A stretch of 64,000 nt of DNA from Sphaerolaimus hirsutus (Eukaryota > Nematoda > Chromadorea > Monhysterida > Sphaerolaimidae), in contig OZ038452.1 in NCBI GenBank assembly GCA_964036195.1, positions 23,695,785 to 23,759,784 of the forward strand. Direction: 5' to 3'. A program made the position numbers and the translations under genes. Of this stretch, positions 1-64,000 are shown one piece after another. The notes under the pieces are model-generated. The model ran no database searches and was not told where the DNA came from. It was given only the letters and a program-made list of their open reading frames with translations. Positions within the stretch are counted from its first letter, which is position 1. Each line of letters opens with the position of its first letter.

Positions 1-398
1 GGGAAAGCTATATGTAATTTTTATTTTATTTGAAAAGGACCCAACACAAGTGCATTCATTGCTTGTGTTGGCAGCACACAAAAAAATTGGCTGTGCACTT
101 TACTGCAGCTGTATTTTGTGTGTTTTTTGAAAATTCCCATTTATATTTGCCGGGAAGAAAATTGGCAAAAAACATTCATCAATCTGTAGCAGCAGAACAG
201 GGGGGTGCCAGGGGGTGCCACTTGGCATATATGTAGGCAAAGGTTGTGGGCAGCCCCACATCAAATGGCAGCCATATTGGGCTGCACGTTTCCCTGTGAG
301 ATAGTTATGAAAAATGAGGTACCTGATTTCCCATTTATATTTGCCACCAGTTTAGTGTCCATCCACTGAACCACAACCCCCCCCCCCCAACTTCCCAG

Positions 399-3300
399 CT
401 ATGGCTCACAATGGCCAACGACCACCTGAAGCAAACCGACCCCCAGTGGCATTCGGAAACGTGTCACGAACTGTTCTCCGAGAAAATCACCACTGAGGAT
501 GACAAATTGGGGGCTCAGATTATCAAAGATTTGCACAGAACCGGGTGGGCGGGGCTAGGCGGCGAACATGAAAGAGTGCTGCTTAAACGAGTGCTATTGG
601 CTTATGCTAGACATAATAAGGCCATTGGATATTGCCAGGTGACTAGTGGGTGTGGGGGTGCTGTCGAGTTTGGTCTAGATGAGTGCCGGGTAGCATTAGA
701 TAAAGCCTGGGGCTGGGTTTAGATGAGCACCGGCACAGGTTCATGGTAAAAATGTAGTTTACTGATAATGTTATTGTGTTGTGATGAATATGCATTAAAT
801 GTACTGATAGTGAAATAAAACAATTTCACGTTTAGCTATTTAACACAATTAAGCTATTTTTTCACAATAGAATGGTTTATGGTACATGGCAGAATGCACT
901 GCACAGCGTGTACAGCCAGTAGATTAAAATAGACCAAAAATGACCAAAAAGCCGCCAGATGTATACCAAAAATTCATAACACAATGTATCACATATAAAT
1001 ATCAGGCTAATTTTTTTCTTTGATACAGCTACGTTATTTTCATATTCTTCTCAACTGTGTGAAATAAGGCACGTTTATCTCCAAAAACAACAAAACAAAC
1101 ACCTTTCCAAAACTATAGCCACCTCGCAGGGTTTCAATGTGATAGCCGCACTAATTTTGGACATTGTAGAGTGGAAAGAAGCAGATGCATTGGCAGTAAT
1201 GATTTTACTAGTGGAACACATTCTGCCAGCCGGATATTTCGACCAGACACTGAGAGCCCTCACTGTGGACATGGCTGTTCTCGCTGAACTGATGCACCAA
1301 AGACTGCCCAAATTGGCAGAGCATTTGGAACACTTGCAGAAAAATAGTGGTGTGTTTTTAGGTTTAAAATGTGATATTGAATGTAAACTGTGAAGATTTG
1401 TAACTGTGCAAAAACATTAAAAATAACAAAAACACTTGTATTTTAGAATCAGAGTTCGAGCCGCCAGTGAGCAATGTGTTCACAATGCAATGGCTGCTGA
1501 CATTGTTCGCAACATGCCTGCCTAGAACTGCTGTGCTGCGCATTTGGGACAGCCTTTTACTTGGTGAGAATTGGGGCTAGATTAGAGGGACTTATTGCTA
1601 TCTAATTGAGGGCCAGTTACACAGGAATTCTTTGAATTATAATTTCAATTGACTTCGTAGTTTCTTTAATTGATTCCGATTTTGTTAAGCGAAAAAAACC
1701 TACGTTACTTTTATTTGGATCAGTGCCAACTTTCCATTTCACATTTGACAAGGTGCACATTCAGCATTGGACAAATATTCACCATTTTATTTCATTCCGC
1801 AAAATTGCGTAGCCACAACTTACACACTCACTTTCAAAACCAAAAACTACAATCACAAATATTTTCAGACGGCAGTGAAATGTTACTTCGCACTGCTCTA
1901 GCTATATGGGCGCGCACTAGCAAAAGAGCATGTCAAACGCAAAGTGCGGATGAATTCTATGAGCTGATGAATGATGTTTGCAGGCAGCTCAGCCAGCTGT
2001 CTCACCAGGATTGTAATAAACTGCTGCAGGTGGGATTTTTTAAAATACCTAGAATCTATCTTAGAAATTCACATACAATTGATAGTGTAGCGATTTCACG
2101 GTTTTCAGTGAAATCTACCATATACCATTTGAATGAAGAACCTATTTCTTCTCATGACATTTTACTGTTATCAGTTATCACTATCGCTGAGTTGCACAAC
2201 TTCACAAGTGACTTTATTCATCAAAATATGGTAACATCGTCTGTAAACCAGGCATATCTGTTTTTTTGCCAGTTCCATGCTTTACAAATCCTTTTCACAT
2301 TTTGAGAGATAACTTCAAATATACTCGGCGGACAGCACACCTAGTATGAAAACCTACCATAATTTAATGAATAAAATCTTGTGATAAATTTTATAATTAA
2401 TTATTCCATAGTAAAAACGAAATATAATGATGAAAAACTGTATAATTTTGGTTCATTATTCAGATGGGTTATGGTAGGTTTTCATACTAAGTGTGCTGTC
2501 AGCCACGTATACACAATCTCCAATTATGATAGTGTTTCTGGTAGTGTGCACAATTTAAATCTTGAACAACACAGGTAATCTATCAAATGTCCGAGTTCCC
2601 CTACACCATAGTAGCAGAGTTGAGAGAGAAATACACCTGGAATATTCAGCCATTTACCAGCACCCTGAAACAATTGGGAAGGTCACTTTTGCACGATGAA
2701 GATGACAGTAATGCGGGAATTGGCCCCTGTTTGGCTGGAATCATGAGTGGCAATGGTAAGTGTGACTCAATTTTGACCCAATTTTGTAATACCCCCAAAA
2801 ATTGGGTGAAAATGGGCATGCATTGCAGGAGGCAAACCCGCACTGAGGGCCACAGACTTGGCAACACTCCAAAAGCAATACAAGTTGATGAAGCAAAGAC
2901 AGAAGCAGGCTGCTGTTATTCTGCAAAGTCAGTTGGGTTAACTGATTTACAAATACCACCTAGGTATATTTCTTCCAAAAAAGTTGTTTAATTTTTGAAC
3001 ATACATGGGGGGGTCCAGAAATCTTTTTTGTTTTTTGATGTGGTTTGTATAAGGTGCGATTACAACTCGACGTAAAATTCAATCGTCTCCAATTTTTCAT
3101 GGATAATATATGTATCAATAAATGAATAAATGGACTCCTTTGAGATGACCTAAATTACACACCCTTGCAGATGCCTACGCAGCTGGACAGGCAAGAATAA
3201 ATGACACATTGCACATAAAAAGAGGGGCAAATGGAACCAGCAATGCCACCAGTGGCAGCCCTAGCTTAATTAGCCCCTTCTCACCCACAAACAAAGCGTT

Positions 3301-5980
3301 CAACCACCTTTATGGACAACCAAAAGACTTGTCAGTTTTTATTTGATGGATATAAATATTACATACTAGTCAAATGTGTAACACTTTTAAGTAATGGATG
3401 ACTGGAGAGGAAAGATAAAACTGTATTATTCTGTATACAAAATTCACATCTGGTACTTGCACATTGTAGAAGTTTGTACCACTAAACATAGCATTCATTG
3501 GAATGAAAGTATTTATGAAAGCTGTGGCTACTTTTTATTTTTAAATTGATAAGACAATGTATTTAAATATACATCAAATCAGCACTTCACTCAAAGAATT
3601 CCAGTTTGTGTACCTTGTACCTTTTAATAACAAACCAGACACTCCCCACACAGCACACTGACAACAATAAATGGGACACTTTTGGTATCTGCCAAGCCTG
3701 TCCAACCCCAAGGGCGCTGCAGAAATTCATCAGAAACCCAATCTACAAAAACACAACAAAAATCTGCAAAAGGGGATAGCAGAGCCAGATTTTTAAGCAT
3801 AAAAGAGGACAAATTGAGAAATTGGTGCAATGTCTCAACTGCGTCGAGCAGCAGTGTGAGACCGAGATCGAGCATAGATGATGGCAGTTTGACCAATGGA
3901 ATTACAAGTAGTGGCACTATTAGACCTGTTTGGAGCAGTAGTGATAGTTTGAATGGTGGGTAGGGTTTTTGGGGAAGATTTATGGAAAACAATGTTTGGC
4001 CACAGATATTTGTTTGCAAATGTAACAGACATCTCCAGTTATTGGAATTACCCTTCATTTGAAAACATATTGTCTCATCACTGAGGATGTTTTTGTGAGC
4101 ATCCAGAAGGGATGGACCTTCCTTGGCGGCAGTGGTGGGGCAAAAAAGCTAGATAAAGAACTATTACAATGTAAAAAAAAGTTTGAGTTATTCTAATGTA
4201 CATTTTATTTTAAGAATTTTAATCCAACAGGATCATTTTATTTTCAACACTGCAACAATCACATGGTATTTGAATGAAAGTACCTAGGTATCTATAATAC
4301 TTAAATTTGAAATCCACCCCAAAACCACCCACAGAAACACTGAGCCAATGTGTCACCCCAATCAATATCAGTGAAAACTCACTCAAACGCAGTTGCACAG
4401 TTGACAACATGCACACAGATGAACAAATCAATTTGTTTTTATTTAGAGATTGTGAATCAGAATTCAGACAAAGGAGGGCGTCTGAGAGTGATGTGAAACC
4501 GTTATCACACGCTGCATTGAGAAGGCTGTTGAATATGGCCAAAAAGCATCACTGTGGTGAGTTTTGAAGTGTAAAATGAAATATTTTACCTGGGTTAACT
4601 GACTTGTCAGCAGAATCTTAGGCTTACTCATGATTGTGATGATTACAATCAAACCAGATCAGCCAACCTCTAAGCCGACGTCTCACATCATGTCATAAAA
4701 GTTACGAAAACAACGATATTTACCACGTAATTTTGCACGTATTTAACGGCGAGAACTCGGCCGTAAAGTAAATCCGGCCGTAAGGCATAGTTGTACAAAC
4801 GTATTTACGTTTACTCGATAAATACGTACACTCGAGTGCTGCGTAAATACGTTTACGTTTCCTCCCGAAAAAATACCGGTACTCACTTACTCGCGTACTT
4901 AGTACGCGGGTACAGAAAACGTGATCGAGAACATTTTTTGAGTGCATAAAAAGCAAAAAATCACTCACACGAATATAAACGGCTGAAAAAATAACATTGG
5001 AAATTATAGAATTCCCGATGGGTAGGGATAGCGACGACTCTCGCTTTCACGTATACTCAGGGACGTAGCCAGGATTTTTGAGCGGGGGGGGCGGATTGTA
5101 TACGGAGCTCGGCGAACGGGGGGGGGCGGCGCCCCCCCCCTAAAATTTGACCCCTGTGGTAAGGGAATGGTGCGTTGGCGCCAGCGCCATTCGTAGGCGC
5201 GACGCCATGGCGCCATTGGCGCCAAATGGGTCTGTACATGTATGTATTTTACATACATATACAGCGAACGGAACACATTTTGAGTGTTTTTTTGGTCCTA
5301 AACTTAAGTATGACCAGAAAATACTGTGCGGTGACGAAATGCGCGCTTGCGCGCAAAATTTTTCCGAACTGCCGACAAAATCGCTTTACGGAAGTGCCAT
5401 TTTGGGCATATTTTTTGGTCCGACCCGGGAAGGGGGGGGGGGGGCGGCCGCCCCCCCCGCCCCCCCCCCCTGGCTACGTCCTTGCGTATACTCATCTTTA
5501 CGTTTTCCTAGGTACAAAACTAAAGTAGCATCCTCAACTTTACGGCCGGACCATCCCCGTATTTAACGGCAAAATAAATAAATTCTTGGAAAATTAGCGT
5601 CATGTTTATAGTTTCATAAAACAATGGCCATGTTCCGTGTTCGGGACGGTCGTAAACAGTGTTTTTGCCCAAAAATCAAACTAACCAAAAAGTGACATTT
5701 CCACACAGAACCACAAAAGCCGCGTCGAAAAATTAGCAGCACATCGACAAACGAACCAGACACGCATCAAAATGGCTCGCAAAATCACCACCAAAAAGGG
5801 ACCCCACTGAATGCCAGACCACAACGCCTAACAAAGGAACAATTGAATGCGTCAAAGAGCATTTTACAAGCTGCTGGACAAAGTTTGAAGGCTAATTTGA
5901 TGCCGGACACATTCAATCCATTTCCCACAAAGCACCATAGCAGGCTGATTGAAAGAGAGAAACAGTTTGGGTTGTATTGA
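399..5980 (+). CDS. TBC1D30: TBC1D30-like Rab GTPase-activating protein, C-terminal 634 residues (10 exons)
   Basis: Exons read as 399-638, 1130-1349, 1447-1563, 1869-2029, 2575-2755, 2829-2927, 3171-3330, 3723-3955, 4335-4556 and 5709-5980. All junctions are GT-AG, phases agree, and the spliced length is 1905 nt ending in TGA at 5978-5980. The TBC domain occupies roughly the first 230 residues and carries both catalytic fingers of RabGAPs: the arginine finger in IIKDLHRTG and the glutamine finger in IGYCQG (split by intron 1). Later matches to TBC1D30 include SVDMAV-type (LTVDMAV), NVFTMQWLLTLFATCLP, LAELREKYTW and a C-terminal NPFP...FGLY segment. TBC1D30 is known as a RabGAP linked to Rab8 and ciliary trafficking; that role is inferred from the family. 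The tail (exons 6-10) is Ser/Thr/Lys/Gln-rich and probably disordered. The 5' exons lie outside the window, so the start is not seen. An hAT-like MITE sits in the last intron. Confidence 0.9.
5058..5484 (+). mobile_element. hAT-like MITE, family 1, copy a
   Basis: Ends CAGGGACGTAGCCAGG and CCTGGCTACGTCCTTG are inverted repeats. They are flanked by a perfect 8-bp duplication, cgtatact (5050-5057 and 5485-5492), as expected for hAT transposition. The interior has long G and C runs and a gcgccatggcgcc block, with no coding potential. It lies in the last intron of the TBC1D30 gene. The G/C runs create proline/glycine-rich spurious reading frames on both strands. Confidence 0.85.
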
Positions 5981-6004
5981 TTGCGAAATGAAGTGAAAAC
6001 TATG

Positions 6005-6136
6005 TACCGTATATCGTTGAATAAGTCCCCCCCCTCGAATAACTTCCCCCTGTTGTTTGAGTGAGGAAAAACTCCCCCCGTCGATGAACGCCATCGAGAG
6101 GTAACTCCATCGGGACTAATTCTAGGAAATACAGTA
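6005..6136. mobile_element. TACCGTAT-type MITE, short copy
   Basis: Begins taccgtat and ends aatacagta, with the C-rich motif gaataagtcccccccctcg next to the left end. It lies just 3' of the TBC1D30 stop codon, probably in its 3' UTR. The rest of 6137-7606, the convergent gap to PPA1, shows no gene and no clear repeat. Confidence 0.6.
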
Positions 6137-7606
6137 CACAAAAACTTCAGGTGCCCCCATCTCATGAAACATCTAGCCGAAACTCAAATGTCACGTACTT
6201 TACATTCAATAGGAAGTTTCCATCACCCGAAATTTTGATAAGCTCTTTCGTAAAAAATAGATTTCAGGGCACATAAATTTTATAGTCACGCATTTTACGT
6301 GCTCCAGTCTATAAACAGCGTTTTTGGACACAAGTTCTCATGTCAGATAGCTAAAAGCAATAAATTCAGTTGTTGTTTCTTTCTTTCTATTTTCGTTTCT
6401 TTCTTCAGTTGCCTGAACCGGTACCTAGACACAAATATTTTTAATTGCATTTTCAAGTGCTATCAATTCAATGAACTATAACAATTGATCATAAACGAAT
6501 TTCTTTGAAAAATACAAAAATGCTGCAAGACGCAAGCAAGTGTCGAGCAAGCAAAAAATTTGGGATGTACTTTCAGCATAAACTGAACTGGAGTCGCGTA
6601 CAAGCGGTGAATGTTATTTTCACGAAAACTTTTTTTTACAATTTTGATTGTATTCACGATGACGTCATTCCCAGTTGGGGCGTAAATTACTACCAGTGTC
6701 AAATTAATTTTCATATCAAAGCATCATTCATATGAATACAAAACCGTTCAGTGTGTTCGGTGAATGAAAAATGAACAAACAATAACAAAGTTCCAGCGAT
6801 AACGAACTCTGGGTTCACTCAAAAAGGGGCGTGTCAAAAAAGCCTAAAAGTGACCCATTTATGCACCAGCAATAAAAATTACGGAATGCAAATCTGGCTA
6901 TTTCAAATAAATTTCGCTTTGGTGCGTAAAAATTCATAATGTCCTAGAACGGAAAAATGTGATTCGGGCAAACAACGTATAATTTTGTTAAATTTCTTTC
7001 AAAATGAATAAAGATTTAGAAAAGGATAATTTTCAAACCTAATTTTATAACTTATTTCAAGATGAACTTTCCTGATATAAGCTAACATTGTCATCCACAG
7101 AAATTCCACTTTCGACCAAAATATAAGAAAAATTTGAGCTGTTAAAAAAATTGCATGCCAGCACTGGTTGTATTTTAGGCGGAACCATGAAACAAACAAC
7201 ACCGAGAAGAGTTGGGACCATATTCCATACGAATATAGATCCAATTCAATTCGATATTTGATTTGTCATCTAAAATAATCAATGTCGATATTTGACAAAA
7301 AGGTTGCTGGATCGACACGAAAAATCGTCCTAACCACAGGCATAGCTGCACAAAACTATACTCCACTGACCGCACACCTTACAGTGAAATGTACCGTAAT
7401 CCATTGAATAAAGAAGCTATTAAAAAATTCTCATCACATTACATTTCTTCCGCCACCGATGTATGTCTGAAATTTCATCTATCAACCAAAAATACAACAT
7501 TACCAGTAAAGCATGCGGTCCCATCAATGTACTAGCCGCCATGTCACAACCAAAACTGCCCACACTCAAAATCAATCAAAATAGATCCCTACCCACCCAA
7601 CTCTCA

Positions 7607-10600
7607 TCACAAATTCGCACTGACAACTTTGTCATCGCGTAAAAAGTGCCAATTGTCGACATCGGGGGGCGGGGCGTGCGGAGGGGCCGGCTCAGCTGTG
7701 CTAGTCATGTGCGCCAAGGCGCTATTGGCGTCGATTTTCTTGGCGCTTGACTCCACGCTGGTGTTCTCGCTGAGAAAAAGGCGGAGTTTAAATATCGTAT
7801 CTCCTCGAAATACCCAAAGGGGGTTGATTATTTCGCCAGCAACTTTTGAGGGGGGTAATTTGAGGGATCAATCAATCAATCAATCATCAAACAACATGAT
7901 TTTAATAACCCAGCGAAAAACGAGAAATTATGCAGAAACCAACATGGCGAATTTAGTCTGATTTGCGTCACCGATTAAGCTCTGCCAGAAATCGTGCGTC
8001 TGTTCGATAATTTTGAGTGCATATTCCTGAAAAAATAGAAAGCTTGAAAATCAACAAAATTCTGAAAACGGTGATAACAAAAACAACGGTTAAACATACA
8101 GGGGTGGGCATCTTCAGTTACCGCTGGGAAAATGCGATAGATTGAGCTACGGTTGAGCTATCAGAATGAAATTTTAACACAATGGAGTAGACTCCATAGG
8201 ACACCTATTCTGAAGTTTGCAACCCAAACGGCCACATTTTGGGTGAGTTGTGGAACACACGGTTTTTAGTGTAATTTTGTGACTTGGCGTCACCCATAGG
8301 ATAAATCGAGGGTGGCATTTGAGGGGGGGGGGCATCGGTCGTTGGCGTCGTCCCATTCTGTCGTACATCGGCCGATTTTGATGCCCTTTGAGTATGTTGT
8401 GGTCGCGCCTACTACCAAATTCTTTTTTTACTCGAATAGTCCCCCAGTCCCGAGATAAGGGGGGTGAAGTCACAAAATTACACTAAAAACTGTGTGTTCC
8501 ACAACTCCTCCAAACTGTGGCCGTTTGGGTTGCAAACTTCAGCATAGGTGTCCTATGGAGTCTACTCTATTGTGTTAAAATTTCATTGTGATAGCTCAAC
8601 TATAGCTCAAGCTATCGCGTTTTTCCAGCGGTAACTGAAGATGCCCACCCCTGTACAAGCGTGAAACGTACCTGACTTTTGTACTGTCCATTGAAAGCAA
8701 ACTTATTGGGCACTTTGTCAGTACCAGTGGGTAGTTTGTAGTTGCGGAACCATTCGTGCGTCGCCTGCAAAAAACACGTTATTTGAAAACAAACGTTCAG
8801 CTTCCACGATTTTCGATCAAGCCAAACCTGCAATTCCAAAAATGTTTAAGTTGAAACCTTGACAAAATCACGTGTACACTTGACAATTTTTGCCGATTGG
8901 AATAAAACACACAAAAATGGTCACTCTAAAAATCGCAAAGGTGGCAATCGCAATTTTGCAGGGCATTTTACATGACTTTTGACACTTTGCAAAACATTTT
9001 ACATTTTACAGGGTCTGGGACTTCCCGGACCATCAAAATGTGGCTCAAACCAACGTAGGTAAATAAATCACTACACAAATAAAACCCTATCAAATTCAAA
9101 CCAACTCTGAGCAAGCCGGGCATATAAGTCTCCACATCGCTAATATCGTGCATCTTTTCCGCCAGTGGATCTCTGATATCGATGGCGATACATTTCCAAT
9201 CAGTTTCCCCCTCGTCGATTAGCGCCAACGTACCGAGCACCTTCACCTGGTCGATTGAGAAAAAAATTTGAATGGAATCGATTGAAAAGTCTATTGAATA
9301 GGCCAGAGAGTAGGGTTGGAAAAAATCGATTAAAAACCATTTTTAAACGGGTTTAAAATCAAAATCCCCGATTTGATTACTAAAAGATTTCTATTAAAAC
9401 TAGCTCTCCAACCATAGCAGATGGTTCACAAATATGACAATGGCGTGTCGACAACTCTTGAAAATAAGGTTGAAACGACAGGACTTTTTAATAGCAATAA
9501 ACGCTGGCTATTCAATACGCCGAAACTCCCCACGTGCCTTTGAGGGGGTTGTGCAGTCATTGTCTAGTTTACATTTAATTTATACATTTTTGGAACTTAT
9601 GGAAAAAATTGACATTTTACTTTTCAGTCTACTATATAAATAGAACCGCAAAAATTGCTTCCCCATATATTTGGACTTGTTATGTAGGCACAGTAGCTAT
9701 CTGTGTCGATTTTCCCATCATGCTTACCGTTTGGCTCCGAGTATAATTCCCGGGGCACTATACAAATTTGGAGGCTTTTTAAAAACATTTTCCAAGTGCT
9801 GTGCATAGTGCCCGGGCACTGTGCCATTCACCTAACGCCGCCGTCTATGCATGATTGTATAGTGACAGTACGATCAAACCGACAGGTTCGACCAGACGCA
9901 CGCCGCAACGCGCCACTTCTATTTAGTTTCTTTCATCTTTATACAACAGGCGCCGGGCAAGAGAAAATTTGCGTGAGAGACTTAAGTAATCCACAATGTT
10001 TGCCAAATATTTTTCTGTGCATTGCATAGTGCCCGGGCACTAGGCATGGAACTTTTTGCAATGTATAGGTCCCCGGGCACTATGATCGGGGGGAATTATA
10101 CTCGGAGCCATACGGTAGTCATGCTGACTAACTTGCTAACTTCCAATACTACATCAATAGTTTGCACTTAATTGGTCCTATATAAAGCGGACCCAATTCT
10201 AAAAACCTCAAAAACTTTGACCAAACAAACGCACTGGGTAAACCTCCCCCCTGAGGGCTACTCTGGTCCCAATTTCACATATATCAATAGGGTCCTTGTC
10301 CCCAGCCGCTTGGGTATCACTATCCACGTGGGCGGGATCCTCCCATGTCTGTAAATTTTTTATAGTTGATTTAATTTTCGATCGATCGATAATTAACTTA
10401 TGAAATATTTCATATTAATCCAAATAAATAGTAAAAAAATTTAGAATGTTGAATTTTTGTAACAAAAAATGATAAAACTCGAACGAGAGGTGAAAGTATG
10501 TTTTAAAGAAACCTGTGGCAAGGCGCCGTAATTCCAAATGTAGCCCTTGTGCGGAAAAATGTTGTGCACGAAACGGGTTTTGCCCTTTTTCAAGTCCTGT

Positions 10601-12051
10601 TTGATTGGATTCAGAGGCTCGTCAGTGGCGATCTGCGAGAAAACAGGCAATGTGTTTTCGCTATTTGTCTGTGGGATTGGGATTTTATACAGGGGGGGGG
10701 GTTATACAGAGTTCGTCGATTAGGGAGGGGGCGAGGCCCCCTCCCCAGGGCCGTATCCAGGGGGGGGGGGGCGGGGGGGGCTGCAGCCCCCCCCCCCTTC
10801 CGGGTGAGACATGAAAAACGCAGGAAAATACTACTTTCGGTATCAATTTTTGAGGTGTTTGTAAAAATTTTTGCGCGCAAGCGCGCATATTCCACCACAC
10901 AAGCGGTATTTTCAGTAAATCAGTCGCTTTAGTCCCAACTCCATGTGAAATGGACTCAATTTTGTGCCTGCTGCACTATATGTATGTATTTTTACATACA
11001 TATACAGCGGTTCTAAGCGCCAGCGCCAACGCCAATGACGCCATGGCGTGACGCCTATGTATGGCGCTGGCGCCAAAACGCCATTCCGCGTCTGTGTAGG
11101 GAAAATTTTAGGGGGGGGGGGTTCAGCCCCCCCCCCTCGCCGGGTTCCGTAAACAAGCAGCCCCCCCCGCTCAAAAATCCTGGATACGTCCCTGCCCCTC
11201 CCGCTAAGATTTTCTTTCTATAGTAAGTGGCGCTTGTCCCATTCGTAAGCGACATCTTGAAGTGTAATTGATAGTTCAGAAATAAACGCTCCATGATGCT
11301 CTCGTGAAGAAAAAATTGCGCGCAATATACCCTTAAAATACCCCCACACAAAGGGGGGCGGGCCCCCCCTTGGATACCTTGAAAACCAGATATAGTGTCG
11401 AGTAAAACAGTTATATAACATCTACAAAAAAACAGTTATATAGCTGTGCAAATGGCTCCAAGTCATGAAATGGAAATATACAATCCGCCTTACCCACACA
11501 CACCACAGAAAAATTAGCCTCAAAACGGGCATTTTCGCACGCACCTCCATTTTGGCATTCGTCCATCTGGGAATCTCGCAAATCATGTTGTAAGTTCTCG
11601 CCTGCGCGTCGTGCACAAGGGGGATATCGTGCCATGGACTCACCAAAACGCCCGCAGCGTTCCCTGAATTGCGAGGACATTTTGTAGTTTTTTTTGATGG
11701 GTTTATGGGTGCCTAAATTGGGATTATTGAGACAAGAGTGGATGTTCGCGTAATCACGTTTCTCGGATAGGAATATTAATCGGAAAGTTTTTATAATTGA
11801 TAAAAATTTAATAAATTTTCACTAAATATTAAATTTGAATAAAGTCCACATCTCCTTCTTACACCAAAATTCATTTCAACCTTAATCTACACCTTAACTC
11901 GCAAAGCTTCATCTAAATGTACTTTTCACTTGGCACTGATCCAAAATAAGCTGAAACATAGACAAAACAGACTGAAAAACACCCGATAATCTGTCGTAAA
12001 CGCGCTGCCGCGTTCCACAATGGAAAATTCTGACGCCGCCGCCGCAGCCAT
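7607..12051 (-). CDS. PPA1: Soluble inorganic pyrophosphatase, complete, 291 aa, 8 exons
   Basis: Hydrolyses pyrophosphate to two phosphates in the cytosol (or nucleus/mitochondrion, by isoform), pulling biosynthetic reactions forward. Exons on the minus strand: 12051-11973, 11663-11545, 10632-10513, 10348-10244, 9246-9106, 8764-8672, 8026-7971/7972 and 7769/7770-7607. Length matches human PPA1 (289 aa). Family I landmarks in order: [85 protein letters not shown] and VDNWHF near the C terminus. The metal-binding aspartates of DxDPxD are present, but the usual Asn in GDNDPID is Lys here. The first seven exons join with GT-AG and consistent phases; the last junction does not (see findings). The start was chosen at MAAAAASEF because it leads in frame into TTDYRVF. 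No signal peptide is seen. The gene is divergent from the FTP-domain gene. Confidence 0.93.
8099..8653. mobile_element. Long inverted-repeat MITE in PPA1 intron 6
   Basis: The two halves are near-perfect inverted repeats. The left end is CAGGGGTGGGCATCTTCAG and the right end is its complement, ending CACCCCTG, with TA on both sides. Each arm is about 180 bp and contains agtagactccataggacac or its complement. It fills most of the 645-bp intron between PPA1 exons 6 and 7 and ends 18 bp from the exon 6 donor site. Confidence 0.85.
8945..9035. repeat. Degenerate copy of the introner family in PPA1 intron 5
   Basis: Contains the family core, gcagggcattttacatgact followed by tttgacactttgc, and a right end reading tttacagggtctgggact. 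It begins near ggtggcaatcg. The left half of the inverted repeat is missing and it does not reach either splice site, so it is a relic rather than the whole intron. Confidence 0.7.
9716..10128. mobile_element. Foldback element in PPA1 intron 4
   Basis: The left arm reads taccgtttggctccgagta and the right arm is its near complement (tactcggagccatacggta). Inside are repeated gtgcccgggcac-type palindromes. No coding capacity. It accounts for much of the 861-bp intron between PPA1 exons 4 and 5. Confidence 0.65.
10746..11194 (-). mobile_element. hAT-like MITE, family 1, copy b
   Basis: Same family as 5058-5484 but reversed, starting CAGGGCCGTATCCAGG. A perfect 8-bp duplication, cccctccc, lies at 10738-10745 and 11195-11202. 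The target sequence is itself G/C-run repeat DNA, so this is probably an insertion into an older repeat. It lies in PPA1 intron 2. Confidence 0.85.
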
Positions 12052-13502
12052 TCGCCCCAGCGATCGGTACATAAACGGGTGCACAAATACGAAACGGATT
12101 CTTGACTTTTCTTTTTGGGAGAGTTGGACAGGTGCCAATAGAAAGGAACATGGAACAGAACATGTTTATTTCCTTCACATTCAGGATGTATTACAAAAAA
12201 GAAGCGAGATTGCTGGCAAGATAATGGCCAAGGGCAATTTTTTCGGACCCACATCGATACTGCTGCGAGGTCAAAAATTCAGTGGTTGAAAAACGCCAAA
12301 GTGCCGCCGCAAGCAACTGGCGTTAACCCCGGAAGTAGACAAGAAAACAGAGTTGTTAAAAGTACTCAACTTTTTCAATACAAACAAACATGATGTATTT
12401 TTATTTTACTCACCATTGAGTACAGAAAACGTAAAGTAATTTTTTTACTTTCACACTATATAAAAGGTGAGTAAAATACCTTTTGGAGGGAGTGGCGTAA
12501 AAGCAGGTATTTTTTCTCACAGAAAAAAGGTGACTACTGTTTCAATTTTACTTTGGAAAGTCAGTTTACTCAGTAATCGAGTATATGTAGTTTGGATTAA
12601 ACGTAAAATGTTTTGATAACTATGGAAAACAGCGCCATGGAGTTGGCGCCAGCAATATTTCTGTCACTACATGATTTTCGGCTTGATTCACGCTTCAAAC
12701 ACATCGGTTTTTGATGATGCAAAAATTGAAAACGTACGAGAACATTCATCTCTTACATATAAATAATCCATCGCGCTTTTAGTTACTACGTTTTATTCAT
12801 GTCGAAATTTAAAATATCCCAAAATTCTGATCAAAAACAAAGCCGCCGTCATTGTAAAATTAACAGTGCCGCCGCGCACCTAAAAACCCGTCCAAATGTG
12901 CAACAATCAATATTATGTATTTAGGTTTTCAAATTTTAAGTTGTCATAATACTAGCATATACCCAAGTTGAATGGCTAAATTTCCCCACTAATCTCGGAA
13001 TGTTGCCATGCATTTTATTGTATTTCCATATAGAGCCGTTGTACAGCGGCGAGCAAATCCATGGAATTTACTTTTTACAAAACTGACCATTCGCTGGTAG
13101 TACCAACATGAACCTTTGAAATCTGTTGACTTTTTTCGAATTTTTTTCCCGTTATTGGAATATTCCCATTCAAGCGAGCAGACCCAACGATCTAAACATT
13201 AGGAACACAAAACATTGTATTTAATGTACACGTTCACAAAGCATTTTGTTGTGAAAACTAGGTAATGATTTTCATACACACGTGCTCAGTCATTTTTCAA
13301 CCCCCTCCATTACCAAATCTGCTCACACTCGTGATTTATTATGCAGTATTGCAACCCATGCAATGTTTATAAATACCTATTACTGGTACTGTCAACCTTT
13401 TTATTTATTCAATCAACTGCAGTAAACACTAAAGGGATACCGCGCAAAACAGTATTGTATTTAAATATTGAAAACTAAATCCCACCAGGAAAACCCCATA
13501 AA
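12052..13502. other. Divergent intergenic region between PPA1 and the FTP-domain gene
   Basis: About 1.45 kb separating two divergent start codons, so it should hold both promoters. No TATA box, initiator or CpG-rich block stands out. A degenerate repeat rich in cgtaaagta/gagtaaa motifs occupies about 12340-12600; relatives occur at 4.7, 25.3, 34.2 and 56.3-56.9 kb. Confidence 0.5.
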
Positions 13503-14936
13503 ATGTGGCTGAATTCAATTTTATTATTAATTGGAATTTTGCAGTTTCTAATTTTACCAGCTATGAGTGCTACAGTGTGGAATATTGATCGAGCTACACC
13601 TGAGCAAAAGGATTATATAGAGGAACTTGTTGAAGCCTCACTGGGTGGTGATGAAAGTCCACACAATGATAGTCTGGATTCTGTAAAAGAGCAAAGGCGT
13701 TATGGCGATGTCATTCGATTTTCACAGTGAGGCTTTCATTCATTCATTCATTTGTTCAGACATTTACATTTACATTTACATTTTTCTAATTTCAGATACT
13801 ATTCAGATATTGAAGTTTTTGGCTACGAAATAATCCAAAGATGGGGATCAGATTATGGTGGCAAATTCCTGAGTGGTTTGAAAGATGTTTTGGGAGAACT
13901 GGATGCTTCCAATTTTGACCCTAAAACAAAAAAAGCTGAGGTAAATTTTTTTTGCAAAAAATCCTGGAACTTGTCACTAAAAACACCTCTTCAATTTCAT
14001 TCTAGACAATTGAGGCACTCAGAGCAGAATATGCAGTAAAGGACAAGGTGGAACCATCTGCATACACAGTCACCACTGCGGAGGCCAAAACACTGATATT
14101 TGCTGGCTTGAATGCCCAAAAAATACCAAGGGTGTCATACTACTATCAATTTGACTTTATGTCACCAGAGTCAGTACACAGACCAGTGGCTGTGATTGAT
14201 GCTGAAAATGGTGCTGTGCTTTTGGAATATGACAATTTGCAAACTGGTGAGATGGAGGGGTACTACAGATTTTGACCCTCTAAATTGAGACCCCTTTGGA
14301 TAGATAGCAAATTGCTCCTCCAGAGTGATAGCTGAAATTTTTTTCAGGGGGGGGGGGTGCAGGGGTTCAATATGTAGGCTTTTTCAAGGTGTACAAGCAG
14401 AAAAGGGAAAATCACTAAAAATGGTTGAAAAATAAATCAAAAATGGCTAAAAAATGTATATAAGCCCATAGTACCAAATAGCTGTAAATAGGCAATAAGA
14501 CACATGAACAGTGGGCAAAAATTCGCGACTTTATAAAAAATTGGGGTAAAATTCTTTAAAAATCACTCCGCATAGCTGGGCTGGGCGATTTTGGGTAGTA
14601 ACCTCCAACGCCCATGGGAGACCCCAGGTGAGGTATATTAGTGTCTGTGTCTGGAGTCTCACTGCAGTTGAAAGTTTCAAGCTTGTTGTTGTTTTTTTCC
14701 CCAAAAAACAAGCTGCTATATGCAAAATATCTGTAGTCCTGTGCAAAGTATTTGTAAAAAAGTGCTAGCATCCGAATGATGCGTGAATAAAATGCTTAAA
14801 ATGCTTATCTAAGTATATTTTACTCAATCCCAACAGCAGCTACTTTGCTCAAGAATTCCCATTGTTTCCAGGCATGGGAGGAGGGATCGCTGGGGGGATC
14901 TTACCAGAAGAAAACAAGCCATCAGGACCAGTATGA
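13503..14936 (+). CDS. Secreted protein with an M4-peptidase-type FTP propeptide domain (4 exons recognised)
   Basis: Exons 13503-13726, 13796-13940, 14006-14246 and 14872-14936, all with GT-AG junctions in phase; the last may instead end at 14930 with donor gtatga. The protein starts with a signal peptide (MWLNSILLLIGILQFLILP, likely cleavage after AMSA). It then shows an FTP-like fold signature: a VIRFSQYYSDIEVFGYE block (the 'RYQQ...VPVYG' region), a long central segment, and RPVAVIDAENGAVLLEYDNL, the 'fVDA.tGevl' element of thermolysin-type propeptides. FTP domains normally inhibit or chaperone an attached M4 metalloprotease. No HExxH catalytic domain was found before 17.3 kb. If the TGA at 14934 is used, the product is a 224-aa orphan propeptide; otherwise further exons were missed or lost. 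A family 1 MITE lies just beyond exon 4. Domain call fairly good, end of gene uncertain. Confidence 0.72.
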
Positions 14937-14951
14937 TTCAGTGGATGCATA

Positions 14952-15385
14952 CAGGGACGTATCCAGGATTTTTGAGCGGGGGGGGCTGCTTGTTTACGGA
15001 GGCCGGCGAGGGGGGGGGCTCAGCCCCCCCCCCTAAAATTTTAGCTACATAGTGGCGGAATGGCGCCATGGCGCTGGCGCCATTAGTAGGCGCCACGCCA
15101 TGGCGCCATTGGCGTTGGCGTCAGCGCCATGGAATGCTGTATATGTATGTAAATATAGATACAAAACAGCAAAAAAAACACAACATTGAGTGTATTTATA
15201 ATGATTTGTGGCCACATGGAGCAAATCCGATGATAATACCTTGTCTGGTGAAGAATGCGCGCTCGCGCGAAAAAATTTTTTACGCTGACGTTGAAAAAGT
15301 CGCATTTTCCGGTCACTTTTTGGTCTCGCCCCGGGAGGGGGGGGGCTGCAGCCCCCCCCGCCCCCCCCCCCTGGATACGGCCCTG
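14952..15385 (+). mobile_element. hAT-like MITE, family 1, copy c
   Basis: Ends CAGGGACGTATCCAGG and CCTGGATACGGCCCTG. A perfect 8-bp duplication, gatgcata, lies at 14944-14951 and 15386-15393. It sits 16 bp 3' of the stop codon of the FTP-domain model. The interior again carries gcgccatggcgcc blocks and G/C runs. Confidence 0.87.
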
Positions 15386-15612
15386 GATGCATATCACATA
15401 AATATTTCTCTGTTCAAGAATTGTTTTGTGTCCAATCTGGCACATTCCAATTTTTGAACGCCTAAAACCATCACAGTTTCCGAATCTAATTTCCAGTGTC
15501 AAAAATAGATTTCTAAATTGTTGTTCACTTTTGTCTAAAGTGTGAAAACCATCAGTGCCTCATGACTAGATTATTAGGATGGTATAGATAATTTCGCCCA
15601 TTCCTATAAATT

Positions 15613-15690
15613 ATATATATATATATATATAATAAATATATATATTATAAATGTATATATAAATATTATAAATATATATATATATATATA
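15613..15690. repeat. AT dinucleotide-rich microsatellite
   Basis: Alternating tatata tracts interrupted by aataaa and aaatat. No gene is seen in 15394-16030. Confidence 0.85.
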
Positions 15691-16046
15691 CCCCACCACC
15701 GAAAACTACTGGATGCGTCCTTTTTATGAGGATATAGCCAAAACGATTTTTGAAGTGTGTATTTACACATTTACGTAATGAACAGTGTAAAAATAACAGT
15801 ATCATGCACTTTTTGCTCATCAATATAATTGACCTTGGGATTGTGATACGAGAAAAAGATTGTTCACATTTGTAAACACGTTTTCAGCGCAACAGTTTCG
15901 ACTCGAGACGTTTTTGCAAGCGTTTATAAAAAAGTTCTGAGATAAAATGGAAAAACGACATTACTCACAAAATGAAAATGCTTTATAAGACGTGGAAAAA
16001 GCTTTATATGGAAAAAGCAGAAAACTATGTTCAAACGGGGAAAGCT

Positions 16047-16600
16047 CAGAATCCAAACAGCGCATAATCCAAACAGCATAATCCAAACAAAAATGAGGCA
16101 AAATCCAAACGAAAATGAGGCATAATCCAAACACTTTTTTGTGCCCCAAACTGCAGCATAATCCAAACAGAAATGAGGCAAAATCCAAACAAAAATAAGG
16201 CATAATCCAAACACTCACTTTGCCTGTTATCATGCATTCATGTATTTACATATGATGTTTCCATTTTGACACCACTGCACTGAAATTGCAATAATGGCAA
16301 AAACTATCCATTGGTTGGTCGGTAACTTCAAAGCTACAAATCAAGTCATTTTCCCATTAAATCTGCCCCTAAAATGTCAGGTGGTGTTCACTTCTTTGAG
16401 GGAGTGCTTGGACAAGTGTTTGGATTATGCCTCATTTTTGTTTGGATTTTGCCTCATTTCTGTTTGGATTATGCTGCAGTTTGGGGCACAAAAAAGTGTT
16501 TGGATTATGCCTCATTTTCGTTTGGATTATGCTTCATTTTTGTTTGGATTATGCTGTTTGGATTATGCGCTGTTTGGATTTTGATGCAGACTCTGTTCAA
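16047..16600. repeat. Foldback whose arms are short tandem repeats
   Basis: The left arm (about 16047-16218) repeats aatccaaacaaaaatgaggc-type units. The right arm (about 16415-16582) carries the same units in inverse order and complement (tgcctcatttttgtttggat). One unit in each arm is interrupted by the same gtgccccaaactgcagca sequence. The array keeps all frames open, giving false ORFs rich in LDYASFLFG. Confidence 0.85.
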
Positions 16601-16611
16601 ACTAATTGAGT

Positions 16612-16919
16612 TACCGTATTATCTCGAATTACCCCCATGGGGATTTATTATTTCGTCAGCAAAATTTGAGGGGGGTTTATTCGAGGGGGGTTTTACATAC
16701 ACAAAAATGGTAGTAAATGTGACCAAACGGGATATGTCTAAATATACAAATTAGTTTATGTATAGCTTAGATGCAAATTGCACGTAAATTGCATCATGTA
16801 CGTAGCATAGATGACGTACCTCATTCCAGACGAGGGGTATTTCGAGGGTTTTTTTTTCCTCAGTCCGAAAAGACCTGGGGGTATTTTGAGGGGGGGGGGG
16901 TAATTCGAGGTAATACGGC
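16612..16919. mobile_element. TACCGTAT-type MITE
   Basis: Starts taccgtattatctcgaatta and ends aattcgaggtaatacgg. The subterminal regions carry C runs on the left and G runs on the right. It directly abuts the foldback at 16047-16600. Confidence 0.75.
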
Positions 16920-17354
16920 AACTAACTTAACAGCAAAATTAACAAACATTGAAAAAATCAAACGACCGCGTCAGTTTTCGAGCATATTTAGCGTCACGTA
17001 AATATTTATCTTAGTAGCTATGAATCGATAAAAATGCTTTTTTCAGAAAAATTAGAAATCACGGAGTCAACCGTACGCTATGATATTCCGATCTAAAAAT
17101 CTGCCGGATTTATGATATCCTGTATTTCAAATATTTCAAGAATTCTATATTCCATATATGATTTCATGTAAAAAAATTCCTCATAAATTAAAAGTAGTCT
17201 AAATGAATATATCTTACCATGATATCGTTCCAAGCCTGGTGCCAGTTTCGCAAATGGACAAGTGACAAGAAAACCTTGGAACCCCAAACCCCGGATTGGA
17301 ACGTAGGGCGCCTTACGTTCTAATAAACTCTGCCCCCATCACCCCCCAATGCAA

Positions 17355-20300
17355 TCAGTGATGGAAGAGTCTGATGCCGGTGTGCACCAGGACAAGCTTG
17401 TGCTCGTTGCACGCGCGCACGATGCTGTCGTCGTTGGCGCTGCCCCCAGGCGACGCGATGCACGACACGCCAAACTGGAATGGGTGCAGGGGGTGTGGTT
17501 TGTTTTTGAAGTGAGGGCACCCAGGTGCCAGTCCCAAGTCCTGTAAAGTAAAGTGTAGCACCTGCTAGTACCCGGAAACCTTTGGCGTCATTTCACCAGG
17601 TAAATACTTCTATCCCCATCACTAACAATCTATCAATAATCAATCCACGAATTAAATATCAGCCCATAATTATCACGAACACAACAGTATACTCGGCGTA
17701 CCGCAAAGTATGCGCAGAATCCTATGGGTTATGGTAGGTTTCCATACTAGTGTGATATCTGCTGTGCCAACCAAGTTACGTTGCAAGTAGGGCATTAAAA
17801 ATAATTTCATGGAAATCGAAAAACGGAAAGCTAAAAATTTTGTATGTGAAAACCGAAAACATAAAGTTGACATGAACACTAGACTCGAGTGCCTCACCTT
17901 GACAGCGCAGTCGATATTGTCTCGGAATGGGAAGAACGCGTCGGAGCTGAGTACCACCTCGTGCAGTTTGTGCAGCCAGTCGCGCTTTTCCGCCTGTGAC
18001 GAAACGAAATTTCTTGAAAATCGTGACATCGTCCAACTAGGTTAGCATCAACTTTCCACCCCAGTATACCCACCCCACTGACCAGACTCAACTTCTCCAC
18101 CGACTGCACAAAGACCCCCTCAGCCAACTGCGGCCCCTGGTCATCCTGCTCCACCTGCTCGGACAGGAGCGCGTCGATGGCGTTCGCCCTGTCGGCGCGC
18201 TTCACGCCGGACACGAACTGGGCGGACAACACGCGCGGGTGTTGACGGAACCACCTGGGGGGTGATTGGGGTGTTGGGGGGGGGGTTGGGTTGACGGTTG
18301 AGTTGACGGACTGTGCTATTTGGCTAGGTGGACTGCGGTTTGCGTTTGTTGTTAGATACTTTTGACGATTCTGTGCAACGAAGGAGTGGAGCTAGGACAT
18401 TTAGCTAGACAGGGTCGGGTTCGCGTTTATATCGAAAATTCGGCATTTTATTCTGACACATCGATCGAATATCATGCAACAAACTGTTGAATTATAAATT
18501 TTGCATCGAAATCGATAATTGTTTTCGAAAATATCGAATATCGATGTAGAAAAGTCACGACCGTGTTTAACAAAACAGAACAATTAATGTATGTTGCAAG
18601 CACTATACGCGGCACACGGCTTCGAACTTCCAAAACCAACAGTAGACAAAAACAGTATATTAATGTACACACGCCGACGTAGGCTCATCCCACATCTAAA
18701 CCCATTACACATCTAAATATACTTTGTCCCTCAAATAGACTGTATTTAATTAAGGGAATTTCAAAAAAGTCATGATGACACAAGGTAATAAATCTAATAT
18801 AACATGTTAGAGTGTTTGAAGGCAATTTGACAACACATGTGTTGACACATGACAGTTGACAACTATTGAGTGCAGTCAGTGTTATTGAGTACAACTTTGA
18901 CCTGCGAAATCACCGAGTCATTGAAAGTGGCTCTTATTGTAGCACTTTTTCATCATCAACATTTTTTTGCATCCATTATCCACCAAAAATGCAAGGTATA
19001 CGCATCAAATATGACAGGCATCCAATTTATGAACCGGGATATGGGATGCGTTTAGATGTGGGATGGCACAGAGCCCACACGCCTAGTGATGAAAAAGCGC
19101 CGTGGCGCTTTTCCAACTTAGAGCGTCAAGCGTCAATGGCGCCCAGCGCCAGGGACGTATCCAGGATTTTTGAGCGGGGGGGGGCGGCTTGTTTACGGAG
19201 GCTGGCGAACGGGGGGGGGGGGGCTCAGCCCCCCCCCCCCTAAAATTTTACCCACAGAATGGCGGAATGAGACCATGGCGCTGGCGCCATTAGTAGGCGC
19301 CACGACATGGCGCCATTGGCGCTGGCGCCATTAGTAAGCGCCACGCCATGGCGCCATTGGCGTTGGCGCCAGCGCCATGGAACGTTGTATATGTATGTGA
19401 ATACAAAAACAGCAAAAAGCACACCATTGAGTGTATTTATAACAATATAAGGCGACATGAAGCAAATCTGATGATAATACCTTATGTGGGGTAAAAAATG
19501 CGCGCTGGCGCGCAAATTTTTTTACGCTGACGTTGAAAAAATCGCATTTTCCGGTCACTTTTTGGTCTCGCCCCGGGAAGGGGAGGGGGCTGCAGCCCCC
19601 CCCCGCCCCCCCTGGATACGGCCCTGCCCAGCGCCATGGTGCTTTTAGCTCTTACTAGCGCCATGCGCTTTGTTTCTGGCGCCATACAATAATAGCGGCA
19701 AGCGCCAAAAGCGCCTTGGCGCTTTTACACGACTACAAACGCCACACACAGACGTGCCCCAGTGCGCGAACAGACAACAAACCATCTCTCTGGGGTGCGG
19801 AATGCCCAACAGCACCCGCGCAGGCCCAAACGACTTTGGCGATTTTTTTTGTTTTGTTTTTTGTTGCAATTTTTATAAAATACAAGCGGAAGATTGTGGA
19901 AGCGGGAATACTATCCTAGTAATTAGGGTGGTTTAGACTATGACATGTCCAGCGGACGTTTTTTTAGTTGTCTACTTAATATTAGTGATCACATACAATG
20001 TGTTAAGTGACCAAGGGGTCTTCAAACGGGACACTCATTTACCTATACCTATTTACGTATTTATACTCGGTATGTGCAGAATCCTATTTACCGGTACCAT
20101 AATTTAAAGAATAAAATCTTGTGATAAATTTCGCAATTAATTATCATCAAAAAACTGCATACTTTTTGGTTCATTATTCAGATGGGTTATGGTCTATTGG
20201 TCACTTTTTGGTTCATTATTCTATACTAAGTGTGATGTCTACCAAGTATATGCATAAGTACGCTTTTTGCGCATAAATATTTCTACAACCCGATAAAGCT

Positions 20301-23300
20301 TATTACCATAATCTACATAATTATACAAATGTATGACCATCGCCCAAACCACCCAAATCTACCGTAACCCACCAATTAGCGGCCTTGTTTCCCGCCAGTC
20401 TGGTGCAATGTATCCTACTCTGCTGCCCCGCCCCCACGCCAACAAGTTGTCCATTTTTCGCGTAGCACACCGAATTTGATTGCGTGTATTTGAGGGAAAT
20501 CGTCGCCACTACTAGGTCGCGGCGGTTTTCAGGTGAGAGCTGAAAATGTGAAATGTTATTTTTTGAGAAAATTTAATGGCTGTGCTGTTTAAAAAAGTGA
20601 GGTTTAATAAACAGTTAAAAATAAAAGTTATTTTAGAGAGCAGTTTGAACAAAAAAATTTGTTTAAAAAAATATCACAGCATTCCTTGCTATTCAATAAC
20701 TCAACAAATATTTTTTATGACCACAAAAGATATACCTAAATATCAGTGCACAAATTATCAATTATTTAACTGTCCTTCTATTTTTTTCGCCTACATCAGG
20801 TGACTTTGGACAATACACTTATGCAAATAGTTTATGCAGTTTTCAAATCGAAGAAAAACATGCCACCGGCTCACATTGGTATTATTACTGACAACATTGG
20901 TGAAAGACTCCTCTGTGATGCGCACGTCATTTCTGCGCTGTTTCAGTTTCATGCCGAATATCACGCGCTCCTCATCTGGGGGCGGGTCGAAATCGGGATC
21001 CATCTGAGATTTTTTTGCACTTTCGCAGATTGTTTTGATGATTTAATCGGGTCAGAGAAGGCTGTCAGAAAACCCTTACATCTATTTTAATTTTAAATTA
21101 TTTTTATTTTTATGACATATTTTGTATTGTGATTCTTTTACAAGAATTTAAAAAAGCATTGCTGTGCTGACCGTGGTGGTTTCATATAATGGAGAATACA
21201 GAGATTTGATATTTAGAATTTTTTTGCATATTCATCCATGATTATTTATCATGTTACTTAGATCATTTCATACAAAAAAGTTAATATACAATGTGTTTCA
21301 TAAATTCTTTGAAGGTTTATTGAGAATATTTATGTCAAAAGGTCAATTATGTTGTATTTAGGTTTATGAAGACAAAATTAGGCTCGTTCAATTCGCCATA
21401 ATTTTCTGGACAATTAAATATATATATTTACATAGTTTACTTGAAGTTTGAGAAAGTCAATTCCTATAAAATGTAAATGCTTAGTTGGCAGTATTTAGGT
21501 AAATACATTTTAGTTTACCGTTTGCCTCTGTTCAGAAGTATCATTAAGGTACAGCCCAGCGTGCAAGATATTTAGTCAAATTTGTCCCCTGTTCACATAA
21601 AGTATTTCACATATTTCATATATAGAATTTGACGCTGAATTCAATTATGGTATTCATTAAGTCCATTTAATTCATCTGACTATTTCATTACCTTATTATT
21701 TGATTACCATTAATTATATAATTACATTACATTACCCTTGATTAAGTCCCCACTTTTCCCAATCATCAATTCTACGTTACAGGAAGTGATTATTTGAGTT
21801 TTCCATATGTTTACCTTGCTCATATTATGTAGGATCATTTACACTGCTATTTGTAGTTTCCATTGCTACCAAATTAGTTTCCAATTTGCATCAACATCCA
21901 CTTTTGACTACTTGAATAGATTAGCAGAAAGTGCTAGTTTGCCGATTTCTTCACCCCACAAAATTTATGGTTTCCTCCATCCCAATTTGTACTTGGTATT
22001 TATGTACCGTAAATGTAGAAATGTGAGCGCCCTATGCAAGCCAGCTGTCTTAGTAAATCGTACCGCATTTCATTCATTATAATTGTAAGATTTCTGTCAA
22101 TAGTATTTATATTGATACAATTTTCCGTGTTTCTACAACTTTTGGACTTTTATTCACTCTCTAACTTTGATATTCTGACACTTCGAAATAACTAGATAGA
22201 ATTATCCCCACATCGGATACTGGGAATAGAAACTAAAGTAGAAAGCTTGCCTGAATCAACTGTGAAAATTCTGTATTATAATTGCGCTGTTTCTGATCGA
22301 CAATAAAGTACCTGAAACAACCTTGAAATCCCCTCTTTTCACACACCACTACAAAACTAATAAAATCGGCTGTCGACAAGTGAACGTTTTGGCTCCAACG
22401 GAAAATTCAACCACTACAAAGACCGTCGCTCATTACGGTCTTGAAGTTGCCAAAACCGGTGGCAAAGGTTGCTGAATGCGGTGGCTTCATCACAATTGCA
22501 ATGTAAGGGCGGGGAGCCACCGAATACCGCTTTTTTCTAGCCCCTGCTATTTTTTTAAAGTATTATTTTTACCTTCTAAAATCCGAAAAAAAATTCTAGG
22601 AAAACTCAATCAACTTCACTATCAATCTTTCCAAACCAAATCCCAGCCCAAACTCAATACCCACCCAACCCAAAAATCTCACCCTCAAAACGACATAATT
22701 GCGATTTTTCTTCTTGCACAAAACCTCGAGCGCCTTGTCGTCATAATCTGGCGCCACAATTCCGTCGGAAACTTCGCGCGCGATCAATCTGGTGCAAGTC
22801 CCGGACCCTGTAAAATGCCCTGTAAAATGTAAAATGTCACGCAAGTGTCAAAAGTCATGTAAAATGCCCTGCAAAATGGCAACCGACTTGTCATTTTGCA
22901 CAGCATTTTACATGACTTTTGACACTTTGCATGGCATTTGGCATTTTAGAGAGCATTTCACAGGGTTCGGGATTGCCACCTGGCCGTGGATTCGTCGCAG
23001 CGGTGAGAAAGGGCGATAAAATCACCGAAGGAAGACAGTCGGTCGGCTCCTGAAAGTATGAATGTTATTGAATTCTTGTTACACCGCAAATCGCCATATG
23101 ACATCATCGCAAGTGAATGAGTGACAAGGAAAGAGGTACGTGATAAGTATTGTGATTAATGGTAAGTCAAGTGCTTAGTGATAAAAAGCGACAAGTCAAT
23201 TCCAAGTGACAATCATTTTGATTTAGAAATTTACATGTCACCACTTGGTAACTTTACTTATTATTTACATGTTTGCCTTCACCATGAAGACTTTTCACAA

Positions 23301-24330
23301 CCCAAAAATACACGCACCTCTAGCCCTGGCATAGGCCACAGCCAAGGGGCTCAATTTGTCACCATCCAACAAATCTTCAACCAAATAAGCCTTGGCTTCA
23401 TCCACTGTCAGCGGCACGGAAATTGCCGCGCCGGCGGGCGACACGTGTTTGAATGAAGCCGCCGCTGGCACGTTGCCAAAGGCGGTGCTCAGCTCCTTCA
23501 CCAGCTGCCACCCGTTCAGGGCGTCCAGCTGGGGGTTTTTTTGGGGGTGGGAATTTTTGGAAGAAATTTTCTGATCGATTTTCCGTTTGAATTGTACCGT
23601 TTCAAGTAGTAATTGTATGAATATAACTAGGAATTTAATTAATTGAGCAATGGAGCCGATATGTAATAATTATTAGTGAAAATCTTGAGAAGATAATTTC
23701 ATTCTAATACACACTATATACCATTCACACTCGCTGCAAGTGGATGTAGTCGTTTTCTCCACCCGGAAAACAGGGGGTTATTTCTCAAGGGAAGTAAATA
23801 TCCAAAAATTTACGGCCGGACAATCCTCCATCTTTTAATCTAGGTTTCCACTTTACAAACACGAAATCCACTCACCAAATTAATGTAACCCGGACTTCCA
23901 TTCTTTATTTCCACGGGTATATCAGTCCCGGGCACGTTGGCCTGCACGCTGGCGGGCTTCTGGGGGCAGTCCCAGACCCTGTGAAATGCCTTGGAAAATG
24001 TCAAATGTCATGCAAAGTGTCAAAAGTCATGTAAAATGGCCAGACAAATGTCGTACAAAGTGTTAAAAGTCATGTGAAATTTTCTGCAAAATGGAAACCG
24101 AGTTTGACACGTGCATGACACTTGACATTTTGCAGGGCATTTTACATAACTTTTGACACTTTGCATGACACTTGACATTTCACATGGCATTTTACAGGTT
24201 CCGGGAGTGGCACCTGGTGCGGGTTGGTGCCGTATCGCAGATCCACGTGGCGCTTGTGCGGCTCCGGCGCCAGCTTAGAGCGCATCCATTCGGATATCGA
24301 CCCGTCGTACGTGGCTGTTTTTTCAAGTGC
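17355..24330 (-). CDS. ATIC: ATIC exons 6-15: AICAR transformylase domain
   Basis: Codes for residues 183-608. Landmarks: RYGTNPHQ (end of exon 6), [33 protein letters not shown] with the catalytic Lys-His pair, [58 protein letters not shown] with the conserved Asn, [28 protein letters not shown] and the C-terminal RLFHH that shapes the active site in the human enzyme. All catalytic residues I can place are intact. Exon 7 joins [12 protein letters not shown] to NPHQ across an introner, and exon 10 joins [11 protein letters not shown] to DEST across another. Introns 10 (21004-22682) and 12 (18255-20372) hold repeats and AT-rich DNA only. Confidence 0.96.
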
Positions 24331-27300
24331 CTGGGTTTAAAAAAAATTGTGTTTTTTAGAATTGTAGGTTAAATTGATGGGAAGAGATTTTTGTGAAAAA
24401 TAATGGATAGGGTGAAATGATAGGTACAAGGTGAAGCATGTTTAGGAAGTGTCAAGTAATAATCACGCTACAATGTGGCACGAAAATAAAATTTATAATG
24501 GAAAGCTATAAATTTCGGTAGGAAGCACATCTACAATTGAGGAGACACCGAATTTATTTATCAATTACAAATACAAACAAAAGAAACCAGTGTCACACTA
24601 CAAAACATCCAACAGAATAATCACAAAAAAATAAGACTAGTTAAATAACAAAACAAAAAACAAATAAATTTATAGACAACAGTGATATCCAAAGCTTGGT
24701 CCTCTTCAGTTATTCGTGATAATTATGTTTGGTATTCACGGTTATCGAGTAAAAAATCGGCCGGCCATCTATTTCTCCAATAAATCTAGAGCTGTATTTA
24801 CAGTATCGTATGTGGCGACTGGTGAATAGGGATGACCGGTGTTTTATCAACGCTTTTTTGTTTCAAAAACGTTGTTTAAAAAAACGCAGGTACCGAAACG
24901 TTTTTTAATAAAAAAATCGCATTCAATTTTTTTCAAAAAATTAACCTTTAAAACTAAAACTTAATTTTTCAAATTAGTGCCGCTTCTAATCACATAACAA
25001 AGAGGTACATAATGACATGAGGCGCCTACTTCTAAAGTCGATAAGTCCAAAAATCGATTTTGAGAAAATTGCATTTTAAGTTTTTCAACTAACGTTCTCT
25101 GCAATGTCAAATAGGGCTGCTCACTGATATTCCAAATGCGTCAACACTTTTTCATTAAGTGTCAAATTTTCTGCCCCTTTTCTCAATACACAATACTCAA
25201 TACAGGTTGTAAACTAACTAAGTTTCATTTTTTTGCGATCTCATAAAAATATAAAATGAAACTTACCTTCTTAGTTTAGTACAACCTATCATAGTTGTTA
25301 AAACGTCTTTACGTTTACTCGATAAATACGTATACTCGTGTGCTGTGTACACGTACTGCGTTATAACGTATTTACATTTACATTTCCTCCCAAAAAAATA
25401 CTGGTACTCACATACTCGCGTACTGGGACAGAAAATGTCATTTCAAACAGAACAAACAGGACATTTTCATAAGAAGTACTTAATAAGGAGAGAAAACCCA
25501 TCTTTGATGTATTTCAGAGTAAAAATTGAAAAAAGCCAATGTTTACATTATTTTTGTGAGAAAAATACTCACTTTTACGTTTTCTGTGAGAAAAAATACC
25601 CATTTTTACATTTTCCCTGGAAAAAAGTATTTTCATCAAGTTTAATGCAATGTAAAAATAAAATACTTTACGTTTTCTGTACTCAGGTGTGAGTAAACTA
25701 AAAATACTTTATGTTTACGTTTACTTTTTAAAAAGTTCAGTACTTTTAACAACTCTGCAACCTATTAAATGAGAGCAGTGGCTTTTCGGAAAATCGCACT
25801 TAGTTGAGTACAAAAACATACCAAGAAGAAGTGGATTTATAGTCTTCTTGCTGGCAACAACCAGATTTGCTGTATGGGCAGTTGATGAACTTATAAACTT
25901 TTAGAAATAAGTGTTCAAAATAAACTTTTCTGGCTTGATATGTTCAAACAAAATCGCAAGTGACATCAGAATAAATGGAAAATGGTGATAAATGGGTGGG
26001 ACAAACTCTAAATAGCATTTCTGGGATTAACGCAATTTTTTGGAATTTTGGACGTATCGACCGACCTTTAGAAGTAGACGCCTCAAACATATTTCCATGA
26101 TAGCTTCGCGATAAATATTTACCTGTTGTTCCGACGCCAACCGAAGTCGCTCCCTGGACTTTGAACAGCGCATTAATGGACTTTTGAGCATTTGAGAGTT
26201 GCTCCGATCTTTGTTCGATATAAGTCTATGCAAATTCGCACTACTCGCCGATCGTCTAGTGCCTTTGCGCCCTTTATTGGAGCCATTAGAGCATGTAGGC
26301 GACAGATTTTTGTCGGCCGACATTTTTGAGATTTTTTTAAAATCAAGGCAAAAATGGATTTATCGATAACGGAAATTTTGCAGTGGGGGTGCAAAGTCAG
26401 ACACAAGAATACAGAATATTTATCTGTGCTGTAGCAGTGTCTTTCATTATATAGCGTGGATTAAATAAGTATATATTATAGCGGCATTCTCACAGACATA
26501 AGCCCTTATTTATTGGTCAAAAAGCTATCAAGCTATTTGGTCTGCTCACGCTGTTAAAGGTGAATATTATGCAAAATTCTATAAATGGAACTATTCTTGT
26601 GGTGAATACAAATGAGCATTTGTTAGGGTGGTGGATATAACATAGATGGGTTAATTTTGTGAGGTGTTCATTTTAAGCAACCCTTCAAAATATTGTAAGA
26701 GTTTATGCACAAATAGCATCCACGCAAACTGAATTTTTATGTACAAACTCTGAGTAGTTGACACTGGAATTATTTAAAAATATTAAGCTACAGATAAGTG
26801 CAAAAGGTTGATTACTTAAAGTTGTTCAATAAAAAACACCTGAAAGCAAAAGTGGGTGTTGTACGCTTTTGTGTTAATACCACTGTAACGTTTGGACTAC
26901 TTCAAAAATACACTGAATGTAAAGGTTGATCTGTTTGAAAACTTATGCACAAATCAACCTAAATTTTCTCACAACACACCTTTAACTGAAAACGCATTCA
27001 AGACACAATTGGATGACTCAATTCTCAAATCATATGACCCGGCCCTAATGTAAAATAATACCACGCTGCAGCAATATTCGCTGCGAACAGGCTAATGAAC
27101 CAAAGTCAGGATGCAGTTTCAAAGCTTGTCAAAAAACAGGATAGTAGTTCACCGTGACCGATGTGAAAACTGAAATGGCGACATGGCGACATCCAGCCTA
27201 CTCTTTTTGTATGCAATATGTGTTTTAGTTTTAAAAATTTTAAATTTCAACTTTCATTAATTTAAATTCCAATTAAAATTAAATAAAATCATTCAACCGT

Positions 27301-30300
27301 GTTCATTAATTTGCATTTGAAAAAATTCCAGTTTTCACACGAAGTCACGATGAAAACTAGTGTGTGTAGGCACTATAAACTACGTTACAAATTGCATTGG
27401 AGGCTCAACCAAAAATTGCAACATCTGATTCTGACGGTTCCTGTTAGATTTGGCGGCAGACCCGAAAAGGATACCCGACATTTTTTTGCCACGAAAGCTG
27501 ATACCCAAAAAGAAATTTTATCTACCCAAATAGGCATCTACATCGCTTTAGAAAAACAGGAGATTTCTCAACTAGGGACGGCCTGAGTTTATTTTCAAAG
27601 GTTTTTAAACGCTTTTTTCCAACGCGAGCATAGAAGCCGTTTTTAAAAAACACAGCCAAATTTCCCTATTCCCAACCGCATAGTGATTGGTTGGTTGCAA
27701 TCTTAGGCGGAAATGTCATGTGCAATTTGTCAAGTTTATTGACCTGTCACTTGACGATATTTGGAATTGGTCCCGGTTCATAACTCCTACGAAATGAGAT
27801 TGGCGCACCGCACACTGCCATTGCACGTTCAGCGTTCGAACGTTTTTTGCCATCAGCTGAACTAAAAACGCGGAACCACCAAAAGCGCTGAACTCCAGAT
27901 CGTCCGGACGATTGAAAATTGGGTGGTTTGTCAATTCAGCGAGTGAAAAATTCGGATGATTTGGCACGCTGAAATGATTTTGTACGCTGAACTGCGACGA
28001 ATATACCTAGTGTAGAACGAATTTTTGGTTGATTGGTGTCACTAGTGATGTAAAAGCGCCATGGCGCTTGGTTCTATTTTGCTGTGGCGCCATGCGCTTG
28101 CCGCCATGCCCATGAAAAGCGTGTGTGTTTAATGTGTTATTCTAATGCATGCATCAAAACTAGGGTTGGCCGATGTTTTTTTAACGTTTAAATTATTAAA
28201 AAAACATTGTTTTAATAATAAAAACCCATTGTTTTTTTTTAAACACGAGGTCCAAAACGTTTTTAAAAAAAACACCGGCCGAAATACTAAGCACTAGGTA
28301 TTTTGCAAATTTTTTGCGCCCAGCACGCAATTTCACGCACAAATTGACATTGGTGGTTGTTTTCATTGGTTTTGTGGCATTTTTAGTATCAAAGCATCCA
28401 TTTCTATGTGCTACCATTGGTAAACAAGCCGTCATATTGCTGCTGCTGTAGTATATAGTATTCAGGTAATGTGCTTCCATGTACCTCCACAGTGTGTAAC
28501 ATCACTCCTAAAGTAATAACATCCCTTTTATAACCTTGTTTGATCACTATTCCGTGCCAAACTTCACTTAAAGTCACAAACATTTGACTATAAGGCGATA
28601 TACGAACATGTCAAAAAGAATGGACATGTTTGACACAAATCACCACTTATAATGCTATCCCATGGCTCCGCAGCCATTATATGGTCATATGTAACACCAC
28701 AGAGTATTGTCACTTGTCTGATATACTTACATATATTGATTGTATTGTCCAGGGCCATATCTGGGAGCTTTTAAAAAAACGTTAAAATTTTAAAAATAAC
28801 ATGGCGTAAAATAGACTTTTTCCAACCCTAATCAAAACTGTTTGTTTTTTAAACTAGTTAAATTTTTTAGTACTTATGGGCTAGGTATTTTGCACAATTT
28901 CACACAATTTCACATGCAAGTTGCCATTGTTGGTTGTTTTAATTGGTTTTGTGGTATTTTGTGGTTTAGGGTCACGGCTATGACTACCGTATTACCTCGA
29001 ATTATCCCCCCCTTGAATTACCCCCCCCCCCTCGAAATACCCCCCCTAAAATTCGGCAGAGGAAATAATAACCCCCCCCCCCTCGAAATACCCCCCCTAA
29101 AATTGAGTGTAAAGGGAACGTACATGACAAATACCGCAGTTTGTTATCTGTACAATGCAGAACACACGTTAAAACTGATGATTGAGTGATGTTAGGGTAG
29201 GGTTTATGTGTATAAACAGTTATATATGCCTATAACCACATATCTATCTATGTAATTGTTTGATTTTTCTATGTCTGAGTATGGGGAATTTCCGAAAATT
29301 TCTGGCGAAATAATAGACCCCCCCTCGAATAAACCCCCCCCTCCTCGAATTATCCCCCCCTAAAATTTTGCTGGCGAAATAATAAACCCCCTGGGGGTAT
29401 TTCGAGGTAATACGGTAAATATTTTTGTTTGCTCGAATAATCCACCAGTCTAGAGATAAAGGAGTTTATAAAAAGGTTGTCATTTTGCACAGCCGATCTG
29501 CACATTGAATTTGAAACTTAATAACTCGCCCATTTCTGGGCCAATTCAGACCATTCAACCTTTTAAAATGATCGTGACAACCTGCAGATTCAATGATTGG
29601 GGTCAGATTAGTAATGTCTAAATTTGGTGTTTCAACACGAAATTTTATTCTGAACATGTGAACATACACCTTAGACAAAAAGAAATGATCTGGCCAAAAA
29701 ATTATTACAGTGTCCCTACAATCAAAAGCTATAGCACTTGAAACTTTTGCCTCCCAACCGTAACATAACCGCATGCAGAACAGTGCATTGAGCCTAGGGT
29801 GTCAAAATTTTTTTTTTACGGAAACGGAAAATTTTTTTCAGTGGCCGGAAAACGGAACTGAAAACGGTATTTGCACTTGACGGAAAACGGAACGGAAAAT
29901 GTAAAAAAATTGCCTGCGGAAAACGGAAACGGAAAACGGAAATTTGACACCCTAATTGAGCCCATGCATGCTAGTTGACATCCACACTTTATGTCAACTG
30001 GTTCCCGACCCAATTCAAAGCTTTTGCATTTGAACGTCATTCGTTTGCCTGTCAGCAAACTTTGAATAGGGATGGGAACCAGTTGACATTTGGTGTCGAT
30101 GTCAACTAGCGTGTGGCACCATAAAATTGATCAGAACATGAAAATGAAATCTCCAGGTGATTCTGATCATTTAAAGTTTTCATTTGTGAAAATAGGCTCA
30201 GAAATGGCTGAAATATGCAGCTTTGAATTTGCATGCATTGTTCTTCATACGGTTATTTATATTTTTGGTTTGGAGGCAGAATCTTAAAGTGCTGTAACTT

Positions 30301-31421
30301 TCGACTGGAAATAGATATTTAAATTATTATTAGGCCGTGTTTACACGGATTTCGTGTGACGACAAAAAATTTGTGTCGTCACGGACATTTTTCGATGAAA
30401 ATTGAAAAAAAATTCAGATTTTTATGAGTGTGACGACATTTCGGCCTCGATAACTCCGACAAGCAAAAATATTGAAATCGGCCTCGACGAAATCCGACAA
30501 ACGCAGTTTGGCTACGACAAAGGTTAGACTGGCTACGACAAATGTGAATTTTTGAATTTTTTGTTCGCACCCTTAGGGAGGACTACAAACGCTGCCTAAT
30601 AGATAAAAAAATGTACCATACATATTTCTATTTCTTCTAATAGAACGGCACCGGTAATAGAATGGCAGGTCACGAAAACAATACCACGGCATCCTCCAAT
30701 AGAACGGCAGGTAGAAATGACGTTGGGCGAGGCCAAACATAAATATTTTAAAAATAGGTGGTAAGAACATCAATAGCTTTCACAACTATGATTCAGGGGT
30801 TGTTTTCACATTTGGTGTTGTTTGAATTGATCCTTTGATATTGAAATATTCCTTGTGTTTGATTAAAAATACTGTTCAAATAGAAAATGTGAGAAAAATA
30901 TCAGTGACAAAATAGAACGGCAGCCTCTAATAGAGCGGCAATGGCACCTCCAATCAGGGGTGTCTTATCAGGGGTATCTTGAATTTTGACCCTCCCTCCG
31001 AGTGGTTGGATAGATAGCAAATCGCTCCTCTGGAGGGATAGATAGCTGAAAAATTTTCTGGGGGGGGGTTGGTGGGGTTGTGGTGGTTCAATATATAGGC
31101 TTTTTCGGGGCATAAAAGAAGAAAAGGGTGAAAAATTGCTAAAAGTAGGTGTAAAATGGCTCAAAATGGGTATACAAGAGCATGTTATAGCACTAAATAT
31201 AGCTGAAAATAGGCAAATAGGAACCAGAACTATGATTTTGGAAGTGAAAATCTTTAAAGAGGTATAAAAATAGCGATTTTGAGCGAAAATTGGGATATAG
31301 TTGCTCAAAAATCGCTCCGGTTAGGTAGATAGCTGGCCGATTTGGGGGGGGGGTTCAGGGGGTAGTAGCCAAAAAATTTTTGCCTCCGGGATAGATAGAT
31401 AGATAGCTGAGCAGTCTCCAG

Positions 31422-31470
<49 letters not shown>

Positions 31471-34400
31471 CTGGGCGGTTTGGGGGGGTAACCCTCCCCC
31501 ACCCCCCCCCCCCCCCCCATCCAAGACCCCTGATCACATATCCTAGAATTTACCCCTCCCTCCCTTGAATAACTCTCCCCTGTTGAACACATGGGGAATG
31601 CATAGCGAAGTTGTTATTTCCAAAATGGGGGAGTGCAAAGCAAACTTGTTATTTACAAAATGAACAATTTTTTTGGAAACCTCCCAAATGAATGTCAACT
31701 ACCACTTAGAATAGTGCGAACTCGTTGACAAAATAGCAGCCACCTCTCACTGGTAGAGAAATGCGGTAACAAACCAGTACCATATTTCTTCTAATAGAAT
31801 GGCACACCTCCAATAGAATGGCAGAATCTCCAATAGAACAGCAGGTTTTGGTCTGTTTTTCTGCTTACGAAAACAATAGAATGGCATCTCAAATAGAATG
31901 GCAGGTAGAAATTATGTTGGGAGTAGGGTTCGAACGGGATTGACTTTTCGAGATTGGGATTCACTTTTTGAGATTTCAGGATCGGGATTGGGGTGGGGTT
32001 TCAGGATCAGGATTGGTTTTTTGAGATTTTGGTATCCGGATCGGGATCGGGAACGTAATAAGTTGACATAGAACGGATATTTTTGACAGAAATCACCACT
32101 TATAATGCTATCCAATGACTCTACAGCCATTCTATGGCTATGTATAACATAACAAAGTACTGTCATCTTTCTTATTTACCTGTATATGTTGACTCATGAC
32201 CATATCTGGGAGTTTTGAAAAAAACGGGTTTTATTTTTTTTTAACCTTGCCTTGAAAAAAAACCTTTTTCAGCCATCCCTCGGCAGTGCACACTTATTAT
32301 GCTTTCTGTGATAATAAATATAAGTACTGTACAGAGCTTAGGAAAAGCTTGAAAGTCAGTTATTTTTAAGTTTGAAAGTAATTAAATTGTTATAAACACC
32401 TTCCCGGTCACGTCCGGCACCCAATTTTTGGTTTCATTTGTGGCATCCTATCTCCAGTCATAGGGCGCGCCAGAAGCTGAAACTTGGGGGAGATACTGGC
32501 GCAACCTCCCCTATACTTTGCATGAATTGGGGGGGGGGGTCGCGGCGACCCCTTTACAGGGTGTCACCATAAGTGCAAAAAATTTATTGGCTTTTCTGGT
32601 GTCCCGCACAGGTGCGACACCCACTGATTTCTGAGCTGTGGGAGGGGTATAAATCTTCAATTTTGGGGATGTGTTGGCAACACCCCTCCCCTACTCACAC
32701 TATGCAATAATGTGGGATTAATGTGGAAAAATTTCTAAAATATCCTTTGAGTCTCTAAAAAAACACGATCCCCCAATAGATGGATGACAAATAATTATCT
32801 TTTCAGAACTTTTTTATTAGACACTTGAAGAGCTGGTTTACGATACTTTATAAGGGGACAGTTTGATGGTTAAAGTTATGTTAAGAACCATACCTCTAAA
32901 ATGCCTGCATTGCAAAATTTACTTGGGGGAATTTTACGACACCATATTGACATCATTTCAGGAACAAAAAATTACAAAATTTATACTTTGAAATTCCCCC
33001 CAAATAAATTTTGCAATGCAGGCGTTTTAAAGGTGTCATTCTTCACATGACTTGAATCATCAAACCCCTCACTTAAAAGTATTGTAAACCAGCTCTTCAT
33101 GTGTCTAATAAAAAAGTTCCAAAAAGTGAATTATTTTGTCATCCATCTATTATTTGGTTGTCGTGTTTTTTAGAGAATAAAAGAATATTTTAGAAATTTT
33201 TCACATTAATCCCACATTATTAAATAGTGTATAATAGGGGAGGGTTGTTGCCAACACATCCCCAAAATTTTAGATTTATACCCCTCCCACAGCTCAGAAA
33301 TCAGTGGGTGCCGGACCTGTGCGGGACGCCAGAAAAGCCAATAAATTTTTGGCACTTATGGCAATGCACCCTCTAAAGGGTTGCCACAACCCCCCCCCCC
33401 AATTCATGCAAAGTAGAGGGGGGTTGCGTCAATATTTCCCCCAAGTTTCAGCTTCTGGCGCACCATATAACTGGAGATAAGATGTCACAAGTGTCATCAA
33501 AAATAGGGTGCCGGACGTGACTGGGAAGGTGTTTATTTGTGGTGTGAATTACATTTCATCGACCATTTGCAATCTTGTTTGCAGAAATTGTGTGTTCTTG
33601 CTCAGAACACAACATTGATCATATTGGAAGTGTAAAGTTGGCAGACGTATCGCCCTACAAACATTTGCGTCAATCTCTCCAGTGGAGAGTGCATGACAGC
33701 ATTAGGAATTGTGACGCAATATTTTAACCATTGGAATAGATCGGGTCACGTATGAAAACTTGGCCCTTATCCCAGTTACCAGTTGCGTATTATACAAATG
33801 AGAGTGAAAACTGAAAGTTAGCTAAAAATCGTGAAATTTGCTTCACTTTGCCAATTTCCACCTTCATAATCGCTATTTTTGTTTATATACATGGTTATAT
33901 AGCTATTGTGAGCCTTTTTTATTCATATTAATAGCGGATTTCGAAATTTTGGCCTGCTGCCAAGTTCTCTTCTGTTGGAACTGAGCCAACGAATGAAAAA
34001 TAAAATAAAAACAAAAACGGTAGTTTGAATGGTAAAACGGTAGTTTGAACGGTCAAATTCTTTACGAGCAACGTTGAAAATTTAGATAACTAGGGCGTGG
34101 CACGCACAGACGCAGCGAAACGTCCATTTTTCTTTTAATATAATTTTCTTTTTCAATTTCTAGCGTCCGCGTGGGACACAAGTGCTCTATTCACGAGCGA
34201 ATTCTAACTCTCCGATTTTGTAGGGTGAAATGTCTTTACATTACTGTGAACTTTACTCTGTGGTGAGTAAAATAAAAATACTTTACATTTACATATACTT
34301 TTGAAAAAGTTCAGTAATTCTCACAACTCTGGTATTATACACTAACATAGCACTACACTAACATAGCACAGCTTGTTATGACACGGCTTATTCTTATTAT

Positions 34401-37400
34401 AGCATGAACAAATAATGAAAGCTTTCACAATGAAGAGTGAAATGTCCGCCGACTTTACATGTATGCATTGGCATAAATGTTAGATGTGAAAACAAGCAAT
34501 ATCTGGGAGCTTTTGAAAAAAAACAGGTTTTATTTTCAAATAAAACCCTTTTTTTGAAAAAAAAACGGGTTTTGTTTTTTAAACCTTGCGTTGAAGAAAA
34601 AAACCTTTTTCAGCCATCCCTAGTGTAGACTCATAACCATATGTGGGAGCTTTAAAAAAAACATTTTACTTAAAAAAAAATGTTGTTGTTTTTAAACGTT
34701 GTTTTTTTAACAGTTGTTAAAAAAATGTTTGCCATCCCTATCTCAGAGGCAAAATTTTATTTATCTTTGCTTCCCCAAAGTTGTCTAGCTATCCACCTAT
34801 CTGTCTGTAGCGATTTTTAAGACATTCTGCCCCAATTTTCGCTTAAAATAGCAACCCCCCAACCTGCCTAAAAATGTTTTTGGCTATCTATCGCTCGGAG
34901 GAGTGATCTACTATCTATATGAACCGCGTGTGGGGTACAAATCTAAAAACCATGTATCTATCTACCATATTTCCTCGAAATACCCCCCTCAAATCGACAC
35001 TATGAAATAATTACCCACCCCCTCGAAATTCCCCCCTCATTGTATGTAAAGGGAACATACATGACTAAAGCTGCGGTTTGTGATACAGGCAATGCAGAAC
35101 AGATGTTAAAAAGAACTATTGTGTTACATTAGAACCTTTTTATACCATCTACATACTGATGTAAGTGTATAGACTCTATTTCATCGTGTTTATTGGTGTA
35201 TTTTTCGACATCTGCGTATACCAAATTTGTACCGGGGTTTCAAAAAATTTCTGGCAAAATAATAAGCCCCCCCCTCGAAATACCCCCCCCCGTTTAACCC
35301 CCCCCCTCAAAATTCTCACTCTGAAACGATCACCCCCAGGGGGTATTTCGAGGAAATACTGTATCTATCTATCTATCTATCCCAGAGGCTGCTCAGCTGT
35401 CTAGCTATCTATCCCAGAGGCACTGGAACTTTTGGGCTACTATCCCCTAACCCCCCCCCCAAATTGCCCAGCTATCTATCTATCTGGCACAATTTTTGAG
35501 AAACTATACCCCAATTTTCATTCAAAATTGCTATTTTTCATACCTCTATATAGATTTTCACCTCCAAAATCACTAGTTCATGTGTATAACTGCCTGCGTG
35601 ACATGCGGAAAATGTTCAACATGCGGGATGGGTTTACATGTGGAATAGTGCAGTGCCCCGTTCGCCAGCCTCCATATACAATCCGCCCCCTGTCAAAAAT
35701 ACTGGCTACACCAGTGCCCTGACACTCCCTCTGAAGTAGCAATTTGCTGTGAATGGAACCCTGAAATCTGGCTACCACTGATGGGCGGCAATATATTTCA
35801 CAGCATATCTTGATTCTAATGCCTATTTTGATAGTATTTAGTATGGATGATCAAAATCAAATCTTCAGGTTTTTCTGATCATTTTAAGTGTTGATTGAGG
35901 AAAATCGGCCAAGAAATCTCGATAAATTGATGATCAAAATCAAATCTTCAGGTTTTTCTGATCACTTTATGTGTTCATTGAGGAAAATCGACCAAGAAAT
36001 GTTCAAGCTATGGACTTAAACAGTAGCGTGCATCTGGCTTCATGCGTCAAACAGTATTTATGTGGATGGGAGGGAAAAGTTTTAAGTGCAATAACTTTTG
36101 ATTGGAAAAAGATATTGAACTCATTCTTTTGGTATACGACTTCTCACAGTCTCAAGCATACGATAGCATGTTCAGAAAAATTTAATTTTCATGTTTTAAA
36201 ACTGGGTCAAATCGGCATAAGAAATATAGACATCACTAACGCGACCCACAAAATGGAATCTACAGCTTATGCTGATCATTTTAAGTGTTCAACGGTCTAA
36301 ATCGGCCCAGAAATGGCCAAGTTACTGCGCTCCCAAGTCAATCAGCCTGATCGGCCATGCAAAATGACCATGTTTTGATAGACCACCCTTATCTCGGGAC
36401 TGGGGGATTATTTGAGGAAAAAAATTTTTTGTCGTAGCCCCGCCCCCAAACCCCAATATACTCGAACGGCATCAAAAACGGCCAATGTACAATGGAATGG
36501 GACGAGACCAAAGTCTGGAGACCCCCCCCCCCCTAAAATGCCACCCTCGTTTTATTCTATGGATCGGCAGCCCCGGTTTGCATGAAATTTATCATGCTTT
36601 TGTTTTCAAGTGCATTTTTTTCGTTTTTGGGATTTTTTTGTTGATTTTTTCAATTTTTTTCTTTTTGTCGGAGTACTCAAAATTAGCCTCGCTAGCGAGG
36701 CCTCCGACATTTTCTCATTTTTTTTTGGAAATTTTTCAAAAATGTGACGACAAAATGTCATCACGAGCTGTGAACGTGTTTTTTTTGTGACGACTCAGTG
36801 ACGTCTCATTTTTGTTTACTTGGTCGAATCGCTCTCCCCACCACCCGCAATTCAGAGTCCAAAGAAGTCCAAAATGGCCTGCTTGATTGCCGGAAATGCT
36901 GCTCATGCATCTGAAAACAGGCAGATTTCTTCGGGAAGCTGAACGGTCCTGCGGTGATCTGCAATTTGGCGAATTCTGTTGCCAAGGTTGTGGAGGGCCA
37001 TGAAATGATGATGGGCAATGTCGAGCGAGTACCCCCGGCAGTACCGCGGATCAGCCAGTATCCCGAAGACGAGTGTGATGACTGCAGTGGCATGCCAGAA
37101 TACTTGCTGTTCCATCTGCAAATGTTTGCAGATGTGTACCCGCCCATGACCAACACTCAGCTGCGCCAGATGTGCAAAGGCATGTTGACAACCATCCATA
37201 CTACCAAAGCATGCTGTCGGCATTTGATGACGACAATGCAGTTGATGACGATGTGGTCATTGTTCTTTCCTCAGATGAGACGGTTTGTTGATATTTTTTG
37301 TATGTGTTGTATGCGTATATGGATTGAAAAACTGTTTGTAATGACCCAGTTTTTTTAAAATAAAACATTTTCTTAAAGTGGTTGCTTTTTAAAAAAGCAC

Positions 37401-40400
37401 TGGTGATGCAATATGCAAATCACTATTTGCATATAATTCATTATTTTCGAGCAGGTGCCCACAAGGTCTTTGAGCAATCACAGCCGACCCACCAACCCTG
37501 TTGTCAGCCGAAATGTGGGCGCGCGCGAAAATCTGGAAAATATTGATGTGCCGGTGGTGGACACTGACAACATGCTGTGTGTGCCATCGCAGCGTTCTAG
37601 ACTGGCGCCTTCCACAGATCATCAGGTAGTTGATGATTTGAGCGGGCGGGGTGGGGGGGGGGGGTGTCGGTGCACAAGTAAACCTGGTGCACAAGTAAAC
37701 CCAGTGCACAAGTAGCAAAAGTAGGAGAGGGGCGCCATGGTGTGGTTTACTTTAGCACCCTCAAATGGTGCCATACCATCACAAATGATGTGTATATGGT
37801 TTTTTTCAAGCTTTAGAAGAAAAAAAGGGGGAAAATCACTAGAAACATATGTAGATAGCTTGATCATTTGGCGGGTAATCCAACCCCCCTCCAACCCCTA
37901 TACTGACCCCTGCAGTGCCCACAAAGAACCAGTGCTCAATATGGGGGCCTGGCACCTAAGCACCGTGTCTACATTGGCACTGGACACATTGTTACTTGTG
38001 CACCGGGTTTACTTTAGGGTTCAAATGATATCCCGATCCCAAATCCCGAGAAATTTCGGGATTTTGTGGTCCCGATCCCGAAACCTCAATCCCAATCCCA
38101 AAGTTTGAAAAAGCCAATCCCGATCCTGATCCACGAAACCTCAATCCCAATCCCGATCCTGAAATTTCAAAAACCAATCCCGATCCCGAAAAGTCAATCC
38201 CGGGGGGTTGGTTAGATAACGAATCTCTCCTCCGGAGGGGTAGATAGCTGGAAAATGTTCTTTGGGGGGGGGTCATGGGGGTTATGTATTTTTGTGAGAA
38301 AGTTATATTAAATGATTATCTCTCATTTTGGTGCCCAAATGTTGCCTCCGGGATAGATTGATTGAATGATTGATAGATGGATTGATTGATTGATTTATAG
38401 CTGGGCAGTTTTGGGGGGTGTAACACCCCCTGAACCCCCACCCCCTGTTCAAGACCCCTGGACTGTGCACCGTATTATCCAAGATTAGGATTGGCACTTG
38501 ATTTTTAAACTCATTTCTTTCAAAAAATTTATTTATTTTTGTAATCAAGCCATTTAATCAATCAATCAATCAATCAAACTGATTTTTTTCAACCCCTATG
38601 TTTAGCCAGTATGTACCGTATTTCCTCAAAATACCCCCCTTGAAATACCCCTCTCAAAATGGGCACTATGTATTTGTGGTCTGGGAAATGCATAACAGAC
38701 ATTCAAAACACTTACTGTGTTACGTTAGAACATCGTTTATACCATCTACATCCTTATATAAGGCTGTAAAAACTTATAAATGGTGGTTATTGTTGCATTT
38801 TTTACGTTTTTCTCTCAGAATTTCCACTCTGAAAAAATAAACCCCCTGGGGGTATTTCAAGTAAATACAGTAACCTCATGCAATTCAAACATTTAACAGT
38901 ACAACAAGAACAACAAAAAGAACACTGCATACACATAATGTACCGTATTACTCTGAAATACCCCCATGGGGGTTTATTATTTCGCCAGCAAAATTTGAGG
39001 GGGGTTAATTTGAGGGGGGTTTATTCGAGGGGGGGTTTTATCATTTCGCCAGAAAATTTCGTGGAATTCATAGTAAAGAATATGCTATTTCTTACACAAA
39101 AATGGTAATAAATGTGAGAATATAGGTTCTATTGGGGCTATAGATGAACATCTGTACACAAATGAGCATATAAGAGTAGCTGCGATGCAAATAAGTAGTA
39201 ATAAATACATCATGTACATTGCATACATGATGTACATCATTCCGGAGGGGGGTATTTCAAGAGGGGATAATTCGAGGGGGGATAATTCAAGGGGGGATAA
39301 TTCGAGGTAATACGGTATCTGCTATTGCTGCTGTATGGCAATATTCTTAAGTATTTTTGTATGGTATTGTTTTCAGCCAGAGGGGGTGTTGTTCAAGAGG
39401 GGGGAGTTATTCAAGGGGGGGTTAATTTTTCCTCACCTCACCAACAGGGGTGAGTTATTCAAGGGGGGGTCTTATTTGAGGATCTGTGGTATGTATCTAC
39501 CTCTGATAGATTTCGCTTGCTTATCTGAAACAATGTCGTCACATATTACAAATAAAATGAAAATTGTTGTCACAAAAAAAACACGTTCACAGCTCGTGAC
39601 GAATATCAGCCACTTTTATGTGTCACTAAATTAAGTGCGTGACGATCACGGAGGATTAAGTTGCTGTCGTCACACTGTCGCAGCGTGAAAAATCAAGTTT
39701 TTTCAGATTTGTCGGAAAGCTGTCGGAAGGCCCGGTGGAATAAAAAAAATTCAACGGTCCATAACTATTTATTGACTAAGCCAATTGAACTGAAATTACA
39801 CACACACATATACACCTTAGTATGATATATACTCGACCATTTTTACTCGTGAATATGGAACTTTATTCTGGAGTTATGGAACTTTAAAAAAATACTTTGT
39901 CGTAGCCATGAAATCCGTGTAAACGCCGCCTAACGATTTCAAAAACCCGGTCAACTCGACATACGGAGGAATTTAGACATCACTAATCCGACCACAAAAA
40001 TTGAATCTGCATATTGTCCTGATCATTTTCAATGTTGAACAATCCAAATCGACACAGAAATGGCTGAGTTATTAAGCTTCAAAGCCAATGTGCAGATTGG
40101 CCATGCAAAATGACCACCTTTTTAGACCCCCGTTATCTTGGGATTGGGGGATTATTTGAGCGAGCAAAAAAACATTTCATCATATCCCAGACCCCAAACT
40201 CACAAAATACTCGAACAGCATCCAAATCGGCCAATTCCGTTTAAACCCTACCGCTTGCTGAACCAAACCGTCCGGACGTTTTTACATTTGCTTACCGTTC
40301 ATGTTGCTCATAGGTACATATTACACGCGGAAATACCCAAATTCAAAAAACCTCAAAAACGCAAAAACTAAAAAATAAATGATTTTCAGAAAAACTTCCC

Positions 40401-43400
40401 TCTCTTCTTTTTTGAAGCTCTAATGCCAATTATATAAGACTACAATTTTCATGAATTTATCTCACATTGTGAATGAGATTGAGATCTTAAAGCAACAGTA
40501 GCATGGACGCTGAACTCAGCTCCGACGCTGAACCTCGACGCTGAAATGAAGTGTTCGGACACTTACAGTTTGATCGACGCTGAAATGTAGAGTTCAGCTA
40601 ATGACCAAAACTGGTCAAAATTTTGCCTAAAACCGTCCGAATTCGTTCGGACGCTGAACGTCAGAGCCCAAAAATGCTAAAATTAAAACGTCCGAACCGC
40701 GGATGGAGCTCCGATTCAGCGGATTTCAAAAGGTTCGAACGCTGAACGTCAAAAATCAGTGTGCGGTGCGCCATCAGGATCGAAGCACATTGGAAAAATG
40801 CATGAATTACAAAATTGCAACCCTGTCATAATGGCCCTACACACACTAGTTTTCACCGTGACTGATGTGAAAACTGAAATGGCCACATGGCGACATCCAG
40901 CCTACTCATTTTGTATGCTTTATGTGTTTTAGTTTTCAAAGTTTCAAATGTTAACTATCATTAATCAAAATTCAAGTTTAAATCAAATCAAATCATTCAA
41001 CCGTGTTCATTAATTTGCATTTGAAAAATTTTCAGTTTTCACACGAAGTCACGGTGAAAACTAGTGTGTGTAGGCACAATATTTCTACCGAGTGGACACT
41101 ATTGTTATTGCTGGCTCGTAAATAAAAAAAATTTACCGCTGAAGGTACTTCGGCAAAGCACCAGTGAATGGGCCAAAAAGCATTGGATGGTGACTAAAAA
41201 TCGCTTGTCAGTCGTTTTTCAATCCGCTTATTTCTCTCATCATTTTTTCACAAGTCATCAACCATTGTCACTTTTTTAAGTGTAAAGTTGAAAAACACGT
41301 TTCAATGTTGATCAAACCAACCCCCAATTTAGGTGCTCTTTTCCTGGGCCCAATAGAATCGCCCCTAGGTGGCAAACTGCGTTCCTTCGAGAGCTGGCGC
41401 TTGGAATCTGGCGCCGATAAAACAAGTGGCCAAGTGACATGTAAAGTGGTAAGTAGGTACGTGGTTAAGTTGCAGTCGAGCAACAAGTGAGCTTACATTC
41501 ATGTGACAAAAGAAATAATTTTCGCAAAAATTTACTTGTCACATGGGCCCACACACTATGTATTTGACATCAAACTCGCGTCAACTAAACTCAGCTGAAG
41601 TTTGTTCATATATGTGTTTTCAACATTCCTATGTGATAGAGCATACTTAATCTTATACCATTACACTTAGGTTTCGTAGTTTCTGTTAACTGTGACGTTT
41701 TTAAAAACATTTGTGTTTTTATTGACATTATTGACACGAATTTGTCATGTCAACTAGCGTGCGTGATCCCTTCTCGCCACTTAACACACCACTTTTCTTG
41801 ACACTTGTCCACTTGTCAAATTGACACCTGGCGTGACCTTGCCGCCGCTCGACCCAGAGGGCGAAGTCACCGATGAAGGTCGACTTTTCGAAGTTGAATA
41901 AAACCCGTGAACAGTTGACTGGCGCTGCATTTGAGCTCGACGGGCAATTAATGATCGAGCGGCGACTTTCGGGCTTCTGAATTTTCGGAGTGTTTTCGTT
42001 TTTGGCAACATTGTGTTGAATGAAGTCGTGAAGGGTGTCAATGCCTCTATATACCGAATGATACCGTATTTCGAACAAAAGTCAAATGAAAAGTTGTGTA
42101 CCAAATTCACCCATGTGAATGTAATGTTACCGTATATTCTCGAATAAGATCCCCTTGGATGGGATAATAAAGCAACGGCTGGACTGATTCATCGAATGGA
42201 AATGCAATGCAGTGTGTGAAACGAAAAATATAAAATAATGTTAGGCAGCCTATGACAGAAACAGCACATACATAATGTAATTCCGAGGAAAAAGCGCAAA
42301 AAAGGAATTAGCGCACGCTGATTAGACTATAAAGATGAGATGCACCGCAGTGAAGTTTGAATGATCTCCTTCCTACTTAGCAGAGTGAATCCTCATACGC
42401 ACTTAATTGACAATAAAAACGGACCCAAACGACACCAATAATTAGTTTTGCAATGCAAAATCACTCATAAAACTTTGAAATTGAAGTACCTGCATTCAGA
42501 AGATGTGCTTCCCTCGCGTCGCTGGACATAACCGGAATTGGAAAAATTCATTTTGATGTGTAAAAAAATTGAATTAATCTTGTTAGCGAAATTAATCAAA
42601 AAATGAACGCAATGCTGTTCTATTTTGAATATGATCAAAAGTGATCATTTCTGCGGATAAGATAGGATTAGACAGAAAAGAATATAAATTGAGAAAAGGC
42701 AGGCATTCAGACAGCGAGAGAGACTCCTAAAAAGACTTGTTTATGGCAGTAATTCGAAGTAATATATCGCAAACACTAAGAAACAACAACATGTCACGTT
42801 CTATGTAGTGATGTTAACAACGCCATGACTTTGGCGCCAAGCGCCAACGTCAAGCTATTTTCTGCTATTTTCGTCAAGCTATGCGCCACTAGTGCACCAC
42901 CGAAATTTTAGAAACATATCAATTTGTTTTGGACATACTTTAGTTAACCAGTGTGTCAGCTAAAAACTATTGATAGCGATCGAAAATCATTCATTCTTGA
43001 TAATTAAAATGTGTTCAAAACAGATACCGTATTTCTTCTAATAGAAGAGCGCCGTTCTACTGTTTTCGTCAACTTTTTTACCTGCCGTTCTATTAGAGGT
43101 GCCGTTCTATTGGAGGCTGCCGTTCTATTTTTTTCACCAATATTTTTCAGACATTTTTCATTTAAACATAATGTTTTTCATGAAAAATGAACAACATTTT
43201 ACTATCAGGACATCAATTCCAACAAAACCAAATGTGAAAATCACCCTAAATCATAGTTATCGGGTGGGCGCGCCAGCGCCATCCCTCGCTGCCGAGGGAG
43301 GGCGCAAGCGACCCACCCATAATATGGTCAGAGACAGCAAAATGCGGAAATTAAAACTCAAATAACTCTAGAACGCGACAAGCTATTAGAAAACCGTATA

Positions 43401-46400
43401 CACCGTTGGAAAGCCCGTATCGGAAAGTACCCCGACTCCAATTTTCAGATTGATTGCTTGAGTTTAAAAAAAGTTATTCAAGGTTTTATTTCTGAGGTGG
43501 CATTCTTGATGTTGTTGTTGTTGTTCACCCAAAATTCTTCAAAGTGTAATAACTTCGCTGAAACACAACCGATTTTCCTGGATGATGGCTCATATGAAAG
43601 AGCATATGATGCCATTTATTATTTTATCAAAAATTGTTCACAGGCTCCACCCACTTTAGGACTGTAGTCATTTGAAATCTTCAAAAATGAATAAATTAAT
43701 AAATTAAATACAAACAAGGGAATAAGAAAAATGTGTTGATGTGCGCAGGGACCAGGGCTTTCAAATGAGCCCATTTTTGTCAATTTTGGTTGACATTTAG
43801 AAAAGTTATTCAAGTTTGCGTGTTTTGTGTAATACACGCAATACAGACTGCTGGTAGAATAAAAACGTGAATTTGAGGACTCATTATCAGATTTTTATGT
43901 TTGAATTATTTTCATTTTTATATTTTCAATATTTATTTATTTTTTTAAAGATAATTTTTAAAATATTTTTTTTATAATATTTAATTCATGTTTTAAATAA
44001 TTTTTTGATAATATTTAATTCATATTTAATTTTTATTGATTATACTTTTATGTTAATACTTTTATTTGTATATATACATTTTATTTTATCACTTGTTATA
44101 TTGTCATTAAATTATTTCTCAACTTTTTCATTGTATTTTGTCAATGTTTATTCAATTTTCTATTTTATTCATTTTTTAAATTTTTTATTTTTTATTACAA
44201 TTTTTTTTAATGTTATTTTTTCATTTAATTTCGTTTTTTATCTGAGATTGAATTTATAAAATTTCATGATTTTTACTCTGTTTATTTTTAACTGTTGTTT
44301 GTAGTCAATTGTTGTTATGTCTACTGTTGTTTGTAGTCAATTTTCAATTTTTTCATTTTTTTCCAATTAGTATTTAAATTTCGTTTCTATGTAAAATTTA
44401 ATTATTTTTTATTTAATTTTATTCATTTTACCCTGTTTATTTATAATTGTATTTAACTTTTAAACTTTTGCTATGTTTTAACATTTTAATTGTTTTGTTG
44501 TTTTTTTGTTATCATTTTATACTATTTAAAATTTATTTATTATTTTATTCAGGATGATTTCCATAATTTTTTTGTATAAAAAATTCTTAAGATATTTTAT
44601 TTTTTATTATTTTATTTTTATTTTTGTTGGTTTTTATTTTACATTATACTTTTTTGTTAAAAAAAAATATTTAAATTTTTTAAGTACTTTATGGAGCACA
44701 TGACATCATTGTTCATATTAATAATAAATACTGTACATATTTTCATGGGCCTGTGGCCCCCAAAAAGAAGTATATCTCATAAAAAATGGCTAAAGCCAAC
44801 AAAAAGTGGACACTGCACCGATATTGCAGTCAGGTGTATGCATTTAAATGCAGAAAAGAAATATATCACTTAGTATCCTACAGTGTGTTTGTGAGTTTGA
44901 GCTCTGAAAAGGAGTATATCACTTAATGTTACAGTGTTGTTGAGCTCTTAAAAGAAGTATATCAAATGTTTCTTCAAGGAACACTGGTGAAATGTAGTAC
45001 AATTTCACCCAACTTTATCACACCAGCGTGCGCTTTTTGTGTGTCTGAAGTGTGCATCATTTCCACGCAGCTCACGCTGGTGTGATAAAGTTGGGTGAAA
45101 TTGTACTACATTTCACCAGTGTTCCTTGAAGAAACATTTGATATACTTCTTTTAAGAGCTCAACCACACTGTAACATTAAGTGATATACTCCTTTTCAGA
45201 GCTCAAACTCACAAACACACTGTAGGATAGTGAGTGATATATTTCTTTTCTGCATTTAAATGCATACACCTGACTGCAATATCGGTGCAGTGTCCACTTT
45301 TTGTTGGCTTTAGCCATTTTTTATGAGATGAACACCTTGGATGTTCTCACCACCCATTTTTTTAATATTTGTGTGTTCGGGCACTCTTCCAACGTAATTT
45401 CTACCTGCCGTTCTATTGGAGGCTGCCGTTCTATTTATTTCGTGAGTGCAAAAAAGTGCCAAAACCTGCCGTTCTATTGGAGATGCCGTTCCATTGGAGG
45501 TATGCCGTTCTATTAGAAGAAATACCGTATATAAGTTTTCAAAATTCCGATGCTGTACTAGCGAGCGTGGCCACTTTCAACGCCAAACTAAAAGAGACAA
45601 TATGAACTGGCGCCACTGGCAAAATGCCCCAGACAATAGAAGCGTGTTGAGCACATAAAAATGCAATTAAAGTTTCAATTTATCTTATGCCATGTAATTG
45701 ATATGATGTCAAGTACCATTTTATGAGTATGATTCACATGAATTCTGAATAATATAACTTGAAACTCCAGCACAACTTTCTGCATGCAAAATATCTAGTT
45801 GATTTGGTAAGCAAAGCTGATTATCACGCAGGCGACAGCTAGGGTTGGCCGATGTTTTTTTTTAAACGTTTTTTTTTAAAAACAACGTTGTTGTTTTTTA
45901 AAAAAACATGACGTCCGAAATGTTCTTTTTTTAAAAAACATCGGCCGAAATTTTTAGTACTAAGCACTAGGTATTTTGCAAAAATTTTGCGCACAAGCGC
46001 GCAATTTCACACACAAATTGACATTGGTGGTTGTTTTCATTGGTTTTGTGGCATTTTTAGTATCAAAGTATCCATTTCTATCTGCTACCATGGGTTAATA
46101 AGCCGTAATATGCTGCTGTAGTATATAATATTGAGGTAATGTGCTTCCGTGTACCTCCACAGTGTGTAACTTCACTCCCAAAGTAACAACCTCATTTTAA
46201 AACTTTGTTTGATCACTATTCCTTGCCAAACTTTACATGAAGTCACGAACATTTTGACTATAAGGCGATATACGAATGATATGTCGCCGAAAAATGGATA
46301 TTTTTGACACAAATCACCACTTATAATGCTATCCCATGGCTCCACAGACATTATATGGTCATATAAACACCTTCCCGGTCACGTCCGGCACCCATTTTTT

Positions 46401-49400
46401 GATTTTACTTCTTACATCTTATCCCCAGTTCTAGGGCGCCCCAGAGGCTGAAACTTGGGGGAGTTATTGGCGCAACCCCCCTCTACTTCGCATGAATTTG
46501 GGGGGTTGCGGCGACCCCCCAAATTCATGCGAAGTAGAGGGGGGTTGCACCAATACATACCCCAAGTTTCAGCTTCTGGCGCGCCCTAGAACTGGAGATA
46601 GGGTGTCACAAGTAAGATCAAAAATAGGGTGCCGGACGTGACCGGGAAGGTGTTTATAACATCACAGAGTATTGCCACTGTCTGATATATCATATACCTA
46701 TATATGTTGACACAAGGTCATATCTCGGAGCTTTTAAAAAAAACGTTTTTTTCCAACCCTAGCGACAGCTGCATTTGATAAGCATTTCAAATGGAAGCAT
46801 GCATAAATAAAATCTGATAAAAATGTCAGCGACAGCAGGAATGTATCTAAAATTGTTGTGGGGGGCTACCGCACTTGTATACGCAGGATGGCAAATAGGG
46901 GTGGTGGGGTTGGCCACCCCTCCTAAAATTTTACGTAAACAAAGACCGAGACGCCATGGCGCCATTGGCGTTGGCGCCGAGAACCGCGTCAAATGTACAT
47001 ATAAATTACATACATATAGTGCGACAGGCACAAAACTGAGTGCATTTAGCATGGATTTGAGACACCTCGAAAATTGATTCTGAAGGTTTTACTTTCCTGC
47101 ATTTCTTCATGTACCACTTCGGGGGGGGGGGGGGGGTGGCTGCCCCCCCCCCGGATACGTCCTTGAGTGACACCAGTTCAATTTTATACGCGTATCAATC
47201 GAAAGTGGTAAGCACATCAAAAATGAAATTGAAAGAGGCATCACGTTTCTTGTAATGGAAATGCGCTGGTGAACCGGCACCGTTGCATTCCATTCTGCAA
47301 GAAAATATACCGTATTTCTTCTAATAGAAGGGCGCCCTTCTATTTTTCTCGTCAACTTCTTTACCTGCCTTTCTATTGGAGACCTGCCCTTGTATTAGAA
47401 GAAATACGGTATATATTTGCTACATTTGCACGGACAAAAAATTCTTATGCCCTTCTCTGCCGAAAATTCCATATCCGTTCTACTGCGGAAATTATTCCAG
47501 GCACATGCAAGTTAGCGAAATGTAAAAGTGAATGTAAAAGCTACATTGGCAAGGCTGCGCTATTTGTTTTTCTTAAACAACAAAAAAGCGCCATGGTGCA
47601 CGGATTGGTCGTATAATAGTTGAGTATAATTAAGAATTGAAGGTGAAAATAGGTAATTAAATGGAGATTTTGAGTGGAAATAAGATAAACAATGTTGAAA
47701 CTGTAGGTACATATGTATATATTTAGAAGCAAATGTTCTAAGCGAAAATTCTCAACTTTTATCGAAAATCTACGCAAATATATCGTGATTTTGTGATGAA
47801 ATCATATTTACTAAATGCGCGGCAATGGCCACACACCCGCTAGTTGACATCGACACCAAATTTCAACTGGTTCCGTTCCCAATTCAAAGCTCCCGTTTGA
47901 ACGTCGTTAGTCGGCTCGACAGCAAGCTTTCAATCGGGATCGACACCAGTTGACATTTGGTGTCGATGTCAACTAGCGTGTGTGGGCCCAATATCAAAAT
48001 GTGACATGTGCTAAAAATAATGACAAGTTTCCAAATTAATAATGACATTCCGCACTGTACATTTCCAAGTAGATAATAACTCAAATCAATATGATGTAAT
48101 TTTAACAAGTAAACATATAGCGCATGATGTCAAAATGATTTAAAAAAAGATAACGTTCACGCTTCGGTGTGCCTAGCCCAAGATTGAGACATCGAATGTG
48201 TTGAGAACTTTTAATCTAATGAATACAAATTTTTTGGGATTCGATTGCAAAATACCTTTATTAGAATGCCGATGCAACTATACTGATTTGCAATTTATGT
48301 CTTTGATGTTATTGGTGTATTGCATGTTATATTTTGTCTAAAGCAGGAACCAAGGCACGCGGAAACGATAAACAAAAAGATCAAAGAAAAAACCAATAGG
48401 CACCCCCAGACGCACCTTGATAGCAAGCCACTTGCGGGTATCCAAATCAGTATCCCCGGTGTCCGCGAACTTTTTGGATACGGAATCGTAATCCTTTGGG
48501 TCGCAGACTACGGTAACCCTTTGGTGATTTTTCGCCGCCGCTCTGATCAAAGTTACCCCGCCAATGTCGATCTGAAAATTCAATTAATTTGCGCAGTGGT
48601 AAAAATAGGCGACTTAAACAGAAAAATGCAAATCAGAAGCCAGCCTAATTCAAATTACATGCAAAATACAGGATTTTCAATCAACGGTTTTTCAGTAGAT
48701 GCTAAAAACGTACGTTTTCAATAGCCTCATTTTCGGTACAAGCCTCCCCTTTGACAACCTCCTCAAAGGGATACCTGGGTCTGTTCGAAAAGTCCTGCAC
48801 TCCCATCCAAAATTGCCCAAATGCAGATGTGCAGAATGCAGACATCATGTTGTTTGTTGTTCTTGTTTTTAGCATCTTTTTAAACATATACTGAGACAAT
48901 TTCCACCAGGGGTCTCCCTGGGGGGCTGGGGGGGGGGGCTCCCCCCAAATCGGCCAGCTATTTATCTATCCCGAAGCAAAATTTTTGGCTACTACCCCCA
49001 AAGACCCCCCCCCCAAATCGCTCAGCTATCTATCTATCTGGAGTGGTTTTTGAGAAATTTTGCCCCAATTTTCGCTTAAAATCACTAATTTTCGCACCTT
49101 TTAATAGTTTTTCACCTTCAAAATCGTGCTTTCCGGCTATATACATGGTTATATACCTATTTTGGCCATGTTATACCTACTTTTGGCTACTTTTAACTGA
49201 TTATTAACGATTTTTCCCCTTTCTGCCTTCTTAACCTTGAAAAAGCCTATATATTGTGCCCCCGCCAGCATCCCCAGAAGAATTTTCAACAAAATCTATC
49301 CCTCCGGAGGAGCGATTTGCTATCTATCCAGCCCCCGCGAGGGTCAAAATCCTGGAGACCCCTGATTTCCACAAAAGGAGAAGTGAATTGAGAAATGTTT

Positions 49401-51200
49401 AAATCACGCCTCAATCGGTGATCTCAAATTTTTGCAATAGGTCAATTGAGGTTGGCAGAACAGGACTTGTTAAACAGACAAAGCACAAATTGCATACAAC
49501 AACTCTGACATAATTGTACCCCCTGTCTTGAATCTGTTTTTCGTGGTCGCCTTGAACATCCGGATCACCTTTGCGAGCTAAAATTCCCGCGTGGATCGCT
49601 GGATGGAGAGTTTTTACGCGTCCGTCAAGCATTTCAGCGGCTCCGGTTAAAGTTTCCACATCGCTGTGAAGGCAGAAAACTTTAATTAATTTTTTTCAAA
49701 CTTACAAAAGTCACCACTTATAATGCAGTCGCAGCGATTTTTATGGCTATATTTAGCATCACAAAGTAGGCACTTGTATTGTCTGATATACCTGTACATG
49801 TTCACTCAATGGCGCTACGCACACTGAAGCCGAAATATTCGGCATACACACGTTTTTGACCAATGCCGAATTAAATGCTGAATAGAAAAAAACTTGCTGA
49901 ACTCAAATCGTCCGTACTCTTGAAAATTAGGCGGTTTGTCAATTCAGCATGTATTTCAGCATTCAAAAGATGCGTACACTTTTTCATGCGGAAACCATTC
50001 GGCAAAATCAAATGAAATGTTGAATGCTGATAACGCTCAAATTTGTCCGAATTCGTCCGAATATCGTGCGCACGTTTTCAAAATTCAATATGGCAGCCCC
50101 TAAAATGCCGAATTTAAAACGTCCGAACGGCAATTTTTCAATTCGGATTCGGCAGATGAAAACGTGCGTATGCCGAATATTTCGGCTTCAGTGTGCGTAG
50201 CGCCAATGTTGCACGGCACACTCGAATTTTCAGTTGCAGTTCGAACACTTTTTCAAGAGCGGAATTCAAAAGGGCGGAATTAAAAACGGGGGCGGAATCC
50301 AAAAACGTTCGAACTGCCCTCGATTTCAATTCCGCACATGAAATGTTCGAACACTTTGCAGGATGGCGGAATTGCCCTGGATTGTGCATGGGCGGAATTA
50401 TTTCAGACAGGTAGGAAAGTGCACAATGTCTGAACCACCCTTGGAATTCCGCCTTGGCGGAACTCAAAAACGTTCGAACCGCACTTGAAAATTTTGAGTG
50501 TGCGGTGCGCCATTTCACGATCAAATTTTAAAAACATGTTTTTACGGGGCCATTAAAAGAAACGTTTTTTTTCCATCGAAGTAATATCCACCAAAAGCCA
50601 GTAAATACAACGGGGCCGGCGTCATTGGACTGACATAATTTTTGTCACGCAGACAGGTTTCCCCCGCCCCTACTCAAAGAAACTGCCTTAGTCACAAATA
50701 AATACACCCCCCCCCCCACCCAATGCAAAATATCAAACCTGACAGGCAAATGAGCAGCCTTGAGTAACTTGGCAGTGCCCCCGGACGCGACCAACTTCAG
50801 TCCGGACTCGTGCAGACGTGTCGCAAAGTCCACCAGACCGGTCTTGTCCCACACGCTGAGCAAGGCTGAGAAGGGGGTAAAGTTGGCACAGTGCCAATAA
50901 ATGGGAAGCTTCTTTTTTTTTGGGGGGGGGGGCTTGAGCAAAATGTTTTCAAAGTCAAGGTTTGCAACATGCGAAGATGAGGAACTTCGCACCCACCGTC
51001 GTGTACGGGTACGTCGCATCGACTATTATATGAGGAACTTTTCACCCACCCGCTCATATATCATTCATAAATACAAATATCGTCATTTAAAACAACAAAT
51101 ATCGAAATCCAACGTTCATATCGTCTGAACCCCAATTAGAGCGCAATTTCGTAGCGTAAAATGCGTAAAACTTACCGATCTCTTTGATGGAATCGCCCAT
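17355..51200 (-). CDS. ATIC: ATIC: bifunctional AICAR transformylase / IMP cyclohydrolase, complete, 608 aa, 15 exons
   Basis: Carries out the last two steps of de novo purine synthesis: formylation of AICAR with 10-formyl-THF, then ring closure of FAICAR to IMP. It is a cytosolic homodimer and part of the purinosome in animals. Exons (minus strand): 51200-51176, 50865-50739, 49663-49487, 48774-48714, 48571-48416, 24330-24214, 23959-23876, 23528-23318, 23049-22980, 22788-22683, 21003-20875, 20539-20373, 18254-18074, 17993-17898 and 17474-17355. The sum is 1827 nt (609 codons with stop), every phase agrees and every junction is GT-AG. Human ATIC is 592 aa, so this is full length. The start is MGDSIKEI, spliced into [11 protein letters not shown]. 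Unusual points: a 24-kb intron 5 separates the two catalytic halves, and introns 6 and 9 are each a whole introner element. Confidence 0.97.
19088..19757. repeat. gcgcc-rich foldback interrupted by a MITE
   Basis: The left part (19088-19149) reads agtgatgaaaaagcgccgtg and the right part (19627-19757) ends cgccttggcgcttttacacg. The hAT-like MITE at 19150-19626 splits it. Related gcgccatggcgc elements occur at 28045, 42820, 55535, 59535 and 62552. No coding content. Confidence 0.65.
19150..19626 (+). mobile_element. hAT-like MITE, family 1, copy d
   Basis: Ends CAGGGACGTATCCAGG and CCTGGATACGGCCCTG. A perfect 8-bp duplication, cccagcgc, lies at 19142-19149 and 19627-19634. It lies inside ATIC intron 12 and is nested in a gcgcc foldback. 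Confidence 0.87.
21004..22682. other. ATIC intron 10, AT-rich, no feature recognised
   Basis: About 1.7 kb between ATIC exons 10 and 11. I see no open frame with coding character, no inverted-repeat element and no tandem array. The composition is AT-rich with scattered homopolymers. Confidence 0.6.
22789..22982 (-). mobile_element. Introner element forming ATIC intron 9
   Basis: In the gene sense, exon 9 ends GCCAG, then the element starts GTGGCAATCCC and ends GGGACTTGCAC followed by CAG, then exon 10 starts ATTGATCG. The duplicated trinucleotide is CAG. GT is the first dinucleotide of the element and AG comes from the duplication, so the 191-bp intron 22789-22979 is the whole element. Inverted repeats include GACCCTGTAAAATGCC-like arms and a central catgcaaagtgtcaaaagtc motif. 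Splicing it out gives a perfectly conserved ATIC frame. Confidence 0.92.
23960..24216 (-). mobile_element. Introner element forming ATIC intron 6
   Basis: In the gene sense, exon 6 ends CACCAG, then GTGCCACTCCC begins the element and GGGACTGCCCC plus CAG ends it, before AAGCCCGCC. The duplicated target is CAG and the intron (23960-24213, 254 bp) equals the element. It is longer than the 191-bp copies because of extra internal copies of the acatttgac/agtgtcaaaagtcatgtaaa units. Same family as 22789-22982. Confidence 0.92.
26123..26323 (-). CDS. Putative first coding exon of a nested gene (67 aa)
   Basis: An ATG-led open exon of 201 nt ending in a good donor, GAACAACAG|GTAAAT, in phase 0, on the same strand as ATIC and inside its intron 5. 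The product is Ser/Arg/Lys-rich ([14 protein letters not shown] at the start, [12 protein letters not shown] at the end) and has no recognised domain. No downstream partner exon was found before ATIC exon 6 at 24330. That exon is also phase 0, so an alternative ATIC first exon cannot be excluded, though it would drop the cyclohydrolase domain. No function is proposed. Confidence 0.4.
27143..27373. mobile_element. Inverted-repeat MITE (TAGTTTTCACCGTGAC family), copy 1
   Basis: The left arm has agttcaccgtgaccgatgtg and the right arm has tcacgatgaaaactagtgtg. A closely similar copy lies at 40835-41076, sharing catggcgacatccagcctac. Confidence 0.75.
28161..28830 (+). mobile_element. hAT-like MITE, family 3 (TAGGGTTGG), copy 1
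   Basis: Starts TAGGGTTGGCCGATG and ends TTTTTCCAACCCTA, with a perfect 8-bp duplication, atcaaaac, on both sides (28153-28160 and 28831-28838). The subterminal regions are runs of alternating A/T homopolymers with aacgtt. About 670 bp, no coding capacity. Confidence 0.88.
28985..29417. mobile_element. TACCGTAT-type MITE
   Basis: Starts taccgtattacctcgaatta and ends ttcgaggtaatacggta. The subterminal blocks of C runs with ctcgaaatacccc and G runs with ctgggggtatttcgagg are complementary. The interior has gtgtaaagggaacgtacatg, shared with the copies at 57393 and 61321. Confidence 0.85.
29960..30115. mobile_element. CTAGTTGACATC inverted-repeat MITE, copy 1
   Basis: The left arm is gctagttgacatccacac and the right arm is ggtgtcgatgtcaactagc. 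A second copy lies at 47828-47989, and an eroded relative ends at about 41760. Confidence 0.7.
30330..30600. mobile_element. TTAGGC...GTTTACACGG inverted-repeat MITE
   Basis: Starts taggccgtgtttacacggat and ends acaaacgctgcctaat. The interior alternates tgacgacaaa and tacgacaaa units. The same end (aatccgtgtaaacgccgcct) closes a larger related block at 39520-39933. Confidence 0.6.
31390..31470. repeat. (GATA)n microsatellite
   Basis: About fourteen consecutive gata units with one interruption. It lies inside a larger G/C-run repeat (30960-31545) that recurs at 14.3, 35.4, 38.3 and 48.9 kb, where the same gatagata motif appears in shorter form. Confidence 0.9.
32395..33533. mobile_element. 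AACACCTTCCC inverted-repeat element, long copy (1.14 kb)
   Basis: The ends aacaccttcccggtcacgtc and gacgtgactgggaaggtgtt are inverted repeats, and the halves match over several hundred bases (for example gcagaagctgaaacttggg-type and ctcccctactcacac blocks). Flanking TA on both sides suggests a TA-targeting transposon. A short relative is at 46366-46654. No transposase frame was seen. Confidence 0.85.
34973..35363. mobile_element. TACCGTAT-type MITE
   Basis: Starts taccatatttcctcgaaata and ends tttcgaggaaatactgta. Internal gtaaagggaacatacatgac matches other family members. Confidence 0.75.
35845..36005 (+). repeat. Two tandem ~80-bp units
   Basis: The units start atgatcaaaatcaaatcttc and differ at few positions over about 75 bp. 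Similar ctgatcattttaag plus caagaaatg units are dispersed at 29.5, 30.1, 36.2 and 40.0 kb. Confidence 0.75.
36920..37625 (+). CDS. Putative nested gene fragment with a SUMO-interacting-type motif
   Basis: Two exon-like segments on the plus strand inside ATIC intron 5: 37132-37282 (acceptor TTTGCAG, donor ACG|GTTTG) and 37455-37625 (acceptor CGAGCAG, donor CATCAG|GTAG). They join in phase 0. The first ends with an acidic stretch, [13 protein letters not shown], a textbook SUMO-interacting pattern (hydrophobic core VVIVL plus acidic/Ser flank). The second reads [15 protein letters not shown] and onward, low complexity. Upstream, a different frame is open and codon-biased from about 36920 ([12 protein letters not shown]...[17 protein letters not shown]), and a single one-base shift near 37170 would connect it to the SIM frame. 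That suggests either a frameshifted copy or a missed splice. Domain family not recognised. Confidence 0.4.
38941..39317. mobile_element. TACCGTAT-type MITE
   Basis: Starts taccgtattactctgaaata and ends attcgaggtaatacggta. Similar internal blocks to 57393-57819. A shorter relative with ends taccgtatttcctcaaaat and aagtaaatacagta lies at 38616-38871. Confidence 0.8.
40835..41076. mobile_element. Inverted-repeat MITE (TAGTTTTCACCGTGAC family), copy 2
   Basis: The ends cctacacacactagttttca and gaaaactagtgtgtgtaggc are inverted repeats. Second copy of the element at 27143-27373, better preserved. Confidence 0.8.
41322..42046 (-). CDS. Putative nested gene: two exons split by a palindromic intron
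   Basis: Minus-strand exons 42046-41838 and 41407-41322 inside ATIC intron 5. The first reads ...[20 protein letters not shown] with strongly biased codons (TTC AAC TTC GAA AAG) and donor CAAG|GTCACG. The second reads [17 protein letters not shown] then [12 protein letters not shown], with acceptor GCGCCAG and a possible donor GGGG|GTTGGT. The junction is GT-AG and phases match (G|AT). The acceptor for the first exon (TATAG at 42047) is weak. The second exon is basic and Ser/Pro-rich. No family recognised; flanking exons not found. It could be a real nested gene or a captured fragment. Confidence 0.42.
41408..41837 (-). mobile_element. Palindromic intron of a second possible introner family
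   Basis: This 430-bp intron of the putative nested gene has inverted subterminal repeats: ACAAGTGGACAAGTGTCA near the 5' end and the complement of ACAAGTGGCCAAGTGACA near the 3' end, 11-17 bp from the splice sites. Both ends also share a short GCGCC/ACGCC motif. It has no sequence similarity to the GACCCTG family. Confidence 0.5.
43890..44690. other. Extreme AT-rich tract
   Basis: About 800 bp composed almost only of A and T, with T-rich runs on the plus strand. A hydrophobic open frame (44005-44259) is a by-product of the composition. It ends directly at the large palindrome. Confidence 0.8.
44774..45329. repeat. Near-perfect 556-bp palindrome
   Basis: Two arms of about 255 bp, from atctcataaaaaatggct to its complement agccattttttatgagat, around a spacer of roughly 40 bp (cgctttttgtgtgtctgaag region). 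Differences between arms are few (for example ttagtatcc versus cactatcc, and a one-base indel near gttgttgagc). Any transcript would fold into a very long hairpin. No target duplication was recognised, so it may be a foldback element or an inverted duplication. Confidence 0.9.
45379..45535. mobile_element. TCTAATAGAA-type MITE
   Basis: Repeats of gccgttctattggag plus the right end attagaagaaataccgtat. Relatives at 30.6-30.9, 31.8-31.9, 43.03-43.13, 47308-47411 and 62215-62316. Confidence 0.6.
45840..46761 (+). mobile_element. hAT-like MITE, family 3 (TAGGGTTGG), copy 2, with a nested insertion
   Basis: Starts TAGGGTTGGCCGATG and ends TTCCAACCCTA. The 8-bp duplication gcgacagc flanks it. It is homologous to 28161-28830 but contains the AACACCTTCCC element at 46366-46654. 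Without that insert it is about 633 bp, close to copy 1. Confidence 0.88.
46366..46654. mobile_element. AACACCTTCCC inverted-repeat element, short copy
   Basis: Ends aacaccttcccggtcacgtc and gacgtgaccgggaaggtgtt, flanked by TA. A 289-bp internal-deletion form of the 1.14-kb element at 32395-33533. The empty site is visible in the homologous MITE at 28161-28830. Confidence 0.9.
46836..47165. mobile_element. hAT-like MITE, family 1, old diverged copy
   Basis: Left end caggaatgtatctaaaat (diverged) and right end ccggatacgtccttg. The flanks agcgacag and agtgacac could be a decayed 8-bp duplication. The interior keeps gacgccatggcgccattggc. Confidence 0.6.
47308..47411. mobile_element. TCTAATAGAA-type MITE, complete 104-bp copy
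   Basis: Ends taccgtatttcttctaatag and ttagaagaaatacggta are inverted repeats. Confidence 0.8.
47828..47989. mobile_element. CTAGTTGACATC inverted-repeat MITE, copy 2
   Basis: Left arm cgctagttgacatcgacacc, right arm ggtgtcgatgtcaactagcg. Confidence 0.75.
48416..51200 (-). CDS. ATIC: ATIC exons 1-5: MGS-like IMP cyclohydrolase domain
   Basis: Codes for residues 1-182. Visible landmarks: [14 protein letters not shown] at the N terminus, the phosphate-binding [11 protein letters not shown] loop, [14 protein letters not shown] carrying the conserved Lys-Thr of the cyclohydrolase site, [11 protein letters not shown] split between exons 3 and 4, and [17 protein letters not shown]. Exon 4 is only 61 nt. 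Intron 3 contains the hAT-like MITE at 48907-49364. Upstream of the start, 51201-51527 holds the presumed promoter, with a GT dinucleotide run near 51250 and no recognised TATA box. Confidence 0.96.
48907..49364. mobile_element. hAT-like MITE, family 2 (CAGGGGTCTCC)
   Basis: Starts CAGGGGTCTCC, ends GGAGACCCCTG, with a perfect 8-bp duplication atttccac at 48899-48906 and 49365-49372. The interior carries the gctatctatc and G/C-run blocks also found at 14.3, 31.0, 35.4 and 38.3 kb, so those are probably eroded members. Lies in ATIC intron 3. Confidence 0.87.
49810..50205. mobile_element. TGGCGCTACGCACACTG inverted-repeat MITE
   Basis: Ends tggcgctacgcacactgaag and cttcagtgtgcgtagcgcca, with internal repeats of ttcggcat. 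Lies in ATIC intron 2, adjacent to a related element. Confidence 0.8.
50207..50513. mobile_element. Related (CGCACCGCACACT) inverted-repeat MITE
   Basis: Left end gcacggcacactcgaatttt and right end ttttgagtgtgcggtgcgc. It contains repeated gttcgaac and gcggaatt motifs. Relatives at 27793-28010 (left end only) and 40500-40775. Confidence 0.7.
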
Positions 51201-51527
51201 GATCAAATAGTGAAGCGTAGACAACACCAAAAGAAAAACGGCACTTTCGTGTGTGTGTGTGTTTTTGTCCGCGCGCGTTGGGTTTATTGACACGAAACAC
51301 GAAACACGAAAGGGTTTATTGAGGAAATGCTCCCTTGATGTTCAGAATCTTCAGGATTTTAACGCGCCACGCACAGTGAAAATTTTGAGTTTTGAATTGA
51401 GTTTTGCGTCCGCGGGTATTCACTGGTATTTAGAAAACTTGCACTTTTTCCAAGAAACTGAGGTAATCGTAAAGCGCAGAATCTGTTTCAAAAGTTTTCA
51501 GTTGACGGGTCAACTCCCATTCTACAT

Positions 51528-52022
51528 TATGCTACGATTACAGCTCGGGCGTAAAATTCCAGCGTAAAATTCCATCGCAAAATTGATTACATAAAAGTGG
51601 ATGATGATACAGGTCTGCAATTTTTCATGGAGAATATGTTTATCAATACCTTCATTGTGTCCGAGAATCATCATCCACAGTCACTGCATTTCGATTGTTG
51701 AAATTCAAAAATTTCTATTTTACGCTGGAATTTTACGCCAGCTGAAGAAAAGTCAATTCTACGCCAGGTGATTGCATGCAATGACATAGCGTAGAATTGA
51801 TTTTTCTTCAGCTGGCGTAAAATTCCAGCGTAAAATAGAAATTTTTGAATTTCCACAATCAAATTGCAGTGACTGTGGGTGATGACTCTCGGACACAATG
51901 AAGGTATTGATAAACATATTGTCCATGAAAAATTGCAGACCTGTATCATCATCCACTTTTATGTAATCAATTTTGCGATGGAATTTTACGCTGGAATTTT
52001 ACGCCCGAGCTGTAATCGCTCC
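51528..52022. mobile_element. GCGATTACAGCTCGGGCG inverted-repeat MITE, copy 1
   Basis: Arms contain ttacagctcgggcgtaaaat and its complement, and inner arms share gatgatgatacaggtctgca. Lies upstream of the ATIC start, directly next to copy 2. Confidence 0.8.
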
Positions 52023-52486
52023 ATAATGCTGCGATTACAGCTCGGGCGTAAAATTGGCCGGGCGTAAAATTGATTTTGGGCATCAAATTAACTACAGATG
52101 AATGAATAAAGATATGACATTGTTTTTTCAGTCAAAGAAAGCTTAGATGCAGACGTTTCTTGTGTCCAAAGCTCATGCAGTTGTTTTAATCGTACTGGGA
52201 GTTATGAATTTGAGCACAATTTTTCCAATTATGCGCTGTAAGTTGTGTAAAATTAGGGTGTAAAATTTAAAAAATTTGCACCAAAATGCATAACTTCTAG
52301 TACAATTAAAATAAACTGATGAGCTTTGGACACAAGCAACATCTGCATGTGCGCTTTCTTTGACTGAAATTACAACGCCATATCTATATCCATTCACCCG
52401 TAATTAATTTTACGCCCAAAAATCAATTTTACGCCAGTCAATTTTACGCCAGTCAATTTTACACCCGAGCTGTAATCGCAGCATTA
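52023..52486. mobile_element. GCGATTACAGCTCGGGCG inverted-repeat MITE, copy 2
   Basis: Starts ataatgctgcgattacag and ends ctgtaatcgcagcatt. Inner sequence tgtccaaagctcat is shared with the copy at 59829-60267. A trace of the family lies at 3055-3120. Confidence 0.85.
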
Positions 52487-52924
52487 GAGGCGAAAGAGTT
52501 CCCTTGAACTAAAATAAGTTGAAAGAGTTCACCGCTAGCTTCAGTTGACAAACAGTCAGGTTATGTGTTGTTGTATTTCAGAGTTGAGTGCTTTTGGTTT
52601 GATTTTACTTCGTAGTGTTTCAAAATTCGTCATTTCCAGATTCTGCATAGGGTCATTCATTATGCACGTTGTTGGGTTCTCATTAGATGAAATGTAGGTA
52701 AATATTTACATTCAATTTATCATGGTTATCAGTTTTCTGGAAGCATTCCGCATGTGTTTGCTATTAAATATTTATCATTCGTGAAATATACTTGTCACTT
52801 GCACACGTTGACAATTTAAGGTAAAAAGCATGTTCCTGATTTAGGACATGTGAAATCTCCATGCGTTGTTTCTCTTCCAAAACACTACTTGAGGGGATTT
52901 ATTTACCGCAGCGTCCACTCCCGC

Positions 52925-53012
52925 GTAGGCCCCGTAAAATGTAAAATGTAAAATGTCATGCAAAGTGTCTAAAGTCTTGTAAAATTGCGAGAAAATGGCA
53001 AACTACGTTTGA
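52925..53012. repeat. Partial introner-family copy
   Basis: Contains gccccgtaaaatgtaaaatg then catgcaaagtgtctaaagtc and gaaaatggcaa, the left half of the family only. Non-coding location. Confidence 0.6.
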
Positions 53013-53108
53013 AAACGAACCGAACAGGCGTGCTAGGGCGTCATGCAGTGCATGTGGCACTTTCATTAATTATGTAATCACTCCAGTAACCATAAGGCGC
53101 CAAGCGTC

Positions 53109-53307
53109 CAGGGGGCAGTTCCGTGAAGTGTAAAGTGTCAAATGTCATGTAAAATGTCGATAAAAAAAGAGTTTAGGTATTACTGAATTTTGCATGACAA
53201 TTGATACTTTACTTTCAATTTGTCATGTCAAATGACACTTTGCATGACATTTTACATGACATGTGACACTTTACTTTACACTTTACAGGGTCTGGTATTG
53301 GCACCAG
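53109..53307 (-). mobile_element. Introner-family element outside coding sequence
   Basis: CAG|GGGGCAGTTCC at the left and GGTATTGGCAC|CAG at the right, so the CAG trinucleotide is duplicated. The core is 193 bp. It sits within gcgcc-type repeat DNA (aaggcgccaag before, ccatggcgccataagg after) rather than between recognised exons, about 1.9 kb upstream of the ATIC start. Confidence 0.85.
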
Positions 53308-53596
53308 TATGCCATGGCGCCATAAGGACAGCACCAAACGCCAATTTAAAATATACCTACAATGGCCAATCTCTTTTTTATATTCTCCAAAATCTCAGAA
53401 AATCTCTCAGAACGAAAATTGAGGCAATAAAATTTCCCTGGAAAATGCAAGAAAACGATAAATATACGTAGATCTATACGTGTTTTTATATTTTCTGATA
53501 TTTTATCATATAAATAGGTAGGTAGGTAGGTAAATTTAAGAATCTCCCAGAGATGTTTTCAATTCCAAGGCACTATTTCTATCTCTCTGCACTAAA

Positions 53597-54001
53597 TACC
53601 GTATTTCCTCGAAATACCCCCGGGGTGATTGTTTCAGAGTGAGAATTTTGAGGGGGGTATTTCGAGGGGGGGCTTATTATTTCGCCAGAAATTTTTTGAA
53701 ATTACAGTACTAAATTGTCGTCTGTAACGTACGCTGACATAGAAAAATGCAACAATAATCGCTATATATAAGGGTCTATTGACATATATAAGTGTGTAAC
53801 ACTGTTCTAATGTAACAATTCATTGTTATTAACGTGTGTTTTGCATTGCCCGAATCACAAACCACAGTTTTGTCATGTAAATACGTTCTCTGTACACTCG
53901 ATTTGGGGCGGGGTATTTCGAGAGGGGGGGCTAATAAATTCATAGTGGCCATTTTGAGGGGGGGGGGTATTTCGAGGGGGGTATTTCGAGGAAATACGGT
54001 A
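53597..54001. mobile_element. TACCGTAT-type MITE
   Basis: Starts taccgtatttcctcgaaata and ends atttcgaggaaatacggta. Typical C-run and G-run subterminal blocks. A (TAGG)n run at 53516-53532 lies just outside. Confidence 0.85.
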
Positions 54002-54947
54002 TACACTATACCGAACTTGTCACACATACTGAGGCGCCACGCATGATGTGCGAACAAGTCATAACTGTACGCAAACAAACATGTCACATGCAAATTTTAT
54101 TGCAAATTACTGCTTATTAGGATTAATGAAGTCGGTATCCAAGCGGGGCCGCAGCTGCCAATTTATGGGTTTTCAGAAAAGGTCGCTATCTATCTGTTTA
54201 CTTTAATGTAATATTTATTTAAATTCATTTTGTACATAAATATAGTCTGTGAGAGGTTAGTCACTCGTGACTTATTTTACAGAGTTGACACTAAACAGAA
54301 TGTGTGTTTATTTAATCTAGTGCAATTAGTTATTTATAACATTTATAATCTGGAGGTATCTTATTTTATTGAAGAGACAAAAAATTATTGAAATAACCAA
54401 TATGGGACTGCTGCATAGCAGGGCAATGGAAAGAACAAACAGGGTGTAAGTTTTTTGTAAGTTGTGTAAGTGTAAGACAAAAAAACATGCTCAACATAAA
54501 TATTACTCCCTTGGATGATGCCTGCTTAAAAATATCACCATCTGAGAGTGACAGGTACATGGAAATGATCCAAGTGATTCTGTATAATCATCAATTTTAT
54601 CACAAATCAGATACAGCCATCCCCCACTTTGCAGGCCAGACAGAACCAGTTGTGAGTTAATTTTTTAGTATTATGTCCCACAAGATTCAACGCATGTCTA
54701 GGTATTTGTACCTATACCCGCGGACCGCATACTATGTACTTTTTCCGATTCAAACACTCCATCATGACGCCATCGCTAATAAAATCAAATGTAAAAAAAA
54801 GAAAAAAACGTTCCAGGAAAAAAATTTGTCGCTTGGACGCTTGTGAACTAAGTACCAGTATAACGCTCGCGCGTTACCGACAAGACAAAGGTAATTTTGA
54901 ACGCTCGCTTTGCGGTCCGCCAAGCATAAAAAAATACACATCAATAC

Positions 54948-55334
54948 CACATCGATTCCTGCAGTAATGTTGCACACCTTGGCGCACCTGTCGACAAATA
55001 TGGCGTCGGAGTACAGCGGCAGGGGGCAGCCGCCGCCGAAACACTTCCAAAATTCCAATGGACAGCACGTTGGCGCCTTGGCCTCGTCGAACGCCGGCAG
55101 GCACAAACACGCCAGGTGCCAGTCCCAGACCCTGTAAAATACCCTGTAAAATGGACAATGTCATGCAAAGTGTCAAAAGTCATGTAAAATGCCTGGTAAA
55201 ATGGCAAACGTACGTTTGCCATTTTACCAGGCATTTGACACGACTTTTGACACTTTGCATGACATTTTACATTTTACAGGGCATTTTATAGTGTCTGGGA
55301 GTGCCCCCAGGTACAGGGCTCGCAAACAGTTCAT
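54948..55334 (-). CDS. Small cysteine-rich secreted protein (5' exons), split inside its signal peptide by an introner
   Basis: Exon 1 is 55334 to about 55308 (MNCLRALYL) and exon 2 runs from 55112 to about 54948. The element between them falls inside the signal peptide; after removal the N terminus reads MNCLRALYLACLCLPAFDEA, a good signal sequence. The mature part is TCCPLEFWKCFGGGCPLP then LYSDAIFVDRCAKVCNI, six cysteines in about 35 residues. Codons are strongly G/C-ending, like the other real exons here, which favours this strand over the open frames on the plus strand. No domain family recognised. The downstream end is a possible donor near 54947; later exons not found. The intron between exons 1 and 2 cannot be GT-AG. 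Confidence 0.55.
55113..55310 (+). mobile_element. Introner element in the cysteine-rich gene, reversed relative to transcription
   Basis: On the plus strand: CAG|GTGCCAGTCCC ... GGGAGTGCCCC|CAG, core 192 bp. The plus-strand ends would be perfect GT-AG sites, but the gene runs on the minus strand. There the duplicated triplet is CTG, and the removable unit offers only CT-AC, CC-CA, TG-CC, GG-CT, AC-GC or GG-TG ends. Confidence 0.85.
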
Positions 55335-55534
55335 GTGGGGCTGGAGGGAGTGATGTTGTCATTGAGGTTTGCAGAGCATATTTACGTTTACTTACTCTAA
55401 AATACCCATAAAACGTACTGTGTAAATACGTGTGGGTAGAATAGTTTTTTTGTACCCGTTAACGATGGCAAACAAAAATTTGAAAATTCGAAAACGTTTA
55501 CAACCATCTCGACTTTTGTCGGAGTTTAGTGTAG

Positions 55535-55737
55535 TGATGTGAAAAGCGCCATGGCGCTTTCGGCATTGGTGGCGTCTAGCGCCAATGGCGCTAAAACAAA
55601 ATAGCGCCAAGCGCCAATGCCCCATGGCGCCATTCGGAAGCACAACGCAAAGCGCCAATTACGCCAGAGCGCCAGAAGCGACATGGCACGTTTTGGTTTC
55701 GCCAGGCGCCAGCGCCCTGGCGCTTTGACATCAGTGC
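55535..55737. repeat. gcgccatggcgc foldback element
   Basis: Starts agtgatgtgaaaagcgccat and ends cctggcgctttgacatcag. Made of repeated gcgccatggcgc palindromes. Others at 59535-59625 and 62552-62695. Confidence 0.65.
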
Positions 55738-57392
55738 CTGCGCACACTACCTAGTTTTCAACCAAAATTTCGAAAACTATATCAGTTTTCAAAGCAGTTT
55801 TCTACAGTGAGGTGTCCGTGAACTGCAATTGACGGAGATAGAAATTGGTGGATGAGCATGGGTAAAGGCAAAAACTTTGTAACTCATACACATACCTTTC
55901 AAAACGTTTGGAACTTTTCACAACTCTGTTGTTTTGGCCCCAGCATCAAAGAATTGATTGTGTTACATCACTAGTCACGTTATTGATTTATTTCCATATT
56001 TTGCCCAATATTCACAATTTCTCGATTCTATTGTGACATGGCAAATAATACTTACCAAACTATTTATATGATGATCAGCATGAACCACAGAATTGTATTG
56101 GTAAATTATTTGGTAAAGTTTCAATGGTAAAATATGAAAATATACATAACGTATTTATAAAGTGATCTAGGAATTTCAGGAGACCCGCAGTATTTATTTA
56201 TGTAGGTATTTACTTTTTATCATCGGTGTGCTTTCAGTCACTCTTTTCCAAAGTTGTTTAAAGGTACGTACGTTTACTCGAAAAATACGGTACGCGAGTA
56301 CGCGGTAAATACATTTACATATACTTTTTTAATACCGTACACACTTGTACGCGTACATTTTCAAAGCATACACGTACAGAAAATGTAATTCAGAAAATTC
56401 AATTTGGGGTATATTTACCGTAAATTCTCTAATAATAAGACAGACGTACTATAGTTTTCAGCACATTTTTAGGGGTCGCACTATTGGAGACCTGTCGCAT
56501 TATTAGAGAATTTATGGTATTAAGTGACTACACTGCTAGGTATTTACAGAAGTGGTTCCGTTGAATATTAAAGACACGCGTGCCTTTAAAAAAATCGCGA
56601 TCAAATTGAAATGGTTGTGGAGACAATAGAAGTGGAAACGAGTCGGGAAGGCGACGATTTTTATTTCCTAGAATAAAGAGACCTTGAAAACTATTTCATC
56701 TATCATTTGCTTATAGAAAAACATACGTTGTGCTGTACACGTATGAAAAAGTGCCCACTTTTACATATTCTTTGAAGAAAATTAGTCGTTTCTACACTCA
56801 CAAGAAAAGTACCCACATTTACGCGTACGTACGAGTAAATAAAGTGTATTTTACGTTTTCTATACTTTGTGGCGAGTAAAAAAATACTTTACGTTTACAT
56901 ATACTATTAAAAAGTTCAGTAATTCTAACAACTCTGCTCTTTTCATTGTATGAATTATTTTCAATTGGATTCAATTTACATCTGAGCGCGTAGTAACATC
57001 GTTTACATTAGCAGATTAATCGTTCCACTTGAAAAAAACTAAACGGCTAAAAAAAATTCGATGAACAATAAATACCTAACACTGGACGTCACTCGAGAAA
57101 ATACGGTAATTTCAGACGTAAATATAATAATGGATGGATCCACCCAACAAAAGCCGTCGGTTTAATCAAATCTAATCGGCACTTTCATTAGTTACCATAC
57201 AAAATCCGATTTTCAACTTGTCCAAGCTAAGTAGCTTATCAATGAAATTGTTGAAAGCGGATCAACCATGTGCTGTGATTATGGCAGTGAGCAATTTAAC
57301 TGATTTGTGACGGTGGCAAACATACATGCGTACATTGCAACAAACGTCAAATTTTTCATAGAATTTTTGGTTGCAATATGCAAATAAATATG

Positions 57393-57819
57393 TACCGTAT
57401 TACCTCGAAATACCCCCAGGGGGTTTATTATTTCGCCAGCAAAATTTGAGGGGGGGATAATTCGAGGGGGGGGTTTATTCAAGGGGGGGGTCTATTATTT
57501 CGTCAGAAATTTTCGGAAATTCCCCATACGCAGACGTAGAAATATCGAACAATTACGCAGAGGTATATGTGTTTATAGGCATATATAACTGTATATACAC
57601 AAACCCTTCCCTAACGTCACTTAGCTATCACTTTTAACGTGTGCTCTGCATTGTACAGATCACAAACTACGGTATTTGTCATGTACGTTCTCTTTACACT
57701 CAATTTTAGGGGGGGTATTTCGAGGGGGGGGTTTATTATTTCCTCAGCCGAATTTTAGGGGGGGTATTTCAAGGGGGGGGTTAATTCAAGGGGGGGGGAT
57801 AATTCGAGGTAATACGGTA
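57393..57819. mobile_element. TACCGTAT-type MITE
   Basis: Starts taccgtattacctcgaaata and ends attcgaggtaatacggta. Closest in structure to 28985-29417, in inverse orientation. Confidence 0.87.
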
Positions 57820-58554
57820 GGTAAATAGTAATACAATGCAAATACGACACAATAGAAATCATCGGTTCCACGTTGGTGCTTTGGCGGTAGAAAAAAATAA
57901 AACAAAAATGTTATGGACACAGCTTGGAGATACATCCAAATAATTAGGGTTTTTTCGAAATGTTCAAGGAAAATGGAGAAAAAAAATCTAGTATAATAGG
58001 AAAATAAATCCAAAAAGTAAACTAAAAGTTAACTCTAAAACATATTTTTTGGTAAAATTGGAATATAATTCAAATTTATAATTTAAATCTATAATGTAAA
58101 CATTTTTCTTCAAAGTATTTTCTATCGTCACTCAGCAGAAACATTTGGGGGAACTTTGGGTGCACCTACAGCTCACATTGGAAGCGTGCCAACAATAGCC
58201 CACACATGGAACTGTTGCAAATGGAGAATAAAATGTAAAAAGTGCATGTAGGATGTTTAAATAGTACTTATTTATTTCTAATCGTGTTACAAGTGTTACA
58301 CCATTGAGTGATTGTTGGCATGTTGCCAGTCAAGACATAAATAACTGTGGTGCAGAGCATCAAGTCATTATACGGGATATATTGAGGTAGAGTGATCAAG
58401 TTTAAAAAGCGGATTATCGAATCCTTTCACTTAAGATCGGTTGTCATGGTTGTCAATAACAAAATTCCCTTCAACTATTTTCGACGGTCAAACTCGAAAT
58501 CAATGGAGTTTATATTTTGTCTCTTTCGAACGAAGAAAAAAACTGAACGTAAAA

Positions 58555-61500
58555 ATGGCGCCTAAACACGATGTAAAACATATTATCGTTATTTTTTTTG
58601 CGATAATTTTTGCGCAACCAACAAAAATTTTGGCTCAAAATGACGGAAAAATACACTTGAACGTGGCACTTATGATGGTGACAAATAACTCAGAACTGGA
58701 AGACACTTTGGGGTATGCAAGAAGTGCCGGTTAGTGCATAACGAATATCGTCGAATAAGACCCCCCTCGAATAACCCCCCTCCCCCCTTTAATAACTCCC
58801 CCACAAAAACTCTGACGGAAAAATAACTCCTCATCTAATAACTCCCCCTCTTGAATAACTTCCCTCTCAGGGTGAAAAACATGCTATTAAATGTACAAAT
58901 ATTATGAAAATACAACAGAATGTTAACGTATGGCAGCGACAGCAGATACATAAAGTGTACGCAGTGTATAAACACGATTTTGTTGTTGTTGTTGAACTGT
59001 TAAATACCTGGATCACATGAGTTGACATAATGCATTCATACATTGAATCAAGTCCAAGTTCCTGAGGAAAAAATAACTCCCTCCCATGAATAACTCCCCC
59101 CTCAAATACTCTGACGAAAAAACGACTCACCTGGGGTCTTATTCGAGGATATACGGTAGGTAATTCATGAATATTGTTATTGATCACAGCCGTTTATTGA
59201 AAGTAAATAATTGGAAACGCTTGTTTGAGTGTTTTTATCCGACTTCAAATGTATTACCAAAATTTACACCTTCGCAACGTACGGCACCCTCCAATACAAC
59301 GGTCGCTACACAAAAGTTGATGAAAAAATATAACAACGCTCTTCTATATTAGAAGGAACACGGTACTCAAACTGTAATTGAAACTTGTCATTCAGGTGCT
59401 GTAGCGATTGCGATGGATAAAATCAAACAGGAGAACCTTTTGCCCAGCGTAGACTTTGAGTGAGTTTTCGTGATGGGTGTGATAAATGAATAATTTCAAC
59501 ACTCCATTGTGGTGCGGCGCAGTGTAGAAGCTGACTTTTGGTGCTGCCAAGGGCGCCACGCAAAAAGGCGCCATGGTGCAGCGCCATCTGGCGCCAACGC
59601 CATGGCGCCATTCCATCACTAAATAAATACAATCTTCTCATTATCAACCACACAAAAATTTTAACAACATTACATAAAATAAAATGCAGCCTGCAGCTTC
59701 GATTCTCGCAATGCACGGAAAGCCTGGCAGTGGGTTATTTCAATGAGCTGCTCTCCAGCGAACGACCGGATGTTGTTATTGGACCAGTGTGCAGCTCAGG
59801 TTTAATTATTTATTTATCACCGTTTTCTATAATGCTGCGATTACAGCTCTGGCGTAAAATTGACCAGCGTAAAATTGATTTTTGGGTGTAAAATTAATTA
59901 CAGGTGAATGGATAAAGATATGGCATTGTAATTTCAGTCAAAGAAAGCGCACATGCAGATGTTGCTTGTGTCCAAAGCTCATCAGTTTATTCTAATTGCA
60001 CTAGAAGTTCTGAATTTTGGCGCAAATTTTTTTAATTTTACGCCCTAATTTTACGCCACTTACAGCGCATAATTGAAAAAATCTTGCTAAAAGTCATAAC
60101 TCCCAGTACAATTTAAATAAACTCATGAGCTTTGGACACAAGAAACGTCTGCAATTGCATCTAAGCGTTCTTTGACTGAAATAACAATGTCGTATCTTTA
60201 TCCATTCATCTGTAATTAATGTTACGCCCAAAATCAATTTTATGCCCGAGCTGTAATCGCAGCATAAAGGAGGTACTTAATAGGTACTATTGATATAGGT
60301 AGGTAAAAATATTTCTTGGAGTCAATATCTGGTATCATCAGCCCATCAGATTTTTCCAGACGGCGGGTATTTCGAGGGTTTTTTTTGTCTTCTGCTAACT
60401 CAGAGCTCAGACCCGGGGGTATTTCGAGGAGTAGGGTTGTCCTCTGCTGGGGGTATCACGAGCAACGATGGAAAAAACACAGAAATTGAACACAGAAACT
60501 CATTGAGTTTCTGTGTTTTTGTTTTACACAGAAACACGGAAACTCACAAATTTTGAAAAACTCAAAACTCAAATGAGTTTTTTTTTTGGAGAACACAGAT
60601 ACACAGAAACACGGAAACACAGAAAAGTTTTTTGAGTTTTTGAGTTTTTTTCAGCGAAGTGGTTGAACACATTTTCAGAATGCACATGAATTCAGTTAAA
60701 CTAAACAAGATAAGATATGCATGTATAGCATGTAAATATGTACATTATGTATTCATATTTTATGATGGAACAGAAAATAAATTAAAGATGGCATGCACAT
60801 CTCCTGGTGGACATGTTTAAATATAGTTGTAGTTCAAATCAGTTCTGTAGTCTTCCATACAGTGCACATCCATTGAAGAATTTTGGAGTACTGCATAAAT
60901 TGTCGTTTGTGAGCATTTTGTTGATGCTGGTGTTGTTATGTAGGTGGATGTCCTCATTGAGGACATTTTTATGGACTTTTTTGACATTTGAATGAATACA
61001 CATATGTTATGTGGGGTTAAAACATGTGCAAAACCAATATTTTATAAGAAAACTGCTGTTTCCACATCAAAATGCTGTAAATCAGAATTTTTTGGGGGAA
61101 ACTCGAGTTTTTTGGACAAAAACTTGAGTTTTTAGAAAGAAACTCAAAAAACTTGAGTTTTAACAAAAAACACAGGAATAAAAACAGAGTTACTCAAGTT
61201 TTTTTCGATAAAAAAACTCAAAACAGAGGTATTCATTTTTGAAAAACTCAAAACACAGAAAGTGTTTTTTTTTGGAGAACTTACCCATCGTTGATCACGA
61301 GGGGTCAATTCAAGGGGGGATACCGTATTTCCTCGAAATACCCCCCCTCGAAATACCCCCCCCCCTCGTTTGACCCCCCCCCCTCTCGGAACCACTATGA
61401 AACAATCACCCCCCCTCGAAATACCCCCCCCCCCAAATTGAGTGTAAAGGGAACGTACATGACAATAAGTGTAGTTTGTGTTCTGGGTACTGCAGAACAC

Positions 61501-63361
61501 ACGTTAAAACAATGTCGGTGTCACAACCCGAAATACCCCCCCCCTCGTTTAACCCCCCCTCTCGGGACCACTATGAAACAATCACCCCCCGGGGGGTATT
61601 TCGAGGAAATACGGTAATTCGAGGAAATACGGTATGTTAATGTTCATGTGCCATCGCTGCACAGTGTCTGAATTACCGTATATACTCGAATAATGACCCC
61701 GCCTTGAATAATTCCCCCCTTTAGAATAAACCCCCTCTTTAACCATATGATTCAGTTTTGCATCCAATTTGAACACAATTTCACGTTATTTAGTAAATAA
61801 CACATATTTCATGAAATTAGTTGACAGAAACATGCGCAAAATTTTTGACGAAATAATAAATCCCCCTTGAAAAATCCCCCCCCCCTCAAAAAAGTCAGAC
61901 GAAAAAATAATTCCCCAGGCGAATATTCGAGTATATACGGTGTATATACACAAACAACAACATAACATTTACCACACAGAAACAGTGCCGGTGGCCATAG
62001 CCGCGAACGCGTTCAACGTGCCCATCATCAGCTGGGGAGCCACCAGCGACCAGTTGAGCGACTCCTCCAGATTTTCCACATTCGGCAGGACCATCGGCGG
62101 GTCAACTCAGTCAGTTGACAATTGTGCTTGTCTTAGTTGACATGGAATGTTCTTTGATTTGGAGCCGTTTTGGAGCCCACCGCACAGCGTAGCCTAAATA
62201 TCTACCCTTGTATTTACCGTATTCCTTCTAATAGAACGGTATACCTCCAATACAATGGCAGGTAAAAAGTTGATGAAAAAATAGAACGGCGCCGTTTTAT
62301 AAGAAGAAATGTGGTAATGACTTTGAGCTACCCACGCCCCAATTTTGCACCGCACAGGCTCGCAGTGGCCGTGCAGAACGTGTGCAAAAAGTACAGGGTG
62401 GCACAAATTTGTGTACAGTTTGGTGATATTAGAAAATTGGCCGGGAATATGGTTCCGCATCGATTCTTCGTGGAGTGGACAAGACATCTTCGATATTGGA
62501 ACAGAGTAGACTTACCACCTCCGTCCCACCCAAATTGAGTGTAAAGAGTAGTGATGGAAAAGCCCCATGGCGCTAAGCGCTATTTTGTCGTGGCGCCATT
62601 GGCGTTCAGTGCCACACTCATGAAAAGCGCCATGGCGCTTGACACTGCCTTGGCATGGCGCCAGAAACAAAACGCCTGCTGCTGGCGCTTGTATTTAAAA
62701 GTATTTCAAAAGGTAAATTTCGACAAATTTGGAAAAAATAAGCCGTCCAACAAGCTCCCTTGAATAAGACCCGCTCAAAATTTCCTGGTGAAATAACACA
62801 CCCCCTGTGGATATTTTGAGAAAAGATTTACAGAGTATATACCTATATCTAATCAATTTCACTAACCCGCCAGTCAAAAGTAGTTCCACAAAAATAAAAG
62901 CTTACAAATTCCGACCATTTTCTGATAAAAACATGACCAACTGAAACATGACTTTGAGCTACCCTTGGTTTGAATGGAAAAGGGTTGCCCTGATATACAC
63001 AAACGATCACGTGAGGGGAAAATGCGACTTTTTCTCAGCTGGTGCCAATCCCAGACCCTGTAAAAAGCCCTGTAAAATGTAAAATGTCATGCAAAGTGTC
63101 AAAATTCATAGAAAATGTCAGTCAAAATGGCAACCGAGTTGCCATTTTGCAGGGCATTTTCCATGACTCTTGACACTTTGCACGAAATTTGACATTTTAC
63201 AGGGCTTGTTACAGGGTCTGGAATGCCCCCTGGACTAGTGCACGAATTCAGTCAAGCCCGCGAGGAAGACTTCGAATTAGTATTGACCGTCTACATCGAC
63301 AAAGTTCCCACCGATGACCAGATACGGGACAGTATAGAACGGCTCAAATTGCGGGCGAGAA
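58555..63361 (+). CDS. Receptor guanylyl cyclase / natriuretic-receptor-like ectodomain, N-terminal 235 residues (7 exons)
   Basis: Exons 58555-58729, 59396-59459, 59690-59799, 61980-62100, 62358-62381, 62959-63041 and 63233-63361, continuing off the window. The protein has a signal peptide (hydrophobic IIVIFFAIIFAQP) then a periplasmic-binding-like ANF-receptor domain: IHLNVALMMV (first strand), a Cys loop at QCTESLAVGYFNELL, DVVIGPVCSS, AIAANAFNVPIISWGATSD, SSRFSTFGRTIGG and YPWFEWKRVALIYTND. Such domains bind peptide ligands in the NPR/GC family or act as orphan sensors; the kinase-like and cyclase domains would lie downstream. Exon 5 is a 24-nt microexon. The first five introns are GT-AG with matching phases. 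The intron before exon 7 is an introner with no usable AG. The subfamily (NPR versus other ANF-receptor proteins) cannot be settled from this half. Confidence 0.82.
58742..59158. mobile_element. TACCGTAT-type MITE in receptor intron 1
   Basis: The left end is degraded (cgaatatcgtcgaataagac) and the right end is attcgaggatatacggta. C-run blocks with aataactcccc. Confidence 0.65.
59829..60267. mobile_element. GCGATTACAGCTCGGGCG inverted-repeat MITE, copy 3
   Basis: Starts ataatgctgcgattacagct and ends gagctgtaatcgcagcat. Contains gtgtccaaagctcat and gagctttggacacaag arms. It begins 30 bp after the receptor exon 3 donor. Confidence 0.85.
60463..61285. repeat. ACACAGAAACTCA-rich repeat block
   Basis: Dense direct and inverted copies of cacagaaactcaaaa and tttgagtttttt at both ends around a 500-bp unique-looking middle. 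Probably one foldback element. Lies in receptor intron 3. Confidence 0.6.
61321..61616. mobile_element. TACCGTAT-type MITE
   Basis: Starts taccgtatttcctcgaaata and ends tttcgaggaaatacggta, with an internal duplication of the ctcgtttgacccc block. Confidence 0.8.
61674..61941. mobile_element. TACCGTATATACTCGAATAA variant MITE
   Basis: Starts taccgtatatactcgaataa and ends attcgagtatatacggt. It ends about 40 bp before receptor exon 4. Confidence 0.75.
62215..62316. mobile_element. TCTAATAGAA-type MITE in receptor intron 4
   Basis: Left end taccgtattccttctaatag and right end ataagaagaaatgtggta, about 102 bp. Confidence 0.7.
63039..63232 (+). mobile_element. Introner element forming the intron before receptor exon 7
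   Basis: CTG|GTGCCAATCCC at the left and GGAATGCCCC|CTG at the right, so the triplet duplicated in the sense strand is CTG. The implied intron is 191 bp, the same length as ATIC intron 9. Removing it joins KCDFFSAG to LVHEFSQ in frame, but the 3' end reads CCCCCTG, so the pair is GT-TG or another non-GT-AG register. Confidence 0.87.
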
Positions 63362-63545
63362 GTGAGTTTGTGGGCCATTTTCAAGGCAGGATTTTTTGAC
63401 TCGACTCGACTCGGCCGAGAAGTTTTTGGGGATTTGAGTCGAACTCAAAGTTTTGAAAAATCTATTTTCGAGCCCTGCGCCTGTATTCCGTGTTGTATCA
63501 ATAGCACTGCAGAAAATAGACTTGTGAAGTGTATGGAAGCGCGCT

Positions 63546-63660
63546 CGTGCCAATTCCAGACCCTGTAAAAATCTCTGTAAAATGTCAAATGTCGTGGAAA
63601 ATGCCCTGCAAAATGGCAACCGAGTTGAAATTTTACAGGGCTTTTCGCATGGTCTGGGAG
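63546..63660 (+). repeat. Short degenerate introner-family copy
   Basis: Left end tgccaattccagaccctg and right end catggtctgggagtgcgcac. About 115 bp, missing the central units. No exon recognised beside it. Confidence 0.65.
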
Positions 63661-64000
63661 TGCGCACTGGATGCTTGTGAATCGGTCGTTGTGAAGAGAT
63701 CTCCACACACTTCACAAGTTTTGAGGTGAAGTGTCTTCCACACACATCATCTATCATCACGCAAAGACGCGACAAGCAAAGTTCGTGAATCGCACTTCAC
63801 AAACCATTACGGCATACCTAATTACTCTGCATGTTTCGTGAAGCGCCGTGAAGCGTTTGGAGGCGCAGTGAAGTGTCTTCACGCTGTCAATGCGCGTCTG
63901 CGTGAAGGCACAATACTGTCCTTACCGGGCATCTCTCACCCATTTTCTCGCTGTGTTAGGGTGGGAACAGTGAATGTCGACGTTTTTGCGTCAATGTTCT

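Follow-up and report, generated by a model that had tools for sequence, protein, structure and literature searches.

A palindromic CWG-targeting transposon family as a probable source of introns in a likely nematode or close kin

Introduction

In a 64-kb stretch of DNA (the window), two introns of the ATIC (purH) gene each consist of one inverted-repeat element and one copy of its 3-bp CAG target, with zero other bases. It belongs to a high-copy family of palindromic MITEs. We consider it very probable that this family are introners, in the form of non-autonomous DNA transposons of palindromic sequence whose insertion at CWG duplicates the target. The sequences point to what is probably a real introner family in a nematode or close kin. 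The origin of introns is a long-standing question for which clear animal cases are few. By its own account, the survey of Gozashti et al. (2022; PMC9860276) records introners from two animal groups only, and its main text contains neither the word “nematode” nor the word “Harbinger.” Likewise, a nematode-wide study, as far as its text was available, reports few intron gains in Caenorhabditis and source sequences that were not found (PMC9169325). A search of literature titles and abstracts for introners in nematodes or copepods, and for Harbinger elements with CWG, a coverage outside which most subscription papers fall, found no such family.

Two introns of ATIC

Fourteen exons of ATIC could be placed on the minus strand (table 1), the first exon of the gene not being found. 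When joined, they give an open frame of 596 codons, and GT-AG termini are present in 13 of the 13 introns. The predicted protein is 51–60% identical (mostly 56–60%) to the 120 homologues listed, and it aligns end to end with a solved ATIC structure (PDB 1g8m), ungapped at both element junctions. The first-pass annotation had held that each of the two introns spans the element from its first base to the last base of the duplicated target, and that the joined exons match ATIC on both sides; rebuilding the gene from sequence led us to the same structure. Its intron numbers, 6 and 9, hold if one exon upstream of 50865 is missing; in the 14-exon model the introns are the 5th (element 2) and the 8th (element 1) of 13. 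Among the 120 matches listed for each of ATIC and PPA1 there were no transcripts of this species.

Aligned over 188 bases, the two elements show 86–89% identity whichever orientation is used, since both are palindromes, and their CTG flanks on the plus strand are CAG on the coding minus strand. Removal of the element and one CAG restores the two protein junctions of table 1 without gain or loss of a residue. The element supplies the GT and the duplicated target the AG, as had been proposed, and this arrangement, CWG target included, is seen both in the window and in copies fetched from the genome. The sequence thus supports an introner-type intron gain in ATIC as it was originally read; the qualifier “recent” draws only on the identity of elements and targets, aligned copies being 4–13% diverged from the consensus. 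Older introns into which a MITE inserted, or whose interior it replaced, would be a scarcely credible source: a PPA1 intron does hold a decayed copy that lies short of its boundaries, but both ATIC introns are without a single base outside the element and its target, and exact in-frame joins are repeated in unrelated genes.

Table 1. Positions in the window of the ATIC gene, its two element-derived introns, and other copies of the element
Feature	Position	Strand	Details
ATIC gene span	50865..17355	-	14 exons placed
ATIC exon	50865-50739	-	
ATIC exon	49663-49487	-	
ATIC exon	48774-48714	-	
ATIC exon	48571-48416	-	
ATIC exon	24330-24214	-	
ATIC exon	23959-23876	-	
ATIC exon	23528-23318	-	
ATIC exon	23049-22980	-	
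ATIC exon	22788-22683	-	
ATIC exon	21003-20875	-	
ATIC exon	20539-20373	-	
ATIC exon	18254-18083	-	
ATIC exon	17993-17898	-	
ATIC exon	17474-17355	-	
Intron with element 1	22789..22979	-	191 nt, phase 2, join TA-R-LIARE
Element 1	22792-22979		188 bp
CAG copies of element 1	22789-22791; 22980-22982		intron end; exon side
Intron with element 2	23960..24213	-	254 nt, phase 0, join NPHQ-KPAS
Element 2	23963-24213		251 bp
CAG copies of element 2	23960-23962; 24214-24216		intron end; exon side
Element copy	63042..63229	+	within coding exon of ANF-receptor-domain gene; sense target CTG, GT-first; exact removal keeps frame
Element copy	55116..55307	+	target CAG on +; GC-rich exon-like stretch; sense strand uncertain
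Element copy	53112..53304	-	full-length, more diverged; target CAG on +; intergenic or in ATIC intron 1
Element copy	63547..63666	+	shortened; downstream of ANF-receptor exon, probably in following intron
Element copy	8950..9027	-	decayed; inside PPA1 intron, away from intron boundaries
Element remnant	52940..53001	+	
Element end	17525..17550	+	one decayed end, in last ATIC intron

The family in the window and the genome

With at most 3 mismatches allowed, the window has 8 occurrences of the 20-base terminal motif, whereas none of 100 shuffles has any. One further copy lies in a coding exon of a gene whose ANF-receptor domain is matched at E 2.3e-16 when two upstream exons are included; the match of the 69-residue join alone is weak (E 0.0037, below the cut-off; 0.64 against PDB). 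A 17-bp direct repeat, ATGACTTTGAGCTACCC, at 62317-62333 and 62948-62964 encloses about 630 bp between two exons of this gene, the second of which has no obvious acceptor. If the copy at 55116-55307 is read on the minus strand, it interrupts what may be the signal peptide (MNCLRALY-LACLCLPAF...) of a cysteine-rich protein without a Pfam match.

The window also contains repeats of other kinds. Another intron of PPA1 (inorganic pyrophosphatase; 12033-7600, minus strand) than the one with the decayed copy holds an element with 189-bp inverted ends (8097-8655); long palindromes, 84–95% self-complementary, lie at 32392-33536, 44774-45329, and 51525-52028; and GGGGGGTATTTCGAG-like units form a further family at 53597-53991, 57386-57820, 28984-29424, and 61321-61634.

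With two element copies as queries, a search of the 348-Mb assembly that contains the window yielded 3386 and 2246 candidates at first look, and 40 from each set were scored; sequence around 39 + 39 genomic places was fetched. The consensus is a 189-bp palindrome with ends GTGCC and GGGGC and target CWG. By a strict test, identical CWGs stand on both sides of 29 of 59 copies, 8 have unlike CWGs and 22 neither, the chance of a matching flanking CWG being 0.0004 per copy. Exact element patterns had 0 matches in viral_contigs and genome_contigs.

Copies frequently lie in GC-rich, exon-like surroundings (71 of the 90 examined), mean GC being 62% in the 60 bases on each side versus 43% at 400–560 bases away. 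Flank GC reaches 0.5 at 24% of 2000 random CWG sites, against 91% for the 43 core copies and 72% for the 39 copies of a second batch. Because copies were sampled by their resemblance to two that lie in exon-like places, exons may hold a smaller share of the family as a whole.

Host genes, orientation, and reading frame

The joined flanks of 38 copies, chosen by eye as 40 segments, were scanned against Pfam; 11 exceeded the cut-off and 29 did not. The domains recognized were animal peroxidase, ankyrin, Kir channel, nematode cuticle collagen, 7TM receptor (two copies), innexin, EF-hand, LIM, E1 dehydrogenase, and Es2, with ASC and a third 7TM copy (GPCR L011:2810) below the cut-off; in LIM L077 and GPCR L011:4899 the junction falls outside the matched domain. 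Junctions are ungapped against solved structures for the Kir channel (Kir2.2), peroxidase, a GPCR (a galanin receptor), and a BCKDHA-like protein. A DAGL-like gene (L035) and a receptor (L028) were recognized by eye and not confirmed by PDB and Pfam. In-frame joins are found in ATIC (both introns), peroxidase, ankyrin, cuticle collagen, innexin, EF-hand, Kir, GPCR, BCKDHA-like, Es2, and ANF receptor. Similarity reaches both splice boundaries in several unrelated genes, gene structure being drawn from homology, and these same sequences carry mobile-element signatures (TSD and/or TIR).

Homology gives the sense strand of 16 copies in 13 host genes, and 15 of the 16 are GT- or GC-first; they end in CAG (11), CTG (4: ANF receptor, Kir, GPCR, and Es2), or CGG (1). 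The sole exception in orientation, the BCKDHA-like copy L059:399-590, is GG-first with a CAG target and exactly in frame, and from its sequence would need either a GG donor or a lengthening of the exon by 18 nt, in frame. As a more general test of sense, a GC3 contrast failed on the known ATIC copies, and a codon model trained on ATIC and 15 homology-called joins was therefore adopted. In leave-one-out trials it called 14 of 15 strands correctly, missing the ASC copy L045. It gave confident calls for 44 of 91 copies, 40 of them GT/GC-first and 4 GG-first; outside the training set the figure is 28 of 31 (from rounded scores, with 45 confident copies). Besides L059 the GG-first calls are L028:6854, L034, and L082, the first contradicted by its gene context as read by eye. 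The 40 GT/GC-first copies end in CAG (24), CTG (13), CGG (2), or CCG (1).

This orientation bias bears on whether the spliceosome is involved at all. Excision from the DNA, or spliceosome-free removal from RNA in the manner of ciliate IESs or euglenid nonconventional introns, could draw on a long hairpin that joins the ends, on the variability of the last dinucleotide, and on euglenozoan precedent (PMC12621601, as far as its text was available). We judge it very improbable, however, since a GT-first bias is what spliceosomal sites would be expected to produce, and so is the drift of the last triplet toward CAG that the counts below suggest. In euglenids and diplonemids, too, base-pairing is described as uniting intron ends with variable termini (PMC12621601; PMC4770533, in the parts available); unlike those introns, which have no 5′ GT requirement, the copies here strongly prefer GT, end mostly in CAG, and occur in an animal.

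Copies that end in CTG

The CWG target that the first-pass annotation had named is borne out; what it had overlooked is that CTG-target copies too lie in frame in conserved genes. Judged from sequence, about one-third of exonic copies seem to need CTG rather than CAG as the 3′ splice site. The two ATIC introns are GT...AG, whereas CTG-target copies lack a terminal AG and have an internal one (ACAG) in the hairpin, 19 nt upstream of the CTG end.

Splicing of GT-CTG copies at this internal ACAG, with the extra 18–19 nt tolerated, is conceivable for the ANF-receptor copy, in which a one-base deletion reduces the residue to 18 nt, in frame. As a general explanation it appears unlikely: in the GPCR, Es2, and GPCR-CGG copies the 19 nt left would be out of frame, and there is no in-frame AG within 60 nt of the exact end. 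When GT-first is treated as sense, the frame survives exact removal in all 12 AG-ended and all 10 non-AG-ended copies above the thresholds (5 and 3 of which, respectively, were in the codon-model training). This indicates that 19-nt retention is not the constrained product but not that splicing occurs, because a sequence inserted into an exon has in-frame flanks from the outset. The opposite, GG-first sense leaves 3 copies, 2 in frame, too few to serve as a control.

By themselves, in-frame flanks would also fit a recent insertion that is not spliced. The copies with CTG, CGG, and CCG ends might be unspliced harmful insertions or dead alleles, only the CAG copies being introns. This reading is a serious one, if on the doubtful side, and it finds a footing in human genes, where every TG 3′ splice site described is an alternative to an AG close by and none stands by itself (PMC2374985, within the text available). 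Yet non-AG-ended copies, CTG-ended ones included, match CAG-ended copies in their divergence from the consensus (6.9%, n = 22, vs. 7.4%, n = 41; p = 0.65), and the same holds among confident calls (CTG-ended 6.9%, n = 13, vs. CAG-ended 7.7%, n = 24; p = 0.92). What appears to be a single GPCR gene carries three copies, with ends CGG, CTG, and CAG, and its 7TM exons remain recognizable; the ungapped Kir and GPCR joins likewise speak against dead copies.

Comparison of the two target copies gives a hint of what may happen to CTG ends. Among GC-rich copies, an exonic CTG/TTG is accompanied by an intron-end CTG in 20 cases and CAG in 9 (3 other ends dropped), and an exonic CAG by CAG in 32 and CTG in 2 (2 others dropped); L033, L035, L039, L014, L017, L044, L058, and L073 are among those with exonic CTG/TTG and intronic CAG. 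The pairing of exonic CTG/TTG with intron-end CAG is thus commoner than its reverse (9/29 vs. 2/34, Fisher p = 0.017), in a count where GT-first is assumed to be sense, an assumption that fails for L059 at the least. The excess is fragile, with p = 0.065 without two TTG/CAG copies, 0.062 on the 41 confident GT/GC-first copies, and 0.009 without the GG-first L059, L034, and L082; because p varies in this way across subsets (0.009–0.065), the sequences suggest but do not prove selection toward AG at the 3′ end.

Discussion

The transposon type can be approached through the target. A 5′-CWG-3′ TSD defines the NuwaI group (PHIS/Harbinger) of animal genomes, as described in the available part of PMC4482050. 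The element here shares with it a 3-bp CWG duplication, an animal host, and one GGG-like end (GGGGC); in contrast to the NuwaI TIRs of 12–61 bp reported there, usually beginning with GGG, it is palindromic throughout and its other end is GTGCC. At least 163 genome matches to DDE_Tnp_4, the PIF/Harbinger-type transposase, were found with 150 of 306 candidates scored (e.g., L088 1441-2340), and dozens with the same score and span suggest a recent transposase burst. An autonomous partner with matching ends, which for this group would carry DDE and Myb/SANT genes, was not found, the one 4-kb DDE_Tnp_4 stretch that was read being without element-like ends. By analogy there is a fair case that the element works like a PHIS MITE, presumably mobilized by a PHIS-type (NuwaI-like) transposase.

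How such an insertion might become an intron can be envisaged as follows. Where the sense strand reads the element from its GTGCC end, the upstream copy of CWG would be left in the exon, the element's first bases would provide GT, and the downstream CWG would become the final three bases of the intron. The predicted hairpin (mean energy −141 kcal/mol) is nearly perfect, and it would pair decoy sites, GTAAAA near +18 and TTTTACAG at −16 and −28, while the terminal GU and CNG would stay more open and close together. Mean unpaired probabilities (n = 66) are 0.36 for the real GU versus 0.03 for the decoy GU near +18, and 0.44 for the real 3′ end versus 0.08 for the upstream decoy AG. We propose that, because the hairpin masks the decoys and brings the open ends together, the spliceosome would take out exactly the element and one target copy and leave the protein unchanged. 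From sequence we infer such splicing at AG and non-AG ends alike. A CAG target would yield an ordinary GT-AG intron, as in ATIC; a CTG target would most likely be tolerated by using the ACAG 19 nt upstream for step one and choosing TG in step two, and its final CTG may later tend to change to CAG.

In the full scenario, insertions of a hairpin MITE would have given an animal genome many GT-TG introns. Any CWG target in sense would yield a removable intron whose terminal CNG (CAG, CTG, even CGG or CCG) is the only productive 3′ site, the fold hiding internal AGs and selection later turning CTG into CAG. This scenario is put forward tentatively, and we would put it at slightly under an even chance. 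It has partial parallels. In the available part of PMC9860276 introners are likewise DNA-transposon-like, with TSD and TIR, element ends that are intron ends, and a bias to GC-rich genic sequence; those of its figure 2C also carry the 5′ site and co-opt the 3′ site from the TSD, there without TIRs, and TG-ended introners, the counterpart of the CTG-ended copies here, receive no mention in its section 4. Human U2 TG sites are reported in PMC2374985, as far as its text was available, as rare and alternative, and only with an AG within 28 nt. Both systems thus combine a TG end with a nearby AG, but the human TG is there always an alternative, whereas many introns here would have no other productive 3′ site.

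That the host is a poorly sampled nematode or close kin is held with moderate confidence; a larvacean origin finds no support in its sequences. The PPA1 tree groups the window sequence with environmental sequences and then with nematodes, and a nematode cuticle-collagen N-domain is among the host genes of the element. ATIC joins the nematode Aphelenchoides in a grouping that is undermined by the long branches of both lineages. Among the COX1 matches listed, the closest are 90% and 81% identical (Logan contigs) and the rest at most 74%, the named ones being insects, a crustacean, and a priapulid at 67–71%; COX1 thus lends Nematoda no support.

Introners as such are already known; what is new is the host group, the CWG palindromic element, and the CTG-ended copies. 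Fritillaria borealis, also an animal, reportedly has transposon-derived non-canonical introns and tolerant splicing, in another phylum and with terminal dinucleotides other than those of the element here. A single genome now offers thousands of candidate matches with known target, orientation, and divergence, whose joins can be checked by protein homology. The conserved Kir channel, GPCR, and Es2 genes, which seem to require splicing precisely at CTG, provide a sharp test of the AG rule. Copies with an exonic CTG and an intronic CAG may show a poor splice site turning into a good one, and, if the proposed scenario is true, the family would present a visible series from the non-canonical newborn intron to the canonical intron.
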